Source: Martelella mediterranea (GTDB taxonomy: Bacteria; Pseudomonadota; Alphaproteobacteria; Rhizobiales; Rhizobiaceae). From it: DNA of 45,247 bases. Both the position numbers and the translations under genes were made by a program. Shown one piece after another: positions 1 to 45,247 of the stretch. The stretch's first letter is position 1. The number at the start of each line of letters is the position of its first letter. The DNA lies in the NCBI RefSeq assembly GCF_021021415.1, contig NZ_JAINWJ010000054.1:1-45247 (forward strand), written 5' to 3'. The notes beneath the pieces are model-generated. The model saw only the letters and a list, made by a program, of their open reading frames with translations. It did not search any database and was not told the origin of the DNA.

Positions 1-41
1 AAACGCCCCAAACTGTTCAGACAAACCGAGCCACCTCTGTT

Positions 42-67
42 GGACGAGTTCAAAAGAAAACTCGTCC
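42..67 (-). terminator. Hairpin after the crotonase-family gene
   Basis: Arms 42-50 (GGACGAGTT) and 59-67 (AACTCGTCC) pair perfectly over 9 bp around an 8-base loop. The hairpin starts just after the stop codon of the minus-strand hydratase gene at 71. No clear U-tract follows on the minus strand, so it may be a weak terminator or an mRNA 3' stabiliser. Positions 1-41 show nothing recognisable. Confidence 0.4.
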
Positions 68-70
68 TGA

Positions 71-883
71 TCAGGTGCTTGTCTTGTCCAGGAAGGCCTC
101 AATCGAGGCGCGGTGCTCCTTGGTGGTGTAACACATCGCCTGGGCCTGGCGGCCGAGCGAGAAGACCTCGTCGTCCGAGCTTTCGAAGGTCTTGTCCAGG
201 ATCGACTTGGTCAAGGCGATCGCCGCCGGGGACCCCTGGGTCAGTTCCCTGGCCCAGGCGCACGCGCTGTCGAGCAGGTCGTCAGCGGAGGTGACACGGT
301 CGACCAGGCCGATCGAAAGGCCTTCTTCGGCCAGTACGATACGGCCGGACAGGATCAGCTCCTTGGCGCGGACAAGGCCAACGCGGCGCGGCAGGAAATA
401 CATACCGCCGCCGTCGGACACCAGCCCGCGCTTGAGGAAGCTCATCGACATTTTGGCGCCCTCGACGGCGACGATGAAGTCGCAGGCCATTGCCATGTCG
501 AGGCCAAGACCGACGGCCGCGCCGTTCACCGCCGCAATCACCGGCTTGGTGCAGCCATGAATGACGGCGACGCTCCGGTGCGTCTGCTTCTGACGCGTCC
601 AGCCGTTGAAGGCGACGTCGCCCTGTGGCGCGTTCAGGCGCTCGCGCATGCCGCCAATGTCGCCGCCCGAACAGAAGCCCTTGCCGGCTCCCGTCAGGAT
701 GACCGCCCGGATCTCTGACGAGCGGTCGGCCCATTCGAATGCGGCGATCATCTCGGCCCTCATCTGATCGTTGATCGCGTTACGCACGTCGGGGCGATTG
801 AGCCGGATGATCGCCACGGCGTCGCGGATTTCCACCTCGATGAATTCCGCCGACGAAAGGGCGGGTGTGCTGTGATCATTCAT
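71..883 (-). CDS. Enoyl-CoA hydratase/isomerase (crotonase) family protein
   Basis: A 270-residue protein, full length for the crotonase superfamily, which acts on acyl-CoA thioesters through an oxyanion hole. The first oxyanion loop is visible (GFCSGGDIGGM, about residues 70-80), as is the second (GAAVGLGLD, about 121-129). The two glutamates of classical hydratases are not conserved: the first position reads Asp (LGLDMAMACD) and the second reads Phe (MSFLKRGLVSDGGG). An Asp in the downstream SDGGG motif resembles isomerase-type crotonases such as PaaG. It is therefore more likely an isomerase or another crotonase-fold enzyme than a simple hydratase. It is the last gene of a minus-strand cluster after an SDR and an MmgE/PrpD gene, 27 bases from the latter. 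The substrate is unknown. Confidence 0.85.
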   Translation of the reverse strand: MNDHSTPALSSAEFIEVEIRDAVAIIRLNRPDVRNAINDQMRAEMIAAFEWADRSSEIRAVILTGAGKGFCSGGDIGGMRERLNAPQGDVAFNGWTRQKQTHRSVAVIHGCTKPVIAAVNGAAVGLGLDMAMACDFIVAVEGAKMSMSFLKRGLVSDGGGMYFLPRRVGLVRAKELILSGRIVLAEEGLSIGLVDRVTSADDLLDSACAWARELTQGSPAAIALTKSILDKTFESSDDEVFSLGRQAQAMCYTTKEHRASIEAFLDKTST

Positions 884-910
884 GGTGACATTGGTCCTTG
901 AATTGTTCGT

Positions 911-2278
911 TTATGCGATGGAACGCCGCACAGGCGTCACGGCGAGAAGCCCGGGCAGGTCGTCGGAGGTCATGATGATCTTGCGCAGGTCGTCGGCGGT
1001 TTCGGGCGGCAGAACCTCCCGCGCCAGCTCGTCATATTTCTCGATCAGTTCGGCATCGGTCAGCGGATCGTCCGGGTCGCCCTTGCGCGTCGGCTGGAAG
1101 TGCTCCAGCGCCTGCCCCGATTTCAGGATGATCTTCAGCCGCGCCTGACGCTTGACCGGATAGGCCGCGGCGATTTCCGCATCCTCGGTGACCGAGACCC
1201 TGGACATGAAGGCGCGCAGATCCGCGCGGTTCAGCGCTTCCGGCGTAAAGGCCGCCAGACGCACGCCACCCAGATGCAGAAGGGCAGCGGTGCAGTACTG
1301 CACGCTGAACCGGGCATCCCGAGCGGTGTTGACGTCCATCCGGTCGCAGATCGAAACGGTTGGGCCGTAGCCGCTCACCTCGATCCGCTCGACATCTTCG
1401 GGGCCGAACGGCTGTTTGACCTGCATCGCCCGGATGCCGTCGAGGGTCGGGAAGATGTGTCCGCAGCAGCCGTGATTCTTGAAGGTCATGTGCGAGATCG
1501 GGGTCCAGTCGCCCAGTCCGGCGAGACCTGCTTCCCAGTTCCCGGTGCCGTCGCTTGTGGCGGCGGCATAGCCATGCGCCGCGTCGAGACTGCCCGGAGA
1601 ACCGGTCACACCTTCTGCGGCGGCAAGCCCGGCAAGCACGCCCGCGTCGGCGGCATGGCCGCAATGCATGGGCTTGGTCTGACCTTGACCCTGAAGATTT
1701 TCCTGATGGCCACCTGCGAAGCTGCTGGAAATCGCGATGGCATGGGCGATCTGTTCGGCATTGCAGCCCTTGAGCATTGCGGTCGAAACGGCGGCCCCCA
1801 TGGTGCCGACGGTCGCGGTGATGTGCCAATTGCGGTAGTGGCTGGGCTGCAGCGCCATTGCAATCCGGCAACCGACTTCGTAGCCGCCGATGACCGCGCG
1901 GTGAAAAGCCTCGGCGCTGGCGCCTTCCGCCTGTGCCACGGCCAGCGCGGCGGCGATTGTCGGACTGCCCGGATGATAGCCCCCGTCGCGGAAGATATCA
2001 TCGAACTCGACCGTATGGCTGGCGGTGCCGTTCATGATCGCCGCATGGCGAGCGCAAACCCGCTGCCCCTCCACATAGGACGCCGCTTCGCCGGCGCCTC
2101 GCTCGGTGGCGAGCGCGCGCGACAACGCCAGGGCGGGGCCTTCGGCGCAACCGGGCAGCAGGGCCGCGAACCAGTCCAGAACCGCACGGCGTGTGTCGTG
2201 TTCGACCGCGTCGGTCAGCGGGCGCGTCTGCCACGTTTCGGCGGCCTGCGCCAGGATCGTCAATGGATTGCCGGACAT
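911..2278 (-). CDS. MmgE/PrpD family protein (2-methylcitrate dehydratase-like)
   Basis: A 455-residue protein matching the MmgE/PrpD family in length and pattern: an all-helical N-terminal domain (HAAIMNGTASHTVEFDD, about residues 72-88, is the typical early motif) and a second domain containing MTFKNHGCCGHIFPTLDG. Family members include 2-methylcitrate dehydratase, cis-aconitate decarboxylase and an iminodisuccinate epimerase, so dehydration or decarboxylation of a tricarboxylate-like acid is possible but not assignable. The gene lies 4 bases after the SDR, with a G-rich ribosome site across the junction, so the two are probably co-transcribed. PrpC, PrpB and other methylcitrate-cycle genes are absent, which argues against propionate metabolism. 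Confidence 0.85.
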   Translation of the reverse strand: MSGNPLTILAQAAETWQTRPLTDAVEHDTRRAVLDWFAALLPGCAEGPALALSRALATERGAGEAASYVEGQRVCARHAAIMNGTASHTVEFDDIFRDGGYHPGSPTIAAALAVAQAEGASAEAFHRAVIGGYEVGCRIAMALQPSHYRNWHITATVGTMGAAVSTAMLKGCNAEQIAHAIAISSSFAGGHQENLQGQGQTKPMHCGHAADAGVLAGLAAAEGVTGSPGSLDAAHGYAAATSDGTGNWEAGLAGLGDWTPISHMTFKNHGCCGHIFPTLDGIRAMQVKQPFGPEDVERIEVSGYGPTVSICDRMDVNTARDARFSVQYCTAALLHLGGVRLAAFTPEALNRADLRAFMSRVSVTEDAEIAAAYPVKRQARLKIILKSGQALEHFQPTRKGDPDDPLTDAELIEKYDELAREVLPPETADDLRKIIMTSDDLPGLLAVTPVRRSIA

Positions 2279-2282
2279 GCGT

Positions 2283-3074
2283 CTACCCCCTTTTCAGCAA
2301 CAGGCCGCCATCGACGGGAAGCAGCACGCCAGTGATGTATTTGGCTTCGTCCGAGGCCAGGAAAACGGCCGCGTTCGCGACATCAAAGGCTTCGCCCATG
2401 TGTCCCATCGGCACCATGGCATCGCGCTCGGCGCGAATGTCCTCGCGCGTCCGCCCGGTTTCGGCGGCCCGGCGCTCGATGGCCATGGGCGTGTCGATCA
2501 GGCCCGGCACGATAACATTCGCCCGCACGCCAAAGCGCGCGTTCTCCGCGGCGATGTGCTGGGTGAAGGTATTGATCGCGCCTTTCGAGGTCTTGTAGGC
2601 AACCGTCGGCCGCATCGACAGCGACGACGTCGACGAAATGTTGATGATGGAGCCGGATTTGCGCGCGCGCATCGAGGGCACGGCCGCCTTGCAGAGCATG
2701 AACATGCTCTTCAGGTTAAGCGTCATGATGCGATCCCAGATATCGGCGTCGAGATCCGTCGTCGCGCGATCGCCTTTCGACATGCCGACATTGTTGTGCA
2801 GGATGTCGATGCGGCCGAACGTGTCCAGGGTCTCGCGTACGATGTTCCGGCACGCTGCCTCTTCGGTCACGTCCGCGGCAAGGACCAGTGCCTTGTCCTC
2901 ACCGATCATCTCACGGGTTTCCTCGGCGAAATCCCGGTTGATATCCACCAGAACGCAGCTTGCACCCTCCTGGGCGAACCGGATCGCTGTTGCGCGGCCG
3001 TTTCCGGGGGTCGACCCGGGCTGCTGCCCGGCGCCGGTTATGATCGCAATTTTGCCGCTCAGTCTTCCACTCAT
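2283..3074 (-). CDS. Short-chain dehydrogenase/reductase (SDR)
   Basis: A 263-residue NAD(P)-dependent oxidoreductase with a Rossmann fold. The glycine-rich loop is extended (TGAGQQPGSTPGNGRA, about residues 14-29), a form of SDR loop with several extra residues that is shared with the SDR at 17650-18450. NNVG near 93 and the YKTSK form of the YxxxK catalytic motif (about residue 157) are present, followed by PGLIDTP. VDI after the second strand suggests an acidic residue at the ribose-binding site and so NAD preference (inference). It is the first gene of the SDR, MmgE/PrpD, crotonase cluster. It likely oxidises or reduces a hydroxyl/keto group on an intermediate of the acid pathway. Confidence 0.9.
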   Translation of the reverse strand: MSGRLSGKIAIITGAGQQPGSTPGNGRATAIRFAQEGASCVLVDINRDFAEETREMIGEDKALVLAADVTEEAACRNIVRETLDTFGRIDILHNNVGMSKGDRATTDLDADIWDRIMTLNLKSMFMLCKAAVPSMRARKSGSIINISSTSSLSMRPTVAYKTSKGAINTFTQHIAAENARFGVRANVIVPGLIDTPMAIERRAAETGRTREDIRAERDAMVPMGHMGEAFDVANAAVFLASDEAKYITGVLLPVDGGLLLKRG

Positions 3075-3176
3075 GATGGACCAGATCCTTCCCGAAGTTC
3101 AGGTCAGTCTAGCAGTGAGAACTCTGGGGCGGACCTGACTAGATGTTAGGATCGGCAAATCGCGGGTCTGACCGTT

Positions 3177-4106
3177 TCAGTCGCGGCCGGGTGCGCCTGA
3201 TTTGAAGAATTCGCGCGGCTGGCCCACCTGATCGAGCAACCAGTCGATAAAGCGCCTGGTTTTCAGGCTGACCGACGCGGTGGTTGGCCAGATCACGTAA
3301 AACGCCGCGCCGGTGGGTATCCGCATCTCCAGAGGCCGGACCAACCGACCTGCGGCAATCACATCGTCAAGCAGGCCGAGCTGGCCGATGGCAAGACCAA
3401 AGCCTTGCTGAGCGGCGGAGTAGGTCAGGAGCGATGTTTCGAAATCCGTTCCGGAGTTGACGTCCAGATCGACCTCGACAGCGTTTGCCCAAAACTCCCA
3501 TGCGCGCCGGCGGTAGCGTGAATGCAGAAGTTCACCCTTGCTCACCTCCTCGGGCGCGTGCAGTCCTCCGATCGAATCGAGATAGGACTGGCTGCAGACG
3601 ACATCGACCTCTTCATCCCAGAGCTTGCGGCTGCGCGTATCCCGCCAATCGCCCTTGCCAAGTTGAAGCGCAACATCAAGATGGGTGCCGCGAAAGTCCA
3701 GAGGTTCGACCGTCGTGTCAAAACGAATGCGGATATCGGTATGCCGATGTCTGAAATCCATAAGCTTTGGCATGAGCCAATGGTGGGCAACGGTTGGATG
3801 GACGCGCAGGTTGACGGTGCCTTCCGTCTCGTGGCTGATCATGCGCTGGGTCGCGCGCTCCAGGTCATCGAAGAGCGCCGCAATTTCAAGACCAAAAGCA
3901 CGTCCGGCTTCGGTCAGTTTTGCCGATCGAACACCACGTTCAAACAGGCTGACATTCAAGTAGTCCTCGAGAATCGAAATCTGGCGGCTGATCGCCACCT
4001 GACTCACGCCCAGTTCCCTGGCTGCGGCGGTGAAGGTCTTGTGACGCGAGGCGACCGCGAAAGAGCGCAGCGGGTTCAAGGGAAGGCTAATACGGCGGCG
4101 TTGCAT
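3177..4106 (-). CDS. LysR-type transcriptional regulator, GcvA-like
   Basis: A 309-residue LysR regulator. The N-terminal winged helix-turn-helix is clear (LRSFAVASRHKTFTAAAREL, then GVSQVAISRQISILEDYLN), with FERGVRSAKLTEAG closing the wing. The remainder is a periplasmic-binding-protein-like effector domain with the GcvA-type sequence style (PLDFRGTHLDVALQLGKGDW). It lies upstream of the SDR gene on the same strand (102-base gap) and divergent from the AbrB-family transporter gene, with a palindrome between them at 4132-4152. That arrangement suggests it controls the divergent transporter and perhaps the downstream enzymes. The effector is unknown, plausibly a carboxylate or CoA ester of the pathway. 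Confidence 0.92.
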   Translation of the reverse strand: MQRRRISLPLNPLRSFAVASRHKTFTAAARELGVSQVAISRQISILEDYLNVSLFERGVRSAKLTEAGRAFGLEIAALFDDLERATQRMISHETEGTVNLRVHPTVAHHWLMPKLMDFRHRHTDIRIRFDTTVEPLDFRGTHLDVALQLGKGDWRDTRSRKLWDEEVDVVCSQSYLDSIGGLHAPEEVSKGELLHSRYRRRAWEFWANAVEVDLDVNSGTDFETSLLTYSAAQQGFGLAIGQLGLLDDVIAAGRLVRPLEMRIPTGAAFYVIWPTTASVSLKTRRFIDWLLDQVGQPREFFKSGAPGRD

Positions 4107-4226
4107 AAGCTAAGGTTAACCATGGCGTACTAACGGGCAGTTATTGCCCGTTTTAGTTAGGTTAAGCTTCAGCGTGATAAGGGGTCAAGTCTGCGGCGGA
4201 TCTCTGGCCAGAATAAAGTTGTGCTC
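4107..4226. promoter_or_regulatory. Divergent promoter region with a perfect palindrome
   Basis: The region between the divergent LysR and AbrB genes holds an inverted repeat with 8-bp perfect arms, AACGGGCA (4132-4139) and TGCCCGTT (4145-4152), around GTTAT. Next to it are TTAGGTTAAGC (4157-4167) and AAGGTTAACC (4112-4121). Similar GTTAGGCTAAG and AGCCTAAC elements occur at 9526-9536 and 17513-17520. LysR operators are commonly AT-rich interrupted palindromes, so this is a plausible binding region. The TTTT after the second arm means an attenuator is also possible. Confidence 0.45.
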
Positions 4227-5345
4227 ATGCCTCAAAACCCTCACGCGCCTGCTCCGGTCGCGCGCCATTCTGACTCCGGCCCGCTACGCTTTTTCAAGGT
4301 CGTTCTGCTTCTTCTTGCGTCCGCGCTCGCGGGCTGGGGGTTCCAACGCATCGGCGCCCCTCTGCCGTGGATGATCGGGCCTTTGGTGCTGACCTCGTTG
4401 GTTTTCATGGTCCTTGCGCCGTCAATGAGTGTGCCCGATCGTCTGCGTCCGGGAGGACAGGTCGTGGTTGCAACTCAGGTCGGACTGGCGTTTTCGCCCG
4501 CCGCGCTTGGCATGCTGCTGGAACTTGCGCCGGTGATTATTGGCACGGCGCTCGCAAGCGGAATGTGCATTATGGCCGTCGCGTTTTTATTCGCGCGGCT
4601 CACACGGCAGAGCGTGGCGCAAAGTTTTCTGTCTTCCGCCCCGACCAGTCCGGTGGAAGCGGCGACCATGGCTGCCGCCGCCGGGCTCAATCCGGTGCCG
4701 GTGATTTTTTCGCAAACCGTCAGACTTGCGGCCGTCGTTCTGGTGGTGCCCTTCGCCCTTTACGCCATCGAGGGCTGGCCGGATGCGAGTCGTCCTCCGG
4801 TGACCTTCGAATTTGGCTTCCAAGCGGATATCGTGCTTCTGGTGGTCCTTGGTATCGCAGGCGCCATGATTTTTCGCCGCCTTGGCGTGCCGAATCCGAA
4901 TTTCCTGGGGCCGATGACCTTTGCCGCCGTCCTTTCCGTGGCGGGGATCGCGTTGACGCCGTACCCGTTGCTGATGATCGCGGCGGCACAGATCGTGCTG
5001 GGCAGCTGGCTTGGCGCGCAGTTCCGACGGGAGGTTCTGACCACGGCGCTTGGCATGTCGGTGATGGCCATCGCCTCATCGATGCTTCTGCTGTTGCTCT
5101 GTTCGCTTTGCGCGATCGCCATCGCTGCCATCTCCGGCTTGGACTGGAAAGCGGTGGTTCTGGGCGCGGCGCCCGGCGGCGCCGTGGAAATGGCACTGAC
5201 GGCGAAGTTCCTGGAGGAAAACGTGGTGCTGATTACCACCTTTCACATCGTGCGCATTTTCATCTTCATGCCCAGCATCCCATGGATCGTGAAGGGATTG
5301 CTGCGCTACGATCAACGGAACGACCTTGGAGATAAAACCTCATGA
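4227..5345 (+). CDS. AbrB-family membrane protein (putative transporter/regulator)
   Basis: A 372-residue integral membrane protein of the AbrB family (Pfam AbrB; often mislabelled ammonia monooxygenase). It consists of two homologous halves of about five hydrophobic segments each. The halves carry family-type motifs: GAPLPWMIGPLV near 45 and GVPNPNFLGPMT near 218 (matching N-terminal repeat segments), then SPVEAATMAAAAGL and PGGAVEMALTAK in corresponding C-terminal positions. ATG 4227 is preferred; an in-frame GTG lies six bases upstream. Its stop overlaps the next gene start (ATGA), so it is co-expressed with the 2-hydroxyacid dehydrogenase. Genes of this family often neighbour TTT carboxylate importers, as here. 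Function is unproven; transport of a small acid is an inference. Confidence 0.8.
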   Translation: MPQNPHAPAPVARHSDSGPLRFFKVVLLLLASALAGWGFQRIGAPLPWMIGPLVLTSLVFMVLAPSMSVPDRLRPGGQVVVATQVGLAFSPAALGMLLELAPVIIGTALASGMCIMAVAFLFARLTRQSVAQSFLSSAPTSPVEAATMAAAAGLNPVPVIFSQTVRLAAVVLVVPFALYAIEGWPDASRPPVTFEFGFQADIVLLVVLGIAGAMIFRRLGVPNPNFLGPMTFAAVLSVAGIALTPYPLLMIAAAQIVLGSWLGAQFRREVLTTALGMSVMAIASSMLLLLLCSLCAIAIAAISGLDWKAVVLGAAPGGAVEMALTAKFLEENVVLITTFHIVRIFIFMPSIPWIVKGLLRYDQRNDLGDKTS

Positions 5346-6322
5346 CACCTCTGAGACAGCTGCCCGCCGGACGGATGGCACGCGTTGCTATTCTGGACGA
5401 CTATATGGGCGTGGCGCGGGATCTGGCCGATTGGTCGCGTCTGGAAGACCGTGCCGAACTAACTTTTTTCCGCCACGCAATCCCGCCGGAGCGCGTCGCC
5501 GAAGAGCTGGCGGACTTCGACGCCATTTGTCTGATGCGCGAGCGCACCGATCTGCCAGCCGAACTGCTGCGCGCCCTGCCGAACTTAAAGGCAATAGCCA
5601 GGACAGGCCGTCGGACGCGCACGCTCGACGTCGACGCGGCAGCCGAACTCGGCATCGCCGTCATGTCAACATCGGGCAGCGGCGATGGCATCTACGCGAC
5701 TGTCGAACTGGCCTGGGGGCTGATCATCGGATTGATGCGCCATATACCCGAGGAGGCAGGCGCGATGCGTGAAGGCGCCTGGCAATCGCGCCTCGGCAAT
5801 GCGCTTTACGGCAAGACCCTCGGGCTTGTGGGCCTCGGCAAGCTGGGGACACGCATGGCGCTGGTGGCGAAAGCCTTCGGCATGAACGTGATTGCCTGGA
5901 GCCCAAACCTGACAGCGGAAAGGGCGCGGGAAGGGGGCGCCGACTATGTCGACAAGGAGACGCTGTTCCGCTCGGCCGACATCGTATCGCTGCATCTCGT
6001 CCTCGGCCCGACGACCAGGGGAATCGTCGGCGCCGGAGATCTGGGGCGCATGCGACCCGAGGCGATCCTGATCAACACCGCCCGCGGGCCTCTGGTGGAT
6101 GGCGAGGCGTTGCTCGAAGCCCTGCAGACCCGCCGCATTCGGGGCGCGGGCATCGATGTGTACGATGGCGAACCTCTGGCTGCGTCCCACCCGATCCGCA
6201 AGGAACCGAATGCACTGCTCACCCCCCACCTGGGATATTCCGTGCGCGAAACTTTCGAGCGGTTCTATGCGGAGACCGTGGACAATCTCGACGCCTGGTT
6301 GAGCGAACGTCCTGTCTTCTGA
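5342..6322 (+). CDS. D-isomer-specific 2-hydroxyacid dehydrogenase family protein
   Basis: A 326-residue NAD-dependent oxidoreductase interconverting 2-hydroxy acids and 2-keto acids. The Rossmann loop GLVGLGKLGTRM is near 160. The catalytic trio is visible: Arg in INTARGPLVDGEAL, Glu in GIDVYDGEPL and His in LTPHLGY. The substrate-binding loop reads RTGRRTRTLDVDAAAELG instead of the common TGS/TGT-type loop, so substrate choice may differ. The annotated start overlaps the AbrB stop (ATGA). A second ATG at 5375 (MARVAILDDYMG) matches the family's usual N-terminus and could be the true start. With the adjacent transporter it points to a hydroxyacid as substrate or intermediate. Confidence 0.9.
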   Translation: MTPLRQLPAGRMARVAILDDYMGVARDLADWSRLEDRAELTFFRHAIPPERVAEELADFDAICLMRERTDLPAELLRALPNLKAIARTGRRTRTLDVDAAAELGIAVMSTSGSGDGIYATVELAWGLIIGLMRHIPEEAGAMREGAWQSRLGNALYGKTLGLVGLGKLGTRMALVAKAFGMNVIAWSPNLTAERAREGGADYVDKETLFRSADIVSLHLVLGPTTRGIVGAGDLGRMRPEAILINTARGPLVDGEALLEALQTRRIRGAGIDVYDGEPLAASHPIRKEPNALLTPHLGYSVRETFERFYAETVDNLDAWLSERPVF

Positions 6323-6338
6323 CTGCCGGAACGAAAAC

Positions 6339-6362
6339 AGCCGGCCCCTGGCGAGGCCGGCT
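6339..6362. terminator. Shared hairpin terminator between convergent genes
   Basis: Perfect 8-bp arms AGCCGGCC (6339-6346) and GGCCGGCT (6355-6362) lie between the convergent dehydrogenase gene and the tctC-like gene. Read on the minus strand, the stem is followed by GTTTTCGTT, a short U-tract, so it best terminates the tct operon. It may also stop transcripts from the plus strand. Confidence 0.7.
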
Positions 6363-6385
6363 GCGAACCAGGTTGGAAGATCGCT

Positions 6386-7339
6386 TTACTGACCGATGCC
6401 GCGCTTTTCGGCCAGATTCTTCCAGGTCTTCAGATCACGCAGGTAGACGTCCTTGAACTCGTCAGGCTTCAGCTTGCCCGCGACTGCGAAGTTCTGTTCG
6501 AGCTGCTCTTTCATGGTGTCCGAGGCCATTGCCTTCGCCAGATCAGCATTGATCTTTTCCACCAGAGCCGGATCCATGCCAGCGGGACCGAACATTGCAA
6601 CCCAGCCATTGATGTCGACACCGGAGACGCCGGCCTCACCGCTCGATGGAACATCGGGCAACAGTTCGAAGCGTTCCGGCGCTAGCACCGCCAGGGCCTT
6701 GAGACGCCCGTCATTGACATAGGGCATCACGCTCGCGGTGGTCGAGATGTAAGTGTCCGCATGTCCGCCCATCAGATTGGTTGCCGCTTCCCCGCCGCCA
6801 TTGAAATGGACGACATCTGCGGGAAGGTCGGCCGCATCGATCACCAGTTCGGACATGAAATGGCTGGAACTGCCGGGACCGGCGGTTGACATGAACAGAG
6901 GACGTTCTTCCGCTTCCTTCAGAAGACCGGCGAAATCGTCGGATTCGACCTTGGCTCCCCCCACCAAGACATAGGGACTGGTGATCAACAGGGAAATCGG
7001 CGTGACATCCGTCTCGGGATCGTATTGGAGGTCCTTTTGAAGAGCCGGGGCCGTGGAGATGGCCGCGGTATTGATCAGCAGGGTTTGGCCATCGGGGGCG
7101 GCCTGCGTCATTTCGGTCGTGCCGATCATCGAACCGGCGCCGGGCTTGTTCACGACCACTACCGGCTGTCCCCAGATCTTCTCCAGCTCGATGGCCAGCG
7201 GGCGCGCGGTCGTATCAGTGGATCCGCCGGTGCCATAGGGGACGATAATCGTCACGGGCCCGCTCGGGAAATCTTCCTGTGCGCTGGCGACGGTCGCGCC
7301 GAGCGTCAGTGCGATCACTGCTCCTAGAAACGTTTTCAT
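6386..7339 (-). CDS. tctC: TTT-family extracytoplasmic solute-binding protein (TctC/Bug type)
   Basis: A 317-residue periplasmic binding protein of the tripartite tricarboxylate transporter family. The start at 7339 (MKTFLGAVIALTLG) gives a signal peptide cleaved near ASA-QE, and a near-perfect Shine-Dalgarno sequence (AAGGAGGAG) precedes it; an open frame extending further upstream is not needed. Family motifs include FPSGPVTIIVPYGTGGSTDT (mature N-terminus) and PGAGSMIGTTEMTQAAPDG. Such proteins bind carboxylates (citrate, tartrate, phthalates and others). It lies 109 bases after tctA and completes the TctB-TctA-TctC set. The specific ligand is not readable. Confidence 0.93.
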   Translation of the reverse strand: MKTFLGAVIALTLGATVASAQEDFPSGPVTIIVPYGTGGSTDTTARPLAIELEKIWGQPVVVVNKPGAGSMIGTTEMTQAAPDGQTLLINTAAISTAPALQKDLQYDPETDVTPISLLITSPYVLVGGAKVESDDFAGLLKEAEERPLFMSTAGPGSSSHFMSELVIDAADLPADVVHFNGGGEAATNLMGGHADTYISTTASVMPYVNDGRLKALAVLAPERFELLPDVPSSGEAGVSGVDINGWVAMFGPAGMDPALVEKINADLAKAMASDTMKEQLEQNFAVAGKLKPDEFKDVYLRDLKTWKNLAEKRGIGQ

Positions 7340-7448
7340 TATATTCTCCTCCTTGATTGAACTGTTTCGATTCCTGCAACTGCGTATTTTCCGGATCGCC
7401 TGGCGACCCGCCACGGGGCCGGCTGTTGGTCCTATGGCAATTTCAAAA

Positions 7449-8978
7449 CTAGCCTCCGACCGAGGTTTGTTCGGTCTTGTACATCCGATCGCGCTTGCGC
7501 TTGCGCACCGCGCTGATCAGGGTCCAGACCAGAAGGGCAAGCGAGATGCCCAGAACTGTGCCTGAGATTGGCCGTTCAACCAGAGAGATCACATCGCCAC
7601 GGGCCAGCACCATGGCGCGGCGGAACTGCATCTCGACCAGCGGGCCAAGCACGAAACCGAGCAATAGAGGGGCTGCAGGCAGTCTCGCGATGCGCATTGC
7701 AAAGCCGATTATCCCGAAGCCGAGAACCATGAAGACATCGGCGGGGTTCGAACGCACGCTGTAGGAGCCAATGCACAGGAACACGATGATTGCGGGGTAG
7801 AGGTAGTGATACGGGATCAACAGCAGCCGCACCCAGATGCCGATAAGAGGGAGGTTCAGGACCAGCAGCAACAGGTTTCCGATCCAGAAGCTCATGACCA
7901 GGCCCCAGAACAGGGACGGTTGTTCGACGATCAGCGTGGGCCCCGGCTGAATGCCGTGGATCATCAACGCCCCGAGCATGAGCGCCATTGTGGCGCTTCC
8001 GGGAATGCCAAGCGTCAGCGTCGGAATGAAGGCGGTCTGGTCGGCCGCGTTGTTTGCGGTTTCGGGGGCGACGACGCCCTCGATCACCCCGGTCCCGAAT
8101 TTTTCCGGATGCTTGGACATGTGCTTTTCGACGGCATACGCCATGAAGGCCGCGATCGAGGGTCCAGTCCCCGGAAGCGCGCCGAAGAACGATCCGATCG
8201 ACGAGCCGCGCAGGCCCGGCATCCAGGAGCGACGCCAGTCTTCCCTGGTGGGAAGCATGTTCAGCAGTTTGGCGCTGGATTTGTCGATCTTGGCGCTCCG
8301 CGTGGCGCCGATGGAAGACAGGATCTCGCCGACCCCGAAGAGGCCCATGGCCATCGCGCTGATCCCGAAGCCTTCAAGAAGGCTCATGGACCCGAAGGTG
8401 AAGCGGCCGACGCCGCTTTGGCTGTCGGTGCCGACAGTGGCGATCAGCATGCCGAACACCACCATTGCGAGCCCCTTCGACGGCGAGGCGTTTGCGATCG
8501 TGGATGCGGCAACAAGGCCGAGCACCATGAGCGAGAAGTATTCTGCCGGACCAAAGGTAAGCGCATACTCCGCAATCAGGGGCGAGAACAGGCTGAGGAT
8601 GATGATGCCGATCGACCCGCCCACGAAGGATGCAATGGTCGTCATGAACAGAGCGACGCCAGCGCGACCCTGCTGTGCCATGGGATAGCCGTCAAGACAG
8701 GTGACTGCGGAAGACGTGGCGCCGGGAATATTCAGCAGGATAGAGGCCGTCGAGCCGCCATAGGTCGTGCCGTAATAAATCCCCGCTAGCATGATCAACG
8801 CGGCCGTCGGATCGAGATAGAACGTGATCGGGAACAGCATCGAGATCGCGGCGAGCGGCCCAACGCCGGGAATCACCCCGACAAAGGTTCCAAGGAACAC
8901 GCCGGCAAAACAGTACATCAGGTTTGCCGGCGTGATCGCCGTTTCTAGCCCGAGGGCGAAATTTGCGAGCAGTTCCAT
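7449..8978 (-). CDS. tctA: TTT-family large permease subunit TctA
   Basis: A 509-residue protein with about twelve hydrophobic segments, the large subunit that forms the cation-coupled transport path of the tripartite tricarboxylate transporter. Conserved stretches include GTFVGVIPGVGPLAAISMLF near 30, YGGSTASILLNIPG near 70, and GALPGTGPSIAAFMAY near 260. The start is ATG at 8978, which overlaps the tctB stop as TGATG; a TTG four codons upstream is less likely. It pairs with TctB and TctC of the same operon. Confidence 0.95.
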   Translation of the reverse strand: MELLANFALGLETAITPANLMYCFAGVFLGTFVGVIPGVGPLAAISMLFPITFYLDPTAALIMLAGIYYGTTYGGSTASILLNIPGATSSAVTCLDGYPMAQQGRAGVALFMTTIASFVGGSIGIIILSLFSPLIAEYALTFGPAEYFSLMVLGLVAASTIANASPSKGLAMVVFGMLIATVGTDSQSGVGRFTFGSMSLLEGFGISAMAMGLFGVGEILSSIGATRSAKIDKSSAKLLNMLPTREDWRRSWMPGLRGSSIGSFFGALPGTGPSIAAFMAYAVEKHMSKHPEKFGTGVIEGVVAPETANNAADQTAFIPTLTLGIPGSATMALMLGALMIHGIQPGPTLIVEQPSLFWGLVMSFWIGNLLLLVLNLPLIGIWVRLLLIPYHYLYPAIIVFLCIGSYSVRSNPADVFMVLGFGIIGFAMRIARLPAAPLLLGFVLGPLVEMQFRRAMVLARGDVISLVERPISGTVLGISLALLVWTLISAVRKRKRDRMYKTEQTSVGG

Positions 8979-9427
8979 CAGAAGGGCCAATCAAAGGAAT
9001 GGATGGGCAGACCGAGGCCGAGGACAAAGATCGCCCAGGTCAAGAAAGCCATTGACGCTCCGAGAAGAAGGGCGCGCACCAGCGGGACGCGCTTTTCAGC
9101 GAAAGTTGCGATCACGACCGTCAGGAATACAGCGGGGACGAGCCCCAGCGTCTCGATCGTGAATGCAAAAGTCAGGATGCTGCCTGATATCACCAGAAAG
9201 GGACGGAAAGGCAGAACGATAGCGTCGCCTTTTTTGAGGAATCCCGGAATGGCGATGGAGAGACCAAACCCCGCGAGAATAACGCCCAGGGACACCGGCA
9301 CCATGGCCGGCCCCATCCTGCTGACTGTTCCCAGAGAATAGTGCTGTGCCGCATAAAGGGCAGCGAACCCTCCGATCAGCGCCAACGCCAAACCTGTAAA
9401 AATGTCTCTGTAGTCTCGATCAAGCAC
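8978..9427 (-). CDS. tctB: TTT-family small permease subunit TctB
   Basis: A 149-residue protein with four hydrophobic segments (about residues 10-28, 42-60, 78-105 and 118-140), matching the TctB/DUF1468 small subunit. It uses a GTG start preceded by GGGAGGGG. As the first gene of the tctB-tctA-tctC operon, its upstream region (9428-9586) should carry the promoter. Confidence 0.9.
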   Translation of the reverse strand: MLDRDYRDIFTGLALALIGGFAALYAAQHYSLGTVSRMGPAMVPVSLGVILAGFGLSIAIPGFLKKGDAIVLPFRPFLVISGSILTFAFTIETLGLVPAVFLTVVIATFAEKRVPLVRALLLGASMAFLTWAIFVLGLGLPIHSFDWPF

Positions 9428-9586
9428 TTTACCCCTCCCTGTGGTCCAGCGCGTCAGTTTGACGGAGTGTTCAGCCTTCCAAAGAGTTAAGCAATAGGCT
9501 AAAGCTGGGGCGAGCCTTACATTTGGTTAGGCTAAGTATTGGATGGATAGCTTGCGTGTCCGGGCTCGGCGTTTAAGAGTTTTCGT
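9428..9586. promoter_or_regulatory. Divergent promoter region, tct operon and thioesterase
   Basis: This AT-richer gap separates the divergent tctB and thioesterase genes. It contains GGTTAGGCTAAG (9525-9536) and AATAGGCTAAAG (9493-9504), resembling the AGTTAGGTTAAG element upstream of the AbrB gene (4155-4166). The recurrence suggests a common regulator, most simply the LysR protein at 3177-4106. This is inferred from motif similarity alone. Confidence 0.35.
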
Positions 9587-10000
9587 ATGGAACATGATCT
9601 CGTAAAAGCAGGATGGAGCCTGGAACCGGACGACGGTTTTATCGGCCACGTTGGCGGTCTCTGGCACCGTACGCTTGACGGCCAGCCACAGTTCGCGTTC
9701 GTCGCTCTGCCGATTCACGCAAACCGCAACGGGTGGGTGCATGGCGGAATGCTCATGACATTCATGGACAGGGGCCTCGGACAAACGGCGAGACTGTCGG
9801 CGGGTGCCGTGCGCGGCGCCACGATCAGTCTGAATCACCAGTTTCTCGCCCCCGTAAAGATCGGCGATTTTGTTGAAATGACGCCATGTGTCACCAAAAT
9901 GTCCTCGCGGATGGTCTTTATGTCCGCCATTGCCTCTGTTGCAGATAACCCGGTCCTATCCGCCCAGGGCGTCTGGCGCGTCTCGCACAGCAAAAGCTGA
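9587..10000 (+). CDS. PaaI-family hotdog thioesterase
   Basis: A 137-residue hotdog-fold protein. The motif NGWVHGGMLMTFMDRGLGQ (about residues 47-65) is the PaaI/acyl-CoA thioesterase signature: HGG positions the thioester and an acidic residue on the following helix (Asp in FMDRG) is the usual catalytic residue. TISLNHQFLAPVKIGDFVEM forms the later strands. It likely hydrolyses acyl-CoA esters, releasing CoA when the surrounding degradation pathway stalls. It lies alone on the plus strand, divergent from tctB and convergent with the acyl-CoA synthetase gene. Confidence 0.88.
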   Translation: MEHDLVKAGWSLEPDDGFIGHVGGLWHRTLDGQPQFAFVALPIHANRNGWVHGGMLMTFMDRGLGQTARLSAGAVRGATISLNHQFLAPVKIGDFVEMTPCVTKMSSRMVFMSAIASVADNPVLSAQGVWRVSHSKS

Positions 10001-10022
10001 AGCCGACTGCCCGGTGGCCAGG

Positions 10023-10048
10023 GATGCGCCCGACGGATCGGGCGCATC
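10023..10048. terminator. Strong hairpin between convergent genes
   Basis: An 11-bp perfect stem, GATGCGCCCGA (10023-10033) with TCGGGCGCATC (10038-10048) and a CGGA loop, sits between the thioesterase stop and the synthetase stop. No long U-tract is visible on either side, but position and strength suggest a bidirectional transcription stop. Confidence 0.6.
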
Positions 10049-10054
10049 GGATAT

Positions 10055-12136
10055 TCAGTCCTTCAACACCACGAGACCATCGGCCGCCGCAACGCCTTGT
10101 CCATTCTGCAGAACGAACAGCGGATTGATCTCCGCTTCTTCGAGGCGTTCGCCCAGAGCGTCGCCCATCCGGGCCAGCGCCTCGATTGCAGCAATCAACG
10201 CATCAGTGTCGTAGGCGGGCGCTCCGCGATAGCCGTCGAGCAGGCGCTTGACCTTCAGATCCTCGATCATTCCGCGCGCATCGCCTTCGCGCAACGGCAG
10301 AAGGCGCAGTGTGCTGTCGCCCGACAGTTCGGCCTGCACGCCGCCTGCGCCCAGAAGGATGAGCGGCCCAAGCTGGGGATCGCGGCGCAGACCCAGGATC
10401 ATCTCGATACCGCCCCGCACCATGTCCTGGACGAGATAGCCCTCGGGCTCGGGCAGCCCTTGCTTGGCAAGCGTCCCGGCCATCTCGGTCAGCGCCGGTC
10501 CGACGGCCTCGGGCGCTAGACCGACGCGCACGCCGCCGACGTCGGATTTATGCGCGATCTCACGCGACAGCACCTTGAGCACGACGGGGCCGCCGAGCTT
10601 CGTTGCTGCCTTGAGGGCCTCTTCGGCGGTCTGCACCACAAAGCTCTTGGCGCCGGTCAGGCCGAATGCGTCGAACAGGTCCCGCGCCTCGGCCTCGTTC
10701 AGCGCGCCGCCGGGCAGCGCCTCGGGCAGCGCCGTTGCGGGCTTCGCCTTGAGCGGAGCGCCAGCTTCGGGCTGCGGCAGCGCCGCCTTGAGCACCGTCG
10801 CACAGGTCTCGGGCGCGGCGAATGCCGGCACGCCCTCACGGTTCAGCAGCTCGACGATATGCGGCGCGTGCGGGCTGACATAGGCGATCAGCGGCTTTTC
10901 GCTGGCCCGTGCCCCGGCGCGGATCGCGCCGACGGCGACGTCGGGACGGGCGAGCGCCGAAGACCCGACCACCACCACCACGCCGTCGATCCCGTCAGAG
11001 GCTAGCAATGCCTGCGTTGCGGCGGTCATGATCGCCGGCTCGACACCCGCAAGCGTCAGATCCACGGGGTTGGAGGTCATCGGCGCGTCCTGGCCCAGCA
11101 GATCCGCCAGTGTCTTGGCTGTGGCCGCATCGATCTCGGGCACGTCCAGTCCCAGCAGACCGCAATTATCGGCAACCAGGCTGCCTGCCCCGCCGGTGGA
11201 GGTCAGGATCGCCACCCGCTCGCCAGCCATCTTGCGGCCGCTCGCCAGCATTGCGGGCAGATCCAGAAGATCGCTGAAGGTCTCGGCCCGGATCGCGCCC
11301 ACCTGGTGGAACAGCGCGTCATAGGTCCTGTCCTCGCCCGCCATGGCGCCGGTATGCGAGACGGCGGCACGTGCGCCGGACTCCGACCGGCCGACCTTGT
11401 AGACCACGAGCGGCTTGCCGGCCGCGCGCGCGGCGATTGCGGCGCGGCGGAACTTCTCGACCGAACGGATGCCTTCGATATAGGCGGCGATCACGGTGGT
11501 TGCATCGTCATGGGCGTAGGCTTCGATCAGGTCGGAAATATCGAGGTCCGCCTCGTTGCCGGTCGAGGCCAGCTTGCAGAAGCCGATGCCGCGCGCCGCG
11601 CCGCGCGACAGCAGCGCGCCCAGAATGCCGCCGCTCTGCGAAGCGACCGAAATGCCGCCCTTGTGGATATCGTCGCCTTCCAGCGCTCCGCTCGCCGACA
11701 ATACGATGCCGCGCGAAAGATCCATCGCGCCGATCGTGTTGGGGCCGAGCAGCCGCATATCGCCCGCGGCCGCGCGCAGCGCCTGCTGGCGGTTTCGGCC
11801 TTCCTCGCCGGCTTCGCTGTAACCGCTGGCGAGTACGATGGCGAGCTTGCAACCCTTCGCGGCCAGGTCGCGGACCGCCGCTTCGGCGCGGTCGACGCCC
11901 AGCAAGACGATGGCGACATCCGGCGCGCCTGGCAAATCGGCCACGCTGGCAAAGCACGGCAGCCCGGCGACTTCGTCCGCGCGGGGGTTGATCGGCCAGA
12001 TATCGCCCTCGAACCCGTGTTTCAGCAGGTAGGCGACCGGGCGGCCGCCGGTCTTCTTCGGATCTGCCGAGGCGCCGACGATCGCGACGCTTTCGGGGGC
12101 CCAGAGAGCATCGAGCGGGCTGTTGAAAGTGTTCAT
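10055..12136 (-). CDS. Acyl-CoA synthetase, ADP-forming (acetate-CoA ligase family), copy 2
   Basis: A 693-residue fused-subunit acyl-CoA synthetase (NDP-forming). Domains in order: a CoA-binding Rossmann domain (VGASADPKKTGGRPVAYL, residues about 18-35), flavodoxin-like succinyl-CoA ligase domains (SVASQSGGILGALLSRG near 163), a His-bearing segment (AAVSHTGAMAGEDRTYDALF near 258) where the His is the usual phosphohistidine, and a C-terminal ATP-grasp domain (LKVLSREIAHKSDVGGVRVGL near 520). It activates a carboxylic acid to its CoA ester with ATP giving ADP. Its ATG overlaps the upstream gene's stop, and it is the last of a four-gene operon that contains a second full-length homologue at 14178. 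Feruloyl- or pimeloyl-type substrates are possible. Confidence 0.9.
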   Translation of the reverse strand: MNTFNSPLDALWAPESVAIVGASADPKKTGGRPVAYLLKHGFEGDIWPINPRADEVAGLPCFASVADLPGAPDVAIVLLGVDRAEAAVRDLAAKGCKLAIVLASGYSEAGEEGRNRQQALRAAAGDMRLLGPNTIGAMDLSRGIVLSASGALEGDDIHKGGISVASQSGGILGALLSRGAARGIGFCKLASTGNEADLDISDLIEAYAHDDATTVIAAYIEGIRSVEKFRRAAIAARAAGKPLVVYKVGRSESGARAAVSHTGAMAGEDRTYDALFHQVGAIRAETFSDLLDLPAMLASGRKMAGERVAILTSTGGAGSLVADNCGLLGLDVPEIDAATAKTLADLLGQDAPMTSNPVDLTLAGVEPAIMTAATQALLASDGIDGVVVVVGSSALARPDVAVGAIRAGARASEKPLIAYVSPHAPHIVELLNREGVPAFAAPETCATVLKAALPQPEAGAPLKAKPATALPEALPGGALNEAEARDLFDAFGLTGAKSFVVQTAEEALKAATKLGGPVVLKVLSREIAHKSDVGGVRVGLAPEAVGPALTEMAGTLAKQGLPEPEGYLVQDMVRGGIEMILGLRRDPQLGPLILLGAGGVQAELSGDSTLRLLPLREGDARGMIEDLKVKRLLDGYRGAPAYDTDALIAAIEALARMGDALGERLEEAEINPLFVLQNGQGVAAADGLVVLKD

Positions 12137-14181
12137 TCTTTTCCTTCCCGATCCACACCGAGCAGGCGCAGATCTCCGAGTTTACGAGACGGACCGGAGA
12201 TATCCGCAAAGCGGGCGCAGGCGGCCCGCAGCGTTTCCGGATTTTGTTGACGCGCCCAGTGGACCGGCCCGCCGATCCAGCGCGGAAAACCGTAGCCATT
12301 GACCAGAACCACATCGACGTCGCCGGGGCGCAGCGTGACCCCTTCCTCGACCACCAGCGCCGCTTCATTGACGATGGCAGAAAGCGCGCGCAACTGAATT
12401 TCGGGGGCGGACAGGTCTTTGCGGGAAATCCCCTTTTCCGCGGATGCGGCGAGGATCAGCGCTTCGACCTTGGGGTCGCGCTCGCGCTTGCCGCTGTCGC
12501 CGTAACGATAGTAGCCTTCTCCGGTCTTGCGCCCGAAACGCCCGGCTTCGCAGAGCCGGTCGGGGATGTGCACATAGCGATCGGCCGGATTTCGGTCCGC
12601 CGCTTTCTGTCTGCGCATGTTCCAGGCGATGTCCAGCCCGGACAGGTCGGCCACGGCAAACGGTCCCATGGAAAAGCCAAAGGCTTCGAGCGCCGCGTCC
12701 ACCTCATGCGGGAGCGCTCCATCCTCCAGCATGAATTCGCAGGAGGCGCGATAGGCCGCATAGATCCGGTTGCCGATGAAGCCGAAGGCGTTGGCCGCCT
12801 CGACCGGCTGTTTGCCAAGCATTCTTGCCACCGCCAGCCCGGTTGCCATCGCGACGTCGCTGCTTTTTTCAGCACGCACGATTTCGAGCAGTTTCATGAT
12901 ATGGGCGGGGCTGAAGAAGTGCAGGCCGATGACATTTTCGGGATGAGCCGTTTCCGCCGCCATCCGGTCGATATCCAGATAAGATGTATTGGTGGCTATG
13001 ATCGTGTTGGCGGGCAGCACCGCATCCAGCGACCGGAACAGCGCGCGCTTTACCTCCTGGTCTTCGAAGACCGCCTCTATCACCAGCTCGCATGCGGCCA
13101 GTGCGGCAAGCTCGGTTTGCGGCGTCAGCCGCGCTTTGGCCTCCCGGGCCTCGTCCGCGCTCATGCGACCGCGCGCGACCGCGCCGTCGAGGGCCTGTTC
13201 GATGCGTTCGATGCCGCGGGCCAGTGCCTCGACATTGGTGTCGATCAGCACGACCGGCTTGCCGGCCTGCAGGATTGCGGTGGCGATCCCGGCGCCCATC
13301 GTGCCGCTGCCGATGACGCCGAAACGCGTCACCGAAAGCGGCTTGGCCTTGCGGTCGGGCTTGCCGCGCAGCGCTTCGCGCTCGGCGAAAAAGATATGGC
13401 GCAGGGCCTTCGCCTCAGGTGCCACCCGGAGTTCCTGAAATGTCTGCCGTTCAGCGGCAAGACCGTCCTCCGCCGATACCGCGCCTGCCTTCCTGATATG
13501 GCGGATCGCCTCCAGCACATGCGGACGCGCGCGGCGGCTTGCGCGCTGGGCGGCCGCTTCGGCATCGCCGCGCTCGGGCACAGGGCGGTCGATCACCCGC
13601 CTTTTGGTTCCGGCAAGGCCGCGTGCCATTTTGACCGCCTCTTCGCGCAGATCGCCCTCTGCGATCGCGTCGACCATACCGAGGGCCAGCGCTTCGCGGG
13701 CCTCGACGCGCACAGCCCCGGCGATCAGACGGATCGCCTCTGCCTGGCCCACAAGGCGCGGCAGTTTTTGCGTGCCGCCGGCGCCGGGAATGATCCCCAG
13801 CGCGGTCTCGGGCAGGCCGACCATGGTTCCGGGCGCCGCGATGCGTGCGTCGCATCCCAGCGCCAGCTCGTATCCGCCGCCGAGGGCCGCGCCGTGCAAC
13901 GCGGCGACATAGGGTTTCGACGCGCTTTCGATGGCCGCGATGACCTGCGGCATTTGCGGCGGCGCGAGCGGCAGGTCGAATTCACGGATATCCGAGCCGG
14001 AGATGAAGCTCCGGCCCGCGCCGACCAGGACGCCGCCCGCCAGTCGCTCATCCCTCTCGACCTCGTCGATTGCAGCAAGAAGCCCCTTGCGGATGTCGTG
14101 GGAACCGGCGTTGACCGGCGGGTTGTCGATGATCACGACGGCGATATCGCCGTCGCGTTGCAGATGAACCTGTCCCGTCAT
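12133..14181 (-). CDS. Fused enoyl-CoA hydratase / 3-hydroxyacyl-CoA dehydrogenase
   Basis: A 682-residue bifunctional beta-oxidation enzyme (FadB/FadJ-like, alpha subunit layout). The N-terminal crotonase domain (about 1-190) keeps both catalytic glutamates, in GGGYELALGCD and GLPETALGIIPGAGG. The 3-hydroxyacyl-CoA dehydrogenase domain begins with GVIGSGTMGAGIATAILQAG (about 288). It includes the catalytic His in IGLHFFSPAHIMKLLEIVR and paired C-terminal 3HCDH domains (NAFGFIGNRIYAAYR). It hydrates an enoyl-CoA and oxidises the resulting 3-hydroxyacyl-CoA with NAD. ATGA overlaps on both sides tie it to the two synthetase genes. No thiolase gene is present in the window, so the last step of a beta-oxidation round must be encoded elsewhere or differ. 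Confidence 0.93.
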   Translation of the reverse strand: MTGQVHLQRDGDIAVVIIDNPPVNAGSHDIRKGLLAAIDEVERDERLAGGVLVGAGRSFISGSDIREFDLPLAPPQMPQVIAAIESASKPYVAALHGAALGGGYELALGCDARIAAPGTMVGLPETALGIIPGAGGTQKLPRLVGQAEAIRLIAGAVRVEAREALALGMVDAIAEGDLREEAVKMARGLAGTKRRVIDRPVPERGDAEAAAQRASRRARPHVLEAIRHIRKAGAVSAEDGLAAERQTFQELRVAPEAKALRHIFFAEREALRGKPDRKAKPLSVTRFGVIGSGTMGAGIATAILQAGKPVVLIDTNVEALARGIERIEQALDGAVARGRMSADEAREAKARLTPQTELAALAACELVIEAVFEDQEVKRALFRSLDAVLPANTIIATNTSYLDIDRMAAETAHPENVIGLHFFSPAHIMKLLEIVRAEKSSDVAMATGLAVARMLGKQPVEAANAFGFIGNRIYAAYRASCEFMLEDGALPHEVDAALEAFGFSMGPFAVADLSGLDIAWNMRRQKAADRNPADRYVHIPDRLCEAGRFGRKTGEGYYRYGDSGKRERDPKVEALILAASAEKGISRKDLSAPEIQLRALSAIVNEAALVVEEGVTLRPGDVDVVLVNGYGFPRWIGGPVHWARQQNPETLRAACARFADISGPSRKLGDLRLLGVDREGKE

Positions 14182-16244
14182 TCCGCCTCCACGCGCATTA
14201 GCGCATCCACCGCCGCGACGCCCTGTCCTTTGGGCAGAACCATTAGCGGGTTAACCTCGGCTTCGATGACGTCGCCCGCCAAAGCAAGCCGCGAGACTGC
14301 AACGATCGCTTCGGCCAGTGCGTCGAGATCGCCTTTCTGACGGCCACGCGCGCCATCGAGGATCTGCGTCGCCTTCAGCCCGGCGATCATTTCCTTCGCC
14401 CCGGCGATATCGATCGGCGCCAGCCGCATCACCGCATCACGATAGATCTCGGTAAAGATCCCGCCTGCTGCAAGAACGACCACGGGACCGACTTCCGGGT
14501 CGCGGCGCATGCCGACCAGCACCTCGCCAACGCCCGCGCGCATCTGCTGGACGAGAATCCGCGCAACCCTGTGGCCGGGCAGATGTGCCTCTACATTGGC
14601 GCGGATCGACGCCACCGCCTTGGCCAGGGCGGCGGCGCCATCGATGCCGACGACAACGCCGCCGGCATCGCTCTTATGCGGGATTTCCGCGTCCAGAACT
14701 TTTGCCACCACCGGATAGGGAAAGGGCAGGGCGGGAACCGGCACGTCTGCGTCCAGGGCCACCCAGTCGGCCACCGGCAATCCCGCCAGGCGGCCATAGG
14801 CCTCGGCCTCGTCGAGGGTGCGTCCTTCGCCGCGCGGTGTCTTTGCGCCGCGCTCCGGCAATGACGGCGTCTGGCGGTGAAGTGCCGCGGCCACGGCATC
14901 GGCACAGGTTTCCGGGTCCTCGAAGGCCGGCACGCCCGCGCCCGCAAGCCTGCGGCTGGCATCCGGCGCATCGGGCACCAGGAAGACCGCGAAGGGATGG
15001 CCGGGCGCGTCGATCAGATCGATCGCCGGTTGCACGGCAAGGTCCGGGTTGAAGCGGGCCGAAGACCCGACGCTGACCAGAACAAGGTCGAACTCCGGCG
15101 CCGAACGCAGGATTTCGATCGCCGAACGCATTATATCATAGCGGGTGCCGGCAAGCGTCAGATCGAGGATGCGGTTATTGCCGGGATCGATCCCCGCCGC
15201 GCGCAGCCGCGCGCGGGTTTCCTCGCTGGCCGGAACGATCTCGACGCCCCGTCCGGCAAGCTGGTCGACGGCCATCGCCGCGCCGCCGCCGGTGGTGGTG
15301 ATCACCCCGACGTGCCCGCGCCGGGGCGCTGAAGCCGCCGGCACACGGGCCAGAAGCGGCGCCGCCTCAAGCAGGCCCTCGAAGGAATCGACGCGGGCCA
15401 TGCCGCAGGCGCGGAGAAACACATCCGCCACCTCGTCGGCGCCGGCCAGCGAACCGGTGTGCGACTGCGCAAGCTCTGCCGCCTCGTCGGAACGGCCAAG
15501 CTTGAAGACAGCGACCGGTTTGCCGCGCCGTGCCGCCTCCTTGGCGAAGCGCTCCAGCCGGTCGGCATGTCCCATATGTTCGAGAAACAACAGAAAGCCG
15601 GTTACATCGGGATCGTCGAGCGCGGCCATGCAGACATCGCCGATGGCTAGATCGCCCTCGCCGCCGACGGAGACCAGCCCGGCAAAACCCAGCCCCTTGC
15701 GCTTGCCCCGCGACATCAGCGCCCCGATAAGGCTGCCGCTGTGCGAGGCGACAAACAGTCCGCCCTTCGGCAGATCGGACTCGGCAAAGGCGGCGTTCGC
15801 GGTCAGCGTCATGCCATGATGCAGGTTCGCCAGGCCGATGGAGGATGGACCCAGAACCCGCAATTTGCCCCGACCGGTCAGAGCCGAAAGTCGGGCGAGA
15901 TTCTCCGCCCCCGCAGCGCCTGCCTCGGCAAAGCCGGTGGCCAGAACGGTTGCCACCGGCACGCCGAGCCGTTCGCACTCCTCCAGCGCATCAAGCGCGA
16001 ATTGTGCGCCGGTGAGGATGAAAGCGTGTTCCGGGACTTCCGGCAGATCGGAAAGCGAGCGATAGGCCGCCTCGCCCTGCACGGTGTCGCGGTTGGGGTT
16101 GATCGAATAGACCTTTCCGGCATATCCGGCCGCCCGCAGAAATTTCAGCGGGCGGCCGGAGGTCTTGAGGGGATCATCGGACACCCCGACAAGCGCGATC
16201 GTGTCGGGGCGCAGCAGTGCCTTTTGCCATCCTTTCGCCGTCAT
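14178..16244 (-). CDS. Acyl-CoA synthetase, ADP-forming (acetate-CoA ligase family), copy 1
   Basis: A 688-residue fused synthetase with the same domain order as the gene at 10055: CoA-binding domain (LVGVSDDPLKTSGRPLKFL near 18), succinyl-CoA ligase-like domains (FVASHSGSLIGALMSRG), phosphohistidine segment (LAQSHTGSLAGADEV) and ATP-grasp domain (AKVLDAEIPHKSDAGGVVVGI near 550). The start at 16244 overlaps the acyl-CoA dehydrogenase stop as TGATG; an upstream in-frame extension would run inside that gene and is rejected. The two synthetases are clearly diverged, so they may handle different acids, for example the initial substrate and a chain-shortened product. Confidence 0.9.
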   Translation of the reverse strand: MTAKGWQKALLRPDTIALVGVSDDPLKTSGRPLKFLRAAGYAGKVYSINPNRDTVQGEAAYRSLSDLPEVPEHAFILTGAQFALDALEECERLGVPVATVLATGFAEAGAAGAENLARLSALTGRGKLRVLGPSSIGLANLHHGMTLTANAAFAESDLPKGGLFVASHSGSLIGALMSRGKRKGLGFAGLVSVGGEGDLAIGDVCMAALDDPDVTGFLLFLEHMGHADRLERFAKEAARRGKPVAVFKLGRSDEAAELAQSHTGSLAGADEVADVFLRACGMARVDSFEGLLEAAPLLARVPAASAPRRGHVGVITTTGGGAAMAVDQLAGRGVEIVPASEETRARLRAAGIDPGNNRILDLTLAGTRYDIMRSAIEILRSAPEFDLVLVSVGSSARFNPDLAVQPAIDLIDAPGHPFAVFLVPDAPDASRRLAGAGVPAFEDPETCADAVAAALHRQTPSLPERGAKTPRGEGRTLDEAEAYGRLAGLPVADWVALDADVPVPALPFPYPVVAKVLDAEIPHKSDAGGVVVGIDGAAALAKAVASIRANVEAHLPGHRVARILVQQMRAGVGEVLVGMRRDPEVGPVVVLAAGGIFTEIYRDAVMRLAPIDIAGAKEMIAGLKATQILDGARGRQKGDLDALAEAIVAVSRLALAGDVIEAEVNPLMVLPKGQGVAAVDALMRVEAE

Positions 16245-17395
16245 CAGGACGGCCTTTGGCTGAAACGGCGCTCGAAGACATGTTCGGCGATGCGGTTCTT
16301 GAGCATTTCCAAAGAGCCGCCTGCAATCTGCCAGCCCCGGGTCCGCTTGACGCAATACTCCACCAGGCTTTCGGTCGAGTAACCATAGGCTCCCATCGTC
16401 TGAAGCGCTTCGTTAGCCACGTCGAACCCGGCCTCGTTGCAGGCGAGCTTCGCAACCGCGGTATTGAAAGCCGAGGGCAGACCGTTGGCATCGCCATCGC
16501 GCGCCGCGCGATAGAGCAACATCTGGGCGCTTTCCAGCTTGACGACCATATCGGCGAACTTCCACTGCAACCCCTGGAATTCACAGAGCGGGCGGCCGAA
16601 CTGGCTACGCTCAGTCACATGTCGGCGCGCCACCTCATAGGCGTGGCGGCCCAGCGCCAGCGCGCGCGAGGCATTGCCGATCCGTTCGACATTGAAACCC
16701 GAGATCTGCTTTTTGAAACCGCCCGGTCCGAGCAGCAGGTTTTCCGCCGGAATCCGGCAGTCTTCGAAATAGAGCGGGCACCATTCTTCTCCGCTCATGA
16801 AGGGTGCCGGCTGACCGATGGTAAAGCCCGGCGTGCCGCGCTCGACGAGCACCGATCCAATGCCATTGGTGCCCGGACCGAAACGGACATAGATCAGGAA
16901 CAGATCCGCATGGGGGCTGTGGGTCGAGAAGACTTTCGAGCCATTGATGATATAGCCGTCCCCGTCCTCGCGCGCCGACGTCTTGAGCTCGGTGACGGCG
17001 GATCCGGCGTCGGGCTCGCTCATGCCGAGCGAGATCAGTTTTTTCCCGGCCAGCAGATCGGGCATCCACCGCTCCTTCTGCGCGGGAGTTGCGAATTCGG
17101 CGAAGGTCCGGATCGGACCGAAATTGCCGGCCTGAACAACATCCGCGCTTTTCGGGCAGACCATCGCCAGTTCCTGGATGGTTATGACCGCATCCATAAG
17201 GGTTCCGCCAACGCCACCGTTTTCTTCCGGGAAGGTGATCCCCAGCATCCCCATTTCGGCGAGCTTCCGCGCGACGTCCCAGGGGTAGTCACTGGAATGA
17301 GCGCGCTCGAGCGCACCTGCCGCGAGTTCGCCATCGGCAAAACGGCGGACGGCTTGCGCAAGCTCCATCTCTTCAGGCGTGAGTCCGGATGTCAC
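16244..17395 (-). CDS. Acyl-CoA dehydrogenase family protein
   Basis: A 383-residue FAD enzyme, first gene of the operon. Recognisable motifs: LGMSEPDAGSAVTELKT (about 132, flavin/substrate loop), DGYIINGSKVFSTH (about 153) and RSQFGRPLCEFQGLQWKFADM (about 270), then LQTMGAYGYSTE near 338. The position that carries the catalytic Glu in medium-chain enzymes (YEG) reads IAG in WQIAGGSLEM, so the base must come from elsewhere or the reaction is atypical. A GTG start is chosen because AAGGAG lies 8 bases upstream. It would introduce the double bond that the downstream hydratase acts on. Confidence 0.9.
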   Translation of the reverse strand: MTSGLTPEEMELAQAVRRFADGELAAGALERAHSSDYPWDVARKLAEMGMLGITFPEENGGVGGTLMDAVITIQELAMVCPKSADVVQAGNFGPIRTFAEFATPAQKERWMPDLLAGKKLISLGMSEPDAGSAVTELKTSAREDGDGYIINGSKVFSTHSPHADLFLIYVRFGPGTNGIGSVLVERGTPGFTIGQPAPFMSGEEWCPLYFEDCRIPAENLLLGPGGFKKQISGFNVERIGNASRALALGRHAYEVARRHVTERSQFGRPLCEFQGLQWKFADMVVKLESAQMLLYRAARDGDANGLPSAFNTAVAKLACNEAGFDVANEALQTMGAYGYSTESLVEYCVKRTRGWQIAGGSLEMLKNRIAEHVFERRFSQRPS

Positions 17396-17649
17396 GGGGT
17401 AGGCTCCTTCTCGAATAGCACACGCAGGTGCACGATCACCCGCGATGCCTTTATCAAGCCAAAAGGATGGTCAGAAAAGTGACCGGATGTGGTGATTGCA
17501 TAACCTCCGGTCAGCCTAACGCTTTGCTGCGGCAGCTGATGGGCACTAAACGCGGATGAACGCCTCGCGCATATCGACTTCAGGGCAAGCCTCTTCCCCG
17601 CACGCCGGACAGAATGTCGGCCTATGCCGGCGCTTTGCTCATCAATGCA
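17396..17649. promoter_or_regulatory. Promoter region of the acyl-CoA operon
   Basis: This 254-base gap lies between the acyl-CoA operon and the downstream end of the TRAP operon. It contains AGCCTAAC (17513-17520), the reverse complement of the GTTAGGCT element at 9526-9533. That similarity would fit shared control with the tct operon. No coding sequence or clear hairpin is seen. Confidence 0.3.
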
Positions 17650-18450
17650 TCAGTCGCAGCGCGCGCTCATGCCGCCATCAACCACGATCTCGGTTCCGGT
17701 GACGAACCTCGCCTCGTCGGAGCAGAGGAACAGCGCGGCATTGGCGGTGTCGCGGCCGTCTCCCATCCATCCCAGCGGAATACGCCTGACGCGTGATTGC
17801 AGCAGCGCTTCCACATCGCCGCCCATGCGCTGACCGGCAAGCCGCGACTCGACCATCGGCGTGTGGAGTTGTCCCGGCACCACCGTGTTGACCCGCACGC
17901 CCTTGGGCGCGAACTCCACCGCCGTCACCTTGGAGAAGTGGATGATCGCCGCCTTGGCCGAGGCATAAGCGATCTGCGGCGAGCCGGTGAAGCGGGTGCC
18001 AGAGGTGGAGGAGGTGTTGACGATGGCTCCGGCGCCCTTTTCGGCCATGTGCGGCAGCACCGCGCGGCAGGTCAGGTAGACGCTCTTGAGATTGAAATCC
18101 ATCTGCCGGTCCCAGCCGGCCTCGTCCAGGTCGGTCGGGCCGCCTTTGGCCGATCCGCCGACATTGTTTACGAGCAGGTCGATCGTGCCGAACCTGTCGA
18201 TACAGGCGGCAACCATCGCCTCGACCGAAGCGCGGTCCGTCACGTCGCAGAGATAGGGCTCGATCTCTCCTCCGGCGGCGCGAACCCGTTCCAGCGTCTC
18301 CTCCATGGTGTCACTGCGCAGGTCGACAGCAAAGATCCTGGCGCCTTCCTCGGCAAAACGCACGCAGGTGGCGCGGCCGTTCCCCCAGCCAGGACCGACG
18401 CAGCCAGCCCCGGTCACGATTGCGATTTTTCCTTCCAGCCGTCCAGCCAT
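17650..18450 (-). CDS. Short-chain dehydrogenase/reductase (SDR)
   Basis: A 266-residue SDR. The start at 18450 (MAGRLEGKIAIVTGAG) follows GAGGAG, while longer in-frame extension runs over the upstream amidohydrolase gene. The extended glycine loop TGAGCVGPGWGNGRA resembles that of the SDR at 2283, and FAVDLRSD suggests NAD preference. The catalytic motif YASAK is near 156, preceded by NTSSTSGTRFTGSP, and VDGGMSARCD closes the protein. It is the last gene of the TRAP-containing operon and sits one base after the amidohydrolase stop. It probably oxidises a hydroxyl group of a pathway intermediate. Confidence 0.9.
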   Translation of the reverse strand: MAGRLEGKIAIVTGAGCVGPGWGNGRATCVRFAEEGARIFAVDLRSDTMEETLERVRAAGGEIEPYLCDVTDRASVEAMVAACIDRFGTIDLLVNNVGGSAKGGPTDLDEAGWDRQMDFNLKSVYLTCRAVLPHMAEKGAGAIVNTSSTSGTRFTGSPQIAYASAKAAIIHFSKVTAVEFAPKGVRVNTVVPGQLHTPMVESRLAGQRMGGDVEALLQSRVRRIPLGWMGDGRDTANAALFLCSDEARFVTGTEIVVDGGMSARCD

Positions 18451-18451
18451 C

Positions 18452-19327
18452 TCAGTTCTCCTCGAAACGATAAAGTCTTGTGGGATTGTCGACCAGCAGC
18501 GCCTGCAACGCTGCCGCGTTCGGTGCGATCTGCGGCAGAAGGTCGAACAGATCGCCGTCATCCGGCGGAACGGTGCGGTAGTTCGGGTGCGGCCAATCCG
18601 TCCCCCACACCACCCGGTCGCCAAACCGCTCCACCACGGCGCGGGCGAAGGGCACCGCATCGGCGTAGGGCGGCTCCTGGCGCGATGCGCGCTCGCAGCC
18701 TGACACCTTGCACCACAGGTTCTTGTGGTCGAGCAAACGCAGCAGTGCCTGAAACGCGGGCTGCGCGAGGCCCAGAGAGGCGTCAATCCGGCCGATGTGG
18801 TCGACCACGACCGTTACCGGCAGTTCGATCAGCAGCGGCGATAGCGTTTCGATCAGGTCTGGCGCCATATGCACCTGCAAATGCATCTCCCGCTCGGCGA
18901 GACGCGGGGCGAGCGCGCGCAACTCCTCCGGCCCGGCGCCGGGCGCGAGATGCGCCATGTAGTTGAAACGCACGCCGCGAAAGCCTTGGCTCGCCAAGGT
19001 GTCCAGCATTGCATCGCCTGCGTCGGGCGGCGTGAGGGCAATGCCCAGATAGCGTCCCGGACGGGCCTGCATGGCATCGATGACGGCCGCGTTGTCATGC
19101 CCATGCACCGCCGACTGAACGATCACGCAGCGGTCGATCCCCATCTGGTCGTGCAGCGCGAAAAGCGCCTCCTTGGGGGCGTCGGCGGGTTTGTAGCTAT
19201 TGGTCTTCGAGTACGGAAACCGGTCTCGGGGACCGAATACGTGGCAATGGCAATCTGCCGCGCCGCCCGGCAGGTGCGCCTGCGTCGTTTGCGGATCGCG
19301 TTTCCAGGTCACCGGTCGTTCATTCAT
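18452..19327 (-). CDS. Amidohydrolase, 2-pyrone-4,6-dicarboxylate lactonase (LigI)-like
   Basis: A 291-residue TIM-barrel amidohydrolase. Family signatures include the first metal motif analogue DCHCHVFGPRDRFPYS near 25, VVDHIGRIDAS near 180, and GTDWPHPNYRTVPPDD near 245, where the Asp is the usual catalytic base. This pattern is typical of LigI and related lactonases that hydrolyse ring lactones such as 2-pyrone-4,6-dicarboxylate or sugar lactones. The gene overlaps the preceding carboxymuconolactone-decarboxylase-like gene by 8 bases. Together they suggest a ring- or lactone-containing intermediate (inference). The exact substrate is not determined. Confidence 0.87.
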   Translation of the reverse strand: MNERPVTWKRDPQTTQAHLPGGAADCHCHVFGPRDRFPYSKTNSYKPADAPKEALFALHDQMGIDRCVIVQSAVHGHDNAAVIDAMQARPGRYLGIALTPPDAGDAMLDTLASQGFRGVRFNYMAHLAPGAGPEELRALAPRLAEREMHLQVHMAPDLIETLSPLLIELPVTVVVDHIGRIDASLGLAQPAFQALLRLLDHKNLWCKVSGCERASRQEPPYADAVPFARAVVERFGDRVVWGTDWPHPNYRTVPPDDGDLFDLLPQIAPNAAALQALLVDNPTRLYRFEEN

Positions 19328-19892
19328 CGGACAACTCCGGCGTCGGGTTGTCTCCCATCGGCGGCACTCTGAAGATATTGATGGTCAGCGATATCAGGGT
19401 GTAGTAGCCGAGCATTCCAACGAGATCGACGAGTGCCTGCTCTCCCAGAGTATCGATGGCGCGGGCATAAAGCGCATCATCGATGTTGCGCGTCTCATGC
19501 GCCGCACGCGACACGTCGTAGACCACCGCTTCCATCGCATCGTTGAAGTCCGGCCGGCGGTTTAGCCGGATTTCCTCGATAATCTCCGCCGACAGACCAG
19601 CCTTGAGCGCGTGGCCCTTGTGGATCTGCCATTCATATTCCGATCCGAACACCCGGCCCGTCACCAGAATGGCGAGCTCGGAGAGTTTGGGGTCAAGAAC
19701 CGTATCGTAGCGGCAGTAACGGCCGAGATCCTGTGCCTTTGCGGCCAGTTCGGGGCGGTGAAGCCAAACGGCCAGAGGACCGCGGACGCCCCCGCGGGGC
19801 CCGCTGGCGATGGCGTCGTGTATTTCCTGCTGGCGCTCATTGTAAGTGCTGGGATCGGGGGCAGGCAGGCGTTGTTCGGGCCATCGGCTCAT
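19320..19892 (-). CDS. Carboxymuconolactone decarboxylase-family protein
   Basis: A 190-residue protein with the all-helical CMD/AhpD-like pattern: PKLSELAILVTGRVFGSEYEWQIHKGHALKAGLSAE (about residues 64-100, broken here only for description) is the core helix-turn-helix. It lacks the CxxC of AhpD-type peroxidases, and His and Glu residues around EYEWQIH match the decarboxylase-like branch. The start at 19892 is preferred because AAGGACAAGAG lies just upstream and it overlaps the GST stop as ATGA. Many such proteins accompany aromatic or lactone degradation but lack defined activities. Confidence 0.83.
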   Translation of the reverse strand: MSRWPEQRLPAPDPSTYNERQQEIHDAIASGPRGGVRGPLAVWLHRPELAAKAQDLGRYCRYDTVLDPKLSELAILVTGRVFGSEYEWQIHKGHALKAGLSAEIIEEIRLNRRPDFNDAMEAVVYDVSRAAHETRNIDDALYARAIDTLGEQALVDLVGMLGYYTLISLTINIFRVPPMGDNPTPELSDE

Positions 19893-20533
19893 TCTCTTGT
19901 CCTTTCGGTTTCGCTCCAAAAGCAGTGGCTGCGCCCGAAGGTGTCAAGCCAGTTTTCCAGCGCGGGATGATCGGCGCGCCATTCCAGCGGCTGACGCCAG
20001 TCCAGATAGCCCAACGCCGCCGCAAGGGTGATTTGCACCAGCTCCGCGCGACGGGGATCCGGAAGGTCCGGTTCAAAGGCGGCGAGGGCGCGTGTGATCT
20101 TGCCGCGCTGATGCGCCAGCCAACGCTCGGAGGTCTGACCGGGCTCGCGGAACCGGTTTTCGTAACTGACCAGCAGTGCGGCGTCGGTGATCCCGTCCGC
20201 CAGCCGCGCCCGGGTCAGCGCCCGGAACCGCTCCAGCCCGGCCCGGGGTAACAGGCGACCGCCCCCGGCCACCGCATCGAGCATTTCGAGGATGACGTGG
20301 CTGTCGTAGAACGCCTCGCCTCCGATCATCAGGCAGGGTAGCTTTCCCAAAGGGTTCTGTTGCCGCAGACTGTCATCCTCGTCCATTGTGTCGGCGGATT
20401 GCAGATGCACCCGCTCCTCCAGTCCGAGAGCGATCAACGCCATGCGCACCTTGCGTCCGAATGGCGAGGTTTTGGTGCTGCGGAGCACGATCTTATCCGC
20501 TGGTCTCCCCCAATATGACGCGATTGCGTTCAT
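19889..20533 (-). CDS. Glutathione S-transferase family protein
   Basis: A 214-residue GST. The thioredoxin-like N-terminal domain shows RSTKTSPFGRKVRMALIALG (with Ser/Thr before the Pro as the likely glutathione-activating residue), NPLGKLPCLMIGG with the cis-Pro, and YDSHVILEMLD for gamma-glutamyl binding. The C-terminal helical domain follows. The start at 20533 overlaps the dctM stop as ATGA and has GGAG upstream. Within a catabolic operon such GSTs may act as isomerases, ring-opening or detoxifying enzymes; none can be chosen here. Confidence 0.87.
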   Translation of the reverse strand: MNAIASYWGRPADKIVLRSTKTSPFGRKVRMALIALGLEERVHLQSADTMDEDDSLRQQNPLGKLPCLMIGGEAFYDSHVILEMLDAVAGGGRLLPRAGLERFRALTRARLADGITDAALLVSYENRFREPGQTSERWLAHQRGKITRALAAFEPDLPDPRRAELVQITLAAALGYLDWRQPLEWRADHPALENWLDTFGRSHCFWSETERTRE

Positions 20534-21840
20534 TGCATCCGCTCCGGCAAGAACAGGGCGATCTGCGGGAAGATACACAGCAAGACCAGCATCGCCAGAC
20601 CGGCAATGACAAAAGGCAGGAGGCCGCGGAACACTTCTTCAAGCTGCACCCGGCCTTCGGAGGCGGACTGCACCACAAAGCAGTTGATGCCGACCGGAGG
20701 CGTGACCGCGCCGATTTCCACCAGCAGCACGACGAAGATGCCGAACCAGACGGGATCAAAACCAAGGTTCATCATCACCGGGTGCGTGATCGGCAGCGTG
20801 ATTGCCAGCAGCGCGGGCGCATCCATCAACATGCCCAGAGCAAGGTAGATGACAGCGACGAACGCCACGATGATCCAGCGATTGACTTCAAGCCCGGTCA
20901 GGAAGCCGCCGACGACGTTGGTGACGCCGGAAAGGGCGAGGAACTTCGAGAACACCAGCGCACACATCAGAATGGCAAAGATCATGGCCGTGGTGCGCAT
21001 CGTTTCCATCAGCGTCTCTTTCAGGGCGATGCCCTTGAAACCGCGATGCCTGATCAGCGCCAGAACAAGCGTCAGCATGGCTCCGACGCCACCTGCTTCG
21101 GTTGGCGTGAATATCCCCAGATACAGTCCCGACACGATCGCCACGATAATCAGCACAAGCGGGCCTGCCATGCGCAGCGCCAGAACCTTTTCGCGAAGCG
21201 AGTAGGTCTGGGTGTCCATCGGCGCCAGTTCCGGGTTCATTCGCACCTGAAGCCAGATCGACAGGCACAGGATCAGGGCGAAGAGGATGCCGGGGATGAA
21301 GCCGGCGATTAGAAGCGCGCCGATCGAACTGTCGGTCAGGATGCCGTAAACCACGACCAGCGCCGAAGGCGGAATCATCACCGCCAGAGTGCCGGCGATG
21401 GCGATGGATGCGGAGGCCAGTCTTTTGTCGTAGCCGCGGTTGAGCATTTGCGGCAGCGCGAGCTTGGTGAATACTGTTGCGGTACCCACTGACGAACCGG
21501 AGGCCGCCCCGAAAGCCGCTGCACCGAGCGTGGTCGAGATGGCGAGACCGCCTCGCAGGCCGCCCAGCCATTTTGAAGCGGCTTCGAAAAGGTCTTCGCC
21601 CAAGCCTGCCCGCATGGCGAAAAAGCCCATCAGAAGGAATAGCGGAATGACGGAGAAGTGAAAGGAATGCGTGGTGTCGAAGAACACCGTGGACAGGATC
21701 GCGGTCGATGCGTTGAACCCCACCAGTGCCGCAAGACCCAGTGCGCCCACAAGCCCCAACACCACCATAACGTTAATTCCGAGCAGAATGCCGGCAAAGA
21801 GGCACAGGGTTCCCAGAAGCCCAATAGCTATATTGCTCAT
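20530..21840 (-). CDS. dctM: TRAP transporter large permease subunit DctM
   Basis: A 436-residue membrane protein with about twelve hydrophobic segments, the ion-coupled large subunit of a TRAP carboxylate importer. Characteristic motifs are LLMGFFAMRAGLGEDLFEAA near 55, GAAFGAASGSSVGTATVF near 92, and NRGYDKRLASASIAIAGTLA near 120. The start at 21840 (MSNIAIGLLGT) overlaps the dctQ stop as ATGA. It partners DctQ and DctP upstream in the same operon. Confidence 0.95.
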   Translation of the reverse strand: MSNIAIGLLGTLCLFAGILLGINVMVVLGLVGALGLAALVGFNASTAILSTVFFDTTHSFHFSVIPLFLLMGFFAMRAGLGEDLFEAASKWLGGLRGGLAISTTLGAAAFGAASGSSVGTATVFTKLALPQMLNRGYDKRLASASIAIAGTLAVMIPPSALVVVYGILTDSSIGALLIAGFIPGILFALILCLSIWLQVRMNPELAPMDTQTYSLREKVLALRMAGPLVLIIVAIVSGLYLGIFTPTEAGGVGAMLTLVLALIRHRGFKGIALKETLMETMRTTAMIFAILMCALVFSKFLALSGVTNVVGGFLTGLEVNRWIIVAFVAVIYLALGMLMDAPALLAITLPITHPVMMNLGFDPVWFGIFVVLLVEIGAVTPPVGINCFVVQSASEGRVQLEEVFRGLLPFVIAGLAMLVLLCIFPQIALFLPERMQ

Positions 21841-22361
21841 TCGATTTCCTCCGGGTCTGTATCGGGAAGCGCGCCGCCGAGCGCGGCCGCAGCCGCATCG
21901 ATCAAAAATTGTACGGTCAGAAGCGCCATGCCAAAGGCAATCACGCCTTTTACCGGCCACAATGGATAGCGGATCGAGCCGCGCTCGATTTCACCTATGG
22001 CAATTGATTTCGCCGTTAATTTCCAGCCGGCATAGGTTGCCCAGGCAAACAGTGCTGCGCCGGCCAGCATCGCCAGAACGAGAAGAGCTCGCTGCAAGCG
22101 TTCCGGCAGTTTGCGGGTCAGCAGGACAACCTTGATGTGCCCGCCTTCGTATTGCGTCATCGCAAGGGACAGGAAAATAATGAACGGAAGCGCCCCTTCC
22201 GTCAGTTCCAAGGTGCCCCCGACCGGCATGTTGAAGAGATAGCGCAACAGCACATTTGCCACGACCAGCAACATGACGGCCATCAGTGCAGCGCCGGCAA
22301 TAAGGCCGCATAGGTTCAGCACGCGTCCGAAGCCGGCGCGTACGCTCGTTATGAATTGCAT
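21837..22361 (-). CDS. dctQ: TRAP transporter small permease subunit DctQ
   Basis: A 174-residue membrane protein with four predicted segments (about residues 15-37, 55-75, 94-115 and 135-160) and the family-type NVLLRYLFNMPVGGTLELTE (residues about 37-56). It forms the small TRAP subunit. It begins 53 bases after dctP, as usual for dctPQM operons, and overlaps dctM by four bases. Confidence 0.92.
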   Translation of the reverse strand: MQFITSVRAGFGRVLNLCGLIAGAALMAVMLLVVANVLLRYLFNMPVGGTLELTEGALPFIIFLSLAMTQYEGGHIKVVLLTRKLPERLQRALLVLAMLAGAALFAWATYAGWKLTAKSIAIGEIERGSIRYPLWPVKGVIAFGMALLTVQFLIDAAAAALGGALPDTDPEEIE

Positions 22362-22414
22362 CGGATCTCTCCTGAGACTTTGGCGCGGGAAGTGCCCGCG
22401 CCAACATTCGGTTT

Positions 22415-23416
22415 TCAGAATGTCAGTTTCTCGACGATGTCATCGACCGGCACGTCCCGGGCCTCGGCCTTTTCGATCCATTCTTCCCGGACAGCCTGAA
22501 CTCTTTCATCGGCAACCAAAGCTTCGAGCTCTCCTGCCGGAAACTCCATGACCTCCACGCCGAGATCGCCCTTCCAGAGTTCACGAACACGCGTGGCATC
22601 CTCGTCGAGCTCGCGGCTGTATTCCAGAAGGTAGTCATGTCCCAGTTGATCGATCACAGCGCGGGTCTCATCGTCCATCGCGTTGTAGCTATCAAGGTTC
22701 ATTGCGATGATATGGCCGAAGGAGGCGCCGAACGGCGCTTCGATGTAGTATTTGGCAACTTCGTCATATTTCCATCCCCGCGCCAGTGCCGGGCCGATTG
22801 GCGTGCAATCAATCACCGAGCGCTGAAGCGCTTCGTATGCGTCGGCGGTCGAAATCGACACCGGAATGGCGCCCATCGCCTCGATCAGCGCAGGATAGGC
22901 GAAACCGTAAGAGCGGATGCGCAACCCTTTCATATCGTCCAGCGAGCGAACCGGCTTCGTGCAGAGAAGACCATAGCTTTCCAACGGCCGGAAGCCGACG
23001 GCGTGCAGATTCTGCTCGGCAAGCTCCTCGCTGAACTGCGGATACCGTGCATGCCACTCCTCCATCGCCTCGCCGACGCCCAGAGAATCCATCGGCTGCG
23101 GAATGTAGAAACCAATGGCGTTGTTGAGTGGCAGGAGGTCCGGGAAATAAGGCGTCACCACGTCACCGAAGTCACCGACCCCTGCGGCCAGCGTTTCGGG
23201 AATTTCGCGCGTCTTGGCGACGGAGCCGCCCCAGAATATCTCGATTTCATGTTTGCCGCCTGTGCGTTCGGCGAACTGGTCGGCAAACCATTGCGTTGTG
23301 ATCGCCTGGGCGTCGCCGGCGCCTTGCGGCTTGTAGGTAACCCACTTGTAGGTGTCGGCAAGCGCATCGCTTGCCATAATGCTGGCAACGGCAGCAATGG
23401 AAATGAGTAGCTTCAT
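22415..23416 (-). CDS. dctP: TRAP transporter solute-binding protein DctP
   Basis: A 333-residue periplasmic binding protein. The start at 23416 (MKLLISIAAVASIMASDALA) gives a signal peptide cleaved after ALA. TRAP-family landmarks are WFADQFAERTGGKHEIEIFW near 48 and LRIRSYGFAYPALIEAMGAI (about 172-191), in which the conserved Arg normally binds the ligand carboxylate. YEALQRSVIDCTPIG matches the family's later motif. It captures an organic acid for DctQM. As the first gene of a seven-gene operon it links uptake to the downstream GST, CMD-like, lactonase-like and SDR enzymes. Confidence 0.95.
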   Translation of the reverse strand: MKLLISIAAVASIMASDALADTYKWVTYKPQGAGDAQAITTQWFADQFAERTGGKHEIEIFWGGSVAKTREIPETLAAGVGDFGDVVTPYFPDLLPLNNAIGFYIPQPMDSLGVGEAMEEWHARYPQFSEELAEQNLHAVGFRPLESYGLLCTKPVRSLDDMKGLRIRSYGFAYPALIEAMGAIPVSISTADAYEALQRSVIDCTPIGPALARGWKYDEVAKYYIEAPFGASFGHIIAMNLDSYNAMDDETRAVIDQLGHDYLLEYSRELDEDATRVRELWKGDLGVEVMEFPAGELEALVADERVQAVREEWIEKAEARDVPVDDIVEKLTF

Positions 23417-23482
23417 TTGGTTCCCTCCCAACTCAGTGGTTCCTCTAACCACTGTTCAGGAGAAATACTAATGAATCGCAAG

Positions 23483-23531
23483 GCATGCCGAAAATGCCAA
23501 TTCCGCATGCTTTCCATGCTGGTGGGGCATG
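23483..23531. promoter_or_regulatory. Phased GCATG repeats upstream of dctP
   Basis: GCATG occurs at 23483-23487, 23505-23509 and 23527-23531, exactly 22 bases apart, in the 116-base gap between the LysR gene and dctP. Two-turn spacing fits a regulator tetramer bound along one face of DNA, as LysR proteins often do. The adjacent LysR protein is the likely binder (inference). Confidence 0.4.
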
Positions 23532-23532
23532 A

Positions 23533-24453
23533 TTAGTGCCAGATATTACGCTCAACAAGCTCCCGGACGATTTCGGCTATGACGGCCTCGACCGCGCTGA
23601 CGGCGAGGTTGTGTCGCCGATCGGTTTTGATCGCCGTGCATAACCTCCATTCGATTTCCGGCGCAACAATGGGCACTGCTGACAGCGTCCCGAGGTGAAA
23701 TTCCGTCAGGACGCCGCCGAAAGTCAATAGCGTGTAACCGTGTCCGCCCCGCACGAGCGCCTTGAGATGCCATATGCCGTCAACACGCTGAACGACATTC
23801 AGCGCGGTTCCGATTTTCTCCGCATGCTGATCAGCCAGCAGCCTCAGGTAGTTGGAGCGTGAGGGCATGATCAGGGGGAGCGCCGCCGCCTCAGCCAATG
23901 TGTATGAGGGCCTCTCGAGCGATCCCGTGCATCCGATCAGGTGAAGTTTTTCGACAAGCAACTCCTGGCTGGAAATATCGGTACGTTCGGGCGGATTATG
24001 CATCACCGCCAGGCTGATCTGGCCATTGAGCAACAGGTCTTCCAGCTCCCGGCTGAAGCCTTCTTGAAAGCGCAGCACGATATCCGGAAACCGTTCCTTT
24101 ATCCGCTCAAGCAAAGGAGGACAGATAAACTCGCCCGGTGTAGGCGGCATTCCGACAACGACAGTGCCGGCCGGTCTCTCCGAACTTGCCGTCAGATCAT
24201 GATACGTTTGGGCAAGCTGACCGAACAATGTATAGGCACGGTCGAGCAGGACCTTTCCTGCGGGCGTGACTTCCACGCCTCTGACAGATCGCTCGAACAG
24301 CGTTACCTTCAGGTCATTCTCAAGGCTGGCGATCTTTCGGCTAAGCGCCGGCTGAGCGATGTTCAGGCGACTGGCCGCGCGCGTGATATTCCGCTCCTCG
24401 GCGACAGTGACGAAACACCTCAAGGTGCGGATATCCGGCTCCCAATCTGACAA
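23533..24453 (-). CDS. LysR-type transcriptional regulator
   Basis: A 306-residue LysR regulator. The helix-turn-helix region is clear: IRTLRCFVTVAEERNITRAA, SRLNIAQPALSRKIASLE, and FERSVRGVEVTPAG. The effector domain follows (GTVVVGMPPTPGEFICPPLL). The apparent start is TTG at 24453, with GAGAGGA a few bases upstream. It is located directly upstream of dctP in the same orientation and likely controls the dctPQM operon through the phased repeats at 23483-23531. Confidence 0.9.
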   Translation of the reverse strand: MSDWEPDIRTLRCFVTVAEERNITRAASRLNIAQPALSRKIASLENDLKVTLFERSVRGVEVTPAGKVLLDRAYTLFGQLAQTYHDLTASSERPAGTVVVGMPPTPGEFICPPLLERIKERFPDIVLRFQEGFSRELEDLLLNGQISLAVMHNPPERTDISSQELLVEKLHLIGCTGSLERPSYTLAEAAALPLIMPSRSNYLRLLADQHAEKIGTALNVVQRVDGIWHLKALVRGGHGYTLLTFGGVLTEFHLGTLSAVPIVAPEIEWRLCTAIKTDRRHNLAVSAVEAVIAEIVRELVERNIWH

Positions 24454-24494
24454 AGCAATCCTCTCCGTTCAATTCCGAACCAGCCCTGGCAAAC

Positions 24495-24611
24495 GACGTC
24501 ATCCGCGGTCGCGGAAAGAACATATCGGCGTTTGAAGTCGAGAATGCAATCCGGTCGCATCCGCTCCTGCGCGAAGTCGCGGTCTATCCGGTGTCTTCGG
24601 AGTTTTCCTGG
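24495..24611 (+). pseudogene. Remnant of an AMP-dependent CoA ligase C-terminal domain
   Basis: A 39-codon stretch reads DVIRGRGKNISAFEVE, then NAIRSHPLLREVAVYPV and SSEFS. This matches the C-terminal domain of crotonobetaine/carnitine-CoA-ligase-like AMP-binding enzymes, where DxIRRRGENIS is the hinge motif and the following helix and strand read (E)VExALxxHPxVxExAVxxVPSE. The conserved Lys-equivalent region and everything upstream are missing, and the frame is lost after about 24611. It is a relic of a deleted gene. From the LysR start (24453) to 25018 no intact gene is seen. Confidence 0.6.
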
Positions 24612-24765
24612 CGCTCAGCCGTTTCATCGAGGCGATCGCGCCCTGCGAGACGTCAGGCCTCGCTGTCCATGGCCAGCGGCGCGATTGAAAGCGCCTTCTG
24701 GATCGCGACTGCCTTCATCCGGGCGCCTTCGATCAGTCGCGGTGTCCACATCGCCTCAAACTCCA

Positions 24766-24798
24766 AAAGCCATACAAATTATTATATTGTATGGCTTT
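24766..24798. repeat. Perfect 12-bp inverted repeat, with partial repeats nearby
   Basis: Arms AAAGCCATACAA (24766-24777) and TTGTATGGCTTT (24787-24798) surround ATTATTATA in an AT-rich stretch. The half-site TTGTATGG recurs at 24905-24912 and TTGTATGGCT at 24960-24969. This looks like an operator array (for instance for a GntR/FadR-like repressor) left from a deleted gene, or a hairpin. A 33-codon minus-strand frame starting near 24754 (MWTPRLIEGARMKA) follows GGAG but is unassigned. Confidence 0.5.
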
Positions 24799-25018
24799 AC
24801 GTGTAAAGAAAACATGATAAGAATCTACCAGATTGCGCCGTAATACTATGTACGCGCTATATAAATTGACTTTCTATAAATCGGCTTGTATGTCATTTTG
24901 GGAATTGTATGGGTGAAATTGGTTGTAATAGGCGCATACGCGAACTACGCTTCAGAAAATTGTATGGCTCCACGAGCATCCCGCCGACAGTTGGAACATG
25001 GCCCCGCAGCGCAGGTTG

Positions 25019-25174
25019 GTGAATCACGATGACACGTTTCAGGCCCTGCTCTCAGAGCTGAAACCTGAGGGACGATACAGGGCATTCGCGGAGTTCGAAC
25101 GCATCGCGGGCGCTTTCCCGGCAGCACTGCGCCACAGGCCGGATGGCAGCACACAGCGCGTCACGGTGTGGTGA
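25019..25174 (+). pseudogene. hemA: Truncated 5-aminolevulinate synthase (N-terminal remnant)
   Basis: From GTG 25019 the frame reads VNHDDTFQALLSELKPEGRY and continues with RAFAEFERIAGAFP and RVTVW before a stop at 25172. This is the N-terminal pattern of alphaproteobacterial 5-aminolevulinate synthase, where GRYRxFAxLER and VTVWCSNDYLGMGQ are typical. In place of the CSNDYLG motif the sequence stops and then loses similarity, so the catalytic pyridoxal-phosphate domain is absent. It represents about 51 of some 400 residues. It is either a relic of a second synthase (some natural-product clusters carry one for the C5N unit) or a recombination scar from the housekeeping gene. Confidence 0.6.
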
Positions 25175-25259
25175 GGCAATGCCCGCCAGGTCGCCCGAGG
25201 CCGCACAATCTCGCAATCGACGTCGTAAAACAACACAAAAAGTGAAAGGGTCAAAAACG

Positions 25260-25448
25260 ATGAACTGGGTTCCTATAGTCCTCATGATATTCAAGATTGG
25301 CGTGCTGGGCGCGACAATCTTCTTCTCAATCAAATCGCACCGTGATGGAGAAAAGGAGCAAGAAAGAGAGCGGGCAGCCAACCGACAGGATGCCCCCGCC
25401 CAGAACGCCTTTGATCCCTCAACGCCCGACTTAAAGGTCGATGGTTGA
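25260..25448 (+). CDS. Putative small single-span membrane protein
   Basis: A possible 62-residue protein, MNWVPIVLMIFKIGVLGA and on, with one hydrophobic segment (about residues 3-22) followed by a strongly charged tail rich in Lys, Glu and Arg. GAAAGGG lies 9 bases before the ATG. No family is recognised. It follows the synthase remnant, and nothing confirms expression. Small membrane proteins of this shape are common, but a chance open frame is equally possible. Confidence 0.4.
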   Translation: MNWVPIVLMIFKIGVLGATIFFSIKSHRDGEKEQERERAANRQDAPAQNAFDPSTPDLKVDG

Positions 25449-26060
25449 CATCAAAATGAAACAAGCTGGCCGATCTGCATGGCAAGGAGGGTGCGTTGAT
25501 CTAAGCATCGGACTGGATTTCCGATCTGTTCGCGCCAGCACGCTTGGCCGCATCATGTGCTTGTCGAGGCCGGTCAGAGGCTCGGCTGGTTCGACACTGT
25601 TCGCCTGATCGACTATCTCCTGATTCGAGGAAACCATGACCGTGGATGCAGAGGTGGCCGCCCAAGGCACCATGCAGGGAATGAACGGCGTCGTTTCCAA
25701 GACGGCCACTGCATCTGTCCTGACCCACTCTCGTGAGAGGGTGACGGAATAATGGCAGAATAGTACCCACCCGAAAGGTCTTGAAGGGATATGAGCCTAC
25801 GACCCCATCGTTTAACAGCTATAGCGGCATCGATTTTCTAGTTTCGACAAGAAGTTGGCTCCAAAACATCGGGCATGGAGGGCGTAACCCGTCAGGCAGA
25901 TTTCCGAATGGCCAGACGGCAAAGCGGACATTGACCTACATTGCGTGCGGCGGCACTCTCGGCCCACAGTGGGCCTTCGTGTCATCCGCAGCGATCGACT
26001 GCAAGGAGTCATACTTGCCGATATTCGACTGAGGCCTTAGAGCCAGAACGGAGGTGTGGG
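25449..26060. other. Gap without a recognised gene
   Basis: About 600 bases without a supported gene. A 38-codon frame at 25636-25752 (MTVDAEVAAQGTMQGMNGVV and on) has a good ribosome site (GAGG, 5 bases upstream) but no recognisable similarity. A TTG-started frame at 25781-26032 also has no family. The stretch AAAGCGGACATT (25921-25932) resembles dispersed sequences I recall from rhizobial genomes, but this is memory-based and unverified. Confidence 0.4.
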
Positions 26061-26063
26061 TAG

Positions 26064-26085
26064 AAGGGCGGCCGTCGCCGCCCTT
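26064..26085 (+). terminator. Hairpin terminator read best on the plus strand
   Basis: Perfect 9-bp arms AAGGGCGGC (26064-26072) and GCCGCCCTT (26077-26085) with a CGTC loop, followed on the plus strand by GGTGTTTTATC. The minus-strand side lacks a U-tract although the convergent gene ending at 26117 runs toward it. It may end a plus-strand transcript from the 25-26 kb gap, or act bidirectionally. Confidence 0.55.
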
Positions 26086-26116
26086 GGTGTTTTATCTTGC
26101 CGAGTCTGATTACTGA

Positions 26117-27055
26117 TTATTCGGTAAGGCTGGCCCGAACGGCTTCCAGGCCGGGTTGACCGTCGACGGTCTGGACCCCATCAAGCCAGCTATCGAGAAT
26201 TTCCGGGTTCTCCTGCAGCCAAGTACGCGCGGCAACTTCAGGATTGGCGTCATTGTCGAGAATTTCACTCATGACGACGCTGAGGCTCTCCACGGTGAAT
26301 CGCAACTGCTTGAAGAAGCGGGTGGCGTTCGGGCATTGCTCGACATAGCCGGGGCGCAGCCCGGTCCAGACCTTGGCGCTACCGTAATTTGGACCGAAAT
26401 AATCATCTCCGCCCCCCAAATATTCCATGTCGAAACGTGTATTCATCGGATGCGGCGACCACCCGACGAATACGATGGGCTCGTTTCGCCGTACGGCGCG
26501 TTCCACGGCGGACAGCATTGCGCTCTCGCTCGATTCCACCAGATTGAACCTGTCGAAACCGAATGCACCCTCTTTCTGCATCTGGACGATAACGTTGTTG
26601 CTATCGTTGCCGGGTTCCAGTGCGTAGATGTTTCCGTCGAGCTCGTCGTAGAAATCCTCGATGTCGGCGAAGTTCTGCAAGCCGGCTTCATAGGTGTATT
26701 GCGGAACGGCGAGGGCGTACTGAGCTCCGACGAGGTTGTACCCGACATTCATGATTGCGCCAGACTCGATGTACGGGTTCAGGGTTGCGTCGGAGTTCGG
26801 CGTCCAGCTTGCAAGAAAGACGTCGACACTTCCGCCTTGCATGCCCTCCAAAAGTACACCGAGCGATAGAAATTCGATTTCGGGCTCATAGCCAAGGCCC
26901 TTCAGAACATTCGTGACAAACCCATTCTGCGCCGCGTTGTCGGTCCATCCGCCGTCGGCGATCGTGATGTTCGTGCAGGCATCGGCGATCTGCGCGGCGG
27001 CGATCTGAGGCGCCAGCAGGGCGGCTGCGGACATGCTTAATAGTTTGATCTTCAT
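26117..27055 (-). CDS. ChoX-like quaternary-amine ABC substrate-binding protein (orphan)
   Basis: A 312-residue periplasmic binding protein of the glycine-betaine/choline OpuAC family. The start at 27055 (MKIKLLSMSAAALLAPQIAAA) gives a signal peptide and has AAGGA seven bases upstream; a longer frame is rejected. ChoX-type landmarks include ADGGWTDNAAQNGFV, DVFLASWTPNSD, and VGWSPHPMNTRFDMEYLGGG, plus several Trp/Tyr residues of the aromatic cage that binds quaternary ammonium. It likely binds choline or a related compound. No permease or ATPase gene (choW, choV) is nearby, so it must use a partner elsewhere or be a receptor-only protein. It follows the acetoacetate-decarboxylase-like gene closely (12 bases). 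Confidence 0.88.
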   Translation of the reverse strand: MKIKLLSMSAAALLAPQIAAAQIADACTNITIADGGWTDNAAQNGFVTNVLKGLGYEPEIEFLSLGVLLEGMQGGSVDVFLASWTPNSDATLNPYIESGAIMNVGYNLVGAQYALAVPQYTYEAGLQNFADIEDFYDELDGNIYALEPGNDSNNVIVQMQKEGAFGFDRFNLVESSESAMLSAVERAVRRNEPIVFVGWSPHPMNTRFDMEYLGGGDDYFGPNYGSAKVWTGLRPGYVEQCPNATRFFKQLRFTVESLSVVMSEILDNDANPEVAARTWLQENPEILDSWLDGVQTVDGQPGLEAVRASLTE

Positions 27056-27066
27056 GGTATAATCCT

Positions 27067-27825
27067 TCATCCGTTGGCGAGATAGTCGAGACGGATCTTG
27101 CCGTGCAGTTCCGCGAGGTCGCCGCGGTGATAGAAGCCTCGCCCAAGCGCGACCGGATTCAGTGGAGCGAGGTCTGTTTTGGCGGTGCTGCGAAACTCCA
27201 CGTGACCGAGCCCGGACATCTGCGTCGACTCTCCGACTTCCTCCGAGCAATACTCGACGAGTTGCTTGATCGCTGCGCCCGGGCCGTCGGCGCGCGGAAT
27301 GATCTTCAGGTTCATGTTCGGCGTAATGTCGGGAAGCTCACCGGGCGTGGCCAGAGCATCCCAGGTCGTGGACAATCGCATAAGGGTTGCGCCCTCCTTG
27401 ACGACCTCACAAACGCGGACGTTCTCATGATCGGAAAAGCTGATCTCGGCGAACTCCTTCGCGACGCCCCAGCGCTCGCGGCCGGCGCAGATGGCGGTCA
27501 CATTGTTCAGGAAGAGGTGCGAATTGTACCAGACGGGCTCACCGTCGAGCGTGCATTTGAGATGGATGCCGGCTTCGTTGAACGGGCCGTATGAAGACAT
27601 CGGGATCTTCAGCGCGATACCGATTGCGGCCCCGCTGGGATCGGCGACAAGCGGCTTGGGAACGTGCGCGGCGGCCACTTCGGGATCGACTGTCATCTCG
27701 ACAAACTGGGTCTCGATGCCGCGGTAGAAGGTAGGGATCGCGGGATAGGTTTGACGGTGGGACGGCAGGACATCGCCTTCGTTCACCTCCAGGCTGCGGA
27801 AGCTACCGGTCGTTCGGTTCTTCAT
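27067..27825 (-). CDS. Acetoacetate decarboxylase superfamily protein
   Basis: A 252-residue ADC-fold protein. The segment CAGRERWGVAKEFAEISF (about 120-137) aligns with the catalytic loop of acetoacetate decarboxylase (GRELSAYPKKL in clostridial enzyme, from memory): the Schiff-base Lys position is kept, but the next Lys, which lowers its pKa, is Glu here. That argues for another reaction (aldolase, hydratase or dehydratase types exist in the superfamily). NLKIIPRADGPGA and PLNPVALGRGFYHRGD match later family motifs. It overlaps the TetR gene by 23 bases and the ChoX-like gene follows, so the three form one operon. Confidence 0.85.
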   Translation of the reverse strand: MKNRTTGSFRSLEVNEGDVLPSHRQTYPAIPTFYRGIETQFVEMTVDPEVAAAHVPKPLVADPSGAAIGIALKIPMSSYGPFNEAGIHLKCTLDGEPVWYNSHLFLNNVTAICAGRERWGVAKEFAEISFSDHENVRVCEVVKEGATLMRLSTTWDALATPGELPDITPNMNLKIIPRADGPGAAIKQLVEYCSEEVGESTQMSGLGHVEFRSTAKTDLAPLNPVALGRGFYHRGDLAELHGKIRLDYLANG

Positions 27826-28390
27826 GAGAATTGTCCTCTCTTTTCGCGTTCGAATGGGTCATGCGTCGAAGCTCCGCGATCACATCCTCTCGCTCTCCAT
27901 CGCTGAGGATGGGGATCGAGAGGATTTCGTTGATCCAGAGACCGTCGGCGGCAAGTCGGACGATGTGTGCTGTGACGGGTGGGATGCCGCTATCGTTGAG
28001 CGCGGCGCGCCAGTCCGGCTGGCGGTCGCTGAGCGGCTTGAGAAGCGCCTTATCGTTGGCAACGGCTGCCATTACCGCGACCGACAAGCGGCTATAGGAG
28101 CCGACAGCGGCATCTTTCTTGGTGAGGCAGGCATCGAGAAAGCCGCGAGGCCAGGCGCCCGGAGCGGCATCCGGATCGTCGGGACGGGGTAGCCTATTTT
28201 CAGTCACCTCGACGAAAGCTTCGACCATCGCCGAGAGCAGATCCTCTTTCGTCTTAAAGTGGTAGAAAAGGCCGCCCTTGCTGATGCCGGCCTCCTTGGC
28301 GACCGCCTCCAGTGTCAGTGACTGGATCCCCTTGTTCGTGGCGACTCGGGCCGCGGCTTCCAGAAGTTCTCTCTTGGTGTTTCGTGCCAA
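27803..28390 (-). CDS. TetR-family transcriptional regulator
   Basis: A 195-residue TetR regulator. The N-terminal DNA-binding domain reads KRELLEAAARVATNKGIQSL, then LEAVAKEAGISKGGLFYHFK, a canonical TetR helix-turn-helix. The helical C-terminal domain contains VAVMAAVANDKALLKPLSDR and is the ligand site. It is the first gene of the operon with the decarboxylase-like and ChoX-like genes and is preceded by a 34-base palindrome (28409-28442), so autoregulation of the whole operon is likely. Confidence 0.92.
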   Translation of the reverse strand: MARNTKRELLEAAARVATNKGIQSLTLEAVAKEAGISKGGLFYHFKTKEDLLSAMVEAFVEVTENRLPRPDDPDAAPGAWPRGFLDACLTKKDAAVGSYSRLSVAVMAAVANDKALLKPLSDRQPDWRAALNDSGIPPVTAHIVRLAADGLWINEILSIPILSDGEREDVIAELRRMTHSNAKREDNSHEEPNDR

Positions 28391-28408
28391 TGGTCGTCTC
28401 CTTCATAA

Positions 28409-28442
28409 CGTTGACTATACCGGCTGGCCGGTACAGTCAACG
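28409..28442. promoter_or_regulatory. Palindromic TetR operator
   Basis: CGTTGACTATACCGGC (28409-28424) and GCCGGTACAGTCAACG (28427-28442) form a 16-bp inverted repeat with a TG centre and a single mismatch. It lies 18 bases upstream of the TetR start codon. Length, near-perfect symmetry and position match operators of TetR-family repressors. The 28443-28707 stretch beyond it contains no recognised gene. Confidence 0.75.
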
Positions 28443-28707
28443 TTGGGATGGTGCTTTTGCCGTCAGCCTGAAATGCATCGCCAATGGGTTCTTGGAAATC
28501 GGAGTGCTGCACTTCTGTGATGTCGACGGATCGAAGGTCAGCGACCCACGCTTCCGCAATGACGTGTTGTAGGCGGGCTAGTTCAGGGTTCGGGAGCAGG
28601 TGAGCGGAGGTTCGGCCATGCCGTCCAGCTACATGGCCGCACCCGCAATGTGCATCCCAGGCAGGCTTTGTGTAACACCGCCCTTTCCCGCGCGTTTTGA
28701 TGAATGG

Positions 28708-28778
28708 CTTCCCGTCCCGGGATCGAACCAGGCTTTCAGAATCCAGAATCTCACGTCCTGCAGATAGAAGAACGGGAA
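28708..28778 (-). other. tRNA-shaped sequence, probably a degenerate tRNA or att-like remnant
   Basis: On the minus strand a 71-base stretch has canonical tRNA spacing: acceptor TTCCCGT (28778-28772) pairs perfectly with ACGGGAA (28715-28709); a T-arm CCTGG-TTCGATC-CCGGG (28732-28716) carries the invariant TTC and A; discriminator G is followed by CCA (28707-28705). The D-arm region only forms a weak TTCT/AGGA stem and lacks GG, and the anticodon stem (GTGAG/ATTCT) does not pair. If the frame were kept, the anticodon would read TCT (Arg). It is probably non-functional: a decayed tRNA, a tRNA fragment left by integration, or coincidence. Confidence 0.35.
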
Positions 28779-28878
28779 AATGGCGACCCCTGAGTCAGGG
28801 GGCCTGAGCGACCCAAGATATAGGTGACGTTTTGTACCGGAGACATGGGTAACACTTTTCGCTTTGCGGAAGGTCTCG

Positions 28879-29015
28879 ATGCCTTGGGGAGAAGTTCGGT
28901 TGTGGAAGAACGCCTACGATTTGTTGCCCGCCTACTGGAAGGAGAAGGTATGAGCGATTTGTGCCGAGATTTCGGGATATCCCGCAAGACCGGTTACAAT
29001 ATCCTCAACCGCTAA
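28879..29015 (+). pseudogene. IS481-family transposase, N-terminal remnant with frameshift
   Basis: ATG CCT TGG GGA GAA at 28879 (MPWGE) corresponds to the IS481-type start MPWKE. The frame then shifts, and SVVEERLRFVARLLEGE with MSDLCRDFGISRKTGYNI continues in another frame before a stop at 29013. This is the helix-turn-helix head of IS481 transposases; the DDE domain is missing. The sequence just upstream (about 28828-28860, TTTTGTACCGGAGACATGGG) resembles the left flank of such elements. The remnant abuts an IS110 fragment. Confidence 0.75.
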
Positions 29016-29085
29016 AAGCCTTGTCACTCAGGCGAGAGGCGTCGAGCCGATTTTCTGAAATATCGATACCGATCCTATCGTTCAT
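29005..29085 (-). pseudogene. IS110-family transposase, N-terminal remnant
   Basis: On the minus strand MNDRIGIDISENRLDASRLS starts at 29085 and breaks off at a stop at 29005. The pattern (I)GIDISKxxLDAxRL is the start of IS110-family DEDD transposases, including the first catalytic Asp. Only about 26 residues remain because the element is cut at the junction with the IS481 remnant near 29013. From 29086 to 29391 only likely IS-flanking sequence with no gene is seen. Confidence 0.7.
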
Positions 29086-29391
29086 CATTTTCGCGTGTCC
29101 TATGCTTGTCATGCAGAGCCAAAAGCTGCTGCGTTTCCGTTCAGGCCTCGAGCGAAGACGGCGGCCGATCACACTCAAATACGGTCCATGTTCCTTGCGG
29201 TTCATGACCAAGCCCGTACTGATCCGACCACCGCCACTGACCGCCGCGTAGCGAAAGCCGAATTATTCATAAGACACGCGTCTGTGAACTTAACCAGCCA
29301 AGGAGGAACATTTGCAACCTTGCGGCATGACCATTTCGTCGTAGGCCAAGGTCACCCGCATCAAGAAGCGGGGAAACGCGTAACCTCAAAC

Positions 29392-29422
29392 CTCGGGATG
29401 CGAGCAACTCCAGCATCCCGAG
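29392..29422 (-). terminator. Hairpin after the SDR pseudogene
   Basis: Perfect 10-bp arms CTCGGGATGC (29392-29401) and GCATCCCGAG (29413-29422) with an 11-base loop lie 12 bases beyond the stop of the frameshifted SDR gene. On the minus strand the stem is followed by GTTTGAGGTT, a poor U-tract. It probably terminated the SDR transcript. Confidence 0.5.
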
Positions 29423-29433
29423 TGTTCGCTATA

Positions 29434-30122
29434 TCAGGCGATCGAATAGCCGCCGTCGATCGGCAGGACCGCGCCGTGGACATAGGACGCCTCGTCTGAC
29501 ACCAGGAAATGGATCACATTCGCGATCTCCATCGGTTCCGCCCAGCGACCGAGCGGGATCCGTGCCGTGATCCTGGGCTCGCGCTCCGGGTCGTTCTTCG
29601 CGCCTGTGCCCATGCGAGTGTCACCCAGCCTGGTGCGACGGCGTTGACGCGTACGCCGTTCCTGCCCCAGGCGACAGCCAGAGACCGGGTGAGGGAGACG
29701 ATCGCGCCCTTGGAAGACGCATAGGCCGGCGAACCTGCAGAGCCGAAGAAGCTCCACATTGACGCGATGTTGACCACCGATCCGCCTGCCGCCTCGAGCG
29801 GACCCTTGGCAAGATTCGCAGCCGCAAGGCTTGCCGTCACATTGATTTCCATAACCTGGCGGAAAACCTCTGGCTCCCATTCGGCGGACTGGCGGATGAT
29901 GCCGGCGCAATTGACAAGCGCGTCGATCCGGTCGGCCCGGTCCATCAATGCCGCAAGATCGGCTTGTGAGGTCACGTCCGTGCGGATGAACTCGATCCCT
30001 TCGGTCATATCGTCGTCAGCATCCAGGCCGCCGGCGATCACACGATAGCCTTCCGCCATCAGGCGCGTGCCCGTTGCAAGACCGATGCCGGTCCCGCCTC
30101 CCGTGATAACTGCTGTTTTCAT
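29434..30122 (-). pseudogene. Short-chain dehydrogenase, single frameshift
   Basis: The start at 30122 (MKTAVITGGGTGIGLATG) gives an SDR with TGGGTGIG cofactor loop, NCAGI, and the YASSK catalytic motif (about residue 136). After NAVAPGWV (near 29620) the reading frame is lost by one base. The expected continuation DTRMGTGAKNDPEREPR, then IPLGRWAEPMEIANVIHFLV and GAVLPIDGGYSIA, is in the other minus-strand frame to a stop at 29434. One missing base in GTGACACTCGCATGG would explain it. It is a recent pseudogene or a sequencing error; all other SDR motifs are intact. IS21 remnants lie just upstream. Confidence 0.85.
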
Positions 30123-30161
30123 CGTCGGCTCCTTCAGTTTCCCCGATGACAGGAGGCCCAT

Positions 30162-31358
30162 CTACGCCTTCGCCGATGTCGTCTCGACGGTTGTGCTCGG
30201 CAGGTAATGCACGGGTTCGAAGATGACATCCTCCCGATCAAAGCTTCGGGGATGGCGAGCGATGACCTCGCCGCGGCAACCGATCACCACCTTGTCGACA
30301 TAGCCTCGGACCCAAACGTCCTGGTGGCCATAGGCGACGGGCACGGAATAGTCACCGAATCGCCGCGCGCACGAGACGATCCGGCACTTTGAATGAGCGC
30401 ATCGTTCCGATAGCGAACGAGAGACTGGACCGTGACCCTGGCGCTGGCCTGATCGCAGGCGTCAAAGGGCGACACCGGCAAGGACTGCATGGCAGCCAGA
30501 TCGCGCTGCAGCCGTTCACCGATCGTCTCGCTCTCACCACGCAACCTGTCGCGCTGGCGCTTCCGGCACTGTTCTTCCAGAAAGGCGTTGAACGCGTCCC
30601 AGGTCGCAAACTGCGGGATGGGACCATGTAGTTACCCCGGGCATAGCCCACGATGCCCTCGACATTGCCCTTGTCATTGCCCTTTCCGGGGCGGCCATAG
30701 CGATCCCGGATCAGGTAGTGGGCCCACTGAACAGCGTCGCCCGCTTGCGCGTGCCATCAGGCCGGATCCTCGCCACAAGGCAGCGGTCGTTGTCGTAGAC
30801 GATCGACTGCGGCACGGCCCCGAAGAAGGCGAACGCATGGACGTGGCCATCGACCCAGACCTCGGCCACCGCAGCATGATAAGCCCGCACGTAGCAGCCG
30901 TCGCTATGCGGAAGATCGAGCACGAAGAACCGGGCCTTCTGCTCGACACCGCCGATCACGACCATTGCCTCACCGAAATCAGCCTGCGCATGGCCGGGCG
31001 GATGAGAAAGCGGCACGAACACTTCCTGACAGCGCTGTTCCCGTTCGCGGATATAGTCCTTGATAATCGTATAGCCGCCGGTGAACCCGCATTCGTCGCG
31101 AAGCCGGTCAAACACACGCTTGGCCGTATGGCGCTGCTTGCGAGGTACTTGTCTGTCTTCATCCAACCAATGGTCGATCGTCGAAACAAACGCGTCCAGC
31201 TTCGGTCGCCGGACTGGTGATTGTCGCTGATAGCCAGGAGGCGTCGAATACGACAGCATCTTGGCTACGCTGTCGCGGGATATGTTGAAGTGTTTGGCTG
31301 CCTGACGTCGGCTCATCCCTTCCGAGACCGCCAGACGAACCTTCAGATAAAGTTCCAC
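30162..31358 (-). mobile_element. istA: Degenerate IS21-family transposase gene (istA)
   Basis: From GTG 31358 a frame of 215 residues reads VELYLKVRLAVSEGMSRRQA, with helix-turn-helix KHFNISRDSVAKML and DDE-domain pieces HAQADFGEAMVVIG and SIVYDNDRCL. The frame then breaks at about 30715. Later parts continue in other frames: GNDKGNVEGIVGYARGNYMV, then FNAFLEEQCRKRQRDR, then SVPVAYGHQDVWVRGYVDKV and GEVIARHPRSFDREDV. At least three frameshifts are therefore present. The C-terminus and the helper gene istB are missing, cut near the SDR pseudogene. The element is inactive. Confidence 0.85.
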
Positions 31359-31405
31359 GGTGTAGATCCTCTCTCCCTCCTGCGCTCATTGCAGAAGGAA
31401 AATAG

Positions 31406-31469
31406 GTGGCCGGATTTTACTTCGCCCGCGACCGAGTTATTCCGTCGCTTCCGTGGCCGACTTTTGCAC
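31406..31469. repeat. Imperfect direct repeats at the IS21 left end
   Basis: GTGGCCGGATTTTAC (31406-31420) and GTGGCCGACTTTTGCAC (31453-31469) are similar 15-17-base direct repeats 47 bases apart, just beyond the istA start. IS21-family ends carry several such repeats for transposase binding, so this is the left terminus of the broken element. The stretch 31470-31704 has no recognised gene. Confidence 0.6.
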
Positions 31470-31704
31470 CGCTGTTCTCATCTCGACATTTTCGTCATTG
31501 TTTGTCTCGAAAGCCATATCGGGCAGGCAACTACACGCCTATTCGTGCCAGGGTTCATCTTTCAGGCCCGAGGTCAATGCCAGCCCTGCTGCAAGCCGAA
31601 CATGCTGCGACCGCCAAAACGCGATCAGTATAAGAGTGACGTCAGGTTTTTTCATCTCGCCGCCCCATCCGCAGTGTGGCAGGCGAAAGGCTCTCGTTTC
31701 TGTC

Positions 31705-31906
31705 GCGATATCCCCCAATCTCGATCCGATCGAGCAGGCTTTCGCCAAGTTCAAGCTCTGGATGCGGATAGTTCAGAGGTGAACCGCGCGACGCATGGGT
31801 GCACCATCGGATGCCTTGTCATGATCATCAAACGCAGAGAGCGCTCAAACTATTGGCAAATGTGGGATACGCTTCTGTGGAGCTGAAAAGCTCTAAACAC
31901 CAATGA
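31705..31906 (+). pseudogene. IS630-family transposase, C-terminal remnant
   Basis: AISPNLDPIEQAFAKFKLWM (from 31705) matches the IS630 motif SPDLNPIExxxxKLK, whose Glu is the third catalytic residue. A stop follows at 31782. After at least two frame changes the tail ERSNY and then LANVGYASVELKSSKHQ (31853-31906) matches the usual ECANYxxNAGY ending. The N-terminal two-thirds is absent. The element is dead. Confidence 0.75.
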
Positions 31907-31960
31907 CGAGTCGACCGCTGGCTACGGAGAGCGTTGGACGATTCATATTGGGGCTTTCAA

Positions 31961-31982
31961 AAAATGCAAAAATTGCGTAATT
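31961..31982. promoter_or_regulatory. Candidate operator before the LacI gene
   Basis: AAAATGCAAAAATTGCGTAA contains two TGC units with first bases 9 apart (31965 and 31974). It resembles the TATGCAAAAAATGCAAATA site at 33187-33205, which has the same 9-base spacing, upstream of the transporter operon. A LacI-family regulator lies between them, so this may be an autoregulatory operator. Confidence 0.5.
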
Positions 31983-32013
31983 GATAATCAGACAATGACA
32001 ACAGTGAGCAAAG

Positions 32014-33024
32014 ATGGCCTCGACCACCCGCAGACCCAACCAGACCGACATCGCCGCCAGGCTCGGCGTTTCCGTCAGCACGGTCTCGCGTGCGCTGGCG
32101 AATGAGGAGGGCATATCCGAAGCGGTTCGGCGGGATGTACAGCGCATGGCGCGGACGATGGGGTACCGATCCAAGCATATGCCGGGCCTGCGGGCGATGG
32201 ATCGCCGCGTGGTCGCGCTCGTTCCCTTTGCCAATGCCACCGGAGGGCTTTCGAGCTTCTATGTCAGCATTCTTGATGCCATGCGAAGCGAGGCGCGGGC
32301 CTGCGGGCTTGATCTCGACGTTCGTGTAATCAGCGAGCGAACGGTCAATCTGGACCTCATAGACCGTCACGTAAAGGAGGCCGGCGCCGGCGCGGTATTG
32401 CTGGCGGGGATCGATGCGACCGATGAACTGGCCGTGTGGTGCCGGGAGCAGGATGTCCACGCCGTGCTCGTCAACGGCAGCGATCCGCTCATGCGCATCA
32501 GTTCGGTGGCGCCTGCAAATTTCTACGGGGCATATATGGCCACAAAGCACCTGCTTTCGTCCGGCCACAGAAAGATCCTGCATTATACCTATGGCGACCG
32601 GCCGACCATTCTCGAGCGGCGGCGCGGTTTTTTAACGGCTATGGCGGATGTGCCGGGCAGCGAGGCCGTGCTGGTTTGCGGCGAGGATCGTACACATCTT
32701 GAACTGCTGAGCGATATCGCCGGGCGGAAGCATGATGCCACGGCGCTGTTTTGCTGGAATGACATTGCGGCGGTGGAAATCATGGAGGGGATAAAGGGCG
32801 GTCTTGCCTCGGCCGGTCAGGGTTTCTCGATCATCGGTTTCGATGATCTGCCGCTTGCGGCCATGACCTCACCGCGCCTTACCACGATCCGTGTCGATCG
32901 CGAGGCGATCGGGCGCGGCGCAATCCGGCTGCTCTCGCATCAGCTCGAGGGCGAGACGGCGATCCAGCAGATGGAAATCGGCGTCTCTCTGGTCGTGGGC
33001 GGCACGGTTCACGTGATCGCCTGA
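32014..33024 (+). CDS. LacI-family transcriptional regulator
   Basis: A 336-residue LacI/GalR repressor. The N-terminal helix-turn-helix and hinge read NQTDIAARLGVSVSTVSRAL, then DVQRMARTMGYRSKHMPGLR. The sugar-binding-like effector domain shows ALFCWNDIAAVEIMEGIKGG and FSIIGFDDLPLAAMTSPRLT, both typical. It likely represses the downstream ABC transporter and catabolic genes until a sugar or derivative binds. Similar AT-rich TGC-containing sites lie before its own gene and at 33184-33208. Its location right upstream of a sugar-type operon supports this role. Confidence 0.93.
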   Translation: MASTTRRPNQTDIAARLGVSVSTVSRALANEEGISEAVRRDVQRMARTMGYRSKHMPGLRAMDRRVVALVPFANATGGLSSFYVSILDAMRSEARACGLDLDVRVISERTVNLDLIDRHVKEAGAGAVLLAGIDATDELAVWCREQDVHAVLVNGSDPLMRISSVAPANFYGAYMATKHLLSSGHRKILHYTYGDRPTILERRRGFLTAMADVPGSEAVLVCGEDRTHLELLSDIAGRKHDATALFCWNDIAAVEIMEGIKGGLASAGQGFSIIGFDDLPLAAMTSPRLTTIRVDREAIGRGAIRLLSHQLEGETAIQQMEIGVSLVVGGTVHVIA

Positions 33025-33183
33025 TACCGGCTTTATCGCGGGGAGCGGACGCCGGAAAATTTCCGCAACAGGTCGTCATGGCGGCAAGCGAGCGCCGTGC
33101 GCATCTTCGCCATTTGCGGCTTCATCCTGAAAATACCCAGAATAACAACAACTTGCAGAATGTGGTCGCGAACCGTTGTCGCG

Positions 33184-33240
33184 ATTTATGCAAAAAATGC
33201 AAATAAATGAATTGGTGTTGATATTTTGCGTTTTTGCGAA
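33184..33240. promoter_or_regulatory. Operator/promoter region of the transport operon
   Basis: ATTTATGCAAAAAATGCAAA (33184-33203) contains TGCA-AAAAA-TGCA, an inverted repeat flanked by AT-rich arms, with the same spacing as the site before the LacI gene. A second element, TTTTGCGTTTTTGCGAA, follows at 33224-33240. The sites lie 60-120 bases before the first transporter gene, a suitable position for repression by the LacI protein. The full gap is 33025-33301. Confidence 0.5.
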
Positions 33241-33301
33241 TACGGTTTCTCCGTTCCAGAAGAGACGGGGTCCGGGGAGGGATCCCGAGGGAGAAAAGAA
33301 C

Positions 33302-35221
33302 ATGGCTTATGCAATTCGTGTGCGGCGGTCGGTGAGGCACTCCGTGCTCGCGACATCCGCTGTAATGATGCTTTCAGGCGCAGCACTCGCCGCGCAGCAG
33401 GCGCCGATGCTCGATCCGCTGGTCGAAGACGGCACGCTGCCGCCGGTGGACGAGCGCCTGCCCGAAAATCCGCTGGTGGTGGAACCGGTCGATAGCATCG
33501 GCAAATACGGCGGCACCTGGCGTTCCGGCCTGCGCGGGCGCGGCGACAACGCCTGGATTTCGCGCACGCTGAATTATGACGGGCTGGTGCGCTATAATCG
33601 CGAATGGGATGAGATCATTCCCAATCTTGCCGAGAGCTGGGAGGTCAGCGAGGACGCGCGGCAATATACGTTTCACCTGCGCGAGGGTCTGAAGTGGTCT
33701 GACGGCACGCCGTTCACCAGTGCCGATATCGCCTTCGCGAGCGACCTCATCCAGGACCCCGACTATCCCGTCGGTGGTCTGTTCCTGACCGATCCCGGCA
33801 ACCCGGTCACGCTTGAGGTCGTTGACGACACGACCTTCACCTACACCTTCGAAGAGCCGAACGGGCTGCTGCTCGACGAGCTGGCCGGGGTCAATGGAAT
33901 CACCCTGGTCTCGCTGCAGAAGGCCTATTGCGGGCAGTTTTACCCGGCGGAGAACGAAAACGCCGACCAACTGGCCAAGGACGAAGGCTATGAAAACTGG
34001 GCCTTCATGATGGAGGACAAATGCGCCTTCGGCCAGGAAACCCAGCGGTGGAGCAATCCCGACCTGCCGTTCATGAATGCCTGGGTGATTGACGAGCCGT
34101 GGACGGCGAATGCCAGCCGCGTGGTGTTCGAACGCAACCCCTATTACTGGAAGACCGATCCTGACGGCAATCAGCTTCCTTACATAGATCGGCTCGAAAT
34201 GCGGGTCAGCGAAAGTGCGGAAGAACTGACGCTGATGGCGCTCAACGGCGAAATGGATTTCACCGACCGTCATATCACCACGGTGGCAAACCGGCCGCTG
34301 TTCTATGACGGCCAGGAACAGGGCGATTACCGGCTCGGCGCCAATGTGCCGTCGCAGTCCTCGACCCTGGTGCTCCAGCTCAACCTCAACCATTCCGACC
34401 CGGTCAAGGCGGAACTCTATAACAGCAAGGATTTCCGGATCGGGCTGTCGGAGGCGATCAACCGCCAGGAAATTATCGACACCGTGTTCACCGGCCAGGG
34501 CGAACCCTATCAGGTGGCGCCGCGTCCCGAATCCGAGTTCTATGACGAGGAGATGGCCAAGCAGTATACCGCGTATGATCCCGAGGACGCGATCGCGCAC
34601 CTCGAGAAAGCCGGACTGACCGAGACGAATGGCCAGGGCATCCGGCTGATGAGCGACGGCAAGCCGGCGGTCATCACCGTCGATGTGATCTCCGCCTTCC
34701 GCCCGGAATGGATCGACATGCTGGAGCTGATGTCGCTGCAGTTGCGCGAGGTCGGCATCGATCTCGAGATCAACAATATCGACCGCACGCTGTTCTACGA
34801 CAAGCGTCCGAGCGGCGATTTCGACGCCCAGGTCTGGCAGGGCGATGGCGGCCTCGATGTCATTCAGGAGCCGCGCTACTATTTCCCGGCCAATGCCGAG
34901 TCCGCCTGGGCCTTCCAGTGGCAGTCATGGTTCAACGGAACCGACCCGGAAATCGCCTCCGAACCGGTGGACTGGGCCAGGGAGCAGATGGAACTCTATA
35001 GCCAGCTCAAGGCCTCACCCGACCCTGAAGAGCGTAAAGCCCTGATGCGGCAGATCCTTGACATCGCCAAGGAGAACTTTCCGGTCATCGGTGTCAGCCT
35101 GGCCCCGGACGGCTACTACATCGCCAAGAACAATTTGCGCAATGTCTACGAGCCGATGAAGCATGCCTGGCTGTTTCCGACGCCGGCGCCCTACGACCCG
35201 CAGCAGTGGTACTTCGACTAG
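33302..35221 (+). CDS. ABC transporter substrate-binding protein, family 5 (DppA/OppA type)
   Basis: A 639-residue periplasmic protein. The start at 33302 (MAYAIRVRRSVRHSVL) follows GAGGGAG and gives a signal peptide cleaved near ALAAQQ; an earlier in-frame start at 33176 lies in the operator region. The family-5 motif is ESWEVSEDARQYTFHLREGL, followed by KWSDGTPFTSADIAFA. It is longer than most dipeptide-binding proteins (about 500-550 residues) and of the kind often used for oligosaccharides. It is the first gene of the transporter set (SBP, two permeases, two ATPases). Confidence 0.93.
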   Translation: MAYAIRVRRSVRHSVLATSAVMMLSGAALAAQQAPMLDPLVEDGTLPPVDERLPENPLVVEPVDSIGKYGGTWRSGLRGRGDNAWISRTLNYDGLVRYNREWDEIIPNLAESWEVSEDARQYTFHLREGLKWSDGTPFTSADIAFASDLIQDPDYPVGGLFLTDPGNPVTLEVVDDTTFTYTFEEPNGLLLDELAGVNGITLVSLQKAYCGQFYPAENENADQLAKDEGYENWAFMMEDKCAFGQETQRWSNPDLPFMNAWVIDEPWTANASRVVFERNPYYWKTDPDGNQLPYIDRLEMRVSESAEELTLMALNGEMDFTDRHITTVANRPLFYDGQEQGDYRLGANVPSQSSTLVLQLNLNHSDPVKAELYNSKDFRIGLSEAINRQEIIDTVFTGQGEPYQVAPRPESEFYDEEMAKQYTAYDPEDAIAHLEKAGLTETNGQGIRLMSDGKPAVITVDVISAFRPEWIDMLELMSLQLREVGIDLEINNIDRTLFYDKRPSGDFDAQVWQGDGGLDVIQEPRYYFPANAESAWAFQWQSWFNGTDPEIASEPVDWAREQMELYSQLKASPDPEERKALMRQILDIAKENFPVIGVSLAPDGYYIAKNNLRNVYEPMKHAWLFPTPAPYDPQQWYFD

Positions 35222-35310
35222 CATCCGAACGCCTCCTCCCGGGTGTCTCTTCCTCCGCGGCCCGCGTGCCGCGGAGGAACCGCCCGGAACCTGCAGAAAG
35301 GGCACGTTTC

Positions 35311-36300
35311 ATGCTCGGTTTCATTGTTCGGCGGCTGATTGCGATGGTGTTGACGATCTGGGCGGTTTCGTTCGTTTCGTTCGCGATCATCCAGCTTCCG
35401 CCAGGCGACTATCTGACAAGCTACATGGCGGAGCTAAGTGCCGCCGGCGACCGGATCGATCCGGCGACCATCGAGGCGCTGCGCCGGCAATATGGTCTCG
35501 GCGATCCCTTCATTGTCCAGTATTTCAAATGGATCGGCGGCGTGCTGCACGGCGATTTCGGCAACAGCTTCGAATGGAGCGCGCCGGTCACCGACCTGAT
35601 CTGGGGACGGCTCGGCAATTCCGTACTCGTCGAGGGTCTGGCCGTGCTGGTCATGTGGCTCGTGGCGTTGCCGATCGGCATTTATGCGGCGGTGCGCAAA
35701 TATTCGCTCGGCGATTATCTCGCCACCATCGGCGGCTTTGTCGGGCTTGCCATTCCCAACTTCCTGTTCGCGCTGGTGCTGATGTATCTCTGGTACATCT
35801 ATTTCGGCGAAACGCTCGGCGGCCTCTATTCGCCCGATCTTCAGGGTACGCCGTGGGACCTTGAACGCATTCTCGATTTCCTGGCGCATGCCTGGGCGCC
35901 GGTCCTGGTTCTTTCAACCGCTGGAACCGCGCAGTTGATCCGCGTGATGCGGGCCAACCTGCTCGACGAACTGACCAAACCCTATGTCACGACCGCCCGG
36001 TCCAAAGGATTGCCGGAATGGCGGGCGATCCTGAAATATCCGGTGCGCGTGGCGCTCAACCCGCTGGTCTCGACCATCGGCTGGCTGCTGCCGACCCTGG
36101 TGTCGAGTTCGGTCGTGGTTTCGGTGGTGATGAACCTGCCGACGGCCGGTCCGCTGCTTCTGCGTTCGCTCACCACCCAGGACATGTATCTCGCCGGCGC
36201 CATCATCATGCTTCTCGGCGTGCTCACCGTCATCGGCACGCTGATTTCCGATCTGATCCTGGCGTGGATCGATCCCCGCATCCGCTATGGAGGACGCTGA
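35311..36300 (+). CDS. ABC transporter permease, DppB type
   Basis: A 329-residue inner-membrane permease with about six hydrophobic segments. MLGFIVRRLIAMVLTIWAVS is a typical N-terminus. The EAA loop reads RVMRANLLDELTKPYVTTAR, continuing SKGLPEWRAILKY, and contacts the ATPase subunits. The start at 35311 (after AGAAAGGG) is preferred over an open frame running into the preceding gene. It forms a heterodimer with the next gene. Confidence 0.93.
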   Translation: MLGFIVRRLIAMVLTIWAVSFVSFAIIQLPPGDYLTSYMAELSAAGDRIDPATIEALRRQYGLGDPFIVQYFKWIGGVLHGDFGNSFEWSAPVTDLIWGRLGNSVLVEGLAVLVMWLVALPIGIYAAVRKYSLGDYLATIGGFVGLAIPNFLFALVLMYLWYIYFGETLGGLYSPDLQGTPWDLERILDFLAHAWAPVLVLSTAGTAQLIRVMRANLLDELTKPYVTTARSKGLPEWRAILKYPVRVALNPLVSTIGWLLPTLVSSSVVVSVVMNLPTAGPLLLRSLTTQDMYLAGAIIMLLGVLTVIGTLISDLILAWIDPRIRYGGR

Positions 36301-36301
36301 C

Positions 36302-37453
36302 ATGACCATCACCACGGACATGTCCGAACCGGCGGCGGTTGGAAAAACGGCGAAAGCCACCCTGACGGGGCGGGAAACGCAGTTGAAAATGACCTGGCGC
36401 CGCTTCAAGCAGCACCAGCTCGCCTTCGTCTCGCTGTGGATCGTGATCGCGTTCTACCTGGTTGCGATCTTCGCCGAGTTCGTCGCGCCGACCTCGCCGG
36501 GCGCCTACAATCCGCGCTACACCTATGCGCCCCCGCAGGGTATCCACTTCATCGCCCGCGATGCGGACGGCGGCTTTCAGTTCGGACCCTATGTGAACGG
36601 CTACAAGACCGAGATCGATCCCGAGGCCCTGCGCCGGGTGTTCACGATCGACCCTGAGGTCCGTCATCCGGTCGGCTTCTTTGTGCCGTCGGAGCCCTAT
36701 AAGCTGATGGGTTTCATCCCGATGAACCGCAAGCTCTTTGGCACGCTGGAACCGCGCGCGCCCTTCTACGTGATCGGCGCCGACAGGCTCGGGCGCGACC
36801 AGCTCAGCCGGCTGGTCTATGGCACGCGGGTTTCGCTGTCGATCGGCCTGGTCGGCGTGATCCTCAGCCTGTTCTTCGGCGTAATCATCGGCGGCTTTTC
36901 GGGCTATTACGGCGGCCTTTTCGACGGCATCGTGCAGCGGACGATCGAGTTCATCCGCTCGCTTCCGACGATCCCGCTATGGCTCGGGCTTGCCGCCGCC
37001 TTCCCGCGCGACTGGGGGCCGCTGCAGACCTATTTCGCGATCACCGTCATCCTGTCGATGCTGGGCTGGACGGAACTTGCCCGCGTGGTGCGCGGCCGGT
37101 TCCTGGCGCTGCGCACCGAGGATTTCGTCACCGCGGCGCAGCTTGACGGGGCATCGGACTACCGGGTGATCGTCAAGCACATGGTGCCGTCGTTTACCAG
37201 CCACATCATCGCGGCAACCACGCTTGCCATTCCGGGGATGATCCTCGCGGAGACGGCGCTCTCCTTCCTCGGCCTCGGCCTGCAGGCGCCGATCGTCAGT
37301 TGGGGCACGCTGCTGCAGGACGCCCAGAACATCCGCACACTCGCAGGCGCGCCGTGGCTTTTGTCGCCGGGTGTCGTCGTTGTCGTCGCGATCCTTGCCA
37401 TGAACTTTCTAGGAGACGGCCTTCGTGATGCCGCAGACCCCTATGGACGATAA
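36302..37453 (+). CDS. ABC transporter permease, DppC type, with large periplasmic insertion
   Basis: A 383-residue permease, start at 36302 preceded by GGAGGA. After the first membrane segment (about residues 40-62) about 90 residues are inserted before the usual HPLGTDxxGRD-like motif, which here reads VIGADRLGRDQLSRLVYG (about 156-173). Common DppC/OppC proteins lack such a large loop. The EAA loop is ALRTEDFVTAAQLDGASDYR. The insertion presumably faces the periplasm and may contact the long substrate-binding protein. It overlaps the next gene by 26 bases. Confidence 0.92.
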   Translation: MTITTDMSEPAAVGKTAKATLTGRETQLKMTWRRFKQHQLAFVSLWIVIAFYLVAIFAEFVAPTSPGAYNPRYTYAPPQGIHFIARDADGGFQFGPYVNGYKTEIDPEALRRVFTIDPEVRHPVGFFVPSEPYKLMGFIPMNRKLFGTLEPRAPFYVIGADRLGRDQLSRLVYGTRVSLSIGLVGVILSLFFGVIIGGFSGYYGGLFDGIVQRTIEFIRSLPTIPLWLGLAAAFPRDWGPLQTYFAITVILSMLGWTELARVVRGRFLALRTEDFVTAAQLDGASDYRVIVKHMVPSFTSHIIAATTLAIPGMILAETALSFLGLGLQAPIVSWGTLLQDAQNIRTLAGAPWLLSPGVVVVVAILAMNFLGDGLRDAADPYGR

Positions 37454-38522
37454 AGCAGAACTGCTCAGGATGGAGAATGTCAGCATCGTGTTCTCCTCGC
37501 CCGATGAGGCGGATATCGAAGCCGTCCGCCAGGTCGATTTCACCCTCACGCGCGGCAAGACGCTGGCGCTCGTCGGCGAAAGCGGCTGCGGCAAGTCCGT
37601 CACCGCCCGCACCATCCTGCGGCTGCTCGACAGGAACGCCCGGATCGGAACCGGACGCATCCTGTTCCGGGCAGAGGGCAATGCGCCGGTCGATATCGTA
37701 TCGCTGAAACCCGACAGCCCGGCGATGCGGGCGATCCGGGGCAACCGGATCTCGATGATCTTTCAGGAGCCGATGAGCTCGCTGTCGCCGGTGCACACGA
37801 TCGGCGACCAGATCGACGAAATGATCATGATTCATGAGCGGATCGACCAGAAGGCGGCACGGGTCCGCACGGTCGATCTCCTCGACCAGGTCGGCATTCC
37901 GGGCGCGCGCCAGCGGGCGGATGCCTATCCGTTCCAGCTTTCCGGCGGCCTGCGCCAGCGCGCCATGATCGCCATGGCGCTTGCCTGCAAGCCCGACCTC
38001 TTGATCGCGGATGAGCCGACGACGGCGCTCGACGTCACGACCCAGGCGCAGATCCTCGATCTCTTGAGGGCATTGCAGGAAGAATACGGCATGGCGATGC
38101 TGTTCATCACCCATGATCTCGGCGTCGTTGCCGAGATCGCCGACGAGGTCGCGGTAATGTATCTCGGCGATGTCGTCGAGCAGGGCAATGTCTTCGACGT
38201 GTTCCGCGCGCCGCAGCATCCCTATACGCGGGCGCTGATGAACTCCATTCCGCGCATGGTCCGCCGTGCGGAACGCGAACGGCTGGCGCCGATCGAAGGC
38301 AATGTGCCGTCGCCGCGCAACCGGCCGAAAGGCTGCGCCTTCACCTCGCGCTGCCCCCATGCCTTCGCCCCTTGCGCCGGGGACTATCCCGAGCGCACGA
38401 CGACCGGCGAGGCGCATTGGGCGCGATGCCATCTGCTCACACATGATGACGCCCCCGCCGTGTCGGGTTTGAGACAGGGGACGATGGCCGGCGAGAGCAT
38501 TGCCCATGGAGGTCACGCATGA
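37428..38522 (+). CDS. ABC transporter ATP-binding protein, DppD type
   Basis: A 364-residue ATPase. Walker A is GESGCGKS (about 50-57), the signature is LSGGLRQR (Leu replaces the usual Gln), and Walker B is [12 protein letters not shown]. The C-terminal oligopeptide-transporter extension contains [15 protein letters not shown], whose cysteines can hold an iron-sulfur cluster in related DppD proteins. ATG 37428 follows AGGAGA. The gene overlaps both neighbours and powers import. Confidence 0.93.
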
Positions 38523-39556
38523 CCGCACTTCTCGAAGTCGAAAACCTTTCGAAGGTGTTTACCTTGAGGGCAGGACCTTTCGGAGACCCGATCACGCTTG
38601 CCGCGCTCTCCGACGTATCGATCACGGTTGGTCAGGGGGAGACGCTCGCCATTGTCGGCGAGAGCGGATGCGGCAAGACCACGCTCGGCCGCTGCATCGT
38701 GCGCGCCGTCGATCCCTCGGGTGGCCGCGTGACCTATCATCCGCAAGAGGGCAGCGCGGTCGAACTCTCCGGCCTTTCGAAGCGGCAGTTGAAACCATGG
38801 CGGCGCGATATCCGGATGATCTTCCAGGATCCGATGTCCTCGCTCAATCCGTATATGCGGGTGTTCGACCTCGTGGCCGAGCCGCTGCGCATCCACAAGG
38901 CCGCCCGCGGCGCGGAGCTGGAACACCGAGTGGTCTCGACGCTTGAAAAGGTCGGCCTTCCACGGGATGCGCTACAGCGCTTCCCGCATGCCTTTTCCGG
39001 CGGCCAGCGCCAGAGAATCGGCATTGCCCGCGCGCTCGTGCTCGAGCCGAAACTGGTGATCGCCGACGAGGCGGTCTCCGCGCTGGACGTCTCGATCCAG
39101 GCGCAGATCCTCAATCTTCTGGAGGACCTGAAGGCCGATTTTGGCCTGACTTACATCTTCATCAGCCATGATCTCGGCGTGGTGAACTACCTCGCGGACC
39201 GGGTGGTGGTGATGTATCTCGGCCATGTGGTCGAGAGCGCGCCGACCGAGGCCTTGTTCGAGCGGCCGCGCCATCCCTATACGGAAGTGCTGCTCGATGC
39301 GCTGCCGATCGCCGACCCGACCCGGCGTGGAAAACGGCACGACACCGTCAAGGGCGAGATCCCCTTCCTCGGCGACCGCCTGGAGGGCTGTCCGTTTCAC
39401 ACGCGCTGCAAATTCGCCGAAGACCGCTGCCGCAAGGACAAGCCGGCGCTGAGGCCGATCAATGGCGGCCCGAGCGAGGCCGCCTGTCACTTTGCCGAGA
39501 CAATTGAACTCAAGGGCGCCTTTTCGGACAGCCCTGCTACAGGAACCTATGCCTAG
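38519..39556 (+). CDS. ABC transporter ATP-binding protein, DppF type
   Basis: A 345-residue ATPase. Walker A GESGCGKTT, signature FSGGQRQR, and Walker B LVIADEAVSALD (Ala in place of the usual Pro in DEPVSALD) are visible. The C-terminal GCPFHTRCKFAEDRC is the oligopeptide-transporter extension. The start overlaps the DppD stop as ATGA. It completes the importer. The DUF2264 gene begins directly after its stop codon. Confidence 0.93.
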   Translation: MTALLEVENLSKVFTLRAGPFGDPITLAALSDVSITVGQGETLAIVGESGCGKTTLGRCIVRAVDPSGGRVTYHPQEGSAVELSGLSKRQLKPWRRDIRMIFQDPMSSLNPYMRVFDLVAEPLRIHKAARGAELEHRVVSTLEKVGLPRDALQRFPHAFSGGQRQRIGIARALVLEPKLVIADEAVSALDVSIQAQILNLLEDLKADFGLTYIFISHDLGVVNYLADRVVVMYLGHVVESAPTEALFERPRHPYTEVLLDALPIADPTRRGKRHDTVKGEIPFLGDRLEGCPFHTRCKFAEDRCRKDKPALRPINGGPSEAACHFAETIELKGAFSDSPATGTYA

Positions 39557-41404
39557 ATGACCTACGATCCCACAACCGCAAATCCGCTCTACGGCAATCC
39601 GCTCAAGACGAGAGGCGATGTCGAGCAGGCGCTGCACGCGCTTTTCAATCCGCTCCTGCCGTTTTTCTCCGAAGGCCGCGCCCGCGTCCGGCTGAGCGGA
39701 AACGCCGCCCATTTCGACCGCATCGCCGCCGATGTCGAAGGCTTCGCACGTCCGCTCTGGGGACTGACACCTTATGCGGCCGGCGGCGGTTCCTTCGATT
39801 ACTGGGATTATTTCCGCGATGGCATTGCCAACGGCATGGATCCCGACCACCCGGAATTCTGGGGCACGGTCGAGCGCACAGACCAACGCATGGTCGAAAT
39901 GGCCGCAATCGGCTTCACGCTGCGGATGGTGCCGGAGAAGGTGTGGGACCCGCTGCCGGGAAGGGCAAAGGACAATATCGCCACCTATCTGAAGCAGCTG
40001 CGCCGCTATGCCTATGCCAACAACAACTGGAAGTTTTTCCGCATTCTCGTCGATATGGGGCTTACGCGGGTCGGCGTCGATTTCGACCGGACACTGACGG
40101 AGCAATATCTGGAGGAGCTCGACGGTTTCTATCTGGGCGACGGGTGGTATCGCGATGGCAATGTCCGCCGCGTCGACCACTACATCCCCTTCGCCATGCA
40201 TTTCTACGGCTTGATCTACGCGAAGCTCGCCGAACCCGGAGATGTGCGGGCAGAGGCCTATCGCGAGCGGGCGGCGCTGTTTGCCAGGGACATCCGCCAC
40301 TGGTTCGATGACGATGGTGGCACGCTCGCCTTCGGGCGAAGCCTCACCTACCGCTTCGCCTGCGGCGGCTTTTGGGGCGCGCTTGCCTTTGCCGATGTCG
40401 AGGCGCTGCCCTGGGGCGAGATCAAGGGCCATTTCATGCGGCAACTGAGGTGGTGGTCGCGCTATCCGATTGCCGACCGCGACGGCGTGCTGTCGGTCGG
40501 TTACGGCTATCCCAACCTGTTCATGAGCGAGAGTTACAATTCGGCGGGCTCCCCCTACTGGGCGCTGAAGGCCTTCCTGCCACTGGCGCTGGGCGCGGAT
40601 CACCCGTTCTGGCAAGCGGAAGAGACCGAGGCCGGTTTCGATGGCGATCCGGTTCCGCTCCGGCACCCGGGCATGGTGATGCAGCATCAAAAGGGCAATG
40701 TCGTCGCGCTTTCCAGCGGCCAGCAGAACCACCAGATGCGACACGGCGCCGAGAAATACGCGAAGTTTGTCTATTCCTCGCGCTATGGCTTTTCGGTCGA
40801 GGCCGACGAGCGCGGCTATGAGCGCGGCGCCTTCGACGGCATGCTGGCGCTTTCCGACGATATGCGCCACTACCGCGTCCGCGAGGATAACGAAGTGGCG
40901 CAAATCGCGGGGAACACGCTGTTTTCGCGTTGGAAACCCTGGGACGACGTGACGGTCGAAACCTGGCTCGTCCCGGCCGGGAACTGGCATGTGCGGGTGC
41001 ATCGGATCGAAACGCCGCGCGCGCTGCATGCGACCGAGGGCGGCTTCGCGATCGGACGCGCCGATCTCGATGTCGACCAATGTCATGAGGAGAATGGCCT
41101 CGCGCGCGCGCGCTCGCACACCGACCTCAGCCAGATCCTCGATCTTTCGTCTGGCGGGAAACGGGAGGGTCGGGTGCAGAAGGCGTTGCCGAACACCAAT
41201 CTGGTCGTCTCCAGGACCCTTGTGCCCCAGCTCCTCGGCAAGATTCCGGCCGGCACGACCGTGCTGGCGACCGCTGTTTCGGCAACACTTGGCGATATCG
41301 ATCCGGGCGAGGCACCGCCACTGCCGGACATCGGTGAACTGGAGGCGCTGTTCAAGCGGGACGGTGTCACGGTCAGCGCCATCGATATTGCGGAGAGATA
41401 CTGA
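39557..41404 (+). CDS. DUF2264-family protein, likely cytoplasmic carbohydrate-active enzyme
   Basis: A 615-residue protein of the DUF2264 family. There is no signal peptide, so it should act in the cytosol on imported material. Landmarks: PLWGLTPYAAGGGSFDYWDY (about 58-77), LDGFYLGDGWYRDG near 192, FACGGFWGALAFADVEALPW near 270, and LFMSESYNSAGSPYWALKAF near 320. Aromatic and acidic residues are abundant. The N-terminal two-thirds looks like an alpha/alpha-barrel, and the C-terminal third like a beta domain. I recall that some relatives are placed with GH154-type glucuronidases, but this needs checking. It starts right after the ATPase gene stop and precedes a dehydrogenase by a TGATG overlap. 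It is probably a glycoside-cleaving enzyme. Confidence 0.85.
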   Translation: MTYDPTTANPLYGNPLKTRGDVEQALHALFNPLLPFFSEGRARVRLSGNAAHFDRIAADVEGFARPLWGLTPYAAGGGSFDYWDYFRDGIANGMDPDHPEFWGTVERTDQRMVEMAAIGFTLRMVPEKVWDPLPGRAKDNIATYLKQLRRYAYANNNWKFFRILVDMGLTRVGVDFDRTLTEQYLEELDGFYLGDGWYRDGNVRRVDHYIPFAMHFYGLIYAKLAEPGDVRAEAYRERAALFARDIRHWFDDDGGTLAFGRSLTYRFACGGFWGALAFADVEALPWGEIKGHFMRQLRWWSRYPIADRDGVLSVGYGYPNLFMSESYNSAGSPYWALKAFLPLALGADHPFWQAEETEAGFDGDPVPLRHPGMVMQHQKGNVVALSSGQQNHQMRHGAEKYAKFVYSSRYGFSVEADERGYERGAFDGMLALSDDMRHYRVREDNEVAQIAGNTLFSRWKPWDDVTVETWLVPAGNWHVRVHRIETPRALHATEGGFAIGRADLDVDQCHEENGLARARSHTDLSQILDLSSGGKREGRVQKALPNTNLVVSRTLVPQLLGKIPAGTTVLATAVSATLGDIDPGEAPPLPDIGELEALFKRDGVTVSAIDIAERY

Positions 41405-42411
41405 TGCGCCCACGTGTGAGTTTCGCCATGGCCGCAGAGAAGACCCAGCATGTCTTCGATGAACGGCTGTACGACCGGCTCGGCAGGCACTGCGAGATCC
41501 TCTCCGTAACCCCGATGGAGGATTTCACGACACAGCAGGCACGGGATCTGTTGGCTAAGACCGATATTCTGGTCACCGGATGGGGTTCCCCCTTTGTCGG
41601 GGAGGATGTTTTGCGGCTTGCGCCGCGATTGCGCCTGATCGCTCACGCGGCCGGAACGGTGAAGTATACCATCGGCGAGGCGGTCTATGCCGCCGGCATC
41701 GCCGTTACCAACGCCGCGGCGGCGAACGCCGTGCCTGTGGCCGAATACACGTTGGCGGCGATCATCTTCGCCAACAAGAAGGTATTCGATCTGCGCGATG
41801 CCTACCGCCGGGACCGCGACGGGTCGTCGTCATGGCCGCTGATGAGCGGGCCGATCGGCAATTACCGGCGCACTGTCGGACTGATCGGCGCCTCGCGGAT
41901 CGGCCGGCGCGTGGCGGAACTGCTCGAAATCCTGGACGTCGAAATCCTGCTCCATGACCCCTACGTGACCGCGGACGATCCGATCGCCAAACGGATCACG
42001 CTCGTCGATCTCGACAGTCTGCTGCGGGGATCGGACACGATTTCGCTGCATGCCCCCGCCTTGCCCGCGACGCGGCACATGATTGGCGCCGCCGAGTTTT
42101 CCAGGATGCGGGATGGCGCCACCTTCATCAATACGGCGCGCGGTATGCTGGTCGATCATGAGGCAATGATCCGCGAACTGGAAAGTGGTCGGATCAGTGC
42201 GATTCTCGATGTCACGGCGCCCGAAATGCTCGAGACCGGGTCGCCTCTCTATACTTTGCCCAATGTGTTTCTGACCCCGCATGTTGCAGGCGCCGGCGGG
42301 CTGGAGCGGCTGCGGCTGGGCGAGATGGCGGTGAGCGAGATCGAACGGTTCATTTCCGGTCACCCGCTGGAACACGCAATCCAACCCGAGCTGCTGGAGC
42401 GGTCGGCATGA
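41404..42411 (+). CDS. Hydroxyacid dehydrogenase family protein
   Basis: A 335-residue protein of the D-2-hydroxyacid dehydrogenase family. The Rossmann loop GLIGASRIGRRV (about 159) has Ser in place of the central Gly. The catalytic Arg (INTARGMLVD) and His (LTPHVAG) are present. The Glu region reads DVTAPEMLETGSPL, slightly shifted from the usual DVxxxEP, so the Glu assignment is uncertain. It may oxidise or reduce a sugar acid or another product of the DUF2264 step. TGATG and ATGA overlaps bind it to both neighbours. Confidence 0.88.
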   Translation: MRPRVSFAMAAEKTQHVFDERLYDRLGRHCEILSVTPMEDFTTQQARDLLAKTDILVTGWGSPFVGEDVLRLAPRLRLIAHAAGTVKYTIGEAVYAAGIAVTNAAAANAVPVAEYTLAAIIFANKKVFDLRDAYRRDRDGSSSWPLMSGPIGNYRRTVGLIGASRIGRRVAELLEILDVEILLHDPYVTADDPIAKRITLVDLDSLLRGSDTISLHAPALPATRHMIGAAEFSRMRDGATFINTARGMLVDHEAMIRELESGRISAILDVTAPEMLETGSPLYTLPNVFLTPHVAGAGGLERLRLGEMAVSEIERFISGHPLEHAIQPELLERSA

Positions 42412-44045
42412 ATTCAGCGCTTGAGGATGGCGTCGGCACGGCCGCCCGCGAGGCGCGGCTGCAGTTCCTGACGTGGGAACGGACGCAGGACGATATCGAT
42501 TCACCCACCCACCGGGCGCGCTGTGCTCGTCTGGCGGAAACTTCGGATGCCGAAATCGACGGCACGGCCTATATCGCGGAAAAAGCCGCGGTGTTCACCG
42601 ACAGGCTTGTCTTGGGCGCTCAGTCCTATATCGCCGGCTATGCCATCGTCCGGGGCGACGTTACCCTGGGTGCCGAGTGCACGGTCAATGCCTATGCCTG
42701 CCTTGCCGGCAAGGTGACCTGCGGCGATCATGTTCGCATCGCCTCGCATGCCCAGATCATGGGCTTCAACCATGGGTATGAAGATCCCGATGTCCCGATC
42801 GCGCGACAGCCGCATGACACCCAGGGCATTGTCATCGAGGACGACGTGTGGGTCGGCGCCAATGCGGTGGTGCTTGACGGCGTACGGATCGGACGCGGCG
42901 CCGTCATCGCCGCTGGCGCCACGGTCACCCGCGACGTCCCGCCCTTCACGATTGCCGGGGGCGTGCCGGCAAAGCCGATCCGCCGGCGCGGTGAGAAATC
43001 GAATACCGACATCGAAGCGGCCCTCCGATCCGTGGGCGCGAGCATCAGGACAGAATGGCGCACGATCCTCCAGAGGAACCTGCGCGACGGGGTCTATGTC
43101 TCACGCGAGGCCGACGGCCAGGAGCGGTCAAGCATCCGACACCTCTGCGATGCGATCGAAATCGCGGCGGGCCTCGATGAACGTCCGGAAGGGCTCGACA
43201 TTCCAGCCGCGATTAAGACGCTGAAGGCGATACAGGATCCCGAAACGGGACTTTTCCCCGACCCCAGCCGTCCGCCGCGGCCGGACCTTCCCTTGCGCGA
43301 GGACGGATTGGCGCTCTACAACACCCTCGCAGTTGGCTATGCGCTGGAAGTGCTCGGCAACCGCCCGGATCACAGGATTGCCGCCGTCGAGCTCGATGCT
43401 CCCGATCTCTGCGCCTGGCAGGAAAGCCTTCCCTGGCGGACCAATGCGTGGTCGGCCGGAGCCTGCGTTGATGCGATCGGGACCGCCCTTTATTTCAACG
43501 CGCGCTACTTCTCGACCGGCAGGGTGCGGGAAACGCTGTTCGGCTGGTTGTCGCTTCATGTCGACAGGAGCACCGGCCTGTGGGGCGCGCCGACGGCCTC
43601 GGAAGGCCTGCTGCTGCCGGTCAATGGTTTCTATCGCCTGACGAGAGGCACCTATGCGCAGTTCGGCCTGCCTGTGCCCCATCCCGAGGCCGCGATCAAT
43701 TCCGTGCTCGCCAACTATCGCAACCATGACGGTTTTTGCGGTTTGACCTATACCGCCTGCAATCTGCTCGATACCATCCACCCGCTGCTGATCTGCCTCG
43801 ACCTCACGGATCATCGCCGGGCCGAGGCCGAGGCCGTCGCCCGCGCCATCATCGCCCGCGCGCCATCGCGCTGGCGGAAGGGGGAAGGCTTCGCCTTTGC
43901 CGATGGACAGGAACCCGGCCTGCAAGGCACGGAAATGTGGCTCTCGGTCATCCATCTGGCGGCAAAGCTTTTGAAGCGCGACGATGTCTTCCACTATGTC
44001 CCGAAGGGCGTCCATCGCACGCAGGCTGTGGGCCTCGGACTATGA
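42408..44045 (+). CDS. Fusion: left-handed beta-helix acyltransferase plus alpha-helical (toroid-like) domain
   Basis: A 545-residue protein in two parts. Residues about 45-195 form a hexapeptide-repeat (LbetaH) acyltransferase: repeats such as VLGAQSYIAGYAIVRGDVTL and a candidate catalytic His in MGFNHGYEDPD, then IEDDVWVGANAVVLDGVRIG and GGVPAKPIRRR, as in sugar O-acetyltransferases. Residues about 215-530 are helical, with repeated Asp/Gly-rich loops (IQDPETGLFPDPSRPP, LHVDRSTGLWGAPTA, YRNHDGFCGLTYTACNLLD). This is reminiscent of alpha/alpha-toroid folds of prenyltransferase/terpene-cyclase-like or glycosidase type. I know of no named family with this fusion. It may acetylate or deacylate a sugar and process the same substrate in the second domain. 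Confidence 0.75.
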   Translation: MNSALEDGVGTAAREARLQFLTWERTQDDIDSPTHRARCARLAETSDAEIDGTAYIAEKAAVFTDRLVLGAQSYIAGYAIVRGDVTLGAECTVNAYACLAGKVTCGDHVRIASHAQIMGFNHGYEDPDVPIARQPHDTQGIVIEDDVWVGANAVVLDGVRIGRGAVIAAGATVTRDVPPFTIAGGVPAKPIRRRGEKSNTDIEAALRSVGASIRTEWRTILQRNLRDGVYVSREADGQERSSIRHLCDAIEIAAGLDERPEGLDIPAAIKTLKAIQDPETGLFPDPSRPPRPDLPLREDGLALYNTLAVGYALEVLGNRPDHRIAAVELDAPDLCAWQESLPWRTNAWSAGACVDAIGTALYFNARYFSTGRVRETLFGWLSLHVDRSTGLWGAPTASEGLLLPVNGFYRLTRGTYAQFGLPVPHPEAAINSVLANYRNHDGFCGLTYTACNLLDTIHPLLICLDLTDHRRAEAEAVARAIIARAPSRWRKGEGFAFADGQEPGLQGTEMWLSVIHLAAKLLKRDDVFHYVPKGVHRTQAVGLGL

Positions 44046-44069
44046 TCAGGAATTGAGGAGAAGATCGCT

Positions 44070-44723
44070 ATGACGAAGCGAAAGGCGCTTGTGGTTTACG
44101 GAGGAATGGAACTGCATACACCCAGGGAAGGCGCCGAGGTCGTCCGCCAGATCCTGGAGGAGCACGACTTAGCGGTCCATGTGACCGATGATTATGATGC
44201 GCTCGGCGCCGATGACGTCGGCTCCAATGCACTCGTGGTTCCGGTTATCACGGATGGCGTTCTCGAACCGGAAAAGATGGCCCGGTTGATCGCCGCGGTG
44301 CGGGCGGGCACGGGGCTGGCGGGTTACCACATGGGGCTTGCGACCAGCTTTCGGGCAAGCGTGCCCTTCCGCTATGCCGCGAGCTGCTACTGGGTTTCCC
44401 ATCCGGGGAACATCATAACCTATCAGGTCGACGTCACCCGGCCCGATCATCCGATCATGGAGGGGATCGAGCGCTTCGAACATACATCGGAACAATACTA
44501 CCTGAACTACGATCCGGCCGTGGAGGTGCTGGCGACCACCACGTTTTCCGGCGAATTCCACCCCTGGCGCAAGAACGTCGTCATGCCGGTGGTGTTCACC
44601 ACCACTCATGGCGAAGGCCGGGTGTTCTATTCCTCCCTCGGACACACAGCCGACGAGCTTGAAATCCCCAATGTGCGGCTGATCCTGACCCGCGGCCTGC
44701 TCTGGGCGGCCGGGGCGCTTTGA
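44070..44723 (+). CDS. ThuA-like domain protein
   Basis: A 217-residue protein of the ThuA (trehalose utilisation) / class I glutamine amidotransferase-like superfamily. GTGLAGYHMGLATSFRASVP (about 80-99), THPIMEGI-like DHPIMEGIERFEHTSEQYYL, and VFTTTHGEGRVFYSSLGHTA are characteristic. Family members take part in disaccharide or keto-sugar metabolism, but the reaction is not settled. It sits 24 bases after the fusion gene with GAGGAG upstream, completing the putative operon. Its last step role here is unknown. Confidence 0.88.
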   Translation: MTKRKALVVYGGMELHTPREGAEVVRQILEEHDLAVHVTDDYDALGADDVGSNALVVPVITDGVLEPEKMARLIAAVRAGTGLAGYHMGLATSFRASVPFRYAASCYWVSHPGNIITYQVDVTRPDHPIMEGIERFEHTSEQYYLNYDPAVEVLATTTFSGEFHPWRKNVVMPVVFTTTHGEGRVFYSSLGHTADELEIPNVRLILTRGLLWAAGAL

Positions 44724-44741
44724 CGGCCGGTCCCGTCACAC

Positions 44742-44847
44742 TGACCTGCCACGAGTAATTTCCTCCGGATTGGATTAGAGGCTGGCCCATTGAGGACGGA
44801 CTTATGAAGAAGCGGAACCGTAATGTTAACCCGTCGGCGATCGACCT
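44742..44847 (+). mobile_element. IS3-family left-end remnant
   Basis: TGACCTGCCACGAGTAATTT (44742-44761), followed by CCTCCGG and GGCTGGCCCATTGAGGACGG, resembles left termini of rhizobial IS3-family elements, which begin with TGACCTGCC. A short frame MKKRNRNVNPSAID follows (44804 on), similar to the first residues of their orfA. The rest is absent, replaced by an IS6-like gene. The identification rests on recalled sequence style. Confidence 0.4.
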
Positions 44848-44862
44848 GTGCGATCGTTCAGC

Positions 44863-45247
44863 ATGACCCAAGTCGCCCGTGATCGCCTTTATCGTCACCA
44901 TCGGTTTCCAGCTGAAGTAATTGCCCATGCCGTGTGGCTCTATCTTCGTTTTCCGCTCAGTCTGCGTATGGTCGAAGATTTGCTGGCGGCGCGTGGGATC
45001 ATCGTTTCGCACCAGACCGTGCGTCTCTGGGTGGAGAAATTCGGCAGGCATTTCGCCAATGATATCCGGACGCGATCCGCCGGCAAGCTCGGCGACAAAT
45101 GGTATCTTGATGAGGTCGCCAAACGCCTTATGCGAAAGCTTATGAAAAGACAGGAGCATTCACCTCGCGTCATGATCACCGACAAGTTGCAAGCCTATGG
45201 CGCGGCAAAGCGCGATATCATGCCTGGCGTCGAGCATCGCTCGCACA
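44863..45247 (+). pseudogene. IS6-family transposase with internal deletion, cut by the window edge
   Basis: From ATG 44863 the frame stays open to the window end (128 codons). It starts MTQVARDRLYRHHRFPAEVI and continues with PLSLRMVEDLLAARGIIVSH and TVRLWVEKFGRHFAND. LGDKWYLDEV contains the first catalytic Asp, but AKRLMRKLMKRQEHSPR follows immediately, where IS6-family proteins normally have roughly 35-40 more residues (typically KHWLWRAVDQ...). The later MITDKLQAYGAAKRD holds the second catalytic Asp. The in-frame deletion should inactivate it. The 3' part lies outside the window. No clear IS6 left terminal repeat is seen. Confidence 0.8.

Follow-up and report, generated by a model that had tools for sequence, protein, structure and literature searches.

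A candidate LacI-regulated uronide operon built around a GH154-related DUF2264 protein in Martelella mediterranea

Ten genes on the plus strand make up the locus analyzed here, within a 45,247-nucleotide stretch of Martelella mediterranea DNA (hereafter, the window). All ten are open, and their Pfam families agree with those assigned in the original prediction, so that the gene set can be taken as real. The features are as follows.

32014..33024, plus strand: LacI-family regulator (Pfam LacI and Peripla_BP_3)
33053..33065, unstranded: candidate operator palindrome CGGAAAATTTCCG in the gap between the LacI and solute-binding protein genes; weak, with 6-bp arms
33302..35221, plus strand: periplasmic solute-binding protein, SBP_bac_5 family (PF00496, 1.3e-68)
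35308..36300, plus strand: Dpp/OppB-type permease (PF00528, PF19300)
36302..37453, plus strand: Dpp/OppC-type permease (PF00528, PF12911); ATG at 36302 behind GGAGG, alternative longer start at 36287
37425..38522, plus strand: Dpp/OppD-type ATPase (PF00005, PF08352); alternative start at 37443
38519..39556, plus strand: Dpp/OppF-type ATPase (PF00005, PF08352)
39557..41404, plus strand: DUF2264 protein, predicted uronate beta-eliminase, cytosolic (PF10022, 1.4e-127; PF20938, 6.4e-48)
41404..42411, plus strand: D-2-hydroxyacid dehydrogenase (2HDH) with an NAD-type motif (PF02826, PF00389)
42408..44045, plus strand: hexapeptide acyltransferase (PF00132, 3.4e-16) with an unclassified helical part
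44070..44723, plus strand: ThuA-family protein (PF06283, 3e-38)

The solute-binding protein (SBP) probably starts at the ATG ahead of an apparent signal peptide, the TTG at 33176 in the list of open reading frames being too early. The direct abutment described earlier is present between the genes for the OppF-type ATPase and DUF2264 (TAG followed immediately by ATG at 39556/39557), but the ATGA or TGATG junctions number three (ATGA at 38519 and 42408, TGATG at 41402-41406) rather than the claimed four. The junction between the two permease genes reads TGACATG, and the OppC-type permease gene overlaps the OppD-type ATPase gene by 11 bases with one choice of start codon and by 29 with the other. 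A Pfam search of the ten proteins detects no kinase, isomerase or aldolase, as had been claimed, and no GH88 or GH105 domain.

The nine genes that follow the LacI gene recur in the same order and on the same strand in 16 loci besides the window, with protein identity of about 55-99%; with the window, this makes 17 loci, chosen for carrying the gene set, in Martelella, Devosia, Pelagibacterium and further relatives. The neighborhood is thus not unique to the window genome, and the recurrence of the gene order is more than chance. The helical part of the acyltransferase was found in 22 of 397 genomes, with the full set present in 14 of these and absent from 8 (including G049, a weak match counted without its flank). 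A LacI orthologue lies upstream of the operon in L002, L003, L033, L036, L063-L065, L069 and L070, and in the two close relatives compared, the palindrome CGGAAAATTTCCG is shared with L036 and missing in L002. By Pfam, the importer comprises an SBP5 protein, two BPD_transp_1 permeases and two oligo_HPY ATPases, the same makeup as that of Dpp/Opp-type ABC importers; against NCBIfam, none of its proteins reaches a cut-off among the matches listed.

The DUF2264 protein matches the GH154 structure 8oi4 (deposited as a GH154 beta-galactosidase) and the BcGDH structures 9o4u and 9nwf at 4.5e-27 to 1.9e-23 with phmmer and at up to 1e-33 with a profile. The likeness to GH154 that had been raised extends to the predicted fold: with a structure model of moderate quality (mean pLDDT 72.5; below 50 at residues 191-207, 260-262 and 306-333, stretches that contain R261 and Y327), the top nine Foldseek matches are chains of these three entries, with probability 1.00 and TMt of 0.62-0.68; PL35, PL17 and further uronate lyases rank next. 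BcGDH, a member of GH154, has been reported to be a beta-D-glucuronate dehydratase in which alanine mutants of ten residues (E74, R78, N176, N177, W178, F181, Y229, R285, Y289 and Y354) gave no detectable activity, with the caveat that the substrate was poor and small perturbations could mask the activity of mutants (PMC12269599). All ten residues are identical in the window protein, whose orthologue in Martelella mediterranea DSM 17316 is Mame_RS23415. Furthermore, Y229, R285, Y289 and Y354, which correspond to Y209, R261, Y265 and Y327 in the window, are identical in all 76 DUF2264 relatives, and Y209, R261 and Y265 are predicted to be the catalytic Tyr/Arg/Tyr. In contrast, Y175 of the BcGDH mobile loop is not conserved, with N155 in the window protein and D in most relatives, so that the substrate of DUF2264 may differ from that of BcGDH. 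The window operon shares with the BcGDH/BT_3677 system of Bacteroides a homologous catalytic domain, the ten active-site residues and the fold, and differs from it in the divergent Y175 position, the lack of GH88 in the operon and uptake through a Dpp-type ABC importer; the additional DUF2264_C domain of the window protein has a parallel in BT_3677, which is reportedly two-domain as well (PMC12269599). Judging from these comparisons, the assignment of DUF2264 as a homologue of GH154 uronate dehydratases that retains the active-site residues, and is predicted to catalyze an elimination step, is well supported.

Across 76 DUF2264 loci, GH88 is nearby in 17, 2HDH in 53, both in none and neither in 6, a mutual exclusivity for which the tree of DUF2264 requires at least three changes of state and a paired test with two usable pairs gives p = 1. 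L062 was left out of the 76 loci because it comes from the same genome as L033, L159, L160, L168 and L169 were left out of the tree, and the two genome collections may overlap beyond L062/L033. DUF2264 proteins 52-63% identical to that of the window lie beside GH88, a heparinase II/III-type gene and a sugar importer (L011, L016, L017, L026, L144, L145, L149, L151, L155 and L165). The adjacency to GH88 of some alphaproteobacterial relatives resembles the BcGDH/BT_3677 system, and in B. caccae, GDH and GH88 are likewise together (PMC12269599). The alphaproteobacterial loci with a lyase and GH88 (L011, L074 and others) are comparable in that they combine a uronide lyase and a sugar importer with either DUF2264 or the acyltransferase fusion; unlike these loci, the window operon has no lyase and no GH88 but does have 2HDH, ThuA and SBP5. 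A PL33-like lyase gene, which in L062 is a relative of BT4410 (1.4e-48), is found upstream of the SBP gene in 8 of the 17 window-type loci. Outside the operon, the window genome has a strong PF07470 match on contig C74 and a marginal one, at 27 bits, on C2, and no GH88/GH105 match exceeds the Pfam cut-off in 9 of the 14 operon genomes. KduI-family matches occur in all 14, two or three in each and always outside the operon; one of these in each genome may be IolB.

Taking into account the GH154 homology, the retained active-site residues, the GH88 and heparinase-type lyase neighbors of relatives, the PL33-like gene of some window-type loci, the separate occurrence of GH88 and 2HDH near DUF2264, and the KduI-family matches of the operon genomes, we consider it fairly probable that the locus is a LacI-regulated operon for the cytosolic catabolism of small hexuronate-containing oligosaccharides (uronides) that lacks the usual GH88 partner. 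The uptake and processing of a uronic acid-containing oligosaccharide, as originally proposed, is thereby retained, whereas its acylation is not. Under this model, the SBP5/Dpp-type ABC importer would carry the compound into the cytosol, as its protein families suggest, and in the loci that encode it, the PL33-like lyase would shorten the compound. DUF2264 would then act on the uronate at the non-reducing end through a Tyr/Arg/Tyr mechanism, abstracting the proton at C5 and eliminating the leaving group at C4, which as in BcGDH would be water, to yield a C4=C5-unsaturated uronyl residue. Once freed, this residue would be expected to open to 4-deoxy-5-keto-uronate, an alpha-keto acid, and 2HDH could reduce the alpha-keto group. 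More tentatively, the acyltransferase might cap or detoxify a sugar intermediate in the manner of LacA, and ThuA might act on a later keto-sugar intermediate. Counted against a uronide operon were the lack of GH88/GH105, the hydrolase that acts after BcGDH, as well as the location of the KduI genes elsewhere in the genome, the title of 8oi4, the contexts of the acyltransferase in Rhizobium and the occurrence of ThuA without a Gfo/Idh-type dehydrogenase.

Alternatively, DUF2264 could be a cytosolic exo-lyase that relies on the same C5-proton abstraction, with the neighboring sugar as the C4 leaving group, and trims uronate oligomers to 4-deoxy-5-keto-uronate, which 2HDH would then reduce. Because such an enzyme would release this product directly, GH88 would be unneeded, which would account for its absence. 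The best folds after GH154 are indeed PL35 and other uronate lyases, including Atu3025, an exotype alginate lyase from Agrobacterium, and these matches span both the helical and the beta parts, albeit with TMq of only about 0.43-0.55; moreover, the mechanism of BcGDH has been compared with that of the alginate lyase Alg17C (PMC12269599). However, the full set of ten BcGDH residues is retained, and no alignment column splits the GH88-associated from the 2HDH-associated DUF2264 proteins at 90%, so that DUF2264 bears no mark of changed chemistry. In addition, a separate lyase is already encoded in at least 8 of the 17 window-type operons. On balance, an exo-lyase appears rather unlikely.

It is improbable that the substrate is instead a non-uronide carboxylated conjugate (of the opine, peptidyl sugar or glycosyl-glycerate type) that would be imported by the Dpp system and undergo elimination beside the carboxylate by DUF2264, with 2HDH reducing a small 2-keto acid, such as hydroxypyruvate. 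Peptides and opines are frequent cargo of SBP5/Dpp transporters, the best PDB matches of 2HDH are phosphoglycerate dehydrogenase, glyoxylate reductase and a probable 2-ketogluconate reductase, and some rhizobial loci contain an extra xylose-isomerase-like TIM-barrel gene, all of which would be compatible with such a substrate. However, the lyase and GH88 genes beside relatives indicate uronate chemistry, and in the rhizobial DUF2264-2HDH loci L005 and L015 (Pfam-typed), a sugar-type SBP_bac_1/8 protein takes the place of SBP5. Finally, it is highly improbable that DUF2264 is a true glycoside hydrolase (a beta-glucuronidase or beta-galactosidase, the first annotation of GH154) in an ordinary glycoside uptake operon: the title of 8oi4 and the GH154 beta-glucuronidase and beta-galactosidase reports cited in PMC12269599 would favor this, but the same source describes hydrolase activity that varied between preparations and chondrosine from which no glucuronate was released, reports that BT_3677, the founding member, shows dehydratase activity as well, and sees no typical glycoside hydrolase active-site layout in the compared structures.

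Within the preferred reading, that of a uronide operon, the hydrolase might be replaced by a previously undescribed redox-linked cleavage, in which 2HDH, ThuA and the helical part of the acyltransferase (or the rhizobial TIM-barrel protein) would jointly release and reduce the unsaturated residue; we regard such a GH88-independent route as doubtful. In 2HDH, G162, G167 and D185 and R246, E274 and H293, which we take to be the NAD motif and the catalytic Arg/Glu/His, respectively, are invariant in 45 of 45 aligned rows, so the enzyme is not divergent in this sense, contrary to its initial description. The ThuA-family protein recalls the ThuA/ThuB trehalose pathway of Agrobacterium, where such a protein is also encoded in a sugar-import operon; unlike that pathway, the window operon has an importer of a different class and no ThuB-type (Gfo/Idh) dehydrogenase, the Pfam search of the ten proteins detecting no GFO_IDH_MocA domain. 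In the literature searched, nothing was found on the mechanism of ThuA.

The acyltransferase fusion consists of a hexapeptide part (residues ~50-200), in which the presumably catalytic H122 is invariant in 19 rows, and a helical part (~210-545). LacA (1kqa), the galactoside O-acetyltransferase of the lac operon, which is thought to cap or detoxify a sugar intermediate, matches the acyltransferase profile at 3.2e-18, and both are hexapeptide acyltransferases in LacI-controlled uptake operons, the large fused helical part being specific to the window protein in this comparison. An acylated substrate is not supported because an acyltransferase would add acyl groups rather than remove them, and in Rhizobium, relatives of this protein also have Rieske and hydroxyproline genes as neighbors. 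For the helical part, none of 18 members gives a Pfam match, even with E values up to 10; the structure model, built from four aligned sequences, is poor (mean pLDDT 53.1), such that this part is not classifiable from it, and Foldseek with this model yields nothing under E 0.001 (squalene-hopene cyclase at 0.08, GH105 4ce7 at 0.14-0.30). With hhalign, this part showed no link to rows of GH105, GH88, heparinase-type proteins or DUF2264, but the positive control, GH105 against GH88, failed too. The helical part was considered as a substitute for GH88/GH105, for which its size and fold class are fitting, but it co-occurs with GH88 in L074, L075 and L081, which argues against its serving purely as a replacement. 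It has distant relatives in 9 genomes from outside the order Hyphomicrobiales; in the three of these loci inspected (L141-L143), no gene matched the small library. DUF2264 is present in 19 of the 22 genomes with the acyltransferase part compared to 17 of the 375 others (Fisher p 9e-20, with relatedness ignored and the 397 genomes of each search taken as one set).

No described pathway with this exact gene set was found in the open-license literature, in agreement with the original prediction, although the family of the key enzyme has had a published activity since 2025. Searched by family name, DUF2264/PF10022 returned nothing on the family in the same literature. DUF2264, still uncharacterized according to its Pfam label, gains a testable chemical role in proteobacteria, and in Hyphomicrobiales one predicted elimination step appears with two alternative sets of neighbors, one being GH88 and the other 2HDH accompanied by ThuA or a TIM barrel. 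If the 2HDH module truly replaces the hydrolase, this would amount to a new means of consuming polysaccharides rich in glucuronic acid. The 2HDH/acyltransferase/ThuA module is not mentioned in the available part of an account of haloarchaeal glycosaminoglycan loci (PL8, GH88, GH154 and an ABC transporter), which, in contrast to the window, include GH88 and a secreted lyase; in common with the window, these loci combine GH154 with an ABC oligosaccharide importer (PMC13260240).

The operon follows a LacI gene in the window:

32014-33024, plus strand, LacI gene
then, ending at 44723, plus strand, nine genes: SBP_bac_5 solute-binding protein (SBP), two Dpp/Opp permeases, two oligo_HPY ATPases, DUF2264 protein, D-2-hydroxyacid dehydrogenase (2HDH), acyltransferase fusion, ThuA

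Judging from homology and gene context, this operon would be uronide-catabolic, organized around a GH154-type protein and missing the GH88 partner. The elimination chemistry of the GH154 family was published in 2025 (PMC12269599); searches of the open-licence literature for DUF2264, PF10022 and GH154, at the level of titles and opening abstract lines, revealed no paper on the operon or on a proteobacterial DUF2264 gene with 2HDH, acyltransferase and ThuA. Of the tight packing claimed by the original prediction, the single direct abutment was recovered, and the ATGA or TGATG junctions number three rather than four. The DUF2264 gene, present in one copy in this genome, encodes a protein matching PF10022 (1.4e-127) and PF20938 (6.4e-48), and the hexapeptide acyltransferase carries about 335 additional residues at its C-terminus. 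NCBIfam yielded no match to DUF2264 or the window ThuA at an E-value of 0.1, and among the matches listed for the transporter proteins and 2HDH, none reached a cut-off.

In a phmmer search of the PDB, DUF2264 matched 8oi4, a GH154 protein titled beta-galactosidase, and the beta-D-glucuronate dehydratase structures 9o4u/9nwf (4.5e-27 to 1.9e-23; with a profile, down to 1e-33). With the AlphaFold2 model (18-sequence input, mean pLDDT 72.5, pTM 0.79), the top nine Foldseek matches were chains of these same entries, followed by PL35-type lyases, dermatan sulfate epimerase, HepC, Atu3025, PL17, PL33, xanthan lyase and PL8. According to PMC12269599, the Bacteroides caccae dehydratase BcGDH converts the terminal glucuronate of chondrosine to a 4,5-unsaturated residue that is then a GH88 substrate, and BT_3677, the founding GH154 member, is likewise a dehydratase; activity was undetectable in ten alanine mutants of BcGDH, and the authors caution that chondrosine is a poor substrate. 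All ten residues are identical in the window protein (BcGDH-window: E74-E61, R78-R65, N176-N156, N177-N157, W178-W158, F181-F161, Y229-Y209, R285-R261, Y289-Y265, Y354-Y327). Because the model is of low confidence at R261 and Y327, these identities are based on sequence alignments. Y209, R261, Y265 and Y327 are identical in all 76 DUF2264 loci compared; the other six positions are all absent in L169, a partial sequence, and L145 and L153 likewise lack N156. The mobile-loop Y175 of BcGDH is not kept, being N155 in the window and D in most relatives. Taken together, homology, fold and active-site identity with the GH154 dehydratases make it likely that the window DUF2264 works like a uronate dehydratase.

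The complete set from SBP to ThuA, in identical order and strand, occurs at 17 loci: the window, M. mediterranea L002 and plasmid pMM593 (L036, annotated), Devosia sp. LC5 (L003), Pelagibacterium xiamenense (L033) and twelve further genomes of the order Hyphomicrobiales (L063-L073, L079). The helical part of the acyltransferase was matched in 22 of 397 genomes of the order, with the full set in 14 and not in the other 8. LacI lies upstream in 10 of the 17 loci; in six of the remaining seven, a lyase gene fills the stretch of upstream flank covered, and in L068, LacI was not seen in 1.65 kb of flank. This lyase-like gene (553-651 codons) precedes SBP in 8 of 17 loci (L003, L033/L062, L066, L067, L071, L072, L073, L079) and shows homology to heparinase II/III-type proteins from GH88 loci, with E-values of 1.4e-38 to 1.3e-57 for the best pairs. 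The L062 copy, which has no Pfam match at 1e-5, aligns with the PL33 hyaluronan lyase BT4410 (8r75, 8r6z) across 540 residues (1.4e-48); no signal peptide was seen on inspection by eye.

We surveyed genes within 9 kb of DUF2264 at 76 loci (the window, 34 from genome_contigs, two from plasmid records and 39 stretches from other genomes), naming partners by BLAST against a small library typed mainly by Pfam, which distant forms may escape. GH88 was found at 17 loci, 2HDH at 53, both at none and neither at six. Three or more changes of GH88/2HDH state are needed on the tree built from 72 DUF2264 sequences, so mutual exclusion is suggestive but not significant. The 2HDH loci comprise 17 of the window type, 33 of a rhizobial type that has a sugar SBP (in some cases together with a TIM barrel or Gfo/Idh protein, and in 10 with ThuA at a distance of 2.5-2.7 kb), a second Dpp type (L148, L150) and L161; L080 has the importer of L148 and L150, with no 2HDH seen within its stretch. 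A sugar-type SBP occurs in 13 of the 17 GH88 loci and a heparinase II/III-type gene in 10, and in two (L149, L155) KduI lies within 100 bases of DUF2264. Ten alphaproteobacterial loci from Rhizobium and Neorhizobium relatives (L011, L016, L017, L026, L144, L145, L149, L151, L155, L165) join DUF2264 with a heparinase-type gene, GH88 and a sugar SBP; they are apparent uronide-utilisation loci and share with B. caccae the dehydratase/GH88 pairing. In rhizobial DUF2264-2HDH loci, the palindrome TGCAAATTTGCA lies upstream of LacI (L038, 10942; L015, 8931), with the variant GCAAATTTGC in L005 (8928), a possible operator.

Elsewhere in the operon genomes (14, each rated at least 99% complete; the search also took in G100), the GH88/GH105 family PF07470 exceeds the Pfam cut-off in five (strongly in G000, G127, G276 and G381; 44 bits in G222) and not in nine, four of which have 19-23 bits and five no match. 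KduI-family matches occur in all 14, two or three apiece, of which one per genome may be IolB; UxaC occurs in 13. Therefore, the hydrolase is not a constant partner of the operon, and genes for the steps after 4-deoxy-5-keto-uronate may be generally present. The strong GH88/GH105 gene of the window's genome is on contig C74 (L082, 1462-2565), where its neighbours are KduI and a sugar ABC system; it also exceeds the NCBIfam cut-off for the Agrobacterium beta-galactosidase BglB, an activity annotation that may deserve re-examination.

Protein families and homology suggest a route in which the substrate would be imported by the ABC system and DUF2264 would catalyze elimination at a uronate. 4-Deoxy-5-keto-uronate is an alpha-keto acid because carbon 5 is alpha to the carboxylate; 2HDH, whose family interconverts 2-keto and 2-hydroxyacids, could reduce the alpha-keto acid arising from elimination. 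Its predicted catalytic residues R246, E274 and H293 and its NAD motif are invariant in 45 of 45 rows. ThuA might, going by its family name, have a keto-sugar role. By analogy with LacA (1kqa, profile match 3.2e-18), the acyltransferase might serve in capping. Its relatives adjoin Rieske, proline and hydroxyproline genes in the two plasmid records examined out of 136 with a match (115 of these from Rhizobium), and similarly in L076, which counts against a dedicated role in the operon, whereas its link to uronides is favored by the fusion's presence in lyase/GH88 loci (L074, L075, L081; no DUF2264 within those stretches) and by DUF2264 in 19 of the 22 genomes with the helical part compared to 36 of 397 overall.

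Fusion relatives in the Rhizobium loci L170 and L171 (both 6959-8611) and L076 (7002-8666) stand beside LysR and a Rieske dioxygenase with its reductase, in L170 and L171 also beside hydroxyproline genes, and no uronide link is visible in these three neighbourhoods. ORFs of 373-427 codons in nine genomes outside the order (L132-L140) are weakly similar to the helical part (6.4e-8 to 5.3e-4).

Just upstream of the window LacI gene, 29514-31358 looks like insertion-element debris: a minus-strand short-chain dehydrogenase ORF, its final part apparently out of frame, adjoins a transposase-like ORF (30711-31358; IS21/IstA-like by eye). The ten minus-strand genes scanned in 1-27250, with products including enoyl-CoA hydratase, MmgE/PrpD, LysR, TctA, two CoA-ligase-like ATP-grasp proteins, an amidohydrolase and DctP and OpuAC binding proteins, appear to serve organic-acid catabolism that has no relation to the operon.
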